From positions 1 through 64,000 of the forward strand of contig NZ_JAOANW010000015.1 in NCBI RefSeq assembly GCF_026162365.1: DNA of 64,000 nucleotides, written 5' to 3'. Each line of letters opens with the position of its first letter. Position 1 is the stretch's first letter. The position numbers and the translations under genes were made by a program. Positions 1 through 64,000 of this stretch are shown here, piece after piece. The DNA is from Nitratireductor luteus. Its GTDB lineage: Bacteria; Pseudomonadota; Alphaproteobacteria; Rhizobiales; Rhizobiaceae. Under the pieces are notes generated by a model that saw nothing but the letters and a program-made list of their open reading frames with translations, was not told the DNA's origin and made no database searches.

Positions 1-49
1 AACGGCCCGCAAACAAGCAGGCCACCCGGAAAAAAAACCGGATCGGTGA

Positions 50-1780
<1,731 letters not shown>

Positions 1781-1793
1781 CCTGAAACTCCTG

Positions 1794-2174
1794 TCACGCA
1801 GCTTTGTCGAACCGGCTCGGCCGGATCAAAACCTCGGCCGAAATGCCGAGCTGTTGATGCAACTGCCGGATCATCTCGATTGACAGGCCACGCTTGCGGT
1901 TGAGTACATCGGCCACCCGGTTCCGGGGGCCGATCATCGGTTCAAGGTCCTTCCGGGTGAGGCCCTGTTGCTCCATGCGAAACCTGATCGCCTCGATCGG
2001 ATCGGGCGGATCCATCGGATGATGCTTTGCCTCATAGGCGTCGATCAGGGTCGCGAACACGTCGAGACGGTCGCCCTCCGGCGTGCCGCTCTTCGCGCCC
2101 CAGAGCCGTTCGACCTCTGTGAGGGCGTCCTCGTAATCCGCTTCGGAGCGGATTGGCTTCAGGTCAGTCGCCAT
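1794..2174 (-). CDS. higA: HigA-type antitoxin, XRE helix-turn-helix
   Basis: A 126-residue antitoxin whose C-terminal half carries an XRE-type helix-turn-helix (around GLTRKDLEPMIGPRNRVADV), as in antitoxins annotated as HigA. It overlaps the end of the toxin gene by 11 nt, the toxin being first. It should neutralise the toxin and repress the operon, probably through the palindrome at 2504-2522. The pair lies between the recombinase and the defence block, a common place for an island-stabilising module. Function is inferred from family and gene order. Confidence 0.85.
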   Translation of the reverse strand: MATDLKPIRSEADYEDALTEVERLWGAKSGTPEGDRLDVFATLIDAYEAKHHPMDPPDPIEAIRFRMEQQGLTRKDLEPMIGPRNRVADVLNRKRGLSIEMIRQLHQQLGISAEVLIRPSRFDKAA

Positions 2175-2487
2175 ATTTGACCTCCGTCACATCGATCCTG
2201 TCATAAGCCTTGTGTGTGCCGATCCACTTGATCCAGATGATACCCTTCTCGAAGTCGACCGCCACCACGAGGCGGTAATCATTGCCCTTGATGTTGAAGA
2301 CGATCCGCTCGGCGCTAACGATGCTGGCCGTGGCGTAATGTCTCTTCAGATCGGCGGAACCCGCCCATTCCGCCTTGCTGACTTCATCGAACCAGGCATC
2401 GAGCGCGGCCTTCACCGCCGACTGATCCTTCTGTCCCGCGAGGCTGTCGATAAACTGCCGCAAGGTCCGGCGGGCAATGATCCTCAT
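2164..2487 (-). CDS. higB: HigB-type toxin (mRNA interferase)
   Basis: A 107-residue protein of the RelE/HigB toxin fold, expected to cleave mRNA at the ribosome. The family signature is the conserved central and C-terminal part, including FNIKGNDYRLVVAVDF and WIGTHKAYDRIDV. The start at 2487 is chosen because a GGAGAT ribosome-binding site precedes it. An upstream in-frame ATG would add twelve unlikely residues that run through the operator. It is followed directly by the antitoxin gene, in the toxin-first order typical of higBA. Confidence 0.88.
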   Translation of the reverse strand: MRIIARRTLRQFIDSLAGQKDQSAVKAALDAWFDEVSKAEWAGSADLKRHYATASIVSAERIVFNIKGNDYRLVVAVDFEKGIIWIKWIGTHKAYDRIDVTEVKYGD

Positions 2488-2503
2488 TTGATCTCCTATA
2501 GCA

Positions 2504-2522
2504 TGAGACCAAAATGGTCTCA
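2504..2522. promoter_or_regulatory. palindromic operator of higBA
   Basis: Two perfect 8-bp arms, TGAGACCA and TGGTCTCA, are separated by AAA. The site lies 17 bp upstream of the toxin start codon, where an autoregulating antitoxin would be expected to bind. The assignment to HigA is inference. Confidence 0.55.
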
Positions 2523-2589
2523 AGCGGAATATGCCGATCCCCCAGTGAGCAAATCCTCACCGGGGGACGATGCCGTCGCGCGTTGTTGC

Positions 2590-2799
2590 TTACGAGAACC
2601 CGCTGTTCGTCTTCTGTCGCGGTCCCTTTTGCTCTCTGGCTCGGGCGCGCTCGAACTGCTCGCGGGCGATCTGGCGTCCGATCAAACGGGCGAGGCGAAG
2701 CACAGCGTCATCGGAAACACAGCAAGAGTCGCCAGCCGTTTCCGCTGTCTCGGCGGGGCCGAATACCTCCATCCTGATCTTGTCCTGCGTCGCCGCCAT
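2590..2799 (-). CDS. small hypothetical protein
   Basis: A 69-residue reading frame beginning MAATQDKIRMEVFG, with a C-terminal amphipathic stretch (LRLARLIGRQIAREQFERAR). Similar short proteins with an arginine-rich 'ARxIGRQxAREQFE' helix are common hypothetical proteins in Rhizobiales islands, according to general recollection. The frame continues upstream without a stop, but the extra part has no protein-like character, so the ATG at 2799 was preferred. No clear ribosome-binding site is present. No function can be proposed. Confidence 0.4.
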   Translation of the reverse strand: MAATQDKIRMEVFGPAETAETAGDSCCVSDDAVLRLARLIGRQIAREQFERARAREQKGPRQKTNSGFS

Positions 2800-3126
2800 C
2801 GTTTCCGAAACCCGTGCCGGACATCGGCGGGATAGATAAAACGCGGTCAAAAGCTTATGAAAAGGCGGGGAGCGGACCCGTGTGGTAATCGACGGCTGTG
2901 GCGTAGAAATGGGATGGTCAGGATATTGCTCGCTGGAACGAGCAGGCTGCCTCACCATCCAACATTCGCAGGCCCTCTCGGTCCGGCAGTTAGACCGTCT
3001 CGCTTCGAGCAGGGGGCCTAATAACCAGGTCTGCTCGGATCCGGCAATAACCATAGGCAAGTGCTGTTCCGCGCCTCTATTCTGAGCTCAAGGTAAGGCG
3101 CCGCTTCAGAACGTTGTCGAAAACCG
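2800..3126. other. intergenic stretch, no gene seen
   Basis: No reading frame with convincing protein character or a Shine-Dalgarno sequence was found on either strand. The right part probably contains the promoter of the defence block that starts at 3215. Confidence 0.4.
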
Positions 3127-3141
3127 GAACGAAAAGCGAAC
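3127..3141 (+). promoter_or_regulatory. LexA-box match upstream of the defence block
   Basis: The sequence is GAAC, seven bases, then GAAC, which is the direct-repeat form bound by alphaproteobacterial LexA. It lies 74 bp upstream of the GTG start of the regulator at 3215. About two chance matches to this 8-base pattern are expected in 64 kb counting both orientations. The call rests on position and on a second, biologically expected copy at 15103. Confidence 0.4.
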
Positions 3142-3214
3142 TTATTGCTTGATCGGGCTACGGCCAAGCCGTAGACAGAGCGGGCGGATTGGTCGCTTAC
3201 GGAGAGATGATGCT

Positions 3215-3508
3215 GTGGCGAAGCGGAACAGACACTATGGCAGGATCGCAGCCGGGTTCGCCGACATGATCGCGACCACCAATGGAGATGCGGAGCGCCG
3301 TCGGGAGTATCCTCCAGTCGACGTCAAGGCCATCCGCAAGGCAAGCGGCATGACGCAGGAAGCCTTTGCCAGTACCTATGGCTTCACACTCGGGGCACTG
3401 CGCGACTGGGAGCAAGGGCGGAAGCGCCCGGAACGCACGGCTCGAATTCTGCTGCGCGTGATTGTCCACGCGCCGGACACGGTTGCCCGCGCGGCGGCAG
3501 GGTCCTGA
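3215..3508 (+). CDS. XRE/NadS-like helix-turn-helix regulator
   Basis: A 97-residue DNA-binding protein with an XRE helix-turn-helix (KAIRKASGMTQEAFASTYGF) followed by the dipeptide-rich LRDWEQGRKRPER segment typical of HigA/NadS antitoxins. The GTG at 3215 is preferred because GGAGAG lies eight bases upstream. An upstream in-frame codon at 3149 would add 22 residues. No toxin partner is seen. It is the first gene of the vsr-dcm-ATPase-Z1 run and may serve as its controller protein, as C proteins do in restriction-modification operons. That role is inference. Confidence 0.7.
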   Translation: MAKRNRHYGRIAAGFADMIATTNGDAERRREYPPVDVKAIRKASGMTQEAFASTYGFTLGALRDWEQGRKRPERTARILLRVIVHAPDTVARAAAGS

Positions 3509-3551
3509 CCATGGCTATCCTGTTTATAAACTCCGTGCGGAGCATCTGACG

Positions 3552-3968
3552 ATGGATGTCGTTTCGTCCGACCGCCGTTCGGCGATGATGGCTCGCATCC
3601 AGGGGCGGAACACGAAACCGGAGATGGTCGTGCGCAAGATCGCGCATCGCCTGGGCTATCGCTTCCGGCTGCATCGCCGCGATCTGCCTGGCTCGCCGGA
3701 CCTGGTGTTCCCTGGTCCCAAGAAGGTAGTATTCGTTCATGGGTGTTTCTGGCATAGTCATGAAGGTTGCAGATTCGCGTATAAGCCGAAGTCAAATGTC
3801 GAGTTCTGGGAAAGTAAACTTCGAAAAAACGTGGAACGCGACATCCGTGTACAGGGGGAGCTGGAATGCATGGGGTGGGATGTTCTGATCATATGGGAAT
3901 GTGAAACGGTCGACAACGACCTCGTGGTCGCGAAGCTGCGGGGGCACGTCGATCATGACCACAGCTGA
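3552..3968 (+). CDS. vsr: very short patch repair endonuclease Vsr
   Basis: A 138-residue Vsr protein. In the family it nicks 5' of the T in T:G mismatches that arise from deamination of 5-methylcytosine made by a partner methylase. Visible hallmarks are the N-terminal RSAMMARIQGRNTKPE segment, the catalytic Asp in LPGSPDLVF, the HGCFWHSHEGC zinc/active-site stretch and the conserved FW..K...N..RD region. It overlaps the methyltransferase gene by 14 nt, the expected partner arrangement. A GGAG sequence precedes the start. Confidence 0.95.
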   Translation: MDVVSSDRRSAMMARIQGRNTKPEMVVRKIAHRLGYRFRLHRRDLPGSPDLVFPGPKKVVFVHGCFWHSHEGCRFAYKPKSNVEFWESKLRKNVERDIRVQGELECMGWDVLIIWECETVDNDLVVAKLRGHVDHDHS

Positions 3969-5442
3969 GCAGCAGCAGATACGCAGGGGGAAGGTGGAAC
4001 GGCTGCGCACCGGCGCCCAACCGCGCGTGCTCGAAGTCTGTTCGGGCGCCGGCGGCCTGTCACTCGGATTACTCGCGGCGGGGTTCGAGCTGACGGCGCA
4101 TGTCGAGGTCGATCCCGAAGCAGCCGAAAGCTACGCGTTGAATTTCGGACCGGACAAAGAGCTTGATGATCCCTGGTCGATCGCCCGGAACATGGAGCGC
4201 TGCTCGGCAGAGGACCTCGTCCGTGATCTCGGCCTCAGCACGACTGCATGCGGATCGTTCGACATTCTTGCAGCGGGGCTGCCCTGTCAGGCCTTTGCCC
4301 GGATCGGGCGATCCAAGCTGCGCGCCGTCGCCGGGGAGGACGACGCTTTCCAGAAGGATCCGCGTGCCGCGCTATATCGACGTTTTCTGGAGTACGTTGC
4401 CGATACTCAGCCACTCGTCATCATCATCGAGAATGTTCCCGACATTCTGAATTTCGGCGGGCACAATGTCCCTGAAGAAATATGCGATACGCTCGAAGAG
4501 GCTGGCTACCGCACGGCATACACGATCCTCAATGCCGCCTATTATGGCGTGCCACAGGTGCGCGAGCGCCTGTTTGTGGTGGCGATCGCCGACGTGCTCG
4601 GCTGTACGCCATCGTTTCCCGAGCCGACTCATTTTCTTGAGCTGCCCCGTGGCTACGAGGGCTCGCGGCGGGTCGCGCTCAAGCATGTCGATATGGAGAG
4701 CGGCCGGTTTCACGAGATCCACAAGCCGCGCCGACAGCTCCCGAAGGCCGTCGGTGTCCGGGCGGCGCTAGGCGACCTTCCTAAGATCAAGGAGCATTTG
4801 ACCGATTCGCGTGCGATACGCAGGCGCCGGCTGGATGATGTCCTTGACTACCGAACGCCGAAGGGTGGGCTCTCAGGCTATGCAAAGCTGATGCGCAACT
4901 GGCCGGGCTTCGAGACCGTGCACGGAACCGGTGGCCATCTTGTCAGACTGACTCCCCGGGATTTTCCGATTTTTCGGCGCCTCGCGCACGGTGCAGACTA
5001 TCCGCAGGCACGGCGGCTTGCCGAGGAGCTGTTCACCGATGCCGTGAAACGGAAAAAGCTGACCGACAGCGAATCTCCGGCTTGGCTGGAGCTGCGGCAG
5101 GCTATGGTGCCACCCTATGACCCGGACAAATTCCCGAATAAATGGTGGAAAATGGACCCACTGAAGCCATCGCGGACGCTGACCGCGCATATGGGCAAGG
5201 ACACCTATTCCCACATCCACTATGACAGCTATCAAGCCCGCACCGTTTCGGTGCGCGAAGCGGCCCGGCTGCAATCATTTCCTGACGGCTTTCGCTTTGC
5301 CGGCGCGATGAACGCCGCTTTCCGGCAGATCGGCAACGCGGTTCCGCCCCTGCTCGGGTTGGCGGTTGCGAAATCGCTGAAGCGGCAGATCGACGAGGCG
5401 CTGGCGCCGGCCGAGGAGACAGACGGCCGGCAGGTTGCGTGA
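3955..5442 (+). CDS. dcm: DNA cytosine-C5 methyltransferase
   Basis: A 495-residue C5-cytosine methyltransferase. Motif I (EVCSGAGGLSLGL, about residue 25), the motif IV PCQ with catalytic Cys near residue 110, motif VI ENV, motif VIII around PQVRERLFVVA and the motif X GNAVPPLLG are all present in order, so the enzyme looks intact. A long target-recognition region lies between motifs VIII and IX. The start at 3955 places it 14 nt inside vsr. It is followed by the GHKL ATPase with a one-base stop/start overlap, indicating co-translation. The target sequence cannot be predicted. Confidence 0.95.
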   Translation: MTTAEQQQIRRGKVERLRTGAQPRVLEVCSGAGGLSLGLLAAGFELTAHVEVDPEAAESYALNFGPDKELDDPWSIARNMERCSAEDLVRDLGLSTTACGSFDILAAGLPCQAFARIGRSKLRAVAGEDDAFQKDPRAALYRRFLEYVADTQPLVIIIENVPDILNFGGHNVPEEICDTLEEAGYRTAYTILNAAYYGVPQVRERLFVVAIADVLGCTPSFPEPTHFLELPRGYEGSRRVALKHVDMESGRFHEIHKPRRQLPKAVGVRAALGDLPKIKEHLTDSRAIRRRRLDDVLDYRTPKGGLSGYAKLMRNWPGFETVHGTGGHLVRLTPRDFPIFRRLAHGADYPQARRLAEELFTDAVKRKKLTDSESPAWLELRQAMVPPYDPDKFPNKWWKMDPLKPSRTLTAHMGKDTYSHIHYDSYQARTVSVREAARLQSFPDGFRFAGAMNAAFRQIGNAVPPLLGLAVAKSLKRQIDEALAPAEETDGRQVA

Positions 5443-6983
5443 TGTGCATGAAGGGGGCGGAGGGCAAGCAGGATCTCTTCGATCATGCGCCACCGGCGGC
5501 CAGCGCTCTGCTCGAAGCGCTACGCGGGCTCGGCTATTCGACCGAAGCCGCTATTGCGGATTTGATCGATAACAGCATTGCCGCGGGCGGCCGCAAGATC
5601 AGGATCGATTTCTTCTGGCAAGGGCCGGCTTCGATCGTCCGTATCATCGATGACGGACGCGGGATGGATGACCGCACGCTGTTCGAAGCGATGCGCCCCG
5701 GTGGACGCCATCCCCTCCTTGTAAGAGATCCCGAGGATCTTGGAAGGTTCGGCCTGGGTCTCAAGACCGCATCATTGTCTCAGGGGCGTGTGCTGGCGGT
5801 CGTCTCGCGCACCGCCGGCGGCTCGGAATCGCGGCGCAGCTGGGACCTGGACTATGTCGCACAGGCCGATGAGTGGCGGCTGCTGCGGAACATCCCGGCC
5901 GATGTACAGGAACATGCGGCAATACCGGGCACAGCCTCCGGCACTGCGGTCGTGATCGGTCGACTGGACCGGCTGCTCGGCGAGGACATGCAGAGTGAGG
6001 CAGCCCGCACACGCTTTCGTTCAATCGCCCGGCGAGTGGAGCGCCACTTGGCCATGACGTTCCATAGATTTCTGGAAGGTCCACAGCCACGTCTCGAAAT
6101 CGTGATCGGAGGCGGTGACAAGGGCGCACGAATTGCGCCTTGGGATCCCTTTCTTCAGTGGCATCCGGCAACCACTCTGACGCCGGTGGAGCGGCTGGCA
6201 CATCGGAGCGGCGAGATCGAGGTCCAGGGGTTCGTTCTGCCGCACCGGGACAAGATGACCGCCGATCAGGTCGAGGAAGCGGCGGGTCCGGACGGCTGGC
6301 TCGGGCATGAAGGCTTCTTCGTCTATCGCAATCGCCGGCTGCTCGTGGCCGGGGGTTGGCTTGGCTTAGGCGCGGGACGGCGCTGGACCAGGGATGATGT
6401 CCACAGGCTGGCCCGCTTGCGCCTGGATCTCCCGAACAGCGGCGACGGCGACTGGAAGGTCGACATCCGCAAGTCGACGGCGACGCCGCCATCGACGCTT
6501 CGTCCGCGACTGCAGGGTCTTGCCGAACAGGTGCGGCGAGATGCCCGCGAAGTATTTGCGTGGCGGGGAGGACGCAGCACCAGGCAGCCGAGAGCGCCGA
6601 TTGCGAGGGTCTGGAACACTGTCGAGACCGCGCGCGGGACCGTGTACCGCATTGATCGCGCGCATCCGGCCGTCCAGCGCGCGCTCGATGCAACCGGCGC
6701 GAGTCGACGGCTTTCGGAAGAGATGCTGACCGTCATCGAAGCCGGGTTGCCCGTGCAGCGGATCTGGCTCGACGTTGCCGAGCAGGGCGATCTGCCGCCG
6801 TCGCCGGCCAGCATGCCAGCCGAGGAGGCAGCGGCGATGCAGTCACTCTACAGGCATATGAGGGAAGGACTGGGCCTGTCTGCCGCCGATGCCCGCCGCC
6901 GCCTTCTATCGATCGAACCTTTCGCAGGCTATCCCGCGGCGGTTGCCCGGATTGCCGATGAGACAACACAACGCCATGATTGA
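5442..6983 (+). CDS. MutL-like GHKL ATPase of the mza-type defence operon
   Basis: A 513-residue ATP-binding protein of the GHKL (gyrase/Hsp90/histidine kinase/MutL) fold. The N box is ADLIDNSIAAGG near residue 40, the DDGRGMD motif is near 68 and the glycine motif GRFGLGLKTAS near 101. These match the ATPase half of MutL-type proteins. There is no MutL endonuclease motif. It overlaps its neighbours on both sides. In mza-type systems (Gao et al. 2020 nomenclature MutL-Z1-DUF-AIPR) such an ATPase precedes the Z1 helicase, as here. The biochemical role in defence is not established. Confidence 0.85.
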   Translation: MCMKGAEGKQDLFDHAPPAASALLEALRGLGYSTEAAIADLIDNSIAAGGRKIRIDFFWQGPASIVRIIDDGRGMDDRTLFEAMRPGGRHPLLVRDPEDLGRFGLGLKTASLSQGRVLAVVSRTAGGSESRRSWDLDYVAQADEWRLLRNIPADVQEHAAIPGTASGTAVVIGRLDRLLGEDMQSEAARTRFRSIARRVERHLAMTFHRFLEGPQPRLEIVIGGGDKGARIAPWDPFLQWHPATTLTPVERLAHRSGEIEVQGFVLPHRDKMTADQVEEAAGPDGWLGHEGFFVYRNRRLLVAGGWLGLGAGRRWTRDDVHRLARLRLDLPNSGDGDWKVDIRKSTATPPSTLRPRLQGLAEQVRRDAREVFAWRGGRSTRQPRAPIARVWNTVETARGTVYRIDRAHPAVQRALDATGASRRLSEEMLTVIEAGLPVQRIWLDVAEQGDLPPSPASMPAEEAAAMQSLYRHMREGLGLSAADARRRLLSIEPFAGYPAAVARIADETTQRHD

Positions 6984-9864
6984 TCCAGACGCCCAGACAC
7001 AACTCCTTGAACTCGCTCAGCTCAGACTGGCGCAGCGCAATGCTGCCGAGCCGCTGTCCCGCGAGGAAATCGCTCATACGGTCGATCAGTTGCTTGCTGC
7101 CTTTCCCGAGTGGCGGGAGCGCATCTCGCTCGAGGCTGTGCTCGCGACGCTGGGCTCGCTCTTCAGCACGTTCGTTGGTGAGGAATCGGTTCTCCGCGCC
7201 CATGACAATCATACGCTGTGGCTCGACGGGCGGCGCGATCAGATCGGATGGCGCTTATGGGAGCGCTATCGCACCCATCTGATCCGCAAGCGCATGCCGC
7301 AGACCGCCATCAACGCGCTGGGACGCGTCACCGATCGCGCGTTGGAACTACTCGGCGATCCGTCTGGTTCAGGGGCGTTCAATCGTCGCGGCATGGTCGT
7401 CGGAGACGTCCAGTCGGGCAAGACCGGCAACTATACCGGGTTGGTCTGCAAGGCGGTGGATGCTGGCTACAAAGTGATCATTGTTCTCACGGGCATGAAC
7501 AATAACTTGCGCAGCCAGACCCAGATTCGCCTCGATGAAGGCTTCATCGGCAAGATCAGCGTGCCGATGGATGAAGCGACGAGCCGCTTTGTGGGTGTCG
7601 GCGAGATCGACCCGTCGGTCATTGTCGACTGGGGCACCAACCGCACGGAAAAGGGCGACTTCAATCATCGGGCGATGTCCCAGTTTGGTATCCATCCCGG
7701 TGGACGCCCGTTGCTGCTGGTCGTCAAAAAGAACGGCAGCGTGCTCAACGGCGTACTCGAATGGATTCGGTCGACCGGAAATTCGAGCGATCAGCAGGGG
7801 CCGCGATTTGCCCACATGCCGCTGCTCGTGATCGATGACGAGGCGGATCAAGCTTCGATCGACACCAAGCAGCAACGCTTCAATGGCGGGGTCGCCGATC
7901 CCGATCATCAGCCTTCGCGGATCAACGCGAGAATCCGCCAGATTCTCGGCCGGTTCGATCAGGTTTCCTATGTGGGCTATACGGCAACGCCCTTCGCCAA
8001 TATTTTTATTCATCCGGACGCGGAAACCGGAAATGAGTTCCAGGATCTCTTTCCGCGAGACTTCATCATCAACATTCCGGCACCGGAAACATATGTCGGG
8101 CCGAGCCGGCTCTTCGGCTCTTCGGTTGACGAGGAGACGGGCGAAGCTGAACCTGGCCTGCCCGCGCTGATCGAAGAAATTGACGACTATGCCGCGAGCA
8201 CAGCCCGGCGCGAGACCAGGGGCTGGATGCCACCAGTTCACAAGACAGATCACATCCCTCTCTATGATGGCCGTGATTGCGTTCCACCGTCTCTCGAACG
8301 GGCGATTGAAAGCTTCGCGCTGGTGGTCGCAGCGCGTCGGGTCCGGGGCCAAGGCCGCCAGCACAACAGCATGCTGATTCATGTCACGCGCTGGAAGGCG
8401 GTTCAGCGCAGGGTGGTGCAGCAGATCCGAGAGGCGCTGGACGCACTCACGAATGCCGTCCGCTACGGCGGCTCCGAGGGAATGCGCCCTCTCAGGAAGC
8501 GCTGGGAGGCGGATTTTGCGCCCGTGACTGCTGAGCTGGCATTGCCTGATTGCCCGCCGGTAGCATGGGAGGATGTCGAAGCGGCACTGCGCGCTACTGT
8601 GGAATCGATCCGAATCCGTGAAATCAACGGAAGCTCGGCCGATGTGCTCGACTACGAGCAGAACCGCGAAAACGGCCTGAACGTCATTGCAATCGGCGGC
8701 GACAAGCTGGCGCGTGGCCTTACACTCGAAGGCCTGTCAGTCAGCTATTTCCTGCGCGGCACCACGATGTACGACACGCTCATGCAGATGGGTCGATGGT
8801 TCGGCTACCGTCCGGGCTATCTCGACCTCTGCCGTTTGTTCACGACCGGCGACTTGGCTGAGTGGTACGAGCACATCGCGATCGCGAGCGAAGAACTTCG
8901 CCGGGAGTTCGATCGCATGGAAGCGATCCGGGCGCGGCCGATCGACTTCGGCCTGCGCGTCCGCAGTCATCCGACGCTGACTGTCACATCGCGCGCCAAG
9001 ATGCGGCATGGCACTGAACTCAGAGTCTCCTTTGCAGGGGATGTTTCGGAAACCACAGTCTTCGCAACCGACGAACGGACTCTGCAGACAAACCTCACTG
9101 CGGCGACGGATCTGATCGAGCGGCTCCAGAGCTCTGGTACCGTCTATTGGGCCAATCCGGAACAGGCACGCGAGGGTGGACGGTCGCATAGATGGGATGG
9201 GTCCCATCTATGGTCCGGGGCATCGGCGGACGCGGTACTCGGCTTTCTGGACCGGTTCAGCACACACGAGGATGCGTCGCGCGCCAGCGCCAATGTCCTG
9301 GCACGCTACATCCGGCGCCAGGTCCAGCTCGGCGAGCTCACCCGCTGGAACGTACTGCTGGTCGGCGGCGAAGGCCGTGACGAAGTGTCGATCGGCTCGA
9401 TCCGAATGAACTCGGTGCTGCGGCAACCCAAAGGCGGCTATGGCGAGACTCTGCCCTGGCTGACCATTGCGGCCGGTGATCGCTTCGTGATCCGCCGCCT
9501 CCTGAACCCACGCGACGAGGCGGTCGACATAGAGGCGGTTGCCTATGCCACGGCGATGGCGGAAACGATCGCCAATCCGCCCAAGCGTCGCCGGGCCAAT
9601 GATGAGCGCGCTCCGGCTCAACCGTCCGGGGTCTATCTGCGCCGTCAGCGGTCGCCGGAGACCGGGCTGTTACTGCTCTATCCGCTGTCCCGGCGTGCTC
9701 TGCTGGGGCCGGAGGACGCGCGGGTTGAGCACCCGTTTCTCGACGTTGCGGTCCCGCCGATCGGCATGGGGATCAGCTTCCCGGCGAGCAACCGGGCGCA
9801 GTCGGTGAGCTATGTTGTCAACAATATCTACGCTGCCGACGATGACGATGAGGGCGAGACATGA
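6976..9864 (+). CDS. Z1-domain superfamily II helicase-like protein
   Basis: A 962-residue Z1-domain protein. It has a Walker A in GDVQSGKTGNYTGL (about residue 142), the segment LTGMNNNLRSQTQIRL, a Walker B LLVIDDEADQAS near 285, YTATPFAN near 334, and the Z1 block with GDKLARGLTLEGLSVSYFLR and MQMGRWFGYRPGY. These motifs indicate a DNA-dependent ATPase/translocase. The ATG at 6976 is preferred because it overlaps the ATPase stop by only eight bases. An upstream frame extension to 6889 is less likely. It is central to the defence block and coupled to the next gene through ATGA. Confidence 0.9.
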   Translation: MIDPDAQTQLLELAQLRLAQRNAAEPLSREEIAHTVDQLLAAFPEWRERISLEAVLATLGSLFSTFVGEESVLRAHDNHTLWLDGRRDQIGWRLWERYRTHLIRKRMPQTAINALGRVTDRALELLGDPSGSGAFNRRGMVVGDVQSGKTGNYTGLVCKAVDAGYKVIIVLTGMNNNLRSQTQIRLDEGFIGKISVPMDEATSRFVGVGEIDPSVIVDWGTNRTEKGDFNHRAMSQFGIHPGGRPLLLVVKKNGSVLNGVLEWIRSTGNSSDQQGPRFAHMPLLVIDDEADQASIDTKQQRFNGGVADPDHQPSRINARIRQILGRFDQVSYVGYTATPFANIFIHPDAETGNEFQDLFPRDFIINIPAPETYVGPSRLFGSSVDEETGEAEPGLPALIEEIDDYAASTARRETRGWMPPVHKTDHIPLYDGRDCVPPSLERAIESFALVVAARRVRGQGRQHNSMLIHVTRWKAVQRRVVQQIREALDALTNAVRYGGSEGMRPLRKRWEADFAPVTAELALPDCPPVAWEDVEAALRATVESIRIREINGSSADVLDYEQNRENGLNVIAIGGDKLARGLTLEGLSVSYFLRGTTMYDTLMQMGRWFGYRPGYLDLCRLFTTGDLAEWYEHIAIASEELRREFDRMEAIRARPIDFGLRVRSHPTLTVTSRAKMRHGTELRVSFAGDVSETTVFATDERTLQTNLTAATDLIERLQSSGTVYWANPEQAREGGRSHRWDGSHLWSGASADAVLGFLDRFSTHEDASRASANVLARYIRRQVQLGELTRWNVLLVGGEGRDEVSIGSIRMNSVLRQPKGGYGETLPWLTIAAGDRFVIRRLLNPRDEAVDIEAVAYATAMAETIANPPKRRRANDERAPAQPSGVYLRRQRSPETGLLLLYPLSRRALLGPEDARVEHPFLDVAVPPIGMGISFPASNRAQSVSYVVNNIYAADDDDEGET

Positions 9865-10868
9865 CGGCGGTCGCCGAAGCCCTGACGGCACTGGAAGAGG
9901 AGGGGCGACGGGAACCGGGTTGGCATGTCCGCCGGGTTCATCCGGCTGCGCCCTGCGAGGTTCTCGCCGGTCTGCGTCAACCCGACGGCATCCCCGGGCT
10001 GCTACTTGAGGTGCCGGCTGACCAGGTTCCGCCCGATCTCGCGCTGCCGCGATCGAACGGGTTCGTTGTCGAGCCGGCGCTGCTCGGCGGCGGTCATGCC
10101 GGTGTCGTCCGCTTCTCGCTTGCGCTTACCGACCGCAGCTACGGGGCAGTCTTCACCGTGCTGTGCGAGGACGTCGCTGAAGCTGCAGCCGAGGCATCCA
10201 CGCCGCGAGCAGCCCTGAGGAACTGGACGGGGCGCCTGCACATCTGGCAGGCGTTCATGGCCAAGCACGGCAGCGGCGGGCTTTCCGACGCCGCCGTAAC
10301 CGGCCTTGTCGGCGAGCTGATATTCCTGAGGGAGGAGTTGGCAACCAGGGTCGGGCTTGGCGCCGCAATCGGGATGTGGGCGGGACCGCACGGCGAACCC
10401 AACGACTTTGCGCTACCTGGCGGGTTCGTTGAGATCAAGGCGACAACGCGACAGGCGCCCGAACTGGTCGATATCTCCAATGCCGAGCAGCTCGACGAGG
10501 GGCGTGGCCGGATTCTTCTCGGCCATGTCCGGCTGCGTTTGGATGGTGACGGTGCCACGCTTCCGCAGCTAGCAGCGGATATCCGGCGCCGCCTCGCCGA
10601 TGAGGCACCGCACCGGATCGCCGATTTCGATGGCCGGCTGCTCGCGGCAGGCTATCTGGTCACCCATGACGATCTCTATACCCGAGCCTATCGCCGTGAT
10701 CGGCTCGATCTGTTCGATGTCACAGGCACGTTTCCAAGATTGACGCGATCCGAGCTTAGGGCCGGAATACGGACGTGCAGCTACACGATCGAGCTGTCGG
10801 CCTGCGCGCCCTTCGTCGTCGGGTCTGCCGTGCTCGACTCCATTGCGGAGGACAGCGCAGTTGGCTGA
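9861..10868 (+). CDS. PD-(D/E)XK motif protein (DUF4420-like)
   Basis: A 335-residue protein with a nuclease-type PD-(D/E)XK core: the Asp in EPNDFALPGG and Glu-x-Lys in FVEIKATTR at about residues 183-192, preceded by a conserved GLVGELIFLREEL helix. This arrangement matches the 'PD-(D/E)XK motif protein' family that sits between Z1 and AIPR genes. It begins with ATGA overlapping the Z1 stop. It is a candidate nuclease subunit of the system. Cleavage activity is inferred from the motif only. Confidence 0.82.
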   Translation: MTAVAEALTALEEEGRREPGWHVRRVHPAAPCEVLAGLRQPDGIPGLLLEVPADQVPPDLALPRSNGFVVEPALLGGGHAGVVRFSLALTDRSYGAVFTVLCEDVAEAAAEASTPRAALRNWTGRLHIWQAFMAKHGSGGLSDAAVTGLVGELIFLREELATRVGLGAAIGMWAGPHGEPNDFALPGGFVEIKATTRQAPELVDISNAEQLDEGRGRILLGHVRLRLDGDGATLPQLAADIRRRLADEAPHRIADFDGRLLAAGYLVTHDDLYTRAYRRDRLDLFDVTGTFPRLTRSELRAGIRTCSYTIELSACAPFVVGSAVLDSIAEDSAVG

Positions 10869-12948
10869 GGAAAGGGATCTGGCCGCTTTCGCTGCGGCTC
10901 TAGCCGAGGACGTGCGCGACAGGGCGCTGGGGGACTCCGCCGGAGCTGAATTTACGGAGAACGCGTTCGCCGAGATCATTTCCGAACACCTCGCCGAGAT
11001 CGGCATGCTCGACAATCCGATAGTGTGCTTTCACCAGGGTCGCTTTGGAGCCGGCGGGGTCCGATTGAACGGCTATGCCGTCCCGGACGACGGTGAACGG
11101 TTGGACTTGATCGTCGCCCTGTTTGAAGGCGGCACGGATCAGCGCACCGTTCCGACAGCAGATATCGTGCGGATCGGCGGGCAGGCGGCCCGCGCGCTGC
11201 AGGCGGCGTTGCGGGGCGACCATGAGCAAATGGAACGCGCGAGCGACGCCTATGCGATGATGCACCGGATTTCTGAGCTCCTTGAAGGCGGTGTCCGCGA
11301 GGCACGGGTGTTCGTTCTCACCGATGGTCTTTCAGCTGCCCGCGGTATCGAGCCACAGGCCGTCGGGAACGTCTCGGTCACGTTTGAGATCTATGACCTG
11401 CGGCGTCTCATGCGGACGATGGCGACAGGCCAGACGCGAGAGATCATCGAGATCGATCTGGGCCTGATGGGATTACAGCCGATCCCCTGCGTGGCGATGC
11501 CCGCCTCAGACGGTGAATATGAATCCTATCTCGCCATCTTCCCAGGCGAGGCACTCTACCGGATGTACGAGGAGTTCGGCCCCCGCATCCTGGAATACAA
11601 CGTCCGGGCATTCCTTCAGGCGACGGGCAAGGTCAACCGCGGTATCCGCGACACGCTCCGCGACGAGCCGCACCACTTCATGGCCTACAACAACGGCATC
11701 TCGGTGACGGTGGACGAGATCAGCACCGAAGCCGCAGCGGACGGATTGAAGATTACCGGATTTCGCGGGCTGCAGATCGTCAATGGCGGCCAGACCACCG
11801 CATCTATTCATCGGGCACGCAAACGCGAACGTCTCGACATCTCGCGTATTCATGTTGCGGCGAAGATCACTCGCCTGCCGCCTGACAGCGTGGAGGTAAT
11901 GGTCCCCAAGATCTCACGCTTCGCCAATACACAAAACGTCATCCAGGAGGCCGACTTCTCGGCCAATGAACCCTACCACATTGCAGTCGAGCGGCTATCG
12001 AAGACGATCTGGGCGCCGGGTGAGCGCTCGCGCTGGTTCTACGAGCGTTCGCGCGGCCAGTACCGGACGGCGATGAATATCGAGGGCACGACGCCGGCCC
12101 GCATGCGCGCGTTCCGGGACCGCACGCCGCCAAGCCGGCGATTCTCGAAGACCGATCTGGCCCGCGCACTCAACAGCTGGAGCAGACTGCCGCATATTGT
12201 AAGCGGGGGTGCGCAGAAGAATTTCATCGCGTTCATGCGCAGCCTCCGTGAGCAGCGAGGAGCGTCGTGGGAGCCGGACGATGCCTATTTCCGTGATGCG
12301 GTCGCCCAGATCATCCTTTATGCTGCGGCACAGCGCATTGTCCGCCAGGAAGGTTTTCCGGCTTACCGCGCCAATATCACTTGCTATCTTGTCGCCTATC
12401 TGTCGCACCGCACCGGCGGCCGGTTGCGTCTCGATGAAATCTGGCGATCGCAGGGGATAAGCACGGGGCTGGAGGCCCTGCTGCGGGGCTGGTCGCGCAA
12501 CGTTGATCGCCAGATTCAGGAGAGCTCGGCAGGACGGAACGTAACCGAATGGTGCAAGAAGGAGGGGTGCTGGATGGGGCTTCGCAACCTCGATCTGCCG
12601 GTGAGCGACCCGCTTCCGCCCGAATGGGGAAGCGCTTCAGCGATATCCGGCGGGACCGAGCCAGGACCGGTCTCAGCAGACACCCATGCTGCTGCCGCGA
12701 CCTGCATGCGGCTGCCGGCGGAGACATGGTTCGCGCTGCACCTGTGGGGTCGACGCACCGGAACGCTTGCCGAATGGCAGGCGGGCATCGCGCACACGCT
12801 CAGCAGCTATGCAAGCGGAGGGTGGACCAAATCCCCGACTCAGAAGCAGGCAACGCACGGCGTCAGGATTCTCGAGATCGCCAGGGAGAAAGGATTCGAT
12901 CCCATTTCGCCCACCGATGTCGCACGAATGCAGACGGACGACGGCTGA
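10861..12948 (+). CDS. AIPR-family protein
   Basis: A 695-residue protein of the AIPR (abortive infection phage resistance) family. The signature blocks FMAYNNGISVTVDEI and LQIVNGGQTTASIHRA are at about residues 275-310, followed by NTQNVIQEADFSANEPYH. The TTG at 10861 was chosen because GGAGG lies nine bases upstream. A second TTG at 10843 would also be possible. It overlaps the preceding gene by eight bases and ends the + strand defence run, with the convergent endonuclease stop only six bases away. The C-terminal about 200 residues have no recognised domain. Confidence 0.85.
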   Translation: MAEERDLAAFAAALAEDVRDRALGDSAGAEFTENAFAEIISEHLAEIGMLDNPIVCFHQGRFGAGGVRLNGYAVPDDGERLDLIVALFEGGTDQRTVPTADIVRIGGQAARALQAALRGDHEQMERASDAYAMMHRISELLEGGVREARVFVLTDGLSAARGIEPQAVGNVSVTFEIYDLRRLMRTMATGQTREIIEIDLGLMGLQPIPCVAMPASDGEYESYLAIFPGEALYRMYEEFGPRILEYNVRAFLQATGKVNRGIRDTLRDEPHHFMAYNNGISVTVDEISTEAAADGLKITGFRGLQIVNGGQTTASIHRARKRERLDISRIHVAAKITRLPPDSVEVMVPKISRFANTQNVIQEADFSANEPYHIAVERLSKTIWAPGERSRWFYERSRGQYRTAMNIEGTTPARMRAFRDRTPPSRRFSKTDLARALNSWSRLPHIVSGGAQKNFIAFMRSLREQRGASWEPDDAYFRDAVAQIILYAAAQRIVRQEGFPAYRANITCYLVAYLSHRTGGRLRLDEIWRSQGISTGLEALLRGWSRNVDRQIQESSAGRNVTEWCKKEGCWMGLRNLDLPVSDPLPPEWGSASAISGGTEPGPVSADTHAAAATCMRLPAETWFALHLWGRRTGTLAEWQAGIAHTLSSYASGGWTKSPTQKQATHGVRILEIAREKGFDPISPTDVARMQTDDG

Positions 12949-12954
12949 ACAGGA

Positions 12955-14403
12955 TTAGAGGTCCGGGGGAAACTCCTCTCTCAGCCAGGATGAGACCGCC
13001 TCGACGCTGCCGCGGCCGCCGGCCCGGAGCAGCGCAATGATATCAGCCGCGGCGATCACGATCACCGGATGCTGATCTTCCTTGATTTCGCGATAGGCCT
13101 GCAGGTCCAGCCACGTTGTCGTAACCAGGATTCCGAACTGTCGATGCCGCAGCCGCGAAATCAACCGGGACATGTCGCGGACTCCGACCGAACCCGGCGG
13201 TGAGTAGCACTTCGCCTCAAGTGCGAAGTCGACAAGTATGGATCCAGGACCGCTACCGATACGCAACTGGCCTACGGCATCTCGGCCGCCGTCGCGGGAT
13301 GGGCGGGTGACGTCGAGCGAGGCAATGTCGGGGATCATGAGGCGGGCAATCGCGGCAGCGCAATGTTCGAAGGCATGTGGCCTGCCCTGGAAATGATGAC
13401 GGACCGTATGGATCATCGCCTCGCCGTCGGCATCGGCGGGCATCTGCTCCCGGCGGTTGCGATATTCGATCGATCGCGTGGCGGTCAGCGGCTTGCGCCG
13501 TCCGCTGTTCTGCCATGTTAGCCAAGCGGCCGGAGCATGCGCGTCGTCGCGTGCGCCGGCGATGATGCTGTCAATCCAGGCGCGCGAAATCACAGCCGCG
13601 TCGAGCACGGTGAAGCGGGCTCGGTAGTTCTGAAATCGACGGTCTCCAGCGGTTCGCCATATCGCGACCAGATCCTCAGAAAGGGAGAGATCCGACGCGC
13701 CAGGGACAGCCAATCCGAGGAAGATCACGTCGCGCCAGCCGCCCGAACGTGCGAAGAGGAAGATCGGGGGAACCCGCAGCCGGCCTTCAGGACCGCCATG
13801 CGCGTCCTGGAAGATGCGCTGCAGCAAACGGTTTCCGCGACGGCCGGTGTCGTGAAGACCGCGGCCCGGGCTCTTGTTGTCTCCGTAGTAGGTGAGGACG
13901 CCCGTCTCGCGATCGAGTGCATCGGGCCAGTCGGGATCGCTGAAACTGGAGGTTAGCAGCATCATCTCCAGACGCCCGGCGATGTCGCCACGGTACCGGA
14001 AACCGCCCTGATTGCTCATACTGAGCAGCCGCGGAAAGGGATCGTCGCCGGCATTGCCGCTCCGGCCGCCTTGATAGACCGCATCCACATGGAGATCGGT
14101 CGTGGAGAGCTGATTGACGCTAATGATCTCCAAAGCGGTCCCCACAATAAAGCGCTCACGCAATCCCTGCCGCCATCCTGAACAAGACGATACGACCTTC
14201 CCTGGGAGCGGCAGCATCGCATCGGTTGCGAATCGGCTGAGGCGGATGGTCCACTGAACCACGTTTCTTGGTTTGTTCACAATGACGCTGGTGCCGGATT
14301 TCAATCCTGTCGCACGGTATTCACGATGACGGGTGTGGCACCCTGCCATTGACGACCTTGCGATCGCTGTCGGTGAGGGTACGCTCACCGGTCCGCCTCT
14401 CAA
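12955..14403 (-). CDS. AspBHI/Mrr-like restriction endonuclease
   Basis: Up to 482 residues. The first half matches the N-terminal domain of the modification-dependent enzyme AspBHI (LHVDAVYQGG, GNAGDDPF, NQGGFRYRG, DPDWPDALDRETGVLTYYGD, FLGLAVPG, RFQNYRARFTVLD). The C-terminal third is an Mrr-type catalytic domain with Asp in SRDGGRDAVG and FALEAKCY. AspBHI cuts near 5-methylcytosine. The proposed TTG start at 14403 overlaps the stop of the upstream gene by four bases, but the first 80 residues are poorly protein-like, so the true start may be internal. It is convergent to the AIPR gene. Confidence 0.8.
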   Translation of the reverse strand: MRGGPVSVPSPTAIARSSMAGCHTRHREYRATGLKSGTSVIVNKPRNVVQWTIRLSRFATDAMLPLPGKVVSSCSGWRQGLRERFIVGTALEIISVNQLSTTDLHVDAVYQGGRSGNAGDDPFPRLLSMSNQGGFRYRGDIAGRLEMMLLTSSFSDPDWPDALDRETGVLTYYGDNKSPGRGLHDTGRRGNRLLQRIFQDAHGGPEGRLRVPPIFLFARSGGWRDVIFLGLAVPGASDLSLSEDLVAIWRTAGDRRFQNYRARFTVLDAAVISRAWIDSIIAGARDDAHAPAAWLTWQNSGRRKPLTATRSIEYRNRREQMPADADGEAMIHTVRHHFQGRPHAFEHCAAAIARLMIPDIASLDVTRPSRDGGRDAVGQLRIGSGPGSILVDFALEAKCYSPPGSVGVRDMSRLISRLRHRQFGILVTTTWLDLQAYREIKEDQHPVIVIAAADIIALLRAGGRGSVEAVSSWLREEFPPDL

Positions 14404-15011
14404 GCCGCAAACAAGTCAAGCTGCCGATCGTCCGGTATTTCGGACGACCACGCATTGCGCAGGCGGGCGTACTCGTCCTCGAAACGCTCCCGCTCAAAGA
14501 ACCAGATCCGCATCAGCGGATAGATCCGTTCATCATACAGCCGTCGCTGCGCTTCGGTCAGGCGCTCGAAATCCCACTCCTCGAGCAGGAAAGCGACTTC
14601 ATCCTCGGGGCGGCCGTCGTTGAAATAGCCCCTCTCGCACATCTCCTCGAGAATGGTGTCCTCGGCGGTTTCGAACAGCTGCTCGCTGCTCTCTTCCTCC
14701 GACGTCAGCCTGAAACGCTGCGGCTCCTGAACAAGCTCGAGATCGGCCGAGCTCGGAACCTTGCCGGCGTCCCAGCCGGCGTAGCACGCCTTGACCGCCG
14801 CCTGGTCCGCTTCATCCCAGATCGTGCAGATGGCGAGTTCTGCTTCCGGAACCCTGCCGACGAAGCCGGAAACGTCCCAGCCCTCGACGACAAAACGCGC
14901 CGTCGCCGCCTGGTCGGGCGTCAACCCTGCCTTGTCGAACACGTCCTGGGCGGCGAGCAGACTGCTCATAATTTCTTCCGGCTGCGCTCCTTCAATGCGG
15001 ATCGTAAGCAT
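14400..15011 (-). CDS. acidic hypothetical protein
   Basis: A 203-residue soluble protein rich in Glu and Asp that I do not recognise. It contains no membrane segment or signal peptide and has a long Glu-rich helical region from about residue 105 onwards. A strong GGAGGTAA ribosome-binding site six bases before the ATG supports this start. Its stop overlaps the proposed start of the AspBHI-like endonuclease gene, so the two are probably co-translated. It shares the intergenic region with imuA, which contains a LexA box. A role as a partner or inhibitor of the nuclease is possible but unsupported by motif. Confidence 0.72.
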   Translation of the reverse strand: MLTIRIEGAQPEEIMSSLLAAQDVFDKAGLTPDQAATARFVVEGWDVSGFVGRVPEAELAICTIWDEADQAAVKACYAGWDAGKVPSSADLELVQEPQRFRLTSEEESSEQLFETAEDTILEEMCERGYFNDGRPEDEVAFLLEEWDFERLTEAQRRLYDERIYPLMRIWFFERERFEDEYARLRNAWSSEIPDDRQLDLFAA

Positions 15012-15102
15012 CGTCGCTTACCTCCTTTCCGTCCCGTAGGCGCAATCGGGCTCCATTCCCCGACGGCGCTCCATCATCTCGATTGACTCTTGGTCGGGAT
15101 GA

Positions 15103-15117
15103 GAACAAATAAGGAAC
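15103..15117 (+). promoter_or_regulatory. LexA box of the imuA-imuB-dnaE2-dinB operon
   Basis: GAAC-AAATAAG-GAAC is a perfect alphaproteobacterial LexA direct repeat, located 33 bp upstream of the imuA start. A TTGACT element at 15083-15088 precedes it at a spacing that would let the box overlap the -10 region. SOS control of this cassette is well established in other alphaproteobacteria. The same box could also influence the leftward gene starting at 15011. Confidence 0.85.
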
Positions 15118-15149
15118 ATATCACAGGCTATCTGCGTATCAAGGGTCAG

Positions 15150-15908
15150 ATGAGTGTATCGACGCCCCCCGCTGCCATTTCCGAGCTTCGAGAACGCATC
15201 GCGCGCCTCGAAGGCTCAAATGCGCGCGCCCGCACGGTCTTGCCGTTCGGGGTCCACGCGATCGACAGGGTTCTGCCGGGAGGCGGTTTGGCTTGTGGCG
15301 GTCTGCACGAAGTCGCGGGCGGTGGAAATGGTGCCGTCGACGGCGCGGCCGCAGCGCTCTTCGCCGCCGGGATTGCCGCGCGAACGGCGGGCAAGGTGCT
15401 GTGGTGCGTGACCCGGCCCGACCTCTTCGCGCCGGCGATCGAGCAGGCCGGTCTTCCGCCGGGAAGGGTGATCTATCTGGAAGCCGGCGACGAGAAATCC
15501 GTTCTCGCCTGCTTCGAGGAAGGTCTCCGTGGTGGCTTTGGTGCTGTCGTTGCCGAGGTTACACGGCTTTCGATGACCGCCTCGCGGCGGCTGCAGCTTG
15601 CCGCCGAAAGCTCCGGCGCAATTGGCATCGCCGTTCGCCGCTGGCGGCGTCAGACGGAGGCCACGGATTTTGGCCAGCCAACCGCCGCCGATACCCGCTG
15701 GCGGGTGTCGGTCCTGCCGTCAACACCATTGCCCGTTCCGGGCGTCGGGCGGGCCCGCTGGCATCTCGAGCTGATCCGATGCCGGGCCGGAGAAAGTGCG
15801 GATTTTACTGTGGAGGCATGCGATGCCAAGGGTCGTATCGCTCTTCCTTCCGATGTGGCCGACAGACCGCTTCAGAAGGAAATCGGGCGCCGCCGCGCCT
15901 CCGCCTGA
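15150..15908 (+). CDS. imuA: ImuA, RecA/SulA-like mutagenesis protein
   Basis: A 252-residue RecA-like protein of the ImuA family, part of the damage-inducible mutasome with ImuB and DnaE2. The N-terminal helix ELRERIARLEG leads into the FGVHAIDRVLPGGGLACGGLHEVAG region, which is characteristic of the family. The ATG at 15150 is preferred over a TTG at 15090 because the earlier start would place the LexA box inside the gene. Its 3' end overlaps imuB by 86 nt. Confidence 0.9.
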   Translation: MSVSTPPAAISELRERIARLEGSNARARTVLPFGVHAIDRVLPGGGLACGGLHEVAGGGNGAVDGAAAALFAAGIAARTAGKVLWCVTRPDLFAPAIEQAGLPPGRVIYLEAGDEKSVLACFEEGLRGGFGAVVAEVTRLSMTASRRLQLAAESSGAIGIAVRRWRRQTEATDFGQPTAADTRWRVSVLPSTPLPVPGVGRARWHLELIRCRAGESADFTVEACDAKGRIALPSDVADRPLQKEIGRRRASA

Positions 15909-17346
15909 GACGCCGCTCGTCCTGATCGGCCGCGACGGGCGTCGCCGCGTCGTGCTTGCCGCTGACGCGGCAGCACACGCGGCCGGTCTGCGCATCGGCA
16001 TGCCGGCAAGCAAGGCACAGGCCCTCGTCCCAGGCCTGGTCGTTCATGAGGCTGATCCCGAAGCCGACGGAAACGCGCTCGAGCGGCTGGCGCTGTGGGC
16101 GCTGCGCCGCTATGCGCCGATCGCTGCGGCCGATCCGCCGGACGGCGTCGTGATCGACACGACCGGCGCCGATCATTTGCATGGCGGCGAGGCGGCAATG
16201 CTCACGGACATGGTGGAGCGGCTCGGTGCCGCCGGCCTTGTCGCGCGCGCCGCGGTTGCCGACAGCTGGGGTGCAGCCCACGCTCTGGCGCGCTTCGGTA
16301 AGCGAACCACAACCGTGATCCCTTCCGGCGAGACCGCGCCGGCGGTCCTGGTATTGCCGATCGCGGCCCTTCGCCTGCCCGCGGCAACGGTGGATGGCCT
16401 GAGGCAACTCGGCTTCGAGACAATTGCCGACCTCGCCGTCACGCCGCGCGCGCAGCTTACCATGCGTTTCGGGCCGGAACCCGGCCGCCGCCTCGACCAG
16501 GCGTTCGCCCGGGTAAGCGAACCGATCGAGCCGATCCGGCCGGAGGGGATCGTCGAGGTGCGCCGCAATTTCGCGGAGCCGATCGGTGCGGCCGAGACGA
16601 TCGCCCGCTATACAGGCAGGCTGGTGGTCGAACTGTGCGCTGAACTTGAGACACGCGGACAGGGCGCGCGACGGCTCGATCTTCTGTTCTTTCGTGTTGA
16701 CAACCGCGTCGAGGCGATCCGTGTCGGCACAGCATTGCCGGTGCGCGATGTGAAGCGCCTGACCCGCCTGCTCACCGACAAGATCGAGACCATCGATCCC
16801 GGGTTCGGCATCGAGCTGATGCGCCTTGCCGCCACCGCAGCCGAGCCGCTGCGGGCGAAGCAGATGATCTCTTCACTGGCCGAGGCGGCGGAACCCGACG
16901 TCTCGGATGTGATTGACATCCTCGCCAACCGTGTCGGCGTGGACCGGCTCTATCGCTTCGCTCCGGTGCAGAGCGATGTTCCCGAACGCTCCGTTCGACG
17001 TGTTGCGCCGATGGCGCCCGACACCGGCGGGGGCTGGCCCGGTCATTGGCCGCGTCCAGCGCGGCTGCTGCCCCGCCCCGAGCCGATCGAGACGGTGGCA
17101 CTTCTCCCCGACCATCCGCCCGTGACCTTCACCTGGCGCGGCGTTCGCCGGCGCGTGAAGCGAGCCGACGGCCCGGAACGCGTCTTCGGGGAATGGTGGA
17201 AGCGTGATGTCGAGCTCGCGGCGGTGCGGGATTATTTCCAGGTAGAGGATGAGAACGGCGAGCGCTACTGGGTCTATCGCGCCGGTGACGGCGAAGATAC
17301 GGCGACCGGATCGCACAAATGGTTCATGCATGGGATTTTCGGATGA
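15823..17346 (+). CDS. imuB: ImuB, inactive Y-family polymerase homologue
   Basis: A 507-residue Y-family polymerase relative. Where active polymerases have DMDAFFAS it reads [11 protein letters not shown], so the first catalytic acid is missing, as is usual for ImuB, which bridges DnaE2 to the sliding clamp. The ATG at 15823 has TGGAGG six bases upstream. It is followed by dnaE2 with an ATGA overlap. Expected to act with ImuA and DnaE2 in error-prone lesion bypass. Confidence 0.93.
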
Positions 17347-20300
17347 CCGGCACGAGACGCTATGCCGAGCTGCAGGTGACCTCGCATTTCTCTTTTCTGC
17401 GCGGCGCATCGTCGTGCGAAGAACTGTTCGCGCAGGCGGCACTGCTTGGCATCGAGGCGCTCGCAGTCGTCGACCGCAATTCGCTTGCCGGCATCGTGCG
17501 TGCGCACGAGGCGGCGAAGACGACGGGTGTCCGGTTGATCGTCGGCTGCCGTCTCGATCTCGCCGACGGCATGTCGGTCCTGGTCTATCCGACGGACCGG
17601 CCGGCTTATTCGCGCCTCTGCCGGCTGCTGTCGCTCGGCAAGGGAAGGGCCGGCAAGGCGAAGTGCCATCTCGAATGGGATGATCTCGTCGCCCATGGCG
17701 AGGGGCTGATCGCGGTCCTGGTTCCCGACGATGCCGATGACCTCTGTGCCATTCGCCTGCGACGGCTGCGCGAAGTCTTTGGTGATCGTGCCTATATGGC
17801 GCTGACCTTGCGCAGACGCCCGAACGACCAACTGCGGCTTTACGAACTGGCGAACCTGGCGACCGCAATGCACGTGCCGACCGTCGTTACCAATGACGTG
17901 CTGTTCCACGAGCCGGCCCGCCGCATGATGCAGGATGTCGTCACCTGCATCCGCCACAACGTCACGATCGACGATGCCGGCTTCCGGCGCGAACGTCATG
18001 CAGATCGCTACCTCAAGCCGGGGGAAGAGATGGCACGGCTCTTCAGCCGTTGTCCCGAGGCCCTGGCGCGCACGATCGACATCGCCGCGCGCTGCCGGTT
18101 CTCCCTTGACGAACTCGCCTACCAATACCCGGAAGAAAAGACCATGCCGGGCCTCACCGCCCAGCAGGCGCTGGAAAAGCTGACCTGGGAAGGGGCTGTC
18201 CGCCGCTATCCCGAAGGCGTCCCCGACAAGGTGATCGAGATACTGAAGCACGAGCTGCGGCTGATCGAGTCACTCGAATACGCACCGTACTTCCTGACGG
18301 TGAACGCGATCGTGCGTTTCGCCCGCAGCCAGGATATCCTCTGCCAGGGGCGCGGCTCGGCCGCCAACTCGGCCGTCTGCTACGTGCTCGGCATCACCTC
18401 GATCGATCCCGAACGCAACAACCTTCTGTTCGAGCGGTTCGTCAGCCAGGAGCGGCGCGAGCCTCCCGACATCGATGTGGATTTCGAGCATGAGAGGCGC
18501 GAGATCGTCATGCAGTGGGTCTATGAGACCTACGGCCGCGACCACGCCGCACTGTGTTCCACCGTGATCCGGTATCGCACAAAGGGTGCCGTCCGTGACG
18601 TCGGCAAGGCGCTCGGCCTGCCCGAGGACATGACCAAACTTCTATCCTCGCAGGTCTGGGGTCATGGCGAGGCCGTCGATGATCAACGCGCCCGGGAACT
18701 CAACCTCAATCTCGGCGATCGCCGGCTGCGTCTCACCCTTGAACTCGCCGCGCAACTGACCGGAACACCGCGCCATCTGTCACAGCATCCTGGCGGCTTT
18801 GTCCTGACGCATGACCGGCTCGACGATCTCGTACCGATCGAACCGGCGGCGATGAAGGACCGTCAGGTTGTGGAATGGGACAAGGACGACATCGACGCGC
18901 TCAGGTTCATGAAGGTGGATGTCCTGGCGCTCGGCATGCTCACCTGCATGAAGCGGTCATTCGATCTCCTGTCCGAACACAAGGGAATTGACGTCGACCT
19001 GACGACGATCCCGGCCGAGGATCCGCGCACCTATGCGATGATCAGGAAGGCTGACACGCTCGGCGTCTTCCAGATCGAAAGCCGCGCGCAAATGTCGATG
19101 CTGCCGCGCATCAGGCCACGCACCTTCTACGATTTGGTCATCGAGGTTGCGATCGTCCGGCCGGGCCCGATCCAGGGCGACATGGTCCATCCCTATCTTC
19201 GTCGGCGCGACGGCAAGGAGGAGGTGACGTTTCCGACACCGGAACTCGAGCGCGTGCTTGGCAAGACGCTCGGCGTGCCGCTATTTCAGGAGCAGGCGAT
19301 GCAGGTCTCCATGGTCTGCGCCGGGTTTTCCGCCGGCGAGGCCGACCAGCTGCGCCGCGCCATGGCAACCTTCAAGCACACCGGCGGCGTCTCGAAATTC
19401 CGCGACAGGCTGATCAACGGCATGATCGCCAACGGCTATACCCCTGAGTTTGCCGAAAAGACCTTTTCGCAACTGGAGGGGTTCGGCAGCTACGGCTTTC
19501 CCGAAAGCCACGCCGCGTCTTTCGCGCTCATCGCTTACGCCTCATCCTGGATGAAGTGCTGGCATCCCGATGTGTTCTGCGCGGCGCTTTTGAATTCGCA
19601 GCCTATGGGCTTTTATCTGCCGGCCCAGATCGTGCGTGACGCACGCGATCATGGCGTCGAGGTGCGTCCGGTCTGCGTCAACGCCAGCCGCTGGGATTGC
19701 ACGCTCGAGCCGACCGATGACGAAGATCGCTTCGCCGTCCGGCTCGGCCTGCGCATGGTGAAGGGTCTCGCCAATGACGATGCGGCGGCGATCGTCGCTG
19801 CAAGGGCCGATGAGCCCTTCCTCTCGGTTGATGATCTGTGGCGACGCGCCGGCGTGCCGGCGGCGTCACTGGTCCGGCTCGCCGAGGCCGACGCGTTCCT
19901 GCCGGCTCTGAACCTTGCCCGCCGTGATGCGCTCTGGGCAATCAAGGCCCTGCGCGATGAGCCTTTGCCCCTGTTTGCGGCCGCTGCGTCCCGGGAGCAG
20001 AAGACAGTGCCCGAGATCCATGAGCCCGCCATTGCGCTCAGGCCCATGACGGCCGGCCGCGAGGTCGTCGAGGATTATGGCCATGTCGGGCTGACCTTGC
20101 GCAGCCATCCGGTGTCGTTTCTGCGCGCCGATCTTCGCCGGCGCCGCATCGTGACATGTCAGGAGGCCATGCAGGCGCAGGACAAACGATGGCTCGAGGC
20201 GGCCGGCCTGGTGCTGGTTCGACAGAGGCCGGGTTCGGCCAAGGGCGTCATGTTCCTCACCATGGAGGATGAGACGGGGGCTGCCAACGTCGTGGTCTGG

Positions 20301-20603
20301 GTCAAGGTGTTCGAGAAATTCCGCCGCGTGCTTTTGTCCTCTGCCATGCTCGGCGTGCGCGGCCGCATCCAGCGGGAAGGGGAAGTGGTGCATCTCGTCG
20401 CCCACGAGCTGACCGATCTGTCGGCCGAGCTCGCCAGCGTGGGGCACCGCGAGACGCCGTTTCCGTTGCCGCACGGCCGCGGTGACGAGGCCCATCACGG
20501 CGGATCGGGGATCGATCGCCGCGGGATGCCGAAGGCGCGCGATATCGTCGATCCCTACGAGCACATCGACCGCATCAAGGTGAAGACGCGGGATTTTCGG
20601 TAG
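17343..20603 (+). CDS. dnaE2: error-prone DNA polymerase III alpha subunit DnaE2 (ImuC)
   Basis: A 1086-residue C-family polymerase. An N-terminal PHP domain ([15 protein letters not shown]) is followed by the polymerase core with the catalytic [13 protein letters not shown] block near residue 380, the [16 protein letters not shown] thumb region and a C-terminal OB fold. The length and lack of DnaE1-specific tails fit DnaE2. Translation is coupled to imuB. It performs SOS mutagenesis across lesions in the ImuABC complex. Confidence 0.95.
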
Positions 20604-20608
20604 CAAGA

Positions 20609-21856
20609 ATGGACACGACCGCCACCATCCTCCATGCCGATCTCGACGCCTTCTACGCGTCGGTCGAGCAATTGCTCAATCCCGACCTGCGGGGCAAGCC
20701 GATCGCCGTCGGCGGCGGTGTCGTGCTGGCGGCCTCCTATGAGGCAAAGGCGTTTGGCGTTCGCGGCGGCATGCCAGGACGAAAGGCGCGTGAACTCTGC
20801 CCGCAACTGATGTTCGTCAGTGGCAATTTCAAGGACTATCAACGGCTCGGCGATGCGGCGATCAGCGTGCTTGGCGATTTTACACCACTCGTCGAACGCA
20901 TCTCCATCGATGAGGCTTTCGCCGACGTTGCCGGCTGCACGCATTTGTTTGGCTCGCCGGCCGAAATCGCTACGGCGATCCGCCGGCGGGTGCGAGAGGA
21001 CCTTGGACTTCCGATCTCCGTCGGCGTCGCCCGCACCAAGCATCTGGCGAAAATCGCCTCCCAGGTCGCCAAGCCGGACGGCCTCGTGGTGGTTGATCCC
21101 GAGCACGAGCTCGAATTCCTCCATGACTTGCCCGTCGAACTGATGTGGGGCGTTGGTCCCGTCACCAAGGCGAAACTGACCGAGCAGGGCATTCTCACCA
21201 TAGGCCAGTTGGCAAACACACCCGGACGGTCGCTCGAGCGGCTGCTTGGTTCTGCTGCGGGAGAGAAACTTGCAGCCTTGGCGCGGAATCGTGATCCGCG
21301 GGTAATCAACACCCGCCAACGCGCGCGTTCGGCCGGAGCACAGTCGGCGCTCGGCCGGAAGCCGGCCCTGGAGCAGGTCTTCCGGCCGACCCTGCTGCAT
21401 CTTGCTGACAGGGTCGCAAGCCGGCTCCGCAAGAAATCCCTGATCGGGCGGACCGTGACGGCACGCGTTCGCTTCGCCGATCTTCATACCGTCACCCGAT
21501 CGGTCACGCTCGACGCGCCGATCTCGGCGACCGCGATGCTGGCCGAGATCGCTGAAGAGCTCGTGCGTGTTGCCCTTGCCGATCACCCACAGGAAAAGAC
21601 CATCTCGCTTCTGGCGATTTCCGTTTCGCATCTCAGCAAACGGGTGGAGATTCAGCTCGACCTCCCCCTCGGCCTCGCCGACGAGCATCGCCGCCCGAGC
21701 GCAAATCGAGGCATGGCCCGCTGGACGGCGGACATGGCCGTCGACAAGATCCGCGACCGGTTTGGATGGCAGGCGGTCGGCTATGGATCGGCGGCGCTAG
21801 AGATTAGCCGATCCGTTCCCGATGAATTCCGCAAGCTCGCCGAAAAGGATTTGTAG
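20609..21856 (+). CDS. dinB: DNA polymerase IV (DinB)
   Basis: A 415-residue active Y-family polymerase. It shows HADLDAFYASVEQ near residue 10, the YEAKAFGVRGGMPG finger motif and the catalytic SIDEAFADV near residue 95, followed by helix-hairpin-helix and little-finger regions. It starts five bases after the dnaE2 stop, so it is the fourth gene of the SOS operon. This gives the island both an ImuABC mutasome and a stand-alone translesion polymerase. No terminator was recognised after it. Confidence 0.94.
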   Translation: MDTTATILHADLDAFYASVEQLLNPDLRGKPIAVGGGVVLAASYEAKAFGVRGGMPGRKARELCPQLMFVSGNFKDYQRLGDAAISVLGDFTPLVERISIDEAFADVAGCTHLFGSPAEIATAIRRRVREDLGLPISVGVARTKHLAKIASQVAKPDGLVVVDPEHELEFLHDLPVELMWGVGPVTKAKLTEQGILTIGQLANTPGRSLERLLGSAAGEKLAALARNRDPRVINTRQRARSAGAQSALGRKPALEQVFRPTLLHLADRVASRLRKKSLIGRTVTARVRFADLHTVTRSVTLDAPISATAMLAEIAEELVRVALADHPQEKTISLLAISVSHLSKRVEIQLDLPLGLADEHRRPSANRGMARWTADMAVDKIRDRFGWQAVGYGSAALEISRSVPDEFRKLAEKDL

Positions 21857-22026
21857 AAGGACCAGGGCGTTAGCGTGGCGGCGGGCGCGATGTCAAATTC
21901 ACGAGAAATGCAGCGCGCAGAAGATAAGTGCAGTCGCTGCGCTGAGGGAATGTCGCAGGAGGGTGGGATTTTGCCGTCCACCTCGCCTACTTGGTCGAGC
22001 AGGATGCGCCAATAGCTGCCGTTGGC

Positions 22027-22557
22027 TTATGCGCAGCAATACACCGTGGCCCCACCCACCTCGCAGTTGGGACCAATGTTACCTGTCTTGCTGATTGAGA
22101 CGATCGTTTGCGTTTGCTGTTCCACATCGCACTTAATGCACTCACTCTTCGAAGAGCACATCTTTTCGATCATTGAAGTGTAGGTAAGAGCGTTCGTCTC
22201 GTCGAAGTAAAGCTGCCCCAGCGCCCCCTTTTCCTCGGTCGTGCCGTTGAGTTTCACGACAACAGGAGCGTTGGGATCCCTTTCCAATTGAGATATCAGG
22301 TTCTGCAATTCCCCGCTGTGAGAGTATCCCGCTACCTGCGTAGGTGCGCTAAAAAACAGGTAGGTCAGGACTAATGCAAGACCGACCAATCCCAAGAACG
22401 CCAAAGCGATCACAGCAGCCCAGGCGGAGGAGATTGGCTCGAATTTGAAAGACCCCCAGCCTCCCCTGAGTAGGCCGTAAAACACAAGCAGCCCAAGCGC
22501 TGGCATTCCACCGAACAATAGTATTGTCCGCACCAGTTCTGCGGAAAAATCCATCAC
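22027..22557 (-). CDS. hypothetical membrane protein with C-terminal cysteines
   Basis: A 176-residue protein with two predicted membrane segments (about residues 10-30 and 45-70) and a soluble domain of about 105 residues rich in cysteine near its end (CSSKSECIKC, NCEV, CCA). I do not recognise a family. Its start overlaps the stop of the upstream exported protein (ATGA), so the two form an operon and probably act together at the envelope. GC is visibly lower than in the surrounding genes, suggesting separate acquisition. Confidence 0.65.
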   Translation of the reverse strand: MMDFSAELVRTILLFGGMPALGLLVFYGLLRGGWGSFKFEPISSAWAAVIALAFLGLVGLALVLTYLFFSAPTQVAGYSHSGELQNLISQLERDPNAPVVVKLNGTTEEKGALGQLYFDETNALTYTSMIEKMCSSKSECIKCDVEQQTQTIVSISKTGNIGPNCEVGGATVYCCA

Positions 22558-23075
22558 TCACACCGGCCGTTCTTTTCGGACTGAAATGCGATGATCAAGA
22601 TTCGGAGCATTCCCTGCTCAGCTTCAACGCATCCGTCCTGGTTGAAATCATCCACGAACGTTTTCAGAGAAGCACTATCGGCCGCAAACATCGCAGCGAA
22701 GTCTGCCGAAACCTGATTCACTCTCTCCGTGGGTATCGCCGAGAGCGCCAATGAGGCAAGGGCGTCGCCATAGACGGGCTTGAGTGGGTAATCATTGATG
22801 TTGGCCGCAGCGAATGCAAAATCCTCGAACTCGACGTCTGCTCCTTCGAGCTCGTAGAGGTTTCGCTCAAACATGTCGGCAGGGGAAGATTGGGCTGGCG
22901 CGGGCGTTGGGAAGCTGATGGTGCAGTAATCCGGGCTTTCCGAAAGTGAGCAAGTGCTCGCTCCCGATGCCTCGGCATTGTGATTGTCGCATTTGCACGT
23001 CTTAGAGGATGCAGGTTCGATGAAAGTGAGCGTGCTCACGGCAAATGCCAGAACCAGATAGGCAGTGTGCTTCAT
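22554..23075 (-). CDS. hypothetical exported cysteine-rich protein
   Basis: A 173-residue protein beginning MKHTAYLVLAFAVSTLTFIE, a typical Sec signal peptide that should be cut near residue 23. The mature part starts with a cysteine cluster (KTCKCDNHN, STC, DYC) and continues as an acidic alpha-helical domain. The C-terminal VDDFNQDGCVEAEQG resembles an EF-hand-like loop, though this is weak. It is co-translated with the membrane protein downstream. Function unknown. The pair may form an envelope complex. Confidence 0.65.
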   Translation of the reverse strand: MKHTAYLVLAFAVSTLTFIEPASSKTCKCDNHNAEASGASTCSLSESPDYCTISFPTPAPAQSSPADMFERNLYELEGADVEFEDFAFAAANINDYPLKPVYGDALASLALSAIPTERVNQVSADFAAMFAADSASLKTFVDDFNQDGCVEAEQGMLRILIIAFQSEKNGRCE

Positions 23076-23471
23076 TCCGCGTCCCCCTCACACAAGTTTT
23101 AGACACGGCCGCCTGATAACACAAGCAAGTGGGTCCTCGCTCTCGCTTGATGAAAGCGTTTCCTACTTCATCGACCGGCTGAATAGGTAAGGGCATGAAT
23201 CCACCCAACCGTGGCGTCCCGGTTCACTCCGGTTTTCTTCTGAGCGCTCCGTTTCACTTGTGAAATTGACAAGCCGGTCAGGTCCGGCTTGGCTTCGCGG
23301 CGCTCGTCGTTCATACGCAGCTACCTGCATTTGGGGCGGGGCAGTCTCTTGCTTGTCTTCAGCGGTTTGGAGTTCGACTCTATTGCTGGTTATCAATGCG
23401 CCGGTTCTGGTGCGCGGCGTCACCTGTGCTTGCGAGTACAGCGCAACTGTTCCCTCGGCAAAGTTATACCG
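23076..23471. other. intergenic stretch, no gene seen
   Basis: This region lies downstream of the HNH gene and upstream of the exported-protein pair, both leftward. It presumably contains the promoter of that pair. No convincing coding sequence or strong hairpin was recognised. Confidence 0.4.
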
Positions 23472-24380
23472 TCAATCTTCGCAGCTCTGGTTGAACTGGA
23501 CCAGCCGGCTTCGAGCCTCGTCGACAGACTGCGTACCGCGCGCACGATTGGCAAACTGTGTGACAAGCTGAATGTTGCCTTCGCAGTATCCCAGCCGATT
23601 GTCGATCCGATCGAGTGACACGCGATCATCCTGCGCGCCCCCGTCTTCGTCGCTGCGCTCGTCGAAGGCCTGACCAGTCAGGGCGCAGCGCCCCTTTTGC
23701 TCGTCCCATAGTGCATTGACCAGAGCTGTGAGCTCCGGTCTCGAAAGAGACCCTTCGTATTCTTTGCCTTTTAATGTCTTTTCGAGACCAGCCTGTGCAA
23801 TCCGGCTGAGAGCGTTGCTGACGGCTCGGGCAATTTCTCTTTCCCTCGCCGGTTGTGGAGTCAGGATCTTGGCGAGTTGGTATTTGGAAGGGACGGGATC
23901 GAGCGCTCCTAGAACGTCTTCGTATCCCACAAACCACACGCAACGGCGCTGCTCCGCAGGGATGTCGTCGATGTGTATCTTGCTCAACTTCGCACGCCTT
24001 GCCTCGAAGGCGCCTGGACTGGGCTGTCTAGTCGCTCTGTTCACCACGAGCATAGTGAGGTCGGGAAACCCCAACGGGTCTATAGCGTATGCGTACACTT
24101 CGTCCAGCCATCGACCGTTCTGGGGATTTCCGTGTCCCCTCAGCTCTATCGCTTGCGTGTAAGTAATCAGGCACTTTGTTTTCGCACAGCGCGCCAGTAG
24201 AGCAACATCTTCAAGGACAGTCTGAACCCGATGCACCAATTCATCTGCCGCCAGGTTAGGACGTGCGCCTGAAAGGGCAGCCCGGATCGTTTTGATTGCG
24301 GCTGCAAAGTGGTCAACCGACGTTCCTTCCAGCGATCCGCCGCCGGTGAAGACCTTTGAGGTTTGATCCTGATCGCTCAT
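23472..24380 (-). CDS. HNH endonuclease-like protein
   Basis: A 302-residue protein. The C-terminal 90 residues form an HNH-type unit: GRCALTGQAF, then VSLDRIDNRLGYCEGNIQLV, with the His replaced in the first part as in CxxTG...SxDRIDN variants. The N-terminal two thirds contain LITYTQAIELRGHGNPQNGRW, a possible winged-helix-like DNA-binding region also found next to HNH domains in defence islands, and no other recognised domain. It is preceded by a 30-bp tandem duplication that may carry its promoter. Probably a restriction-like nuclease. Its target is unknown. Confidence 0.7.
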   Translation of the reverse strand: MSDQDQTSKVFTGGGSLEGTSVDHFAAAIKTIRAALSGARPNLAADELVHRVQTVLEDVALLARCAKTKCLITYTQAIELRGHGNPQNGRWLDEVYAYAIDPLGFPDLTMLVVNRATRQPSPGAFEARRAKLSKIHIDDIPAEQRRCVWFVGYEDVLGALDPVPSKYQLAKILTPQPAREREIARAVSNALSRIAQAGLEKTLKGKEYEGSLSRPELTALVNALWDEQKGRCALTGQAFDERSDEDGGAQDDRVSLDRIDNRLGYCEGNIQLVTQFANRARGTQSVDEARSRLVQFNQSCED

Positions 24381-24422
24381 CGTCTTCCCTCCCGCAGGCT
24401 ACCGCCGCCCGTTCGATCCCTT

Positions 24423-24482
24423 ATACTGGGAGAAAGCCTGATTAATGCCAATATACTGGGAGAAAGCCTGATTAATGCCAAT
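24423..24482. repeat. 30-bp perfect tandem duplication
   Basis: Two identical, adjacent 30-bp units occupy 24423-24452 and 24453-24482. On the minus strand each unit reads TTGGCA, 17 bases, CAGTAT, which is a plausible though weak promoter for the HNH gene that starts at 24380. Duplicated promoters are one reading. Simple slippage is the other. Confidence 0.85.
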
Positions 24483-24661
24483 TTCCATCTGCAAACGGAA
24501 ACATGCTTTCGAAGTGCCCAACGATCACATTGGGCCGCAAGCCGATTTCTCAAACCAAACAGCTTAGGGTGAGCGGTTTATTGCGCGAGCATCCTACCGG
24601 GGACGAACAACTTGATACATCTATGTTAGACTTTCCCTCCTAATAACGCAGGAGGTCGAAC

Positions 24662-24891
24662 ATGCCAGATACGAAGAATTATTGGACCCAACAGCGACCC
24701 GACGGGAAGTGGGAGTCCAAGCGCGAAGGTGCCGCTCGCGCCAGCAAGGTCACCACCACGCAGGCCGATGCCTGGTCGCATCTCGGCAGAAGGCGGCAGA
24801 AACGGAAGGCGAAGCCTTCTTGAAGGGCCGCGACGGAAAGATCCGTGAGCCCAACACTTACGGTAAGGATCCGTATCCGCCGAAGGGCTAA
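24662..24891 (+). pseudogene. frameshifted DUF2188-type gene
   Basis: The first frame starts MPDTKNYWTQQRPDGKWESK and keeps the family pattern up to TQADAWS, then runs into an unrelated tail and a stop near 24823. A second frame, offset by -1, continues with SRQKAAETEGEAFLKGRDGK and ends TYGKDPYPPKG at 24891, which is exactly the expected C-terminal half. Inserting one base near 24778-24781 would restore a protein of about 76 residues. An AGGAGG ribosome-binding site precedes the start. It is either a real inactivation or a sequencing indel. Confidence 0.75.
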
Positions 24892-24946
24892 TCTGCAACC
24901 GCCGGATATTTGAAGGAACCACGATTGCCGACGGAGGGCATTGACC

Positions 24947-25783
24947 ATGGATGAGCCGAAGCGCACGGCGCTGATTTATGATTTCGACGGCACGCTCGCT
25001 CGCGGCAACCTGCAGGAGATGAGCTTCATTCCCAAGGTCGGAATGACAAAGGAAGAATTCTGGGACGAGGTGAAGACCCGCACCCGGGACCACGATGCCG
25101 ATGAAATCCTCGTCTACATGCACCTGATGCTCGACAAGGCGCGCGATCAAGGTGTGCAGATCACCGTCGAGGATCTGCGGCGCCATGGAGAGGAAGCGCC
25201 ACTCTTTCCTGGCCTTGCCGATCGCTCATGGTTTCAGCGCATTAACAAGCATGCGGCTGATCGCGGTCTCGCGCTCGAACACTACATAGTCTCGTCCGGG
25301 ATCCACGAGATGATCGAGGGTTGCTCGATCCGTGATGCCTTCCGGCAGGTCTTCGCCTCGAAGTTTATCTACGTCGATGACATCGCAGCATGGCCAGGCG
25401 TCGGGATTAATTACACGACCAAGACCCAATATCTGTTTCGGATTAACAAAGGCATCGACAACCACTGGGACAACGATTCCATCAACAGTTACATGCCCGA
25501 AGACGAGCGTCCTATCCCGTTCGACAGGATGATCTTTCTCGGCGATGGCGACACCGACATTCCGACGATGAAGATGCTCACGCACAAGGGTGGCCACTCA
25601 GTCGCCGTCTACGATGAGAACCGAAGCGACCGCGACCTCAACAGGATCCACAAGCTGATTTCTGATGGCCGTGTCGAATTCGTCGCCCCTGCCGACTACG
25701 AGGAGAAGTCACAACTCGATATCATCGTGAAGGGCATTCTCGGGCGCATCGCAAGGAAGCACAGATATAGGCCAAGTGCATGA
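24947..25783 (+). CDS. HAD-family hydrolase
   Basis: A 278-residue haloacid dehalogenase-type phosphatase. Motif I is IYDFDGTLARG, with nucleophile and acid/base Asp near residue 11. Motif II is YIVSSGIHEMI. Motif IV is FLGDGDTDIPTMKML. The ATG at 24947 follows GGAGGG by eight bases. A large cap region lies between motifs I and II. The substrate cannot be deduced. It lies 55 bases after the broken DUF2188 gene, possibly in one transcript. Confidence 0.85.
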   Translation: MDEPKRTALIYDFDGTLARGNLQEMSFIPKVGMTKEEFWDEVKTRTRDHDADEILVYMHLMLDKARDQGVQITVEDLRRHGEEAPLFPGLADRSWFQRINKHAADRGLALEHYIVSSGIHEMIEGCSIRDAFRQVFASKFIYVDDIAAWPGVGINYTTKTQYLFRINKGIDNHWDNDSINSYMPEDERPIPFDRMIFLGDGDTDIPTMKMLTHKGGHSVAVYDENRSDRDLNRIHKLISDGRVEFVAPADYEEKSQLDIIVKGILGRIARKHRYRPSA

Positions 25784-26097
25784 CCTTTGACGCGGACCAG
25801 GTGGATCAACCTCAAATCACGAGAGTTCAACTATTGACAGCTTGCCTTCAGATTATCGTCTCACGTGGCAGACACAATCTGCCTCCGAGCGAGTGCCGCT
25901 TCTAGCGTCCGCTTTCGAAATATTGCGCCGCAGCATAAATGCTATTGGTAAGAGACCGCTAAGGGCTCAATCGAGCCGATCGCCATGCCTTTCGTCAAGG
26001 GCAGCGATGGCTCGATTCCCAACGGTGCATGAACCACGAAAACACTGAACGCGACTACTGATCTGTATAATATCGCTGATCGCGCCATACTGTATGG
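25784..26097. other. intergenic stretch between convergent genes
   Basis: A 314-bp gap between the HAD gene and the leftward SRAP gene. A 41-codon frame overlaps the HAD stop but has no protein-like features and no family match, so it was not called. A small inverted repeat CCATAC-T-GTATGG lies at the SRAP 3' end. Confidence 0.4.
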
Positions 26098-26691
26098 TCA
26101 GTCGCTCCCTTGGCGCACGGTTTCGACCTCAAGCGAGCCAGCCGGGAGCGGCCTAAGCAATTCCGCTTCCGGCTTGGCCAGATGGATCCAGGCAGCCCAG
26201 TCCTGTGGCCAAAGCACCACCACCTGCCGGTTGTGATAAGGCTCGACATCAGGTCCCGGCTCGGTCGTGAGCATCGTGAAGGACGGCGGTTGATTGCCCT
26301 GACCGTCGCGCCACAGACCGGCGATCGCCATGAAAGGTGCGTTGGCCAGCGTGAACCTGTGTTTCGCTTTCGGGTATTTCCTGCCGGTGAACTCGTAAAA
26401 CGCCGATGCGGGAACGAGGCAGCGGTTGCTGTTCGCGAAGCTTCGTCCCTCCGAGCGGAAATTAAACACCGGTCCGCCCTTGGCGCCCGACGGCGGGAAG
26501 CTGAAATTCATCGATGCCAGTTCGATGTCCTTGCTGGCGGCGCGCATGACCGGCGCCATATCGTTGATGCGGACGTCGTCGCTTTCAGGAAGGTCGCGTT
26601 CGGACTGATGGGTCGGGATGCCGAGCTCGAGTGCCTGCATCATCTTGCAGTATTCCACCCACTTCACATGCTGTTCGTAGGCATTGCACAT
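26098..26691 (-). CDS. SOS response-associated peptidase (SRAP, YedK/HMCES-like)
   Basis: A 197-residue SRAP protein. The protein begins MCNAYE, and Cys2 becomes the N-terminal residue that forms a thiazolidine crosslink with abasic sites in single-stranded DNA. The region ASAFYEF supplies the conserved Glu, and EPYHNRQVVVL the conserved His. It protects ssDNA abasic sites, which suits an element that carries an SOS mutagenesis cassette and transfers as ssDNA. No LexA box was found directly upstream. Confidence 0.92.
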   Translation of the reverse strand: MCNAYEQHVKWVEYCKMMQALELGIPTHQSERDLPESDDVRINDMAPVMRAASKDIELASMNFSFPPSGAKGGPVFNFRSEGRSFANSNRCLVPASAFYEFTGRKYPKAKHRFTLANAPFMAIAGLWRDGQGNQPPSFTMLTTEPGPDVEPYHNRQVVVLWPQDWAAWIHLAKPEAELLRPLPAGSLEVETVRQGSD

Positions 26692-26776
26692 GCCTCAACC
26701 TACGACAGATCTGGCGTTCTTTCGAGAGGCGGAGGAGCGCCTCTTCGTCGTAGTGGCAATGCCGAAGCGGATCCGA

Positions 26777-26920
26777 TCAGATGAACGCGTCTCGACCACT
26801 CAGCAACTCACTGGTGAGTGTGAATTCATTTTCCGTCGGGCTGTCCGAGAACAGATACGGCCACAGTCGCCTCTTGGTAGCAACCGGTTCAAGCCAGTGT
26901 ACTTTCTCGGCCAGCGGCAT
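26777..26920 (-). CDS. small hypothetical protein upstream of SRAP
   Basis: A 47-residue frame starting MPLAEKVHWLEPVATKRRLW and ending SGRDAFI. It has an AGGAGA ribosome-binding site nine bases before the ATG and balanced amino-acid composition, which is why it is called despite its size. It lies 85 bases upstream of the SRAP gene on the same strand and may be its first operon partner. No family is recognised. Confidence 0.5.
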   Translation of the reverse strand: MPLAEKVHWLEPVATKRRLWPYLFSDSPTENEFTLTSELLSGRDAFI

Positions 26921-26943
26921 CCGCAATCTCTCCTGCCGGAAGT

Positions 26944-27170
26944 CTTGCTAAGGGCTCTGCCCTCGCGCGGCGCAAGGCGGCCGGGCCGGTCTCCCCAACC
27001 TTCCGCGCGGGTGCGTGAATCCGCACTTTCGTAAATCCTGAAATCCGCTTGTGCAGGCCGGGTGATCCCCCTCCGTCCCGGCCGCCTTGCGCCTTGCTAC
27101 CCCGGTCTCGCCGACGGGCAGGGCTGCAGCGCAGCGCTGCGCTGCAACCCTGACCCATAGGAGAAAGACC
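26944..27170 (+). repeat. structured leader, copy 1 (upstream of the ParB-like gene)
   Basis: Copy 1 of a leader found again at 33543-33778. The last 128 nt (27043-27170) align to 33651-33778 with about ten differences and two single-base gaps. It can form a 17-bp perfect long-range stem (26969-26985 with 27077-27093). It also forms a 30-nt near-perfect hairpin at 27121-27150, centred on AGCGCAGCGCTGCGCT, just before the AGGAGA ribosome-binding site of the next gene. Such a position suggests control of expression as RNA, as folded single-stranded DNA, or as an operator. Confidence 0.8.
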
Positions 27171-29234
27171 ATGACGACCAAAGCGAAGACCGAAACTGTC
27201 ATCGAGAACGGCACGGAGATTTTCGTCCCGCTCAACAAGCTGAAGAAGTCGCCGCACAATGTGCGGAAGACCCCGCACAGCGAGGCGTCCATTGAGGCGA
27301 AGGCGGCGAGCATCGCCGCTAAGGGTATCCTGCAAAATCTGGTGGTGGAGCCGGAGCTTGATGGCGATGGCCAGCCGACCGGCTTCTATCTCGTCAGCGT
27401 TGGCGAGGGCCGTAGGCTGGCGCAGCTTCTCCGCGTCAAGCGTAAGGAGATCAAGAAGACGGAGCCGATCCGCTGCGTCGTCGACACGGCAAACGACCCC
27501 GCCGAGATCAGCCTTGATGAGAACGTCAACCGCGAGAACCTTCACCCCGCCGACGAGTTCGAGAGGTTCCGCGAGCTCGCGGAAAATCGCGGTTGGGGCG
27601 CGGAAGAAATCGCGGCCCGGTTCGGCGTGACCGCGCATGTGGTGAAGCAGCGGATGCGCCTCGGCGCGGTCAGCCCCAAGCTGATGCAGGTTTACCGCGA
27701 CGGCGATCTGACCCTCGACCAGTTAATGGCCTTTGCCATCACCGAGGATCATGAGCGGCAGGAACAGGTTTATGAATACCTGTCCTATAATCGCGAGCCT
27801 TGGACTATCCGCCGCGATCTGACCAAAACCAATGTGGCGGCGACGGATCGGCGCGCAATCCTTGTGGGCGCGGAAGCCTATGCCGAGGCAGGCGGTAACA
27901 TCATCCGCGACCTGTTCACCGAGGATCGTGGTGGCTTCTACGAGGACGCCGCGCTGCTGGACCGGCTTGTCATCGACAAGCTGGAACGGATCGCGGCGCA
28001 GGTTCAGGAGGCCGAAGGTTGGAAGTGGGTTTCGGTCCACATCGACTATCCCCACGCCCACGGTATGCGCCGCACCTATCCGCAGCCGGTAGAGCTTTCG
28101 GAGGAAGACGCCGCCGCCTACGACGCCGCGCAAGAGAAACTTGAGCGCCTGTCGGCAGAGTGGGAGGACGCGGACGTGGACCTGCCGCCCGACGTAGATG
28201 CTCGGTTCGCGGAGCTTGAAGCCGAGATCGAGCGTATCGACGCCAAGCGCCACGCCTACGATGCCGACGAGATCGCGCGCGGCGGCGCGTTTGTCGTCCT
28301 GTCCCATGATGGGGACGCTCGTATCGAGCGCGGTCTCATCCGTCTCGAGGACGAGAAGCCGGACGCTGTGGAAGCCGATGGCGGTGAAACCGTCATCGAC
28401 GGCGTGCGTGTCGACAGCGATGGAGAGATCATCAAGGACGAGAACCATGTTGCCGCGCTCGACGCGGAGGTCGAGGAAGCGGCGGAAGACGGCAAGCCGT
28501 TGTCCGACCTTCTCATCCGCGACCTGACCGCTCACCGGACGCTCGGCCTTCGTCTCGCTCTTGGCAAGCAGCCGGACATGGCGCTGATCGCCGTCACTCA
28601 CGCGCTCGCCGCGCAGACCTTCTATCACGGGGCGGAAGCCCACTGCCTCGAAATCCGCCCCACCAGTTCGCACCTTGGCGGACATGCGGACGGCATCGAG
28701 GACACGGCGGCGGCGAAGGCGCTGGCGGATCGTCATGCCGGATGGGCGGCCGACATGCCGCGAGACGTGACGTGCCTCTGGGGCTTTATCGCCGGGCTGG
28801 ATCAGGCGAGCGTCATGGCGCTGTTCGCGCATTGCGCTTCCCTGACCGTCAACGCCGTGAGACAGCCTTGGGAGAGGAAGCCCCGCGCGTACGAGACGAC
28901 GGACAGGCTGGCGACGGCGGTTGCCCTCGACATGACGGCGCACTGGACGCCCACTGTGCGGACCTATCTCGGCCGCGTCACCAAGGCGCACATCCTCGCC
29001 GCCGTGCGGGAAGCCGTCAGTGACGAAGCCGCCGAGCGGATCGCGGGCAAGAAGAAGCAGGAGATGGCGGAAGCCACCGAGCAGCTTCTCGCCGGCACCG
29101 GCTGGCTGCCTTCACTCATGCGCACGCCCGAACCCGCATGGCTGAGCGAGGAGAGGCCGGAGGCCCACACTGCCGAGGCCGAGGACGCCCAGGAAACGGA
29201 GGACGCCGACAGCTTCACCGTCGCGGCGGAATGA
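27171..29234 (+). CDS. ParB/RepB-like partition-domain protein
   Basis: A 687-residue protein with an N-terminal ParB nuclease-like domain (FVPLNKLKKSPHNVRKT, then GEGRRLAQLL and ENVNRENLHPADEFE) followed by a helix-turn-helix (EEIAARFGVTAHVVKQRM). The remaining 450 residues include acidic, Glu/Asp-rich stretches and no recognised domain. Proteins of this type are common on conjugative elements of alphaproteobacteria. Roles in partition or as CTP-dependent DNA-binding regulators are possible. It is not next to the parA gene at 37151. It is preceded by the duplicated leader and followed by a strong hairpin. Confidence 0.88.
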   Translation: MTTKAKTETVIENGTEIFVPLNKLKKSPHNVRKTPHSEASIEAKAASIAAKGILQNLVVEPELDGDGQPTGFYLVSVGEGRRLAQLLRVKRKEIKKTEPIRCVVDTANDPAEISLDENVNRENLHPADEFERFRELAENRGWGAEEIAARFGVTAHVVKQRMRLGAVSPKLMQVYRDGDLTLDQLMAFAITEDHERQEQVYEYLSYNREPWTIRRDLTKTNVAATDRRAILVGAEAYAEAGGNIIRDLFTEDRGGFYEDAALLDRLVIDKLERIAAQVQEAEGWKWVSVHIDYPHAHGMRRTYPQPVELSEEDAAAYDAAQEKLERLSAEWEDADVDLPPDVDARFAELEAEIERIDAKRHAYDADEIARGGAFVVLSHDGDARIERGLIRLEDEKPDAVEADGGETVIDGVRVDSDGEIIKDENHVAALDAEVEEAAEDGKPLSDLLIRDLTAHRTLGLRLALGKQPDMALIAVTHALAAQTFYHGAEAHCLEIRPTSSHLGGHADGIEDTAAAKALADRHAGWAADMPRDVTCLWGFIAGLDQASVMALFAHCASLTVNAVRQPWERKPRAYETTDRLATAVALDMTAHWTPTVRTYLGRVTKAHILAAVREAVSDEAAERIAGKKKQEMAEATEQLLAGTGWLPSLMRTPEPAWLSEERPEAHTAEAEDAQETEDADSFTVAAE

Positions 29235-29240
29235 TGGTGA

Positions 29241-29265
29241 GCCGGGGCGGCGCAAGCGCCCCGGC
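29241..29265 (+). terminator. GC-rich hairpin after the ParB-like gene
   Basis: A perfect 9-bp stem GCCGGGGCG/CGCCCCGGC with a 7-base loop starts six bases after the stop codon. No T-run follows, so it may act as an mRNA-stabilising end or a weak terminator. Confidence 0.5.
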
Positions 29266-29436
29266 CTCCACCGGAAAAATCGCGGCCGCGCGGCTGCACC
29301 GCGCGGCCGGATAACCTCAACTATCCGACTGGAAACACGAGATTCCGGTCGACCGAATGAACAACCATTACCACGATGACCGTGCCAAACACGGAGCGCG
29401 GGGGAGGACGGAGGAAGGCAGAATAGGAGGACGATC

Positions 29437-29859
29437 ATGGTCGCAGTGATGTTGATGAGCGTGGCGCTGATCGCGGTCCTATGTGTCGCCGCCTATAGGC
29501 TCGCAGTCTATGCACTGCCCTTCATGCTCGGATTGACCGCCGCTCGCTTTGCCTACGAGACCGGCTCCGGTCTGATCGGCGCGGGATTGGTCGGCCTGGT
29601 CGCCGCAGGCGTTGCCTTCGGCTTATTGGCACTGCTGTTCGACACACTGTGTCAGCCGATCTTGCGCCTGATCGTGGCGCTCATCGTCGCCATGCCGGCA
29701 GCCGTCGCCGGCTACGCGCTCGTCCACGGCGTCATGCGCGAGACGGTTCCTTCTGAAATCTGGCGGCAAATCTTTTGCATTGTCGGCGGGGCATTTGTCG
29801 GTGTCTCGGCCTTGATGCGACTGGCGGCACCACCGGATGCGTCATCCGCTGGGTCTTAG
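29437..29859 (+). CDS. hypothetical membrane protein
   Basis: A 140-residue hydrophobic protein with about four membrane segments spread over residues 3-30, 42-70, 75-100 and 108-130. An AGGAGG site six bases upstream supports the ATG. No family is recognised. It stands alone between the ParB-like gene and the leftward cargo pair. Confidence 0.65.
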   Translation: MVAVMLMSVALIAVLCVAAYRLAVYALPFMLGLTAARFAYETGSGLIGAGLVGLVAAGVAFGLLALLFDTLCQPILRLIVALIVAMPAAVAGYALVHGVMRETVPSEIWRQIFCIVGGAFVGVSALMRLAAPPDASSAGS

Positions 29860-29950
29860 CGGCAGTCGCCATTCTACCCCCTCTACGGCGTTCCTAGGCG
29901 CGCACTTCAGTTGGCTTGGTAGCATAGTTCCCGCAAGTGTATCGTGCTGA

Positions 29951-30844
29951 TTAAACCCCCTTGTTCATCCGGAGAATCGTCTGGATCAGGCCGAAAAGCC
30001 GATGGAAGAGGTAGTCAATATGTTCACCCCTTGCGACCCGCTCTTTACTCTTCTCCGAGTGGCGTATTTGCATGTTGTTGCCGATCCACGTGAGTTCCTT
30101 GGCCTCTCTCTCCAAGGCTTGACCAAGCAGCGGGGAAGATGGTCCGGCAGTGGCGTTAAGGAGGGCGGTGGCCTGCGCCTTCTTGTCTGGCCCCGGGCCT
30201 AAGGTCTTAAGGCGTTCCCAAGCATCCCATAGCGTCTCCAATGCCTCCCTGCGCACCGCCTCGTCGGGGTCGAGAAATTTGCGGCGCGCCGCTTCCATCA
30301 TGCGATTCATCTCTGAATCTCGCGTGTGGAAATGAGCTGATGCAAGCTCCTCCCTCAACACAGGGGGCACAAGCCGTTCTATGCCGCCGTCTTCCTTCAG
30401 TTCGAAGGCGAGGCCGTTCCGCCGGAGAATCCGATTGATGTCATCCCGAAACTGGTCTCGACCGGCTTCAACATCAAACCGGAGGTGATGATGTTTGAAA
30501 TAGCTATGATAGCCGACATGGCTTGGCTTTCCGACGCACCGCCAGCCGAATTCGATCATATCGAGGATATCCAGCGTCCTCGGCATTTCAATCGCGTCGT
30601 ACCACACGGGTAGCTTCAGTTCCTGAAAATTGGGGACGTCTCCCTGCATTCCTTTCCAAAAGGCATCCGCGTCGGTGCCTATGGGGCCGTTGCCATCCGG
30701 GCAAGGATTGGGGTAGGCCGCCCCGAACGAGCCATCCTCTGTTCGTGCGATGATGAGGGCTTTGATGCCGCCCCATGCGCCATCGCCAATTTCCTCGATC
30801 TCCCGAGGACGTTCACCTTCTTCCTTCTCGCTGAAATATGTCAT
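29951..30844 (-). CDS. hypothetical protein
   Basis: A 297-residue soluble, charged protein of no recognised family. It is rich in aromatic residues in the first half (GFRCVGKPS-type loops, YHSYFKHHHLRFD) and alpha-helical in the second. It begins 11 bases after the stop of a small two-helix membrane protein, so they form a pair. GC is lower than in the transfer genes. Position among cargo genes of a conjugative element, divergent from another unknown gene, makes a defence or exclusion role possible but unproven. Confidence 0.65.
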   Translation of the reverse strand: MTYFSEKEEGERPREIEEIGDGAWGGIKALIIARTEDGSFGAAYPNPCPDGNGPIGTDADAFWKGMQGDVPNFQELKLPVWYDAIEMPRTLDILDMIEFGWRCVGKPSHVGYHSYFKHHHLRFDVEAGRDQFRDDINRILRRNGLAFELKEDGGIERLVPPVLREELASAHFHTRDSEMNRMMEAARRKFLDPDEAVRREALETLWDAWERLKTLGPGPDKKAQATALLNATAGPSSPLLGQALEREAKELTWIGNNMQIRHSEKSKERVARGEHIDYLFHRLFGLIQTILRMNKGV

Positions 30845-30855
30845 TGGTCACCCTG

Positions 30856-31107
30856 TTATTCGTCTTTGGGTGTCTTACCGAAGGCATACCCCATTGCGCC
30901 TGCGATCAGTGTTGCAGCCTCACCTGTGAGAGCGTCATTTAGCGCGAGGATCCCAACAATAGGGACTGCAATGGTGAGCACCGTGTAACGGATGAATTGC
31001 CATCCGATCCCCTTGGCCTTGTCCTGTGGGTTACCCCGGCGGTTGAGATAGCCAACGATCAACACGCCCGGAACCACCGAAGCTAATACCACCGAAACCC
31101 ATATCAT
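30856..31107 (-). CDS. small hypothetical membrane protein
   Basis: An 83-residue protein with two membrane segments (about residues 2-20 and 42-62) and a charged loop between them. The ATG at 31107 follows AAGGGGAAG. The frame continues upstream without a stop, but that part is not protein-like. It is transcribed with the 297-residue protein downstream. A membrane anchor paired with a soluble partner is a frequent design in effector modules. No motif identifies it. Confidence 0.6.
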   Translation of the reverse strand: MIWVSVVLASVVPGVLIVGYLNRRGNPQDKAKGIGWQFIRYTVLTIAVPIVGILALNDALTGEAATLIAGAMGYAFGKTPKDE

Positions 31108-31268
31108 CGCTTCCCCTTTCGGTTCCAAATAGCTCTTGCGACTGACGGACTGGCATAGCATCAGAGCGACACGAAGAGCTACACTGCAATGAAGAGCGCG
31201 TGATCCTCGCCGCAACCTGGGAAACAAACTCGTGAGGTGATCCACTCGCAAGAACAGGAAGCCCCAAA

Positions 31269-32210
31269 ATGCTCCGCGCGACAAAAGAAGAAACCGAGAA
31301 AGTCCGTGAATATTTTGAATGGCAAGCGCCAGATCTCGAGATTACCTTTATGCAAAAGGTCTATTCCGAGGCCGTGCTAAGCACTCGCCACGACGTTTGG
31401 GACATACATACGAACAAAGATCGGTGGTGGGTTATCACCGATCCCACGAACCTATACTCGCAAGAGCAGTTTCCGAACATGGATCTGGCCGTGACGTTTC
31501 ACATCGGCCTATGTCTGCGGATACCACGAACCGAGAAGCAACTCGTCGACGACCGGAGGGTCGTGCCGTTCGACAAGACCTTCGTGAAGCTTTCCGAAGC
31601 CTCCGACGCGCTCTCTGCTGCTCTGAATTTGGCCGACTACCAGGCGGTGGGCGTTCACTCGCGTGAGGTGCTTTTGGAGTTCATCGGCGCCGCCCAAGAC
31701 TCAGCCGAATGGACAGATAACCCGCCGAAACGGGCTGACTTACGCGGTTGGATCGAGATCATCGTCAACGAGCTGCTGCCCGGTGGAGGCAACAAGGAGC
31801 GTCGTGGTCTCCTCAAGTCAACACTGGATTCTGCATGGACTTTCACGAACTGGCTGACCCATTCCAAATCAGCAACGTGGCAGGATGCTGACATGGCGGT
31901 CGCCACCGTGGAGTATGCAATTGGCATGGCGACGTCGCTTCTAATTCGTGAGCTTCGGGGCGTGCCGACTGAATGTCCTGACTGTGGGTCGCCTCATCTT
32001 GAGCCTGAGGACGGCGAAAACACTGCGATTCCCGGTGTGCTCTGGCAGCGGCCACGCTGCGCTGCTTGTGGCTGGGCGGGACGCCCAATGCCGATCATGA
32101 TGATCGAGGGGTTCGAGGGACTAGTTACGCGAGAAGGGGAGGATCGTGGAGACGAACACTCGATCATGACGACCCCACTTCGTTCCATCCGCAAGCCGAG
32201 TGACGAGTAG
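31269..32210 (+). CDS. hypothetical protein with C-terminal zinc ribbon
   Basis: A 313-residue protein, divergent from the membrane/soluble pair with a shared 161-bp promoter region. The middle has an alpha-helical stretch with DYQAVGVHSREVLLEF and LRGWIEIIVNEL, the last third a CPDCGSPH...RCAACGW pair of CxxC motifs that should bind zinc. I do not know the family. The helical part recalls HEPN-like or abortive-infection proteins in general shape only. Confidence 0.65.
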   Translation: MLRATKEETEKVREYFEWQAPDLEITFMQKVYSEAVLSTRHDVWDIHTNKDRWWVITDPTNLYSQEQFPNMDLAVTFHIGLCLRIPRTEKQLVDDRRVVPFDKTFVKLSEASDALSAALNLADYQAVGVHSREVLLEFIGAAQDSAEWTDNPPKRADLRGWIEIIVNELLPGGGNKERRGLLKSTLDSAWTFTNWLTHSKSATWQDADMAVATVEYAIGMATSLLIRELRGVPTECPDCGSPHLEPEDGENTAIPGVLWQRPRCAACGWAGRPMPIMMIEGFEGLVTREGEDRGDEHSIMTTPLRSIRKPSDE

Positions 32211-33054
32211 TTTCAAATGAATGTCGGCACCCTCGTTGTCTGCTTGTTCCGATAGGTGAGATGGACGTCGAGATCCACAAAACCCGGAAGTGAGGTCGTG
32301 AAGCGTGGTGATGGAGCGTTGCCCTTTGGGCCGCGCTTTCGGCTTCGCCGGAACCACGTCTGCGGCGTGTTTCCGCCATTCGGCTTCAATCGCTAACGCA
32401 AGAAGCAGGTGGAGGCGGCCCCCTCACGTGACGCGCCACCGTGCTGGGCTCCATAGGATTCCGGCCTCAATCGCTGCGTCGGCATCATGAGGCGGTGTCG
32501 CCGTCCTCGGCCGCGACACGTTCTGGCAGCGTAAAGCGGGGCAGCATGATCGTTGCCGTGACATGATGGATTGCGGCGTCGTTCCCGCGTGACGGCTTCA
32601 TCGGCGGCGCAGCGGCCGCGAGGGAAGAAACGAAGAAATGGGGCGGCGCACACGCTGTTGTCAGTCGGGATTCTTCTGCGAGTCCTGTCGTTTGAGGGCG
32701 CCGACCTCTATTTGACCCGCATCGGTCGAGCCTCGTCGCTCTGGCACGGAGACCGATTGTTGCCTGTCGTGTTTCTGTCGATTTCCATGCTGGCCGCCCA
32801 TCTGCGTCCTCGATTGGCGGGGGTCTGACCGAAGACCGCCGCCGCTGCGCGCCATCTCGCTCGTCTTCTCGCAACGGCTGTCACCAGCTTTTTTCCGCCG
32901 CCTTCGGCTTTGCATCGCGAAACAAAAAAGCCGTTGCCGGCCGCCTTCCACTGACGTTCCAGCCCTGACGGGTGCGGGGCCGATCGCCTCCGGTCCCACG
33001 ACCCCCATCGAGGTCGCGATGGGCGCGGCCCGATTGGAGAAAAGGAACACGACA
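32211..33054. other. 844-bp stretch without a supported gene
   Basis: Several open frames exist on both strands because of high GC, but none has a ribosome-binding site or protein-like sequence. The right end must hold the promoter for the DUF736 gene at 33055, where GGAGAAAAGGA precedes the ATG. The rest may be decayed coding DNA. Confidence 0.45.
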
Positions 33055-33369
33055 ATGGCAACCATCGGCACGTTCACCAAGTCCGGCAATGGCTACGCCG
33101 GCTCGGTCAAGACCCTCACCCTCAACGTCAAGACCGTTACGCTCGTCCCGGCCGAGGGCGATAGCGAGCGCGGCCCCGACTTCCGCATCTTCGCCAGCGC
33201 TGTCGAACTGGGTGCAGCGTGGAAGAAGACCGCCCGCGAGACGCAGCGCGAGTACCTCTCCGTCAAGCTGGACGATCCGAGCTTCCCCGCCCCGATCTAC
33301 GCCAGCCTGGTCGAAGCCGAGGACGGCGAGAGCCACAACCTCATCTGGTCCCGTCGCAACGGCGACTGA
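33055..33369 (+). CDS. DUF736 family protein, copy 1
   Basis: A 104-residue DUF736 protein ([47 protein letters not shown]). The family is small, beta-rich and found almost only on conjugative plasmids and ICEs of alphaproteobacteria. The function is not established, though the SSB-like or DNA-binding look has been noted. A paralogue is at 39150. The gene ends with a hairpin terminator. Confidence 0.9.
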
Positions 33370-33386
33370 GGCCGAAGCCCCAAGGA

Positions 33387-33410
33387 GCCCCGCTCACCCG
33401 AGCGGGGCTT
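33387..33410 (+). terminator. hairpin after DUF736 copy 1
   Basis: A perfect 9-bp stem GCCCCGCTC/GAGCGGGGC with a four-base loop ACCC, beginning 17 bases after the stop and followed by TT. It probably separates DUF736 from the leader-driven DUF932 gene. Confidence 0.6.
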
Positions 33411-33542
33411 CGCCATGCTCATGGCCGCCACCATCTTTCAGGAAATACGGAGATCGGGAGGCACGATTTTCCGGTTCTCCGGTTTCGCACTCCCCGATCG
33501 GATCTTGTTCCCGGCGTCCGCTGGCGCTCCAACCGGGCGGTT

Positions 33543-33778
33543 TTGCTAGGGGCGCTGCCCCCGCGCGGCGCAAGGGCCGCTGACGCTCGGCCGTGCCGGT
33601 ATCCCCGGCCTTCCGCGCGGATGCGTGCGTCGCACTGTCGTGATGACTCCATCCGCTTGTGCAGGCCGGGCGATCCCCCTCCGGCCCGGCCGCCCTTGCA
33701 CCTTGCTACCCCGGTCTCGCCGACGGGCAGGGTTGCAGCGCAGCGCTGCGCTCCAACCCAAGCCCAAGGAGAAAGATC
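33543..33778 (+). repeat. structured leader, copy 2 (upstream of DUF932)
   Basis: Homologous to 26944-27170. The distal stem is kept as GGCGCAAGGG at 33567 region paired with CCCTTGCACC near 33698. The proximal 30-nt hairpin is at 33730-33759. Compared with copy 1, the proximal stem has gained one pair (T-A instead of C/A) and lost another (C/C instead of C-G), so the fold is retained while bases changed. It ends in AAGGAGAAAGATC before the ATG. Confidence 0.8.
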
Positions 33779-34621
33779 ATGTATCACCAGCTTGCCACCC
33801 GGTTCGGCCGCAACGCCCATCAGATCAGCGGGCGCGAAGCCCTCGACAATGAAGCCCTTTACCGGCATGTCCCGTCCATCTTCGCCCGCGAGGCGCATGA
33901 CAGCCGGTCGGAACGTTACGTCTATGTCCCCACCATCGACATAGTGGAGGGGCTGCGCCGGGAAGGATGGTTCCCGTTCTTCGCCGTGCAGGCGGTTCCC
34001 CGTGACGGCAGCCGCCACGGCCACGCCAAGCACATGCTGCGCCTGCGCCGGGATGAAGGCATCGGCAAGCCGGAGGCCGCCGAAGTCATCATCGTCAACA
34101 GCCATGACGGGACGAGCGCCTACCAGATGTTCGCCGGGATGCTCCGTTTCGTCTGCACCAACAGCATGATCGCGGGCGAGCGCTTCGAGGAAGTCCGCGT
34201 TCCTCACAAGGGCAATATCCAGCATGATATTATCGAAGGCGTTTACACGGTCGCCGAGGACTTCCCGCGCCTGATCGACGCCAGCGAGACCATGAAGGAA
34301 ATCACGCTGTCGGCGGATGAACGCCGCGTGCTTGCCGAGGCGAGCCTTGTCGCCCGCTATGGCGAGGATGAAAGCCCCATCCGTCCCGAACAGATCATCG
34401 AGCCGCGCCGCCGCGAGGATGTGGGCCGGAGCCTCTGGATGACTTTCAACGTCATTCAGGAGAATGTCATTCGTGGCGGACTGGACGGACGCAAGCGCAA
34501 TGCGGAGGGCCGCATCCGCCGCAGCCGCACCCGTCCCATCAACGGCATCGATCAGGGTGTAAGCCTCAATCGTGCCCTTTGGACGCTGGCCGAAGGGATG
34601 CAGCGGCTGAAAACAGGATGA
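33779..34621 (+). CDS. DUF932 domain protein
   Basis: A 280-residue DUF932 protein (RYVYVPTIDIVEGLRREGWFP, HMLRLRR, DGTSAYQMFAGMLRFVCTN), a family of phage/plasmid-borne proteins related to the phage LGT/YqaJ-like 'phage/plasmid-like protein TIGR03299' group. Function unknown, usually found with DUF736 and ParB-like genes on conjugative elements. Its start codon follows copy 2 of the structured leader. It is followed by a 13-bp stem hairpin. Confidence 0.9.
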   Translation: MYHQLATRFGRNAHQISGREALDNEALYRHVPSIFAREAHDSRSERYVYVPTIDIVEGLRREGWFPFFAVQAVPRDGSRHGHAKHMLRLRRDEGIGKPEAAEVIIVNSHDGTSAYQMFAGMLRFVCTNSMIAGERFEEVRVPHKGNIQHDIIEGVYTVAEDFPRLIDASETMKEITLSADERRVLAEASLVARYGEDESPIRPEQIIEPRRREDVGRSLWMTFNVIQENVIRGGLDGRKRNAEGRIRRSRTRPINGIDQGVSLNRALWTLAEGMQRLKTG

Positions 34622-34628
34622 CCACCAA

Positions 34629-34658
34629 GCCGTAGAGCCGGATTTCCGGCTCTACGGC
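34629..34658 (+). terminator. strong hairpin after DUF932
   Basis: A perfect 13-bp stem (34629-34641 with 34646-34658) has the loop ATTT. It begins 7 bases after the DUF932 stop. The following bases are only moderately T-rich. The rest of the gap to 34928 shows no gene and presumably holds the promoter of the activator gene. Confidence 0.65.
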
Positions 34659-34928
34659 TCCGTCTTTCAGGGTTTCCGCGTTCGATATTTTTCCGCCGAT
34701 CCGGCTTTGCGGACAGGCGGCGCGGTCGCGCATTCGTTGCACGTCCGCCGCTCGCCGGGCTGCGCCCGGCTCGCGAAATCACGTCGCAAACGCTGAGAAG
34801 AAGCCGCGAATATCGATCGGGCTACGCGATCAACATATCAGCATAGAGCGGCTTCAAACACGATCTCGTCTCACGAAAGCTCTCACCGGAGATTGCCTCG
34901 CAAACCCTGGAATCGAGAGGCCGACGAG

Positions 34929-35144
34929 ATGTTGAGCATCGATTGGCGTTCGCCTGCGGCGTATCAGCATGCGGAACACATTCCCGCCGCTGGCTTCGCC
35001 TGGGAGTATCTCCGGCGCGATGGCGAGTATCACCGCGACTACCAGCGGATAACGCGCATCAGGAAACCTGCTGCCCGCACGCTGGAGGAATTTTCGAAGC
35101 GCTGGGGGTTGCGATTTCCCGTGCGATCCCGAAACGCCCCCTGA
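34929..35144 (+). CDS. FseA-like transfer activator, N-terminal part (DUF6499; frs1-like)
   Basis: A 71-residue frame starting MLSIDWRSPAAYQHAEHIPA and containing GFAWEYLRRDGEYHRDYQRI, the DUF6499 domain found at the N terminus of transfer activators of the FseA type. It ends RWGLRFPVRSRNAP at a stop at 35142. In full-length relatives RWGLRF continues into a DP..P....FW linker and the DUF2285 domain. That continuation is present here in the +1 frame (see next entry). In ICEMlSymR7A the same split is bridged by programmed +1 frameshifting. The 36-bp longer TTG start at 34893 is less likely. Confidence 0.82.
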   Translation: MLSIDWRSPAAYQHAEHIPAAGFAWEYLRRDGEYHRDYQRITRIRKPAARTLEEFSKRWGLRFPVRSRNAP

Positions 35145-35715
35145 TCAGCAGTCGCCATTCTGGATTCCAAGCCTTCAGCCGCACGCGGTTCAATTGTCGC
35201 CAGTGCGGCAAGTGGGCGCCGACATTAGCACCGCCTCGATCAAGCTGGCGCATCTCGATGGTCTCGATCTCCGGCACGCAGAGGACGGCTGGCACGGACT
35301 CTGGCGAGCCAATGGTGTCACGCATCAAATGTGGCTGCCCGCAGCGCTACCCGACGTGCCGACGTCCTACGCTGTCATCTTGCCGATGGATTCCTTTCTG
35401 GAATTGCGCGCGCACGCCGCGCGGCGGCTTTGGCGATCGCTCAATGGCCGTGTGCCGGGACCGGACTTCCGCGCCATGCCGGCACAGCTCCGACAGTTCC
35501 ACATTCTCTCGCTGCGGGCACTCGATGCCCGGCTGCGGGAGATCAGCTACCGGAAGATCGCCGAAGTGCTTTTGGGCTTTCGTGGCACGAAAGAGGACTG
35601 GGAGAGCGATCCCCGGAAGAACCGGGCTCGCCGTCTCGTTGGCAATGGCCTGCGCATGATGCGCGGCGGCTATCGGACGCTGCTCCACTACCCGGTCAGA
35701 CTGCCGAAGCGCTAG
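35119..35715 (+). CDS. FseA-like transfer activator, C-terminal part (DUF2285; frs2-like)
   Basis: This +1-frame segment is open from 35053 and has no convincing start codon or ribosome-binding site of its own. From 35119 it reads PCDPETPPDQQSPFWIP and then the DUF2285 helix-turn-helix domain (LRALDARLREISYRKIAEVLLG, RNRARRLVGNGLRMMRGGYRTLL). Joined to the preceding frame at TTT-CCC-G (35115-35121) it gives one continuous family-like protein of about 260 residues. Expected to activate the excision/regulator gene downstream, as FseA does for rdfS. Confidence 0.82.
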   Translation, partial: PCDPETPPDQQSPFWIPSLQPHAVQLSPVRQVGADISTASIKLAHLDGLDLRHAEDGWHGLWRANGVTHQMWLPAALPDVPTSYAVILPMDSFLELRAHAARRLWRSLNGRVPGPDFRAMPAQLRQFHILSLRALDARLREISYRKIAEVLLGFRGTKEDWESDPRKNRARRLVGNGLRMMRGGYRTLLHYPVRLPKR

Positions 35716-35864
35716 GCAGCATATCCGATCATCACACCTCCAAAGGGGTGCCGCCAGCGCAGAGGCGCAAATGCGGCACGCTACACGTCGCCGATGATCC
35801 GCCACGGTTCGCCATGACGCGCTGTCACCGCCGGCAGCGCCCCGAACGAACCGGAGGTGTCCCC

Positions 35865-36134
35865 ATGCCCGATCCGCTGGCCGGTTTGCCGCCGCGACTC
35901 CTGCGCACGCCCGAGGCGGCGCGCTTTCTTGGAATCTCCATCCGCACGCTTGAGAAGCACCGCACCTACGGGACTGGTCCGACCTATCGCAAGATCGGTG
36001 GCCGCGTCGTGTATGCCGTCGAAGACCTGCAAGCCTGGACAGCGAGCGGGGCCCGCAAATCCACCACCGACAAGGACGCGGGCCGCGTCTTTCCGGCGCG
36101 TCCCCTGACGCCGGCCGAGCGGGGCGAGCGCTAA
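35865..36134 (+). CDS. AlpA/MerR-like helix-turn-helix protein (RdfS-like)
   Basis: An 89-residue protein with an excisionase-type winged helix (LLRTPEAARFLGISIRTLEK, then GPTYRKIGGRVVYAVEDLQAW). GGAGG lies ten bases before the ATG. Its place between the activator and repA is the same as that of rdfS in ICEMlSymR7A, where the product is both recombination directionality factor and activator of the traF operon. RdfS works with a tyrosine integrase, which is not in this window. The only integrase seen is of the serine type. Confidence 0.8.
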   Translation: MPDPLAGLPPRLLRTPEAARFLGISIRTLEKHRTYGTGPTYRKIGGRVVYAVEDLQAWTASGARKSTTDKDAGRVFPARPLTPAERGER

Positions 36135-37154
36135 ATGTCGCGCGATGACCAGCATCGCCGCACGCATCGGCCCGAGGCCAGCGAGCGGACCCGCCTCGAT
36201 CCCTTCGTGGTGGCGACTGGCGACGCTTCCCCACGCGACCAGCGCGACCTCATGGAGCGGCCCTTCTTCTCGCTGGCGAAGACCCCGCGCACCAAGCCGA
36301 TTCTCTACAAGGCGGCCGATGTCGAGGTCCGAGTGTACGGCATGCCCCAGCACGGCATGGCGACCATCTGGGATGCCGACGTGCTCATCTGGGCAGCCTC
36401 GCAGATCGTCGAGGCCGAGAACCACGGCCTCGCCACCTCACGCTTCTTCCGCTTCACGCCGTACCAGCTCCTCCGCGCTATCGGCCGTCCCACCGGCAAC
36501 CGACAATATCTGCTGCTCAAGGCCGCGCTCGCACGCCTGCAATCGACCGTCATCGCAACCACGATCCGCAACGGCGCACACTGGAGGCGCCGGCAATTCT
36601 CCTGGATCAACGAATGGGAGGAGATGACGACGCGAGCCGGCCGCGTAGAGGGCATGGAGTTCGTCCTGCCCGAATGGTTCTACAACGGCGTCGTCGACCG
36701 CTCGTTGGTGCTCACCATCGACGCGGCCTATTTCCGGCTGACGGGCGGCATCGAGCGCTGGCTTTATCGCGTTGCCCGCAAACATGCCGGTCGCCAGCGC
36801 CACGGCTGGCTGTTTGAGTTCGCACATTTGCACGCCAAGTCTGGCAGCCTTGCGCGCTTTTCCGACTTTGCGCTCGATCTCCGCCGGATCGTTGCCCGCC
36901 AGCCGCTGCCCGGCTACCAGCTCCAGATCGAGCGGGAAAATCGCCGCGAGTTGCTGCGCATCCAGCCCGACGAACAATTCACAGTGCCTGTGGAAAGGCA
37001 TGTGAATCCTATCGGCACATCAGGCGCACGAACTATCGGCACATCAGACGCAACTCTCTTTATAGAAGAGTCTAACAGAGAATCTAACTCTTCTTCTTTG
37101 ACGCGCACGCGCGCGATCCATGGTGCCACTGCCGGCCGGAGGCGCGCACCATGA
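36135..37154 (+). CDS. repA: replication initiator protein A (RPA family)
   Basis: A 339-residue RPA-family replication initiator, a type common on alphaproteobacterial ICEs and plasmids. Recognisable parts are MERPFFSLAKTPRTKPILY, TIWDADVLIWAASQI, RLQSTVIATTIR and FVLPEWFYNGVVD. It starts right after the stop of the helix-turn-helix gene. The C-terminal tail contains two 8-residue repeats (IGTSGART, IGTSDATL) encoded by 24-bp DNA repeats and is less GC-rich. It may support replication of the excised circle. It is coupled to parA by ATGA. Confidence 0.9.
   Translation: MSRDDQHRRTHRPEASERTRLDPFVVATGDASPRDQRDLMERPFFSLAKTPRTKPILYKAADVEVRVYGMPQHGMATIWDADVLIWAASQIVEAENHGLATSRFFRFTPYQLLRAIGRPTGNRQYLLLKAALARLQSTVIATTIRNGAHWRRRQFSWINEWEEMTTRAGRVEGMEFVLPEWFYNGVVDRSLVLTIDAAYFRLTGGIERWLYRVARKHAGRQRHGWLFEFAHLHAKSGSLARFSDFALDLRRIVARQPLPGYQLQIERENRRELLRIQPDEQFTVPVERHVNPIGTSGARTIGTSDATLFIEESNRESNSSSLTRTRAIHGATAGRRRAP
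37009..37056 (+). repeat. two 24-bp direct repeats in the repA 3' end
   Basis: CTATCGGCACATCA begins at 37009 and again at 37033. The 24-bp units differ at few positions and keep the reading frame. They could be iterons of an origin inside the initiator gene, or simply encode a peptide repeat. Confidence 0.6.
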
Positions 37155-37804
37155 TCGTCGCGCTCCTCAACCAGAAAGGCGGCGTCGGCAAGACCACGCT
37201 AGCGCTGCATCTCGCCGGCGAATGGGCCGGGAGAGGACAGCGCGTAACGGTGATCGACGCCGATCCCCAAGGCTCCGCGTTGGACTGGTCGCAGCAGCGC
37301 AGCCGCGAGGGCCTGCCGCGGCTGTTCGGCGTCATCGGTCTGGCACGGGACACGCTGCATCGCGAGGCGCCGGAGCTGGCCCGCAATGTCGATCATGTCG
37401 TCATTGACGGCCCACCACGTGTCGCTGCCCTCATGCGCTCGGCGCTGCTTGCCGCCGACCTGGCGCTGATCCCTGTCCAGCCTTCGCCTCTCGACGGCTG
37501 GGCGTCGGCCGAGATGCTGGCGCTTCTGCGCGAAGCGCGCATCTATCGGCCACAACTCGCCGCACGTTTCGTGCTGAACCGCTGCGGCGCGCGCACGATC
37601 ATCGCTCGCGAGACGGCCGAGACGCTGGCCGATCACGATCCCCCTGTGCTCACCACCACCATCGGCCAGCGTGTCGTCTTCGCCGACGCTGCGCGGACTG
37701 GCCGGCTCGCTTTCGAGATCGATGATGACAGCCCGGCCGCGCGTGAGATCGCGGCGCTCACCGCCGAAATCGACAGTCTTCGCATCGGAAGGGTCGCGCC
37801 ATGA
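37151..37804 (+). CDS. parA: ParA-family partition ATPase
   Basis: A 217-residue ParA/MinD-type ATPase with the deviant Walker A NQKGGVGKTTLALHLAG (residues 7-23), VIDADPQGSALDW and VIDGPPRV as Walker B. It lacks an N-terminal DNA-binding domain, so it is a small ParA of type Ib. It is joined by ATGA overlaps to repA before and to a ribbon-helix-helix gene after, which would be its centromere-binding partner. Confidence 0.93.
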   Translation: MIVALLNQKGGVGKTTLALHLAGEWAGRGQRVTVIDADPQGSALDWSQQRSREGLPRLFGVIGLARDTLHREAPELARNVDHVVIDGPPRVAALMRSALLAADLALIPVQPSPLDGWASAEMLALLREARIYRPQLAARFVLNRCGARTIIARETAETLADHDPPVLTTTIGQRVVFADAARTGRLAFEIDDDSPAAREIAALTAEIDSLRIGRVAP

Positions 37805-38055
37805 CCGGACGCACTGGTAAGCGCGGTTTCGCGTCCCGTCCGGGCGATGCCGAGGGCTGGATCAAGGCGGCTAATGTGCGCGCCGACAGCAAGAACGCTC
37901 GCGCGAGCTTCACCGCCCGGCTGACGATCGATGTGACGCCCGAGCTGCGCGGCCGCATCAAGGTCGCGGCCTTCCGGCGCGGCCAGACCGTCGCCGACAT
38001 GATGCGCGACCTGCTCGCGCGCGAATTCCCACTTGACCAAGGAGAGATATCATGA
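37801..38055 (+). CDS. ribbon-helix-helix partition partner
   Basis: An 84-residue basic protein. The C-terminal half, FTARLTIDVTPELRGRIKVA plus RRGQTVADMMRDLLAREF, fits a ribbon-helix-helix DNA-binding fold as in ParG-type centromere proteins. The N-terminal 40 residues are flexible and arginine-rich, as in ParG arms that stimulate ParA. ATGA overlaps join it to parA and to the DUF2840 gene. Confidence 0.75.
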   Translation: MTGRTGKRGFASRPGDAEGWIKAANVRADSKNARASFTARLTIDVTPELRGRIKVAAFRRGQTVADMMRDLLAREFPLDQGEIS

Positions 38056-38570
38056 CCGGCAATGCGGCCCGCCGCATGCGCGGCCGTCCGTGGCCGGACG
38101 GTCCCGCGCCCTTCACCACATTGGTCGAGCTAACGTGGCATCAGAAGAAGATCGAGCACTGGATCAGGTTCGGCCACAAGAGCTACGAGAAGATCCTCGA
38201 CCGCCGCCGCAGTATCGTCGGCTTCGCGCCGGACAGCATGTTCGCCTTCGTGCGCTGGGCGGCCAACGACTTCGGCACGATCGTCTCGCGCATCGATATC
38301 GTGCGCGCCGTTGGCCGCGGCGAGCCGTTCCAGACGCTACCCTTCGTGCGGCCAGGCGGGGAAATCATGCTGCGGCTCGACGGCTGGTCGAAAGTCGAGC
38401 GCGCCCTCCAGGCGATCGATGCGGTGGAGCCCCTCGGCCTCGATCCGGCAGATGTCGCGCCGGAGCACTGGCGGCATGTGCACAATCGTCTGATCGCCGG
38501 CCATGAGCCGCGCGCCTACACGCCCGAGCAGCACGCTGCCTGGCTCCAGCGCCGGAAGATCGCGCCATGA
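38052..38570 (+). CDS. DUF2840 family protein
   Basis: A 172-residue protein with the family pattern TLVELTWHQKKIEHWIRFG, FAPDSMFAFVRWAANDFGT and GGEIMLRLDGWSKVERAL. DUF2840 proteins occur only in this type of transfer operon, next to traF. The function is unknown. ATGA overlaps on both sides show it is translated with parA and traF. Confidence 0.88.
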   Translation: MTGNAARRMRGRPWPDGPAPFTTLVELTWHQKKIEHWIRFGHKSYEKILDRRRSIVGFAPDSMFAFVRWAANDFGTIVSRIDIVRAVGRGEPFQTLPFVRPGGEIMLRLDGWSKVERALQAIDAVEPLGLDPADVAPEHWRHVHNRLIAGHEPRAYTPEQHAAWLQRRKIAP

Positions 38571-39112
38571 CCCGCTTCGGCTACGTCATGATGACGTACT
38601 TCGCGACGATGGGCGTCGCCGTCGCCGCCTTCATTCCGACGCCTGTGAAGGTGATTTGGAACGCCAGCGCGAGCGCGCCGATCGGCTTCTACACCATTGA
38701 GCCCGTCGGTTGGCTTGAGGTGCCCGATCTCGTCGCCGTCGTTCCGCCCAAACCGCTGGCGCGCTTCATGGCGGAGCGCGGCTATGTCGGACGCGGCGCA
38801 CCGCTTCTGAAGCGCGTTGTCGGCCTGCCGGGACAGCGCGTTTGTCGCTCCGGTCGCACCATCACCGTCGACGCAGTTGAAATGAGCGAGGCGCTGGAGC
38901 GCGATCGCTTCGGCCGCGAACTGCCCGTCTGGCAGGGCTGCCGCGTGATCGCTGACGGCGAAATCTTTCTCATGAACTGGGAAGTCCGAGACAGCCTTGA
39001 TGGCCGCTACTTCGGACCCATCCCGGCAAGCTCCGTCATCGGTCGGGCGACACCGCTCTGGACCGACGAGGAGGACGACGGCCGCTACCAATGGCGCGCG
39101 CCGACGCACTGA
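38567..39112 (+). CDS. traF: TraF, S26-type signal peptidase for pilin maturation
   Basis: A 181-residue membrane peptidase. An N-terminal membrane segment is followed by the catalytic Ser in ASAPIGFYTIEP and the Lys in APLLKRVVGLPGQ. In RP4 TraF cyclises the TrbC pilin, and trbC is present at 48810. The DNA YFGPIP and RATPLW regions match the C-terminal part of the family. It starts with an ATGA overlap. Confidence 0.93.
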   Translation: MTRFGYVMMTYFATMGVAVAAFIPTPVKVIWNASASAPIGFYTIEPVGWLEVPDLVAVVPPKPLARFMAERGYVGRGAPLLKRVVGLPGQRVCRSGRTITVDAVEMSEALERDRFGRELPVWQGCRVIADGEIFLMNWEVRDSLDGRYFGPIPASSVIGRATPLWTDEEDDGRYQWRAPTH

Positions 39113-39149
39113 ACCCAGCATTCACACCCGACCATACGGAGACCTCACG

Positions 39150-39485
39150 ATGCCACAGATCGGCGCATTCCGGCGAACCAAGTCCGGCTATTCCGGCCGT
39201 ATTCATACGCTCACGCTCGATGCAGAGCTCGTCCTTTTTCCCACCGACAACACCGACGCGGAGAACGCTCCGGATTATCGCATCCATCTTGGCGACGCCG
39301 ATGGCCCGGAGGTCGGTGCCGGCTGGAAACGCACCGGCGAGAAGGCTGGCGACTACGTTTCCTTCCAGCTCGACGATCCCACCTTCGCGCAGCCGATCCG
39401 CGCCAACCTGTTCCAGTCCGACGACGACAAGGCCACTTGGTCGCTGCACTGGAACCGGCCATCGAAACGCGGCGAGCGGGACTGA
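39150..39485 (+). CDS. DUF736 family protein, copy 2
   Basis: A 111-residue DUF736 protein (IGAFRRTKSGYSGRIHTLTL, APDYRIHLGDADGPEVGAGW, YVSFQLDDPTFAQPIRANLF). It is clearly related to, but not a recent duplicate of, the protein at 33055. The position between traF and the transglycosylase is typical for these elements. Confidence 0.9.
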   Translation: MPQIGAFRRTKSGYSGRIHTLTLDAELVLFPTDNTDAENAPDYRIHLGDADGPEVGAGWKRTGEKAGDYVSFQLDDPTFAQPIRANLFQSDDDKATWSLHWNRPSKRGERD

Positions 39486-39490
39486 AGGTC

Positions 39491-40417
39491 ATGCGCTCTT
39501 GCATCGTGATCGCCTTCCAGGGCTTCATCCCTTTGTTCGCGGAAATGCCGTCTCATCCCTTCGTCCCGCTCGGGCGTAGCCCGGCCGGCGCGCGCAGCGA
39601 AGGTCAAGGGCGGCCATGGGCCGGCGCTTTGCGCGTTCCCTTGATCGCAGCGAGCACGCTGGCAGGCTCGGGTCGAGGCGGAGACAGGGCGGTCTCCCGC
39701 TGTGCCGTCTTACTGCTGGCCGGTATGCTTGCGCTCGGCGCGGCGCCCGCCGCCGTCGTGGCGCAGGAGCGACAAGCTGAACATGTGGCGGTAGCCGATC
39801 CTTATGCGGCCTATATCCATGAAGCGTCGCAGCAGTTCGGCATGCCGGCGGCATGGATTCGCGCCGTCCTGCGCGCCGAGAGCGCTGGCGATGTAGGTGC
39901 GAATTCGTCCGCCGGGGCGATGGGGCTGATGCAGATCATGCCCGATACCTGGGCGGAACTGCGTGTCCGCTATGGCCTTGGCCGCGACCCTTTCGATCCG
40001 CGCGACAACATCCTCGCGGGCGCCGCCTATCTGCGCGAGATGTTCGACCGCTACGGCAATATCGCTGCCATACTGGCCGCCTACAACGCCGGTCCTGAGC
40101 GGTATGACGAATATCTCTCAGCAGCCAGTCGTGCATTGCCGGCCGAAACGCGCGCCTATGTTGCCGCGCTTGCGCCCCTTCTCGGCGGCGACATGCCCCC
40201 CGGCACGATCATCACCGCTGCATCCGCACCGCCGGATTGGCGCGAAGCGGCGTTGTTCGTTGTGCGCTCAATCAGTGCTCGCGTTACCGATGCCGTGCGG
40301 CCCGGCGACCGCCCCAGTGACGTAACCGCACCGCTTCCGGTGCGTGATGTATCCCCAATCGAGCCGCAAACCGGCGACCTGTTCGTTGCCCGCGCCAGCG
40401 CTGGAGAGCAGCAATGA
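39491..40417 (+). CDS. lytic transglycosylase for conjugation
   Basis: A 308-residue SLT-type peptidoglycan hydrolase. An arginine-rich leader is followed by a hydrophobic signal (CAVLLLAGMLALGAAPAAVV, about residues 75-95). The SLT domain contains the catalytic Glu in RAVLRAESAGD, SSAGAMGLMQIMPDTW and AAILAAYNAGPERYDEYL. The signal lies unusually far from the proposed ATG at 39491, so translation may start later, but no better start with a ribosome-binding site was seen. It opens the cell wall for the type IV secretion channel. Confidence 0.9.
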   Translation: MRSCIVIAFQGFIPLFAEMPSHPFVPLGRSPAGARSEGQGRPWAGALRVPLIAASTLAGSGRGGDRAVSRCAVLLLAGMLALGAAPAAVVAQERQAEHVAVADPYAAYIHEASQQFGMPAAWIRAVLRAESAGDVGANSSAGAMGLMQIMPDTWAELRVRYGLGRDPFDPRDNILAGAAYLREMFDRYGNIAAILAAYNAGPERYDEYLSAASRALPAETRAYVAALAPLLGGDMPPGTIITAASAPPDWREAALFVVRSISARVTDAVRPGDRPSDVTAPLPVRDVSPIEPQTGDLFVARASAGEQQ

Positions 40418-40713
40418 AGACGGCGCGCTCGCGTTTGGGGACCCTCATTTCGGTGTGCAGGCAAAAGGCGTCATGCCTGGTCCACGACCCGGCGGGAGAG
40501 GCAGAAAGGGCGGGAAGGGCGGAGGGCAAGATTAAAGCGGACGGCACCCTATGGCCCCAATCCGCAGGGCAAGCCTTTGTCTGCACACTGTTGAGGGCGG
40601 CACCCTCGAAATGCCAGTATGGTGCCGGCGATTTTCGGAAAGTCAGCATTTGTAGGCTTTCCGGCGGCACTCCTGCCCGAGATCCGGCGGATCGGCGGGG
40701 TCGCCGCCGATGA
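40414..40713 (+). CDS. doubtful 99-codon frame over the candidate oriT
   Basis: The frame begins with ATGA on the transglycosylase stop, with GGAGAG upstream, and ends with ATGA on the relaxase start. The encoded Cys- and Arg-rich sequence matches nothing I know, and the DNA is dense in inverted repeats. It may serve only to couple translation into the relaxase gene. Confidence 0.25.
   Translation: MKTARSRLGTLISVCRQKASCLVHDPAGEAERAGRAEGKIKADGTLWPQSAGQAFVCTLLRAAPSKCQYGAGDFRKVSICRLSGGTPARDPADRRGRRR
40593..40690 (+). other. candidate origin of transfer (oriT) with nic-like sequence
   Basis: Directly upstream of the relaxase gene. It contains inverted repeats GAGGG/CCCTC (40593-40607), CGGCACC/GGTGCCG (40598-40627) and CGGAAAG/CTTTCCG (40636-40663). 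Immediately after the last arm comes CACTCCTGCCCG (40669-40679). This resembles the RP4-type nic region (TATCCTG/CCCG), which would place the nick after G at 40675 on the + strand. Position next to the relaxase gene is as in ICEMlSymR7A. The exact nick is inference. Confidence 0.55.
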
Positions 40714-42749
40714 GCGACGACGAGGATCGCTTCCGCCCGCGACCTGGCCGCATCCGCTCCGATGCGCGCGGTGGCGCCAAGACCAAGAGCTTCTTCACCA
40801 AGGTCAGAAAGATCGCCCGCCAGCATGGCGGATCGCGGTCGCGTAGCGGCGCGTGTGCCGCCGGCGACAGGGGCGGATCGCGATCGGCGTTGGCGAGCCG
40901 CCGGGGCGTGAAGCGCGGGCGCGGTGCGGCCTTCGTCTGCTCGCGCAACCTGTCGGGAGGGTGGGGCCATCGCCAACGCGGAAGCCGGCGCGTGATCGTC
41001 AAATCGCGCTCCGTCCGCGCCGCCGGCAAGAACGGCCGGGCCGCTGCCCATCTGCGCTATATCCAGCGCGACGGCACCTCGCGCGACGGCGAGCGTGGCC
41101 AGCTCTATTCGACCACCGAGGATCGCGCCGATGGCAACGCCTTCCTCGAGCGCGGCAGGGACGACCGGCACCAGTTCCGCTTAATCGTCTCGCCAGAGGA
41201 TGCGGCCGACCTTGCCGAACTGACCGGATTCACCCGCGACCTGATGAATCAGATTGAAGCCGACCTCGGTACGAGACTCGACTGGGTGGCGGTCAACCAC
41301 TTCAACACCGGCCATCCCCACGTCCACGTCATCGTCAACGGTCGCGATGAGCTGGGCGAGGATCTGGTCATCAACGGCGACTATATTGCTCATGGCATTC
41401 GCGAGCGGGCGACTGAGCTCGCGACGCTCGAACTTGGCCCCGTGACGGAGATCGAACAACAGCGCAAGATCACCACCGAGATCGATCAGGACCGCTTCAC
41501 CCGAATCGATCGCGCGATGATCGAGGAGGCTCGTGACGGCCTGGTCGATCTTCGCCACGAGGCCGGCGATCCGCGCGCCATCGCTCGCCGCGGGCTGCGG
41601 CTGGCGCGCCTCGGCAAGCTGGAGAAGATGGGGCTGGTAACCGAGCATGCGCCTGGCGTTTGGGAATTGAGCGACCGGCTCGAACCGGTCCTGCGCGAGT
41701 TCGGCCAGCGCGGCGATATCATCCGCACAATGCAGAAGGTGCTTCGGGCCGGGGGACAGGAGCGTGACCCGGCGAGCTTTCAGATTCATGCCTGCCCGCC
41801 CGGCGTACCAATCATCGGCCGTGTCATCGACAGGCGTCTGTCCGACGAACTGGGGGAGAACCTCACCCTGGTTGTCGACGGGATCGACGGCCGCGCGCAT
41901 CACGTCTCGGGCTTTGACCCGGTTCGTGTCGAGGACGCTCGTATCGGCAGCATTGTGGAGATTGGCTCGGCCGACACGGCAAGCCGTCCCTCCGATCGCG
42001 CCATTGCGGGCATGGCGGAGGACGGCATCTATCGGCCGACCCGGCATCTGGAACAGGCGCGTTTCGATGGCCGCGTTCCCAGCAGCGACTATGACGGTTT
42101 CGTCGAAGCGCATGTTCGCCGGCTGGAGGCGCTGCGCCGAGCCGGCATTGTCGAACGTATTGATGCCCACCAGTGGCGCGTCCCGGAGGATTTTGAGAGC
42201 CGGGCCGCTGCCTATGACGCCGGTCACAACCGGCAGGCCAACGTCCGCGTCCTGTCGGCGTTCGATCTGGAAAGCCAGATCGCAGCGGATGGAGCGACCT
42301 GGCTCGACCGGCGTCTGATTGCGGGTGAGGCATCCGATCTCGCTCCCGTCGGCTTCGGTCAGCATGTCGGCCAATCCATGGACCGGCGCCGCGAGCGCCT
42401 GATCGAACAGGGTGACGCCACGCGCCAGCACAACGGCCGGGTCTTCTATCGTCGTAATCTTCTCGCCACCCTGCGCGAGCGCGAAGTCGCTCGCGTCGGC
42501 GCGGAACTGGCGGCTGCGAAGTCGTTGCCGTTCCGGGCGGTCGCGAACGGTGACACTGTCAGCGGGAAGTTCACAGGCACGCTCCAGCTATCGAGCGACA
42601 AGTTCGCCATCGTGGAAAAAGCGCACGAGTTTACGCTAGTTCCATGGCGCCCGGTTATCGACCGCCAGCTCGGTCGCGAGGTCATGGGCATTGTACAAGG
42701 CGGGTCGGTATCGTGGCAGTTGGGCCGCGCGAGGGGGATTGCGCTTTAG
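40710..42749 (+). CDS. DUF3363-type VirD2-family relaxase (RlxS-like)
   Basis: A 679-residue relaxase. After a basic N-terminal segment come the candidate tyrosine in HLRYIQRDGTSRDG and the three-histidine metal site in NHFNTGHPHVHVIVNG, then a long C-terminal DUF3363 region. It nicks oriT and leads the DNA strand into the recipient. The start overlaps the short doubtful frame upstream by four bases. It is separated from traG by the qseC/qseM-like pair, which suggests its own transcription unit. Confidence 0.93.
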   Translation: MSDDEDRFRPRPGRIRSDARGGAKTKSFFTKVRKIARQHGGSRSRSGACAAGDRGGSRSALASRRGVKRGRGAAFVCSRNLSGGWGHRQRGSRRVIVKSRSVRAAGKNGRAAAHLRYIQRDGTSRDGERGQLYSTTEDRADGNAFLERGRDDRHQFRLIVSPEDAADLAELTGFTRDLMNQIEADLGTRLDWVAVNHFNTGHPHVHVIVNGRDELGEDLVINGDYIAHGIRERATELATLELGPVTEIEQQRKITTEIDQDRFTRIDRAMIEEARDGLVDLRHEAGDPRAIARRGLRLARLGKLEKMGLVTEHAPGVWELSDRLEPVLREFGQRGDIIRTMQKVLRAGGQERDPASFQIHACPPGVPIIGRVIDRRLSDELGENLTLVVDGIDGRAHHVSGFDPVRVEDARIGSIVEIGSADTASRPSDRAIAGMAEDGIYRPTRHLEQARFDGRVPSSDYDGFVEAHVRRLEALRRAGIVERIDAHQWRVPEDFESRAAAYDAGHNRQANVRVLSAFDLESQIAADGATWLDRRLIAGEASDLAPVGFGQHVGQSMDRRRERLIEQGDATRQHNGRVFYRRNLLATLREREVARVGAELAAAKSLPFRAVANGDTVSGKFTGTLQLSSDKFAIVEKAHEFTLVPWRPVIDRQLGREVMGIVQGGSVSWQLGRARGIAL

Positions 42750-42792
42750 GTCTGGCGCAGGACGCCTTTCTCGAGACGAAGCTGTGATCCCG

Positions 42793-43020
42793 CTAGGATT
42801 CTTCTGTTGAATCGATTTCTGCTAGCAGGTCGGCAGGCTTGACACCCACGGCCTGAGCAGTGTGCCAGAGCGTGAGAAGCGTCACATTCTGCACGCCGCG
42901 CTCCATGGCGCTTACATGGGCGCGGTCGGCACCAATACGCTCAGCCACGGCCTCCTGGCTGAGGTCGGCGGCGAGCCTGTAACGCCGTAGGTTCGACCCG
43001 AAAAGCTCCCGTATGTCCAT
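42793..43020 (-). CDS. XRE-family repressor (QseC-like)
   Basis: A 75-residue protein consisting of little more than an XRE helix-turn-helix (LRRYRLAADLSQEAVAERIG, HVSAMERGVQNVTLLTL). It is divergent from the small DUF2285 gene at 43121 with a 100-bp gap containing a 14-bp palindrome. In ICEMlSymR7A the XRE protein QseC binds operators between qseC and qseM and sets antiactivator expression. Gene size, divergent layout and partner family all agree, so the same role is inferred. Confidence 0.8.
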   Translation of the reverse strand: MDIRELFGSNLRRYRLAADLSQEAVAERIGADRAHVSAMERGVQNVTLLTLWHTAQAVGVKPADLLAEIDSTEES

Positions 43021-43056
43021 CCACAGCTTATGGACGGATCGCGTATTTTGCTGCTA

Positions 43057-43070
43057 CGTATTATAATACG
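43057..43070. promoter_or_regulatory. palindromic operator between qseC-like and qseM-like genes
   Basis: CGTATTATAATACG is a perfect 14-bp palindrome. A related half-site GCGTATTTT lies at 43041-43049. The TATAAT-like centre means that binding would also cover a promoter -10 element, consistent with an operator switching two divergent promoters. Confidence 0.7.
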
Positions 43071-43120
43071 CGGCGCAGACGCTGCCTCTTGGCGGATTAC
43101 ATTGGTAGGGAAGACGTCCG

Positions 43121-43417
43121 ATGTGCGTGAGGCCTGAGCTTGATCCCGATGTCGATGACGAGGCCCCGAGCGGCCCGGACATCACCCCATACGATGAAGC
43201 ACACTTCCTGACCTATCTGCGCCTGCTCGACGCTGATGCCGAGGGGGCGGACTGGGCCGAAGTATCGCGGATCGTTCTGCATCGCGACCCCGTTGACGAA
43301 GAAGCGCGAACCCGCCGATGTTGGGAAAGCCATCTCACCCGCGCCCACTGGATGACGAAACATGGCTATCGCCGGATACTCGAACAGGCCATAGAGGAGT
43401 CGCGGAAAGTCCACTAG
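43121..43417 (+). CDS. small DUF2285 protein (QseM-like antiactivator)
   Basis: A 98-residue protein that is a single DUF2285 domain (YDEAHFLTYLRLLDADAEGADW, ARTRRCWESHLTRAHWMTKH). It lacks the DUF6499 half present in the activator at 34929-35715. In ICEMlSymR7A, QseM is such a solitary DUF2285 protein and blocks both TraR and FseA. Both potential targets are present here. The first 20 residues are acidic. The call is by domain and neighbourhood. Confidence 0.8.
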   Translation: MCVRPELDPDVDDEAPSGPDITPYDEAHFLTYLRLLDADAEGADWAEVSRIVLHRDPVDEEARTRRCWESHLTRAHWMTKHGYRRILEQAIEESRKVH

Positions 43418-43547
43418 CACTGAGGGAAGGCCCTCCGATTTCTTCGCCATGGTATCCAGCAGTACGCCGGATTTTCGTTATCTATTGCCTCTCACCGTCG
43501 CGCCTATTCTCTGATCGACTCCGTCTCTTTTGCCGATTGGAGCCCAT

Positions 43548-45536
43548 ATGCGCGGCGGCCGAATACTCTGGGGTCAGATTGCCATCGTCTTCACCATCGT
43601 TCTGGCGATGACCTGGGCGGCGACGCAATGGACCGCATGGCGGCTCGGCTTCCAGCCGCAACTCGGCAATCCCTGGTTCGAGCTGGCCGGCTGGCCGGTC
43701 TACTATCCGCCGGCCTTCTTCTGGTGGTGGTTCTCCTTCGACGCCTACGCGCCCGTGATCTTCGTCGAGGGCGCCATCATCGCCGCGTCGGGCGGCTTCA
43801 TCGCGATCGCCGCCGCGATTCTCATGTCGATCATCCGGGCGCGGGAAGCAAAGAACGTCGCGACCTACGGTTCGGCACGGTGGGCGGAAGACGAGGAAAT
43901 CCGCGCCGCGGGCCTGCTCGGTCCCGATGGCGTCGTACTTGGTCAATATGACCACGATTATCTGCGCCATGACGGACCGGAGCACGTCCTGTGCTTTGCG
44001 CCGACACGCTCGGGCAAGGGCGTGGGGCTCGTGGTGCCGACGCTGCTGACCTGGCCGGGAAGCTGCATCGTTCACGATATCAAGGGCGAGAACTGGACGC
44101 TCACGGCGGGCTTCCGCGCGAAGCACGGCCGCGTCCTGCTGTTCGATCCGACCAACGCCCAATCCTCCGCCTACAATCCGCTTCTGGAGGTGCGGCGGGG
44201 CGAATGGGAAGTCCGCGACGTGCAGAATATCGCGGATATACTGGTCGATCCCGAAGGCAGCCTCGAACGCCGGAACCACTGGGAAAAGACCAGCCACGCT
44301 CTGCTGGTCGGCGCGATCCTGCACGTCCTTTATGCGGAGCCCGACAAGACACTTGCGGGCGTTGCCAACTTCCTGTCCGACCCGAAGCGGCCGGTCGAGG
44401 TGACACTGCGCGCGATGATGGACACGCCGCATCTGGGTGAGGCTGGAGTTCATCCCGTCGTCGCCTCGGCCGCGCGCGAATTGCTCAACAAGGCGGACAA
44501 TGAACGCTCGGGCGTGCTGTCCACGGCCATGTCCTTCCTCGGCCTTTACCGCGACCCTGTCGTGGCGCGCGTGACGGCGCGCTGCGACTGGCGCATCGCC
44601 GATCTGATCGCAAGCCACCAACCGGTCAGCCTCTACCTCGTCGTGCCGCCCTCCGACATCAACCGCACCAAGCCGCTGATTCGGCTGATCCTCAACCAGA
44701 TCGGGCGCAGGCTAACGGAGGAATTGCAGACGTCCGGCAAGCGCCATCGCCTGCTTCTGATGCTGGACGAGTTCCCCGCCCTCGGGCGGCTGGATTTCTT
44801 CGAGAGCGCATTGGCTTTCATGGCCGGTTACGGCCTCAAGAGCTTTCTGATCGCGCAGAGCCTCAATCAGATCGAGCGGGCTTATGGGCAGAACAACGCC
44901 ATCCTCGACAATTGCCATGTCCGCGTCGCCTTCGCCACGAACGACGAACGAACCGCCAAGAGGGTCAGCGACGCGCTCGGCACGGCGACCGAGTTGCGTG
45001 ATTCCACCAACTATGCCGGGCATCGGCTGGCCCCCTGGCTCGGCCACCTCATGGTGTCGCGTCAGGAGACGGCCCGCGCGCTGCTGACTCCCGGCGAAAT
45101 CATGCAGTTATCCCCCACCGACGAAATCGTCATGGTGGCGGGCACACCGCCGATCCGAGCGAGGAAGGCGCGCTATTACGAGGACGAGCGCTTCGCGGAA
45201 CGCGTCCTGCCGTCGCCCGAGCGGGTCGAATCTCATCCTGCGGAGGTGGCGCAAACGGCCGACGAGTGGTCGAACCGTGTGATCTCGTCGGGGCCGGAAG
45301 CCTCTCAAGATCGCCATGATCCCGTTGCGGATCCCACCAACGCCGGTATCCGGCGCGAGCCGGAATTGCCTGAGCATGAGGAGATCCTCCCGCCCAAACG
45401 CGCCCCGGAACGTGAGTTCGACCTGCTGGACGACGGGCCCGATGTCGATGCTGCAAAGGCGCGGGCGATGCGGCAACGCCTTCGCATCGTCGCCCGCCAG
45501 GCGTCGATGGATCCGGCCGATGGCATCGAGCTGTAG
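43548..45536 (+). CDS. traG: TraG/VirD4 type IV coupling protein
   Basis: A 662-residue coupling ATPase with two N-terminal membrane segments (about residues 10-30 and 70-95), a Walker A APTRSGKG at 151-158 and Walker B LLLMLDEFPALGRLDFF. It feeds the relaxase-DNA complex into the Trb channel. The ATG at 43548 has GGAG upstream. It is followed by the copG gene ten bases later. Confidence 0.95.
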   Translation: MRGGRILWGQIAIVFTIVLAMTWAATQWTAWRLGFQPQLGNPWFELAGWPVYYPPAFFWWWFSFDAYAPVIFVEGAIIAASGGFIAIAAAILMSIIRAREAKNVATYGSARWAEDEEIRAAGLLGPDGVVLGQYDHDYLRHDGPEHVLCFAPTRSGKGVGLVVPTLLTWPGSCIVHDIKGENWTLTAGFRAKHGRVLLFDPTNAQSSAYNPLLEVRRGEWEVRDVQNIADILVDPEGSLERRNHWEKTSHALLVGAILHVLYAEPDKTLAGVANFLSDPKRPVEVTLRAMMDTPHLGEAGVHPVVASAARELLNKADNERSGVLSTAMSFLGLYRDPVVARVTARCDWRIADLIASHQPVSLYLVVPPSDINRTKPLIRLILNQIGRRLTEELQTSGKRHRLLLMLDEFPALGRLDFFESALAFMAGYGLKSFLIAQSLNQIERAYGQNNAILDNCHVRVAFATNDERTAKRVSDALGTATELRDSTNYAGHRLAPWLGHLMVSRQETARALLTPGEIMQLSPTDEIVMVAGTPPIRARKARYYEDERFAERVLPSPERVESHPAEVAQTADEWSNRVISSGPEASQDRHDPVADPTNAGIRREPELPEHEEILPPKRAPEREFDLLDDGPDVDAAKARAMRQRLRIVARQASMDPADGIEL

Positions 45537-45546
45537 GAGAATGCCA

Positions 45547-45984
45547 ATGCGGGCCAAGACACGGATGAATGTCTATTTCGATCCGGCATTGCTGAAGCAG
45601 GTCGAGGCGCTGGCGCTGCGGCGCAAGGTCTCCAAGTCGGCCGTCATCGAGGCGGCAGTGGCTTCCTTCCTTTCGGCCGACGCCTCCGAACGGCTTGAGG
45701 CCGTCTTCGCGCGCCGCATGGACAAGCTCGGCCGGCAGATCGATGGCCTCGACGAGGATGTCGCCATCCTGGGCGAGACCGTCTCTCTGTTCATCCGCTT
45801 CTGGCTCACCGTCACGCCGCCGCTGCCTGAGAGCGCCCAGGCTGGAGCGCGGGCCAAGGGAGCAGAACGCTTCGAGGGCTTCATGCAATCGCTTGGCCGG
45901 CGGTTGGCCACAGGCGACAGGTTCCTGAAAGAACTGTCCCGCGACGTCGATCCAAGGTATGGGGCTACCACTGATGCAGATTAG
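45547..45984 (+). CDS. CopG/ribbon-helix-helix protein of the transfer operon
   Basis: A 145-residue protein with an N-terminal ribbon-helix-helix (MNVYFDPALLKQVEALALRR, SKSAVIEAAVASFL) and a hydrophobic C-terminal half with one likely membrane-associated helix (FIRFWLTVTPPLP). Such a gene normally sits between traG and trbB, where it is usually adjacent to trbB. The ATG at 45547 is seven bases from TAGGAGA, better spaced than the ATG at 45541. Here trbB is displaced by 1.84 kb. Confidence 0.85.
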   Translation: MRAKTRMNVYFDPALLKQVEALALRRKVSKSAVIEAAVASFLSADASERLEAVFARRMDKLGRQIDGLDEDVAILGETVSLFIRFWLTVTPPLPESAQAGARAKGAERFEGFMQSLGRRLATGDRFLKELSRDVDPRYGATTDAD

Positions 45985-46316
45985 GCCATTCAGCTACGCG
46001 TCGTGAAACGACCCAATGCCGACGCTGCCGGATGCAGTCCGGAACGACTGGTTCCCGACGCACACCTGCTGTTGCGCGCTGTCACCTACCACGAGCCCGA
46101 GCACATCATGACCCCCTCCGACCCGAGATAAGCCGCCAGTATCGACTTGAGCGCTTCCACGATCTTTTCGCAGCGGCGCTCAGCCGATACGCTTGCCCAA
46201 CCCGAAACCGACCACTATCATCCCAAGGACACGCTATGTATGAAGGAAGATCGGGGGCAGGTCATCTTTATACAGTTGACTTCAAAAAAAGGAACTGAAG
46301 TAAAGATGACCGAAGC
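45985..46316. other. left flank of the copG-trbB insert, no gene seen
   Basis: No supported gene in 332 bp. The sequence separates copG from the lower-GC nuclease-like gene and may contain decayed coding DNA and that gene's promoter. No target duplication was recognised. Confidence 0.4.
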
Positions 46317-47438
46317 ATGACAATCATTACTCCGCAAATCCTAGAGGCCGTTTCGTCATATAACGAAGCTGAAGTTCGCTTTCATGTGATTGATCCTATG
46401 CTTCGCAAACTGGGTTACCCTGGCGGTGAAGATGTTTATCTCAAGCTGGAAGAGAAGCTCGAATACCCTTACTTTTTCACCGGACACAAGAACAAGAAAA
46501 AGGACCTGCCGTTAGGGTTTCCAGATTATCGGGCAGGCCTCAAAGGCCGGCGCGGTAGCTTTATCATAGAGGCGAAAGCTGCGACCGTGGGCCTTGCCGA
46601 GAAAGATGTCGAACAAGCGCATTCGTACGCAGCACACTCGCAGGTTGGGGCAAACTACTTCGTACTGAGTGACGGCGCACAAGTGGTGGTCTATGAGACG
46701 CTGGCAGGCGGGCGGGCAACGCCAATTGTCCTTCTCGAAATAGACGAACTGGATGCGAGGTTCCACGAACTAGAGAACGTGCTTTCGCCCGCCAACCTCG
46801 AAAGGATTTGCCGGGTGAATTACGACAAGGGCCTTAAACTTTGCGATGGGTTGGGGTCGTCCATCAAAATTCACTCCGGCGAGTACGACATGAAGGACTG
46901 GGCGTACCGGATTGTCATAGGCGGGCAAGATTGTACGGAGATACTGAAAAGATCAGTTCCTCAGTTTTCCGAATTGGACGGTCAGCTTGCCATGATGCAG
47001 CGGGACTTCGAACTCCGGGTTGGAGGAGGGGTGGTAGAACGTGAGCCCGATGGAAGGATCGTCGCGAACGTGAGTTTTGCGGGAGTGACTAAAAACAGCC
47101 TAGCAGCAATGAAGCTGCTCGGAATCGACCGGATGGCATTCGCCACAAACGCTCAGTTCATTTCGACCTCCCCCGATGATCCTACGGTTTTTGAGTCCAC
47201 CGCAGATTTCGCATTGGAGAAGGGCACGATGATGCCTCCGTTATTTGGAGATGCGGTTCCTATGGATATCGATGTCGACGGCGATATATTTGTCACCACA
47301 CGGATGCACAAAGAGGGCGATGTAATCCTCGGAGAATACTCTGCCGTTGCTGACTACCGGTTCGATGTGCCGATGGTCGGCAGGACGAATCTGGAACTAG
47401 ATTTGATCGGCACATTCGTGCTTCGGTTGATTACATAG
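46317..47438 (+). CDS. HsdR N-terminal-like nuclease, cargo gene
   Basis: A 373-residue protein. The first 140 residues resemble the N-terminal domain of type I restriction HsdR subunits: NEAEVRFHVIDPMLRKLGYP, then the PD-(D/E)XK core with Asp in GFPDYRAGLKG and GSFIIEAKAA, then EQAHSYAAHSQVGANYFVLSDG. No helicase follows. Instead there is a beta-rich domain of about 200 residues of unknown type. GC is lower than in the adjoining transfer genes, and it interrupts the usual copG-trbB junction, so it is recent cargo. A stand-alone defence nuclease is the best guess. Confidence 0.78.
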   Translation: MTIITPQILEAVSSYNEAEVRFHVIDPMLRKLGYPGGEDVYLKLEEKLEYPYFFTGHKNKKKDLPLGFPDYRAGLKGRRGSFIIEAKAATVGLAEKDVEQAHSYAAHSQVGANYFVLSDGAQVVVYETLAGGRATPIVLLEIDELDARFHELENVLSPANLERICRVNYDKGLKLCDGLGSSIKIHSGEYDMKDWAYRIVIGGQDCTEILKRSVPQFSELDGQLAMMQRDFELRVGGGVVEREPDGRIVANVSFAGVTKNSLAAMKLLGIDRMAFATNAQFISTSPDDPTVFESTADFALEKGTMMPPLFGDAVPMDIDVDGDIFVTTRMHKEGDVILGEYSAVADYRFDVPMVGRTNLELDLIGTFVLRLIT

Positions 47439-47826
47439 GAGTGTTCGAGTCGGTCTGCAATTTCCACGATCGGCATCCTGCTTCAGATTGCTTGAAACCG
47501 TATCCGGCTTCCACGTAGGTGTTGCCGCAACCGGGAGCAGAAACTGAGCACCTGCAGCGAATGACCGATAGGTCCACTTCTTGTCCGTTCAGACCGAGGG
47601 GCGTCAACGCGAACTATCCACCCTTTTGAGAAATTCGAATTCCGCCGTTTGGGTTTTTGGCCGCGGCGCATGGTGCGGCGTCGCCAGGACGTCCCGCCGG
47701 TTGCCGCCTTCTCTTCGCCATGGCCGCACGCGCTTAGTTACTTGTTGAATCAGCCCCAGATCCGGTTCTTTTAATCATCCCCGTCCGGGGATCGCCTGTC
47801 ACATCCCCGCAAGCAATCGGGACGAT
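47439..47826. other. right flank of the copG-trbB insert, no gene seen
   Basis: A 388-bp gap without a convincing reading frame on either strand. It must supply the promoter for trbB or allow read-through from traG-copG. Confidence 0.4.
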
Positions 47827-48813
47827 ATGGCAACCACTCACCAGCAATCGGAAGCGATCCGGCGCGGCGCGCGCATGCTGCGCACGGCGCTTGGAGCGTC
47901 GATTGCCCGGTTTCTGGAAGACCCGGCGGTGATCGAGGTGATGCTGAACCCGGATGGCCGCATCTGGGTGGATCGTCTGTCCGAAGGGCTGGCCGATACG
48001 GGGGAGATGCTGACCGCCGCAGATGGCGAACGCATCGTGCGACTGGTCGCCCATCATGTCGGCGCGGAGGTGCATTCGCGCAGCCCGCGCGTCTCGGCCG
48101 AACTTCCCGAAACAGGTGAGCGGTTCGAGGGCCTGTTGCCGCCCGTCGTCGCCGCGCCCGCATTCGCCATCCGCAAGCCGGCCGTCGCGGTGTTCACGCT
48201 CGACGACTATGTAGCCGCCGGCATCATGATTGCCGACCAGGCGGCAACGCTGCGCGCGGCCGTCCAATCCCGCGCGAACATCCTCGTCGCCGGTGGCACC
48301 TCGACGGGCAAGACCACGCTGACCAATGCGCTGCTCGCCGAGGTGGCCAAGACGGCGGATCGCATCGTCATCATCGAGGACACGCGCGAGCTGCAATGCG
48401 CCGCGCCCAACCTCGTCGCCATGCGCACCAAGGACGGTGTCGCTACGCTTTCCGAGCTCGTCCGCTCCTCGCTGCGCTTGCGCCCCGACCGCATCCCGAT
48501 CGGCGAGGTGCGCGGTTCGGAAGCGCTCGACCTCCTCAAAGCCTGGGGCACAGGCCATCCCGGCGGCATCGGTACCATTCACGCAGGAACCGGCATCGGC
48601 GCGCTGCGTCGTCTCGAACAGCTCATCCAGGAAGCCGTTGTCACCGTTCCGCGCGCCTTGATCGCCGAAACCATCAACCTCGTTGCCGTGCTGTCCGGCC
48701 GCGGTTCCACGCGCCGCCTGACCGAACTCGCTCGCGTCGACGGGCTCGGCCCGGACGGCGACTACCGCATCGCGCCAGCTACCAACAACAGCACCACAGG
48801 AGAAACTGTATGA
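47827..48813 (+). CDS. trbB: TrbB, VirB11-type secretion ATPase
   Basis: A 328-residue VirB11 family ATPase. Walker A is GGTSTGKT at 156-163, the Asp box is [11 protein letters not shown], and the Walker B/His box is [16 protein letters not shown]. It energises pilus assembly and substrate transfer at the inner face of the membrane. It is the first gene of the trb run and overlaps trbC by four bases. Confidence 0.96.
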
Positions 48814-49142
48814 TCCGCCGTGCCATGCGCATCCGTCGCCACATCGCGACCGTTGCCGCCGTTACCTATGTCAACCTGCTGCTCGTCCCGGCTGCCCACG
48901 CCTCGGGCTCGTCCATGCCGTGGGAAGCGCCGCTTCAGAGCATCCTTGAATCCATCGAGGGGCCGGTGGCCAAGATCATCGCCGTGATCATCATCATCGT
49001 TACCGGCCTGACGCTGGCCTTCGGCGACACCGGTGGCGGCTTCCGCCGGTTGATCCAGATTGTCTTCGGCATTTCCATCGCCTTCGCGGCCAGTTCCTTC
49101 TTCCTGTCGTTCTTCTCCTTCGGCGGCGGGGCGCTGGTCTGA
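48810..49142 (+). CDS. trbC: TrbC, conjugative pilin precursor
   Basis: A 110-residue prepilin. It has a basic N terminus, a signal peptide ending near AAHASGS, and two membrane helices (about residues 55-75 and 85-105). TraF at 38567 is the expected processing enzyme. It begins with ATGA on trbB and shares one base with the trbD start. Confidence 0.92.
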   Translation: MIRRAMRIRRHIATVAAVTYVNLLLVPAAHASGSSMPWEAPLQSILESIEGPVAKIIAVIIIIVTGLTLAFGDTGGGFRRLIQIVFGISIAFAASSFFLSFFSFGGGALV

Positions 49143-49423
49143 TGGCGACCGTCCTTGAACAGCTTGCCGAGGTGCCGGGCTTCTCCGTCCCTGTCCATCG
49201 CGCGCTGACCGAGCCGATCCTGCTCGGCGGCGCACCGCGCTCCATTGCGATTCTCAATGGCACATTGGCTGGAGCCGTCGGCCTGGGCCTCCAGCTCTGG
49301 CTGGCCGGGATCGCGATCTGGGCTATCGGCCATGTCGCGGCGGTCTGGGCCGCCAGGCGCGATCCGCTTTTCGTCGAGGTCGGCCGCCAGCATCTGCGCC
49401 TGCCCGGCCATCTGAACGTATGA
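49142..49423 (+). CDS. trbD: TrbD, VirB3-like inner-membrane protein
   Basis: A 93-residue VirB3-type protein starting VLEQLAEVPGFSVPVHRALT after the initial residues, with two close membrane segments between about residues 38 and 70. It works with TrbE in the inner-membrane complex. Its start overlaps the trbC stop. Confidence 0.92.
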   Translation: MATVLEQLAEVPGFSVPVHRALTEPILLGGAPRSIAILNGTLAGAVGLGLQLWLAGIAIWAIGHVAAVWAARRDPLFVEVGRQHLRLPGHLNV

Positions 49424-49433
49424 GGGGCCGGAC

Positions 49434-51968
49434 ATGATGAATCTCACCGAATACCGCCGCACCGCCGCCCGTCTTGCCGACTATCTGCCCTGGGTCGCGC
49501 TCGTCGATCAGAGCGTGGTCCTCAACAAGGATGGTTCGTTCCAGCGCACGGCGCGGTTTCGGGGTCCCGATCTGGATTCCGCCGTCGCGGCCGAACTGGT
49601 CGCGGTGGCAGGTCGCATCAACAACGCCTTCCGCCGTCTCGGTTCCGGCTGGAGTATCTTCGTCGAGGCCCAGCGATATCCATCCTCCGCATATCCCGAC
49701 AGCAGGTTTCCCGATCCGGCCTCCGCGCTGGTCGATGCGGAACGCAGGGCGGATTTCGAGGGGGAGGTCGATGAGCAATCGTCCCCGCGGAACGATCGCC
49801 GACCGAACGGCACGTATTTCGTGTCCAGCTACTTCCTGACATTCCTCTACCTGCCGCCGGCCGAGGACGCCGCCCGCACCGAGGCCTGGCTTTACGAAGG
49901 CCGTGAGCAATCCGGTGTGAACCCATGGGAGATCCTGCGCGGCTTTGCAGACCGTACCGACCGCGTGCTGGCGCTGCTCGACGGCTTCATGCCTGAATGC
50001 CGCTGGCTCGATGATTCCGAGACGCTGACCTATCTGCATTCGACCGTCTCGACCAACCGGCATCGCCTCCGCGTGCCCGAGACACCGATCTATCTCGATG
50101 CGCTGCTAGCCGATCAGCCGCTGGCTGGCGGGCTGGAACCACGCCTTGGCGATCAACACCTCCGTGTGCTGACCATCGTTGGCTTCCCGACCACGACCAC
50201 GCCCGGCCTGCTCGACGAGATGAACCGGCTCGCTTTCCCGTATCGGTGGAGCACACGGGCGATCCTGCTCGACAAGACCGACGCCACGCGGCTGCTGACC
50301 AGAATCAGGCGGCAATGGTTCGCCAAGCGCAAGTCCATCGCGGCGATCCTGAAAGAGGTCATGACCAACGAGCAATCCGCGCTCGTGGACACCGACGCCG
50401 CGAACAAGGCCGCCGACGCCGATATGGCCCTGCAGGAGCTTGGGGCCGATGTCGCCGGCATGGCCTACGTCACCGCGACGGTCACGGTCTGGGACGCCGA
50501 TCCCCGCATTGCCGACGAGAAGTTACGGCTCGTCGAGAAGATCGTCCAGGGCCGCGATTTCACCGCCATGGCCGAGACCGTCAATGCCGTCGATGCCTGG
50601 CTGGGCAGCTTGCCGGGACATGTCTATGCCAATGTCCGCCAACCGCCTATTTCGACGCTCAATCTCGCCCACATGATCCCCCTGAGTGCCGTGTGGGCGG
50701 GGCCGGAACGGGACGAGCATTTCGGTGCGCCCCCCTTGCTCTACGGCAAGACCGAAGGCTCGACCCCGTTCCGGTTTTCCCTTCATGTCGGCGATGTGGG
50801 GCACACACTTGTCGTCGGCCCGACCGGCGCCGGCAAGTCCGTGCTGCTCGCGCTGATGGCCTTGCAGTTTCGCCGCTACGAGGGTTCGCAGGTTTTCGCC
50901 TTCGACTTCGGCGGCTCGATCCGCGCCGCCGCGCTCGCCATGGACGGAGACTGGCACGATCTGGGTGGCGGACTGACCGAGGGGGCGGACACCTCCGTTT
51001 CGCTTCAGCCGCTCGCCCGCATCCACGATACCTATGAACGCGCATGGGCGGCAGACTGGATCGTCGCAATTTTGATACGCGAGGGCATCCAGATCACGCC
51101 GGAGGTGAAGGAACATCTCTGGACGGCGCTGACCTCGCTCGCCTCCGCGCCGGCCGAGGAACGCACCATCACCGGTCTCGCGGTCCTGCTGCAAAGCAAC
51201 GACCTGAAACAGGCGCTCCGGCCCTACTGCGTCGGCGGTGCCTTTGGCCGGCTGCTCGATGCCGAGACCGAACATCTCGGCTCGGCACGTTGCCAGGCGT
51301 TCGAGATCGAGGGCCTTGTCGGCACCGGCGCGGGTCCGGCCGTGCTCGCCTATCTCTTCCATCGTATCGGCGACCGGCTCGACGGCCGCCCGACGCTGCT
51401 CATCATTGACGAGGGCTGGCTTGCGCTGGATGACGAGGGCTTCGCCAGCCAGCTCCGCGAATGGCTGAAGACGCTCAGGAAGAAGAACGCCAGCGTCATC
51501 TTCGCCACGCAATCGCTCTCCGACATCGACAATTCCGCCATCGCGCCGGCGATCATCGAGAGCTGCCCGACCCGGCTGCTCCTGCCAAACGAGCGTGCGA
51601 TCGAGCCGCAGATCACGGCAATCTATCGCCGTTTTGGCCTCAATGACCGGCAAATCGAAATCCTCGCGCGGGCGACGTCCAAGCGGGATTACTACTGCCA
51701 GTCGCGGCGCGGAAACCGCCTGTTCGAACTGGGCCTGTCCGAAGTCGGGCTCGCGCTCTGCGCCGCGTCCGCCAAGTCCGATCAGGCCGCCATCGAGCGC
51801 ATTGTCGCCGAACACGGCCGGGACGGCTTCCTCGACGCCTGGCTGCGCCATCGCGGCGTCGATTGGGCCACCGACCTCGTTCCCAGCCTCACCAATCTCG
51901 CCGACCGGCCGGAACCACCCGCGCCGGTCGCGCCGGATCGTTTCCCAACAGAGGAGATTACCCCATGA
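49434..51968 (+). CDS. trbE: TrbE, VirB4-type secretion ATPase
   Basis: An 844-residue VirB4 ATPase starting MMNLTEYRRTAARLADYLPW. Walker A is GPTGAGKSVLLALMAL near residue 462 and Walker B TLLIIDEGWLALDD near 655, followed by TQSLSDIDNSAIAPAI. It is the main energising component of the channel. It is coupled to trbJ by ATGA. Confidence 0.96.
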   Translation: MMNLTEYRRTAARLADYLPWVALVDQSVVLNKDGSFQRTARFRGPDLDSAVAAELVAVAGRINNAFRRLGSGWSIFVEAQRYPSSAYPDSRFPDPASALVDAERRADFEGEVDEQSSPRNDRRPNGTYFVSSYFLTFLYLPPAEDAARTEAWLYEGREQSGVNPWEILRGFADRTDRVLALLDGFMPECRWLDDSETLTYLHSTVSTNRHRLRVPETPIYLDALLADQPLAGGLEPRLGDQHLRVLTIVGFPTTTTPGLLDEMNRLAFPYRWSTRAILLDKTDATRLLTRIRRQWFAKRKSIAAILKEVMTNEQSALVDTDAANKAADADMALQELGADVAGMAYVTATVTVWDADPRIADEKLRLVEKIVQGRDFTAMAETVNAVDAWLGSLPGHVYANVRQPPISTLNLAHMIPLSAVWAGPERDEHFGAPPLLYGKTEGSTPFRFSLHVGDVGHTLVVGPTGAGKSVLLALMALQFRRYEGSQVFAFDFGGSIRAAALAMDGDWHDLGGGLTEGADTSVSLQPLARIHDTYERAWAADWIVAILIREGIQITPEVKEHLWTALTSLASAPAEERTITGLAVLLQSNDLKQALRPYCVGGAFGRLLDAETEHLGSARCQAFEIEGLVGTGAGPAVLAYLFHRIGDRLDGRPTLLIIDEGWLALDDEGFASQLREWLKTLRKKNASVIFATQSLSDIDNSAIAPAIIESCPTRLLLPNERAIEPQITAIYRRFGLNDRQIEILARATSKRDYYCQSRRGNRLFELGLSEVGLALCAASAKSDQAAIERIVAEHGRDGFLDAWLRHRGVDWATDLVPSLTNLADRPEPPAPVAPDRFPTEEITP

Positions 51969-52744
51969 CCAAATACCGTTTCAGATTCGCCGGCGCCACG
52001 GCCCTCGCACTGGCCCTTGCCGCTCCGGTCACACTGTCGCCGATGCTCGCCAGCCCGGCTCACGCACTCTTCGGCTTCGGCGACATCGTCTATGACCCGA
52101 CAAACCACGCCGAGAACCTTTTGACTGCCGCCCGCACGCTCGAGCAGATCAACAACCAGATCCAGAGCCTCCAGAACGAGGCGCAGATGCTCATCAACCA
52201 GGCCCGCAACCTCGCGAGCCTGCCGCATTCCTCGCTCCAGCAGCTTCAGCGGAACGTGCAGCAGACCCAGCAGCTCCTCGCCCAGGCGCAGAACATCGCC
52301 TTCGACGTCCAGCAGGTCGACCGGATGTTCCAGCAGGACTACGCCAATCTCGATCTTTCGGCGACCGATTCCCAACTCGTCGCCGATGCGCGGTCGCGCT
52401 GGGAGAACACGGTTGGCGGATTGCAGGATGCGATGCGCGTCCAGGCCGGAGTTGTCGGCAATATCGACACGAACCGTGCCGAAATGTCGGAGCTTGTCGG
52501 TCAGAGCCAGGGAGCCACCGGGGCTTTGCAGGCCACCCAGGCCGGCAATCAGCTTCTCGCCCTCCAGTCGCAACAGCTTTCCGACCTCGTCGCGGTGATG
52601 TCCGCCAATGGCCGCTCCGAAGCGCTGATCGAGGCCGAACGCGCGGCGGCGGCCGAACAGGGCCGCATCCAGCGCGAGCGCTTCCTGACGCCGGGAGCCG
52701 GCTACCAGCCCGGCAACGCCCGGATGTTCACCGGCGGCAATTGA
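51965..52744 (+). CDS. trbJ: TrbJ, VirB5-like pilus-associated protein
   Basis: A 259-residue exported protein with a signal peptide cleaved near ASPAHALFG (about residue 35) and a long coiled-coil middle (TLEQINNQIQSLQNEAQMLI, QLQRNVQQTQQLLAQAQ). It corresponds to VirB5/TrbJ, the minor pilus component at the tip. It starts with ATGA on trbE. Confidence 0.93.
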   Translation: MTKYRFRFAGATALALALAAPVTLSPMLASPAHALFGFGDIVYDPTNHAENLLTAARTLEQINNQIQSLQNEAQMLINQARNLASLPHSSLQQLQRNVQQTQQLLAQAQNIAFDVQQVDRMFQQDYANLDLSATDSQLVADARSRWENTVGGLQDAMRVQAGVVGNIDTNRAEMSELVGQSQGATGALQATQAGNQLLALQSQQLSDLVAVMSANGRSEALIEAERAAAAEQGRIQRERFLTPGAGYQPGNARMFTGGN

Positions 52745-52762
52745 CGCGCAGGAGGGGCAGCC

Positions 52763-53050
52763 ATGAACGGCAAGATGCTGGCCCGGCTCGGGGCGATCGT
52801 CTTCATCGCTATCGCGATTACCGCCACGGTGATCGAGATGACCCGGAAGGAGGAACCGGCGCGCGTCGGGACCGTGCCGGCGCTTCAGCCTTCGGCCGAT
52901 CCGCTGCGACCGAGCCTGCGCCGGTGTCAGCAGCTCGGCGAGGCGGCGGTCAGCGATCCCGGCTGCCTTGCGACCTGGGCCGAGTCCCGTGACCGTTTCC
53001 TCGGTCGCACACCCGCGCCCGTAGTCCCTCACGACAACGCAGGGCAATGA
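52763..53050 (+). CDS. trbK: TrbK-alt, putative entry exclusion protein
   Basis: A 95-residue protein with one N-terminal membrane segment (RLGAIVFIAIAITATVIEM) and a periplasmic tail with two cysteines (RRCQQLG, DPGCLATW) typical of TrbK-alt. It is expected to block entry of a second copy of the same element. Lies between trbJ and trbL as usual. Confidence 0.88.
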   Translation: MNGKMLARLGAIVFIAIAITATVIEMTRKEEPARVGTVPALQPSADPLRPSLRRCQQLGEAAVSDPGCLATWAESRDRFLGRTPAPVVPHDNAGQ

Positions 53051-53054
53051 TCCG

Positions 53055-54407
53055 ATGGGCGGCACCGGCGTCATCGATTCGTTTCTAGGGGTCTTCACCA
53101 GCTATATCGACAGCGGGTTCGGCCTGCTCGGCGGCGAGGTGGCGTTCATCGCCACCACCCTGATCGTTATCGACGTGACGCTCGCCGCGCTCTTCTGGGC
53201 CTGGGGCGCCGATGACGACATCATCGCGCGTCTCGTCAAGAAGACGCTGTTCGTCGGCGTCTTCGCCTATATCATCGGCAACTGGAACAATCTGGCGAAG
53301 ATCGTCTTCGACAGTTTTGCCGGGCTCGGCCTGATGGCGTCCGGCACGGGCTTTTCCGCCGCCGATCTGATGCGCCCCGGCCGCGTCGCACAGACCGGCA
53401 TGGACGCCGGCCGGCCGCTGCTCGAATCCATCTCCGACCTGATGGGCTACTGGTCCTTCTTCGAGAACTTCATCCAGATCGCCTGCCTGCTCTTCGCCTG
53501 GGCACTGGTATTGCTCGCCTTCTTCATCCTGGCGGTACAGCTCTTCGTCACGCTGATCGAATTCAAGCTGACCACGCTCGCCGGCTTCGTGCTGATCCCC
53601 TTCGGCCTCTTCGGCAAGACCGCCTTCATGGCCGAGCGCGTCCTTGGCAATGTCGTTTCGTCTGGCATCAAGGTGCTGGTGCTCGCCGTCATCATCGGCA
53701 TCGGCAGCACCTTGTTCTCGCAGTTCACCGCCGGCTTCGGCGGCGCAACTCCGACCATCGACGACGCCATGGCGATCGTTCTGGCTGCCCTGTCGCTCCT
53801 CGGTCTCGGCATCTTCGGTCCCGGCATCGCCTCCGGTCTCGTCAGCGGCGGACCCCAACTCGGCGCAGGCTCGGCCGTAGGCACGGGTGTCGCCGCCGGC
53901 GGAATGGTGCTTGCCGGTGGTGCAGCGGCAGCCGGCGCGGCCATGCTCGGCGCGAGAGGTGGCGCTGCCGCACTGTCGGGTGGGGCGGCGGCCGTGGGAG
54001 CCACCTCGACGGCCTACAGCACCGGCTCGTTCGGTCAGACCGGCGCGACCGGTGTCGCCTCCGGCGTTGGCGGCGTCGCGCGGGCGGCGGGTTCCGCTGC
54101 CGTCTCGCCCCTCAAGCGGGCCGCCACGCGCACATCCCAATCCGTCAAGTCCAGCTTCTCCGAGGGCGCGAAGGCCGGATTCGGCGCGACCGGTGGCACC
54201 TCCACGATGGGCACGGTCGGCGGTGCGGATGCAGCGCCCACTGCAGCGCCCGCCGTACCGGCTGGCGGCCCGCCCGCATGGGCGCAGCGCATGCAGCGCC
54301 GGCAGGCGCTCAACCACGGCACGACCATGGCCGCCCATGCAGTCCGTTCCGGCGACGGCCACGGCTCCAGTTCTTCCGTCAATCTCTCCGAAGGCGACCG
54401 CTCATGA
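53055..54407 (+). CDS. trbL: TrbL, VirB6-like polytopic membrane protein
   Basis: A 450-residue protein with about five or six membrane helices in the first 260 residues and a long Ala/Gly-rich low-complexity tail, as in TrbL proteins. It forms part of the inner-membrane channel. It begins four bases after trbK and overlaps trbF by four bases. Confidence 0.94.
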   Translation: MGGTGVIDSFLGVFTSYIDSGFGLLGGEVAFIATTLIVIDVTLAALFWAWGADDDIIARLVKKTLFVGVFAYIIGNWNNLAKIVFDSFAGLGLMASGTGFSAADLMRPGRVAQTGMDAGRPLLESISDLMGYWSFFENFIQIACLLFAWALVLLAFFILAVQLFVTLIEFKLTTLAGFVLIPFGLFGKTAFMAERVLGNVVSSGIKVLVLAVIIGIGSTLFSQFTAGFGGATPTIDDAMAIVLAALSLLGLGIFGPGIASGLVSGGPQLGAGSAVGTGVAAGGMVLAGGAAAAGAAMLGARGGAAALSGGAAAVGATSTAYSTGSFGQTGATGVASGVGGVARAAGSAAVSPLKRAATRTSQSVKSSFSEGAKAGFGATGGTSTMGTVGGADAAPTAAPAVPAGGPPAWAQRMQRRQALNHGTTMAAHAVRSGDGHGSSSSVNLSEGDRS

Positions 54408-55093
54408 ACCTCTTCAAACGACCATCGACCCATTACGGCAAGTCGCCGGAACCCGTCACACCCTATCAAAAGGCCGCTCAAGCCTGGGACGAGCGCATCG
54501 GCTCGGCCCGTGTGCAGGCGAAGAACTGGCGCTATATGGCCTTCGGCTGCCTGATTCTGTCGGCGGGCTTCGCTTCGGCGCTGGTCTGGCAATCGGCGCG
54601 CGGAACCGTCGTGCCCTGGGTGGTGCAGGTCGATGCGCTCGGCGAGGCCCAGACGGTTGCCCCCGCGACGGCCGATTACCGGCCGACCGATCCGCAGATC
54701 GCCTTCCATCTCGGCCGCTTCATCGAGCAGGTCCGCGCGATCCCGGCCGATCCGATCATCGTGCGCCAGAACTGGCTCAGGGCCTACGAGTTCACCACGG
54801 ATCGCGGTGCGGCAGCACTCAACGACTATGCCCGTGCCCACGACCCGTTCACGAGGGTCGGCCGCCAGCAGATCGCCGTCGAGGTATCGAGCGTCATCCG
54901 AGCCTCGCCAGGCTCGTTCCGGGTTGCCTGGACCGAGCGCCATTACGAGAACGGCCAGCTTTCCGCCACCGAGCGATGGACCGCCATCCTGACCATCGTG
55001 ATCCAGATCCCACGTAGCGCGGAGCGTCTACGCGCCAACCCGCTCGGCATCTATGTCAATGCGATCTCCTGGTCGCGGGAGATGAGCCAATGA
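54404..55093 (+). CDS. trbF: TrbF, VirB8-like assembly factor
   Basis: A 229-residue VirB8-type protein: a short cytoplasmic start, one membrane segment (about residues 45-65) and a periplasmic NTF2-like domain (VPWVVQVDALGEAQ, WLRAYEFTTDRG, VAWTERHYENGQL). ATGA overlaps on both sides. Confidence 0.94.
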   Translation: MNLFKRPSTHYGKSPEPVTPYQKAAQAWDERIGSARVQAKNWRYMAFGCLILSAGFASALVWQSARGTVVPWVVQVDALGEAQTVAPATADYRPTDPQIAFHLGRFIEQVRAIPADPIIVRQNWLRAYEFTTDRGAAALNDYARAHDPFTRVGRQQIAVEVSSVIRASPGSFRVAWTERHYENGQLSATERWTAILTIVIQIPRSAERLRANPLGIYVNAISWSREMSQ

Positions 55094-56115
55094 CCCGCAC
55101 GACTTACCGTAAGGCCGGGTTTACGGTTTGTCGCAAACCCGCCTTCGCGGCTCTGCTGCTCTCCGCAACCATGCTGGCGGGCTGCGCCACCAACCGGACG
55201 CCGCAATTCTCCTATGACGAGACCGTGCCGCCGCTGCCCGCTGTGCAAGCATCCGCTGGAGATGACCACCCGCGGCCGTTGCACACGCCGCCGGCCTGGA
55301 CAGTGGCACGCGGCGGCGAGGCCTCCGGCACACCGACCGGCCGCGTGCAAAACGCCAATGCCGCCGCCCGTGTCGAGCCTCGGCGTGAGGGCTACTACAA
55401 TTCGATCCAGATCTATCCATGGTCGGAAGGCGCACTCTTCCAGGTCTATGCCGCGCCAGGTCAGATCACCAATATCGCGCTGGAGCCCGGCGAGAGCCTG
55501 ACCGGGACGGGGCCGATCGCGGCAGGTGACACCACCCGCTGGATCATCGGCGATACGACAAGCGGTTCGGGCACGAACCGCCGCGTGCATGTGCTGGTGA
55601 AGCCGACGCGGCCGGACATCTCGACCAATCTCGTCATCACCACCGACCGACGCATCTACATGATCGAGCTGCGTGCCCGCGAGGAACCCTACATGCCGGC
55701 CGTGGCCTGGGCCTATCCGCAGCCGCCCGCAGCGCAGCAGTCCACACCGGCGCGGCCCACCATTCCGGCTCCTTCCGCCCGCAATCACCGTTATGGGTTG
55801 CAAGTGCACGGTGACAGCCCGCCCTGGCGGCCGGTCTCGGTCTTCGACGACGGCCGCCGTGTCTATGTCGTCTTCCCAGCCGGCATCGTGCAGGGCGAGA
55901 TGCCGCCGCTCTTCGTGCTGGGCTCCGACGGTGAACCGCAAATCGTCAACAGTCGCATCTGGCGCAACATCCTGATCGTGGACCGTCTGTTCGGTGCCGC
56001 CGAGTTGCGCCTTGGCAGCGGCAACCGACAGCAGGTGGTCAGGATCGTGCGGGTCGAGGAACGGCAGGCCGAAACCTCCGCTAAGAGCGGCGCGAACGAT
56101 GGAGAAGCGTCATGA
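55090..56115 (+). CDS. trbG: TrbG, VirB9-like outer-membrane complex protein
   Basis: A 341-residue VirB9/TrbG protein. The N terminus has a lipoprotein-like signal (LLLSATMLAGCAT, with the lipobox Cys near residue 33). The body has the family motifs YYNSIQIYPWSEGALFQVY, HVLVKPTRPDISTNLVITTD and VFDDGRRVYVVFP. Part of the outer-membrane core with TrbI. Confidence 0.94.
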   Translation: MTRTTYRKAGFTVCRKPAFAALLLSATMLAGCATNRTPQFSYDETVPPLPAVQASAGDDHPRPLHTPPAWTVARGGEASGTPTGRVQNANAAARVEPRREGYYNSIQIYPWSEGALFQVYAAPGQITNIALEPGESLTGTGPIAAGDTTRWIIGDTTSGSGTNRRVHVLVKPTRPDISTNLVITTDRRIYMIELRAREEPYMPAVAWAYPQPPAAQQSTPARPTIPAPSARNHRYGLQVHGDSPPWRPVSVFDDGRRVYVVFPAGIVQGEMPPLFVLGSDGEPQIVNSRIWRNILIVDRLFGAAELRLGSGNRQQVVRIVRVEERQAETSAKSGANDGEAS

Positions 56116-57245
56116 GCGAGACCGAAACCGCGGCGCCCATGCGGCTGCGTGCCGAGCCGCCGCGCGTCACACGCCTGTCCCGCAAGATGCTCGCGGGCGT
56201 CGGCGCCGTCGCATTGCTCGGCATCGGCGGCGCGCTTATCTACGCCCTTCAGACCCGCGAGGCGGGACCGGGAGGGGAAGAACTCTATTCGACCGAAAAC
56301 CGCCCGACGGCCGACGGTCTCACCAGCCTGCCGTCAGACTATACCGGTCCTGTCCTTGGACCGGCATTGCCCGGCGATCTCGGTCGGCCGATCCTCGACG
56401 CCCAGGAGCGCGGGCAGCCCGTCGCGCCGCCCGCCATCACGACCCCTGCGGTCGATCCCGAAGAGGAGCGTCGTCGCGCCGAGGAAGAAGCCGCGCGCAC
56501 CAGCCAGGTGTTCTTTCAGTCCGGCCCGAACGCGGCGGGCGGGACACCGATGCCAGATGTCGGCGGGCTGGACCTTGCCGGACAGGCCGGCGCGCCGGCG
56601 GGGCAGAACAGTGAGCTTACCTTCCTCAACGGCCCGGTGGACCGGCGCACCGTCGCGGCGGATCGCGTCATGCCGCCGGCGTCGCCCTATATCCTGCAGG
56701 CCGGTTCGGTGATCCCCGCAGCGCTCATCACCGGCATCCGCTCCGATCTGCCTGGACAGATCGCCGCGCAGGTGACCGAGAACGTCTATGACAGCCCGAC
56801 CGGCTCGCTGCTCCTGATTCCGCAGGGCACGCGCATCATCGGCGAATACAGCAGTGATGTCGGATTCGGTCAGCGCAGGGTGCTGCTCGTCTGGAACCGG
56901 CTGATCTTCCCCGACGGTCGCTCCATCGTGCTGGAGCGCCAGCCGGGCGCCGACAGCCAGGGCTACGCTGGGCTCGAGGACGGTGTCGATTATCACTGGT
57001 GGGACCTGGCCAAAGCCGCCGGCCTTTCGACGCTGCTCGCGGTCGGCGCCGAACTGGCGATCGACGACGAAGATCGTCTGCTCAGTGCCATCCGCAATGG
57101 TGCCCAGGACGCCATCAACGATGCCGGCCAGCAGATCGTCCAGCGCCAGTTGCAGGTCGAACCGACGCTGACCATCCGGCCCGGCTTTCCCGTCCGCATC
57201 GTTGTCACGCGAGATCTCGTACTCGAACCTACGGGCGCTGATTGA
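56112..57245 (+). CDS. trbI: TrbI, VirB10-like channel protein
   Basis: A 377-residue VirB10 protein with one N-terminal membrane helix (MLAGVGAVALLGIGGALIYA), a Pro-rich region and the C-terminal beta domain (LQAGSVIPAALITGIRSDLP, LLIPQGTRIIGEYSS, GYAGLEDGVDYHWWDL). It links inner and outer membrane parts of the channel. Confidence 0.95.
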   Translation: MSETETAAPMRLRAEPPRVTRLSRKMLAGVGAVALLGIGGALIYALQTREAGPGGEELYSTENRPTADGLTSLPSDYTGPVLGPALPGDLGRPILDAQERGQPVAPPAITTPAVDPEEERRRAEEEAARTSQVFFQSGPNAAGGTPMPDVGGLDLAGQAGAPAGQNSELTFLNGPVDRRTVAADRVMPPASPYILQAGSVIPAALITGIRSDLPGQIAAQVTENVYDSPTGSLLLIPQGTRIIGEYSSDVGFGQRRVLLVWNRLIFPDGRSIVLERQPGADSQGYAGLEDGVDYHWWDLAKAAGLSTLLAVGAELAIDDEDRLLSAIRNGAQDAINDAGQQIVQRQLQVEPTLTIRPGFPVRIVVTRDLVLEPTGAD

Positions 57246-57481
57246 TGACCAAGCTGAAACTCGGCGCGATCATGGACGACAAGCCGGTCAAGCTCACGAT
57301 CGAGATTCCGGCCGCCGTGCATCGCGACCTTGTCGCCTATGCCGAGGTGCTCGGCCAAACGACGGGACAGCCTGCTCCGGACCCGGCAAATCTGATTGTT
57401 CCAATGCTGGAACGCTTCATGGCGACCGATCGAGCCTTTGCGAAGGCTCGAAGGAATCGTGCCGGCCCAGCTACCTCCTGA
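57245..57481 (+). CDS. DUF2274 protein, last gene of the trb operon
   Basis: A 78-residue protein with the DUF2274 pattern LKLGAIMDDKPVKLTIEIP and HRDLVAYAEVLG. The predicted fold is ribbon-helix-helix-like. It always closes trb operons of this kind. It overlaps the trbI stop by one base and meets the convergent lysR gene one base after its stop. Confidence 0.88.
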   Translation: MTKLKLGAIMDDKPVKLTIEIPAAVHRDLVAYAEVLGQTTGQPAPDPANLIVPMLERFMATDRAFAKARRNRAGPATS

Positions 57482-57482
57482 C

Positions 57483-58457
57483 TCACGCCGCGCCATTTCG
57501 GCTGCGTCGAAGCATCATCTCGAGAAAGTTGCGGTGAGGAACGTTCCGGTTGAAGGGAGACCAGATTGCTGTGACGGGAATTGAGTCCGGCGGCTCATCG
57601 TCGAGGCATCGGAATTCGACTCCTGGCATCGCGATCGCCGTCGCCGATTCCGGCACCGGTGCAATACCGTATCCCTCTGCAACCAACCGGATGAGCGTGT
57701 CGCGCCCGACATCGAAACGATGGATAGCCGGTTGGAGTCTGCGTTCACTGAAGCGGTGCAACACGCGATCCAGCACCTGCGGCTCGATCCCGTCGTGGCA
57801 CACAAGAATGGTCTCGGACGCGAGGTCCACCCATTCCAGTTCCTGCGCCTTGGCAAGGTCGTGGAGCGCGGGCAGAGCTGCAACAAGCCGCTCCACCCAG
57901 AGCTGTTTCGAGTGGCAGTCAGGGATGATTGCGCCGCCGACCACGAAGGCAATATCGAGTTGGCCCTCGCGGATCTGGCGCAGCAGGCTGCAGCGCTGCC
58001 CATCGGTGATATCGACGGCAATGCGAGGATAGGACTCTCGAAAGCGCCCAAGGAGATCAGCGAGGGCAGGGGAGATCAGAACACCGCCGAGTCCGATGCG
58101 AAGACGACCGAGTTCCCCGCCAGCCATCATACCTGCCACTTTCACGGCATGATCGAGTTGATCAATGCCGGCCGCGATATGCCTGAGGAAGCGCTCGCCC
58201 GAATCGGTAACGGCCACGCCGCGATGCCGCCGTTCGAAAAGAAGCACGCCGAGATCTTCTTCCAGTTGCTTGATGCGCTGGCTGAGGCCGGACTGGCTAA
58301 CGCCAAGCGCGGTTGCGGCGTGCCGGAAGTTGAGGTGTTCGGCGACGGCCGCCGCCTGCATCAACGCCACGAGCGGGATGCGGTATCCCAAGGGTGACCG
58401 CGCATGGACACTACCCTCGACCTGGCCAACGTTCTGTTTGGGTGGACGGCGCCTCAT
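57483..58457 (-). CDS. LysR-family regulator
   Basis: A 324-residue LysR-type regulator. The N-terminal helix-turn-helix is LMQAAAVAEHLNFRHAATAL through SQSGLSQRIKQLEEDLGVLL, followed by a substrate-binding domain. The ATG at 58457 is chosen because it shares one base with the luxI stop (TGATG), giving translational coupling. The resulting N terminus is about 25 residues longer than usual. The ligand is unknown. Coupling to the quorum-sensing genes suggests an extra input into transfer control. Confidence 0.85.
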   Translation of the reverse strand: MRRRPPKQNVGQVEGSVHARSPLGYRIPLVALMQAAAVAEHLNFRHAATALGVSQSGLSQRIKQLEEDLGVLLFERRHRGVAVTDSGERFLRHIAAGIDQLDHAVKVAGMMAGGELGRLRIGLGGVLISPALADLLGRFRESYPRIAVDITDGQRCSLLRQIREGQLDIAFVVGGAIIPDCHSKQLWVERLVAALPALHDLAKAQELEWVDLASETILVCHDGIEPQVLDRVLHRFSERRLQPAIHRFDVGRDTLIRLVAEGYGIAPVPESATAIAMPGVEFRCLDDEPPDSIPVTAIWSPFNRNVPHRNFLEMMLRRSRNGAA

Positions 58458-59056
58458 CACACGGACGCGGGCTTGCCGGAATTCCGCATTTCCAGCAGCC
58501 GCGCAAGCGTGCGGCGGTCGAAGCTCGCGGCTACCGCGAGCGTTTCCTCGCCGCCGATCGTCCTGGGTATTCCAAGTGGCACAACTCTGAAATGAAGCTG
58601 AACCAAGCGCAACAGCCAGAGCGGATTCATCTCGATCAGGATCGTCGAAACGTCGGTCTCGAGGCCCCATTCGACAATGCCGGAAAGAAGGGCATTCGCC
58701 ACCGGGCTCAACATCCGGCCCCGCTCGCGGCAGCCTGGCTCGACGCAATAGCGCGTCCATTCCCAGATTTTGGGTCCGGCCGGTCGCTCGCCCTCGCACA
58801 GATCAGGGAGCACGTCCGAAAGGATATGAGGGCGGGTAGTCGGCAGCATGCGCTGATAGCCGACAACGCGATCATCGGTGATGTAGAGCATGTGAACCGC
58901 GTGCTCGTCGTCAAAGCGATCCGTCTCCCGGCCATCGTCGCTGCGAAGGTCTGTCCAACCCTTCTCGTCGACAAAGATCGTGTGGCGCAGGCGAAAGGCC
59001 TGATCCAGTTCCTTGCGATGACGGTGAGTGTTCTGCGAATCTACGACAAGAAGCAT
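58457..59056 (-). CDS. LuxI-type acyl-homoserine-lactone synthase (TraI-like)
   Basis: A 199-residue autoinducer synthase. Conserved positions visible are Arg and Phe in FRLRHTIFVDEKGW, the Asp and Glu in RFDDEHAVHMLYI, and Glu and Arg in EWTRYCVEP. The ATG at 59056 has GGAGG seven bases upstream. An alternative ATG at 59098 would add 14 residues. It lies downstream of the luxR gene, with a 14-bp palindrome in between. Confidence 0.92.
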   Translation of the reverse strand: MLLVVDSQNTHRHRKELDQAFRLRHTIFVDEKGWTDLRSDDGRETDRFDDEHAVHMLYITDDRVVGYQRMLPTTRPHILSDVLPDLCEGERPAGPKIWEWTRYCVEPGCRERGRMLSPVANALLSGIVEWGLETDVSTILIEMNPLWLLRLVQLHFRVVPLGIPRTIGGEETLAVAASFDRRTLARLLEMRNSGKPASV

Positions 59057-59117
59057 CGGTTGGCCTCCGGGTTTCGAAGTCAACCAATGATGTTTCATTT
59101 GGCAAGGTTTCAGGAAT

Positions 59118-59131
59118 TACGGATATCCGTA
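59118..59131. promoter_or_regulatory. lux/tra-box-like palindrome upstream of luxI
   Basis: TACGGATATCCGTA is a perfect 14-bp palindrome in the 80-bp gap between luxR and luxI, 62 bp upstream of the luxI start. LuxR-type regulators bind 16-20 bp dyads at this kind of position. Binding by the adjacent LuxR protein is inferred. Confidence 0.6.
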
Positions 59132-59136
59132 GGTAA

Positions 59137-59943
59137 TCAGGAAATCAGCCCGAGCCGCAACGCTTCTGCGACGGCATGAACGGTGTTCGCCACGCCCAGT
59201 TTTGCGCGGACGGCCCGCATATGCATGTCGGCGGTATGGATGCTGACGTTCAACCGTTCGGCGATCTCGTCGGTAGTAAGTCCCTCTGAGGCCCACGCCA
59301 CGGCCTCACGTTGCCGGCGTGAAAGATGGACTGTGTTGCGGTCAATCTGCCCACCGGCCAGCGCGAGCGCGCAGCCGAGCCCGTATGCGGCGACAAACTG
59401 CAGCGCGAATCGATCCGACTCAGCGAGTTCAAGCTGCTCCGCAGCTACGGAGAATCCAAACATGCCACTTTCCAGAGTCGGAAAGGAAAAGGTGATCCCC
59501 TCGCGAAGGCGGAACTCCCCAGCTTCATTTATGATGCGCCGGCCGATCGGGCAGACCGAGCAGAGCTCCCGTATCTCATCCCAGTGGAAATGAGGGCACC
59601 CTCGCTGAACAAGACGTATCGCCGGATCGCGGTAGAGATAGCCAAGCGAGAAATATCGGTGTGACCATTCTGCGGGCCATCTCTCGAGGAGAACGTGTGA
59701 CCGTTGCTCCCGCCTTGACGAATTCGGTGGTGGGATCATCCCTGCGAGAAGGTTAGTGGCGCCGTAGTGTTGAAGGAAGTTCAAGAGACAACGGCTGACT
59801 TCATCAGTCGTGCGACAGTCCCTCATATCTTCCGTTACGCTATACGTCTGCTCCAGACGGAAGCGCCAACGCCCATTGCGATGTCGCGCAAGGTGGCGAT
59901 CTTGCTGGTTATCCGTTTCCACAACCTTCTTTTGACCTGACAT
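59137..59943 (-). CDS. LuxR-family quorum-sensing regulator (TraR-like)
   Basis: A 268-residue regulator with an N-terminal autoinducer-binding domain (EWSHRYFSLGYLYRDPAIRL, the conserved W, Y and D positions) and a C-terminal LuxR helix-turn-helix (LSRRQREAVAWASEGLTTDE, IHTADMHMRAVRAKLGV). The ATG at 59943 is favoured over one at 59997. It should sense the luxI product and switch on the transfer activator at 34929, as TraR does for fseA in ICEMlSymR7A. Confidence 0.92.
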   Translation of the reverse strand: MSGQKKVVETDNQQDRHLARHRNGRWRFRLEQTYSVTEDMRDCRTTDEVSRCLLNFLQHYGATNLLAGMIPPPNSSRREQRSHVLLERWPAEWSHRYFSLGYLYRDPAIRLVQRGCPHFHWDEIRELCSVCPIGRRIINEAGEFRLREGITFSFPTLESGMFGFSVAAEQLELAESDRFALQFVAAYGLGCALALAGGQIDRNTVHLSRRQREAVAWASEGLTTDEIAERLNVSIHTADMHMRAVRAKLGVANTVHAVAEALRLGLIS

Positions 59944-60021
59944 GTCGCCTCTGCTGTCACGCGCCTCACCTGCTGCTGCACACTTTGGGCTTAACAAGAA
60001 GAACTGCTGACACAGCCTGAC

Positions 60022-60228
60022 TCAAGCGAACTGGTCTCCGGCAGACGCGGCACGGCTCAACCATGCATTCTGCCGCTTTTCCCCACCACCATCTGAGCAC
60101 CGATCGATGGCGGTAACGGTAGGCAACGCACACTTCTCACCGTGTTCAATCCAATCCCGCATGGCTAGCAGGGCCGGCTTGTCCGGCAGTTCGCACTCTT
60201 CTGACGGTATGATCGTTGGCGCGTTCAC
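60022..60228 (-). CDS. short frame after the molybdenum hydroxylase gene
   Basis: A 68-codon frame with a GTG start six bases after the hydroxylase stop, no clear ribosome-binding site and no family. The first half (SEECELPDKPALLAMRDWIE) looks protein-like, the second less so. Possibly a small operon member. Confidence 0.3.
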   Translation of the reverse strand: MNAPTIIPSEECELPDKPALLAMRDWIEHGEKCALPTVTAIDRCSDGGGEKRQNAWLSRAASAGDQFA

Positions 60229-60234
60229 CGGATT

Positions 60235-62565
60235 TCAAATGGTCTCATGTTGTGAATCGCGGATGGCCTGCCACACTCGATGCGGCACAAACGGCATGTC
60301 GATGTTGTCGATCCCAAGGGAGCGAACTGCATCGATAACCGCATTTGCAATCGCCGGCGGCGCGCCAATCGTTCCGGATTCTCCCACTCCTTTCAGTCCA
60401 AGGGGATTAGTCGCTGTCGGATACTCGGCGAGCTCGGTCTTGATTGAGCAGAAGTTGTCCGCGCGTGGCAGGCTGTAGTCCATTAGGCTGCCGGTCATGA
60501 TCTGCCCATCGTCGTCGTAGACAATCTCCTCAAGCAGAGCCTGTCCTACCCCTTGGGCGATACCACCTAGGATTTGTCCTTCGCAGATCATCGGGTTTAT
60601 GGCGTGACCCACATCATCGACAACGGCATAGCGATCGATGGAAATCCGCCCGGTCTCGGGGTCGATCTCAACTTCGCAGATGTGACAGCCGTTGGGATAA
60701 TTGGGAATGTCCGCCGACGCTGTTCCTACCGCCTCGAGGCCGAGTGAGTATTTTTCGTCCAGATGGACCGGTTGAAAAAGAGATCTGGCGACATCGGTGA
60801 TTGGAAGTGTTCGATTTGACGACCGGCTTCTGAAAATGCCCTCCGCAAAGTCAACTTCTTCAGGCTCTGTCTCAAGCATTTCTGCTGCTCGAATGCGAGC
60901 CTTCTCAATGATCGCCTGGCACGCTGATTTCAACGCTTTGCTTGCGAGAAGAGAGCTGCGCGCGGAGTAGGTGCCTCTGCCGAACGTCACCTTCTCGGTA
61001 TCGCCCTGGATAAAGCGTATATCTTCGAAGGGAATGCCGAGCCACTCACTGACCATCTGGGCAAAGGTTGTCGCATGACTTTGCCCATGAGAATGAAGGC
61101 CTGAGACGATCGTTACTGCGCCGCTCGGATCGAAATTCAACTCCATACGATCGTTAAAAATGCCCGCGTGTTCGATATAGAAGATGAGCGACCGCCCACG
61201 GAGCAACCCGCGGTCTGAAGAGGCTTGGCGCCGGCCCTCGTATCCATCCCAGTCGGCAAGCTTCTTGCACCGTTCCATCAACTGCATGAATTCGCCGCTG
61301 TCGTAAGTCGATCCGGTGGGCGTTGTATATGGCATCGCCTCGGGAGGAATGGCGTTTATCCTGCGTATCTCGTCGCGCTCGAGCCCGATCTGGTTGGCAG
61401 CTTCGTCCAAGAGCCTTTCGATCAGAAAGTTGCCTTCTGCTCGCCCCGGCCCGCGATAAACATGGGTGGGCGCGGTATTCGAGAATGCTGCCGTCGCGGT
61501 AATCGACACCTTTTGAATGTCGTAGATGCCCGGCGAATAGCGTATCGTAAACCAGGGAGCGATGGCGCCGGTCGGCGCGACATAGGCACCTATCCAATGG
61601 ATGGAGTTGGCTCGTAGAGCGAGGATCTTGCCTTGAGAATTCAATGCAAGTTCACCCTCGACAACCTCGTCCCTGCCGTGAAAGTCGGCCACCAGCATAT
61701 CCGATCGTGTAGACAGCCAGCGCACTGGTCTGCCGCATCGGCGAGACGCCCAAAGAACCAATGCGTCTTCCGGATATGCGTCCGTCTTCATGCCGAATCC
61801 TCCCCCGACGTCCGGCGATATCACCCGCAGTTTCGTTTGGGGTATTGCAAAGACGTCGCGCGCCAGCTGCTCACGAACAGCATGGGGGCTCTGGGAAGAC
61901 GTGTAGAGCGTGTAACCGTCGTCTGAAGGATCGTAGCTTCCGATTATCGCACGAGGCTCGAGAGGGTTTGCGGCAACGCGATTGTTCCTCAGTTTCACGC
62001 TGACACGATGTGTTGCGCTCTCGAATGCCTCGTTGACCACACTCTCTTCGCCCATCTTGATAGCGAAGCTGACGTTGTCAGTGCAGTCGTCCCACACAGC
62101 CGATGCACCTGGAGCCAGGCCTGCCGGCGAGTTCGGGACAGTCGCAAGTTCCTCAAAGTCGACTTCGATCAATTCAGCGGCATTGCGCGCCGCCGTCAGT
62201 GTTTCGGCTACAACGAACGCAACGCGGTCACCAACAAACCGGACTTTGTCGGTCACGAGAACCGGGCGCTTTGTGCGATATCCGTCCTTGGTCAGGCCGA
62301 AATCCTGGGGCATGAAGTTCGGTAGCATCGGTCCGATCTGGTCCGCCTCGATATCCTTTCCTGTAAGGATGCAAAGCACCCCGGGTATCTGAAGAGCAGC
62401 AGACGTGTCGATTGAACTGATTCTGGCGTGCGCCATGGGTGAAAGCACGACATGCCCGTAGCATTCTCGAGGAAGGTGAATGTCGTCCACATATCGGCCG
62501 CGACCGGTCACGAAGCGCGCATCCTCAACGCGCTTGACCGAATGACCTATTCCGTTTTCTGCCAT
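60235..62565 (-). CDS. xanthine dehydrogenase-family molybdopterin-binding subunit (form II CoxL-like)
   Basis: A 776-residue large subunit of the molybdenum hydroxylase family. N-terminal SVKRVEDARFVTGRGRYVDD and the active-site loop THVYRGPGRAEGNFL are visible. The loop is of the AYRGAGR form II type, not the AYxCSFR loop of true CO dehydrogenase, so the substrate is probably an organic compound. The ATG at 62565 follows GGAGG by five bases. The FAD and iron-sulphur subunits are not in the window. It follows a TRAP transporter gene on the same strand by 36 bases, so the transporter may import its substrate. Confidence 0.92.
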   Translation of the reverse strand: MAENGIGHSVKRVEDARFVTGRGRYVDDIHLPRECYGHVVLSPMAHARISSIDTSAALQIPGVLCILTGKDIEADQIGPMLPNFMPQDFGLTKDGYRTKRPVLVTDKVRFVGDRVAFVVAETLTAARNAAELIEVDFEELATVPNSPAGLAPGASAVWDDCTDNVSFAIKMGEESVVNEAFESATHRVSVKLRNNRVAANPLEPRAIIGSYDPSDDGYTLYTSSQSPHAVREQLARDVFAIPQTKLRVISPDVGGGFGMKTDAYPEDALVLWASRRCGRPVRWLSTRSDMLVADFHGRDEVVEGELALNSQGKILALRANSIHWIGAYVAPTGAIAPWFTIRYSPGIYDIQKVSITATAAFSNTAPTHVYRGPGRAEGNFLIERLLDEAANQIGLERDEIRRINAIPPEAMPYTTPTGSTYDSGEFMQLMERCKKLADWDGYEGRRQASSDRGLLRGRSLIFYIEHAGIFNDRMELNFDPSGAVTIVSGLHSHGQSHATTFAQMVSEWLGIPFEDIRFIQGDTEKVTFGRGTYSARSSLLASKALKSACQAIIEKARIRAAEMLETEPEEVDFAEGIFRSRSSNRTLPITDVARSLFQPVHLDEKYSLGLEAVGTASADIPNYPNGCHICEVEIDPETGRISIDRYAVVDDVGHAINPMICEGQILGGIAQGVGQALLEEIVYDDDGQIMTGSLMDYSLPRADNFCSIKTELAEYPTATNPLGLKGVGESGTIGAPPAIANAVIDAVRSLGIDNIDMPFVPHRVWQAIRDSQHETI

Positions 62566-62601
62566 TTCTGCCTCCCTAGGTCGGGTCATTTCATTTCACT
62601 C

Positions 62602-63924
62602 TCAAAGCAGTCCGATTGCGATCTGCGGCAGCAAAACGACGAGCAATAGGACGAATAACATTGCGAGTGTCAGGGGTGCCGACCCTATGAAGATGTCCTT
62701 CAGCGACACGTCCCGACGAGAGAGTGTCGCGTGTACGACAAAGACCGAGAGCCCTAGGGGCGGGGTCAACAGCCCGATCTCGACTGCGATAACGGTTACG
62801 ATGCCGAACCAGACAGGATCGATGCCGAAGGGCTGAAGAGCGGCAAGGAAGATCGGCACCATGATCGCCATGATCGAGATGGATTCGATCACAGTCCCCA
62901 AAACGAGAATGATGGCGAAGTAAATGAGCAGGAGGGCGACATAACCAAGGCCTGAATCCATCACCAAATCTCCCATCTGGGTCGGCAGGCCGGAAATGCC
63001 CAGCATACGGCTGAACATGCTTGCCGCTATGATCAGGAACAGCAAAGACGCGGTGATGTGGCCTGTGTCGATCAGAACTTCGCCAAGCTTTTTCCATGTC
63101 AGCCGCCGACGGATCAACACGATAAGGAAAGCCGCAAATGCGCCCATCCCGCCCGCTTCAATGGCCGTGAATACGCCTCCGTAGATGCCGCCGAAGACGA
63201 GCGTGATCAGGAGTGCCAGGGGGACGGTCTTCCAGAGAATTTGTTCTCCGGTAGGCCGATCTAAATCGGCGTCTTCATGGCTTAGCTCCGACCCGCTCGA
63301 CCAGACCAAATTTGGCGTAAACCGGGCCATCAGGACAATGGTGACACCAAACATCAATGTCAGGAGCAAGCCGGGGCCAATCCCTGCCAGGAAAAGGTCG
63401 CCGACCGATTGTTCCGTCAGGATCGCATAGAAGATCAAAAGGATGCTTGGAGGAATGAGCATGCCCAAAATAGCGGAACCCGCCACTGTGCCCACCGCAA
63501 AGCGGGTGCGATAGCCAAAGCGTTCCATCTCAGGCACTGCGACTCTCGTGAAGACCGACGCCGAGGCGATCGATGATCCGGTAACCGAGGCGAACAGCGC
63601 GTTGGCCGCGACTGTCGCGATACCAAGCCCGCCCAGCACACGCGACAAGAGGTAGTGCGCTATCTCATATGCATCGCGCCCCATGCCGGCCGCGGAGACG
63701 AAGAAGCCCATTAGGACGAAAAGCGGAACGATCCCGAATATGTATTCGTTGATCGTATGTGCGGCGGATTCATAAAGCAGCGCCGCTGCAATATCGAAAC
63801 TTCCCCGCATGACCCAAACGCTGACAAACGACGTCAGGGCGAGCGCAATCGGTACATGCATGCCGAAGTAGATCAGCGCTATCATTATGACGGCAGATAC
63901 AATGCCGATTTCAAACCCCGTCAT
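62602..63924 (-). CDS. dctM: TRAP transporter large permease (DctM)
   Basis: A 440-residue DctM-type permease with about 12 membrane helices and the family segments GSSIASASVFTRVAVPEM, GMLIPPSILLIFYAILT and MVPIFLAALQPFGIDPVWFG. The ATG at 63924 shares one base with the upstream stop (TGATG), so it is translated with the small subunit. TRAP systems import carboxylates with a periplasmic binding protein, which would be upstream, outside the window. Confidence 0.93.
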   Translation of the reverse strand: MTGFEIGIVSAVIMIALIYFGMHVPIALALTSFVSVWVMRGSFDIAAALLYESAAHTINEYIFGIVPLFVLMGFFVSAAGMGRDAYEIAHYLLSRVLGGLGIATVAANALFASVTGSSIASASVFTRVAVPEMERFGYRTRFAVGTVAGSAILGMLIPPSILLIFYAILTEQSVGDLFLAGIGPGLLLTLMFGVTIVLMARFTPNLVWSSGSELSHEDADLDRPTGEQILWKTVPLALLITLVFGGIYGGVFTAIEAGGMGAFAAFLIVLIRRRLTWKKLGEVLIDTGHITASLLFLIIAASMFSRMLGISGLPTQMGDLVMDSGLGYVALLLIYFAIILVLGTVIESISIMAIMVPIFLAALQPFGIDPVWFGIVTVIAVEIGLLTPPLGLSVFVVHATLSRRDVSLKDIFIGSAPLTLAMLFVLLLVVLLPQIAIGLL

Positions 63925-64000
63925 CACGATTGACCTTCTTCTATACTCTCGTCGGGCGATTGTTTTTCGTTCGCAGCCCCTAGGCCAAGTTCGTCGGCAG
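63924..64000 (-). CDS. C-terminal end of a gene, probably TRAP small permease (DctQ), partial
   Basis: The last 24 codons are ADELGLGAANEKQSPDESIE and four more residues, ending in TGA that overlaps the dctM start. A hydrophilic acidic tail and the position directly before dctM fit DctQ, whose membrane part would lie beyond the window edge. Confidence 0.55.
   Translation of the reverse strand, partial: ADELGLGAANEKQSPDESIEEGQS

Follow-up and report, generated by a model that had tools for sequence, protein, structure and literature searches.

Conserved nucleotides at the junction of a split fseA gene in Nitratireductor luteus point to a programmed +1 frameshift on UUU-C

The window, a 64-kb stretch of DNA covering positions 1–64000 of contig C5, contains a split gene, fseA, on the plus strand. 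Its first part (34929–35144, the equivalent of msi172) carries a DUF6499 domain (PF20109, E 2.7e-23) and is read in frame 0 from an ATG at 34929 to a TGA stop at 35142–35144; GAGAGG at 34915–34920 is a plausible candidate ribosome-binding site for this ATG. The second part (35053–35715, the equivalent of msi171) carries a DUF2285 domain (PF10074, E 3.5e-30) in the +1 frame, which is open from 35053 and ends with a TAG at 35713–35715. We take PF20109 and PF10074 to be the former DUF6499 and DUF2285, the current Pfam names no longer containing 'DUF' (the PF10074 match in the +1 frame is named RovC_DNA-bd); plasmid annotations at matching places agree with both equivalences. A search by sequence with the DUF2285 part of the window, or with a 12-row profile, gave no match to a solved RovC chain in the PDB. 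Both frames had been described in this way by the original prediction, made from the DNA alone, and open-reading-frame reading and Pfam matches confirm them. The PF20109 match in the genome-wide search terminates at 35120, which is the junction between the frames. No ATG, GTG or TTG occurs in the window's +1 frame between the upstream stop and the junction, so the DUF2285 frame lacks a start of its own there, as had been claimed; the first such codon is a TTG at 35194.

The sequence leading into the junction, TGG-GGG-TTG-CGA (35103–35114), combines a Shine-Dalgarno-like G run with a CGA codon and matches the ribosome-binding-site-like UGGGGG at WGL described for FseA (PMC10359603). It is followed by TTT-C (35115–35118), the proposed slip tetranucleotide, on which tRNA-Phe would move from UUU to UUC (+1). 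The five-G run ends 6 nt upstream of TTT, the next frame-0 codon is CCC, and the frame-0 stop begins 27 nt past the first TTT base. A downstream RNA structure acting as a stimulator was considered and set aside, 35118–35210 folding at z −1.27, and no sigma-70-type promoter or terminator was found in 34600–36000. The gene has the domain arrangement of FseA, with an N-terminal DUF6499 and a C-terminal DUF2285, as well as the feature by which split FseA is recognized in PMC10359603, a +1 offset at a conserved site adjoining a WGL coded by UGGGGG.

The genes around fseA fit a circuit like that of ICEMlSymR7A, as judged from sequence matches. A DUF932 gene precedes fseA, and a rdfS-like gene for a putative recombination directionality factor (35865–36134, plus strand; HTH_17, PF12728 E 4.7e-9; solved RdfS 8dgl E 2.3e-9) follows it. 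Further along the plus strand are genes for a RepA-like replication initiator (36135–37154, PF10134), a ParA-like ATPase (37151–37804), a signal peptidase (38567–39112, Peptidase_S26 E 2.1e-30) for which the name TraF is inferred, and a MobA/VirD2-like relaxase (40710–42749, DUF3363). An XRE-type regulator on the minus strand (42793–43020; HTH_3, HTH_31 E 4.6e-10) diverges from a plus-strand gene with a DUF2285 domain only (43121–43417; PF10074 E 1.5e-6). The product of the latter is a putative QseM-type antiactivator, matching chain 7uqt (E 1.6e-16), whose label, 'Quorum sensing master protein', we read as QseM; the XRE-type regulator would by its position be the equivalent of QseC, which adjoins QseM (PMC8627217). 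A TraG/VirD4 coupling protein (43530–45536) and trb-type conjugation genes (47827–57245; T2SSE ATPase, TrbE-like, TrbL, VirB8, CagX and TrbI) follow, all on the plus strand. The minus strand then encodes a LuxI-family autoinducer synthase (58457–59098; PF00765 E 5.4e-23 at 58517–59029) and a LuxR-family quorum-sensing regulator (59137–59997; PF03472, PF00196), a possible TraR equivalent, whose best match among solved LuxR-type chains is RhlR (3.7e-13), with TraR 1h0m at 2.2e-7. These LuxI and LuxR genes, at 58457–59997 of the window, may belong to the element.

Elsewhere in the window, 86–1780 (minus strand) encodes a large serine recombinase with resolvase, recombinase and zinc-ribbon domains, possibly the integrase of the element. 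Five adjoining genes at 3901–12945, a C5 cytosine methylase (best PADLOC model MTase_II) followed by matches to MzaB, MzaC, MzaD and MzaE, are by these matches probably an Mza defence system. Three adjoining genes at 15796–21853 encode an IMS-domain protein (by inference ImuB-like), a DNA polymerase III alpha subunit and a Y-family polymerase.

Related loci were chosen for their DUF6499 domain. Of 197 such loci, 80 came from named genomes (the best 80 of 188), and the remainder from searches of the window's own genome and of genomes of its order, genus and phylum, together with 40 further places; the loci used are a subset of the places that these searches listed. Removal of five Brucella/Ochrobactrum loci left 192, the window's own included, a sample skewed toward close relatives. 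Among the recA loci compared, the nearest named genome is Nitratireductor soli (best pieces 86%), with Brucella and Ochrobactrum at 75–78%. Split +1 genes make up 152 of the 192 loci and single-frame genes 32; no DUF2285 partner was found in 6, and 2 have the partner in the +2 frame. These last two (L014 and L170) have a TTT-C junction, and their +2 frame is perhaps due to a second indel or an assembly error. One locus (L025) is split +1 under one cut-off and partnerless under the other, which was used for the 192-locus count. The loci are related by descent; we therefore give counts instead of probabilities, and the counts are not independent events. Removal of identical 150-nt windows left 136 unique split loci. 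In 128 of the 192 loci an rdfS-like gene was found on the strand of fseA, farther downstream; the remaining loci may lack it or have it outside the stretch examined.

The split is thus not peculiar to the window's contig. That the two frames are separated by a single base might suggest a dead gene or a sequencing error, a reading to which we give next to no weight: the identical +1 split with a conserved junction in 152 loci from many assemblies already contradicts it, as does the conservation of each frame on its own side of the junction. The latter is evident from column entropies, in which the third position is the most variable in six of the eight frame-0 codons before the slip codon and, past it, in 8 of 11 codons when these are read in the +1 frame but in 2 of 11 when they are read in frame 0. 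Beyond the junction, residues D, P and W of the +1 frame (positions 3, 4 and 15) are retained in 96, 125 and 126 of the 136 unique split loci, and the first 25 codons of this frame contain two stops in all, in two rows; frame 0 is interrupted there by stops at varying places in many rows.

The strongest constraint lies on the junction nucleotides themselves. A readable motif is present in 150 of the 152 split loci (the two without it are L204 and L208), and TTT stands at the junction in 148 of these 150. One exception, L109, is a split fseA with TGT-C in place of TTT-C; the other, L203, has ATT. The base after TTT is a pyrimidine in all 148 loci (C in 141, T in 7). Among unique split loci, TTT is present in 134 of 136, and two other places in the same sequences served as an internal control: phenylalanine at the slip place is encoded by TTT in 134 of 134 cases, whereas TTC prevails at codon −8 (TTT in 17 of 81) and at codon 14 of the +1 frame (TTT in 8 of 67). 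Similarly, CGA accounts for 102 of the 113 arginine codons directly before TTT but for 7 of 103 at codon −5. The background share of TTT among phenylalanine codons is 22.6% across the upstream domain and 34.9% in the downstream frame, and that of CGA among arginine codons of the upstream domain is 10.7%; these three figures include four misplaced rows (L126, L130, L176 and L231), for which the junction counts were corrected. TTG and GGG are likewise enriched within the junction motif. The conserved slip site that was to be looked for in related elements would be this junction. Single-frame relatives follow no such rule: of the 27 (out of 32) with the motif, 4 have TTT, 2 have TTC and 21 have another codon.

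Retention of TTT-pyrimidine, together with the phenylalanine and arginine codon controls, points to a tRNA-Phe that leaves UUU in the P site and re-pairs one base further along, with UUC or UUU, and for the window a slip from UUU to UUC is the best fit to these sequence data. In bacteria, UUU_Ynn has been named as a sequence with a particular tendency to +1 frameshifting (PMC5009743). The original prediction had instead placed the slip on the following codon, with tRNA-Pro moving from CCC to CCG. CCC does follow TTT in the window and in 110 of the 148 TTT-bearing split loci, and in the window either placement yields the same peptide. However, in the other 38 loci CCC is replaced (by CGC, CGT, CGG, CCG, TGC, TGT, TCC, TTT or CAC) with TTT unchanged, CCC is likewise missing from 37 of the 134 unique loci, and from most of the replacement codons the same tRNA would be expected to re-pair poorly one base on. 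We therefore regard a slip on CCC as improbable; the skip point probably lies one codon earlier, on TTT. The split observation is thus confirmed, and the interpretation first given to it is partly supported. No slip codon for fseA came up in the literature consulted; one may have been published, and we do not claim the UUU-C placement as new to the literature.

Could the two domains instead be separate proteins, the DUF2285 part being translated from an internal start and joined to DUF6499 non-covalently? For an Azorhizobium pair, separate start and end codons have been described (PMC9601964), contact between the two domains has been reported (PMC10359603), and 89 of the 136 unique split loci have some ATG, GTG or TTG in the +1 frame upstream of the junction. 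In the window, however, the first +1-frame start, TTG 35194, lies downstream of the conserved D-P and W residues, and separate translation leaves the constraint on TTT-pyrimidine unexplained, so that we consider it very unlikely. Even less can be said for transcriptional slippage on the G run, by which a mixed mRNA would allow read-through. The five-G run does end close ahead of TTT, but five bases is short for transcriptional slippage, the fifth G is missing in 45 of 134 unique loci, and constraint peaks at TTT and the next base, not at the G run; the probability left to this explanation is negligible. Neither the G run nor CGA is universal (TGGGGG in 89 of 134 and CGA in 102 of 136 unique split loci). 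A programmed +1 frameshift producing the FseA activator is thus strongly supported by sequence comparison, in the gene family, the sense of the shift, the conserved junction and the neighbouring genes, as had been proposed.

The +1 signal of prfB (RF2) has an upstream G-rich Shine-Dalgarno-like stretch ending 3 nt before the slip codon; the fseA junction resembles it in coupling a +1 shift to such a stretch, and differs in that its G run ends 6 nt before the slip codon. Counted from the first base of the slip codon, the frame-0 stop of split loci begins 9 to 711 nt downstream and therefore lies outside the signal, unlike in prfB. With no stop codon in the A site, the junction is not of the prfB type, and its slip codon is UUU where prfB has CUU (CUU_U; PMC5009743). 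It is closer to UUU-pyrimidine shift sites, at which UUU is followed by a pyrimidine and no stop codon is needed, and of which yopN-tyeA is listed as an apparent case (PMC5009743); the fseA site differs in being conserved over a family of transfer regulators.

Among the closest known systems is FseA (msi172–msi171) of ICEMlSymR7A in Mesorhizobium japonicum, for which a programmed +1 frameshift with an RBS-like UGGGGG coding WGL is described (PMC10359603), in agreement with what had been said of it in the original prediction. The window's gene shares with it DUF6499 and DUF2285 in two frames, the +1 join and UGGGGG at WGL, in a putative circuit that includes RdfS, QseM and possibly quorum sensing, all three of which belong to the R7A circuit (PMC10359603, PMC5882170). 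In contrast to R7A, fseA here lies behind the DUF932 gene, not behind traI2, and directly upstream of the rdfS-like gene. Single-frame DUF6499–DUF2285 proteins have the two domains likewise arranged, and an rdfS-like gene often follows theirs; they differ in having one frame and no TTT rule (4 of 27). In a tree of 146 distinct DUF2285 domains, 130 from split and 16 from single-frame genes, the two forms must have interchanged at least 6 times, and well-supported branches force 3 of these changes; its columns are too few to separate gains from losses. The expectation that the window would provide a further natural case is well supported, but the case is less special than supposed: most of the published FseA family is split, about 61% of 4709 homologues at the conserved site (PMC10359603). 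The window's fseA is therefore another well-supported case of a frameshift already known in this family, to which we add a probable position for the slip, UUU-C, and a reconstruction of the surrounding circuit.

Two additional FseA-like genes are present in the same genome. On contig C44 (20500–25500), a split fseA with TTT-CGC follows a LuxI gene and has a DUF2285-only frame as its neighbour; LuxR-like and XRE-like open reading frames, recognized from their translations only, adjoin these genes, and the gene order is close to traI2–msi172–msi171 of R7A. On contig C8, a single-frame FseA-like gene lies beside a LuxI match spanning positions 6–102 of 183.

Upstream of the rdfS-like gene in the window is an inverted repeat, GTGCCGC-N18-GCGGCAC (35748–35779, plus strand), whose pattern makes it a candidate FseA box. 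When 84 promoters were scanned for hexamers, GCCGCA occurred at 15–16-nt spacing in 26, compared with 3.5 in shuffles, and GTGCCG at 19–20 nt in 34, a count made without a shuffled control. This result led to a mismatch test with the window's own repeat as the search pattern. Of 77 non-redundant split-locus promoters, 27 contain the repeat with no more than one mismatch; so do 2 of 231 control stretches (a set that may in part overlap the repeat) and 0 of 77 shuffles. Three or more mismatches are found in 48 of the 77 promoters, some with paired changes (for example, GGGCCGT/ACGGCCC), and none of 17 single-frame promoters has fewer than two. The published FseA box consists of inverted hexamers 15–16 bp apart, the nearer one 62–67 nt upstream of rdfS (PMC10359603), whereas in the window 18 nt separate arms of 7, and the repeat lies further upstream, its right arm about 86 nt before the rdfS-like ATG.

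Taken together, the window's gene is very probably the fseA of an R7A-type integrative and conjugative element, its full activator being made by a UUU-C +1 slip. Ribosomes would initiate at 34929, translate DUF6499 and arrive at TGG-GGG-TTG-CGA-TTT-C, where most presumably continue in frame 0 and terminate at 35142. A minority would slip +1 with tRNA-Phe on UUU in the P site, re-pairing on UUC, and continue in the DUF2285 frame from CCG (35119), so completing the activator; the slip is probably helped by the G run upstream and by CGA, a weak codon, in the E site. By analogy with R7A, the full protein would then switch on the rdfS-like gene, perhaps through the inverted repeat, and so start excision, and the QseM-like protein would restrain the activator by binding DUF6499. 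More tentatively, the fseA junction may represent a class of stop-free +1 signals in which CGA occupies the E site and UUU-pyrimidine the P site, with a G run spaced as at a start codon, and in which selection throughout the Alphaproteobacteria maintains the nucleotides; the DUF6499 piece made without a shift, which is presumably the chief product, may be a decoy that soaks up QseM and sets a threshold for transfer.

The UUU-C placement can be tested, as a synonymous TTT-to-TTC change should abolish the slip and a change of CCC should not. The window adds an integrative and conjugative element, apparently of the quorum-sensing type, to the cases in which transfer appears to hinge on a rare translational event, and the FseA family offers a large natural set for the study of +1 frameshifting without a stop codon.
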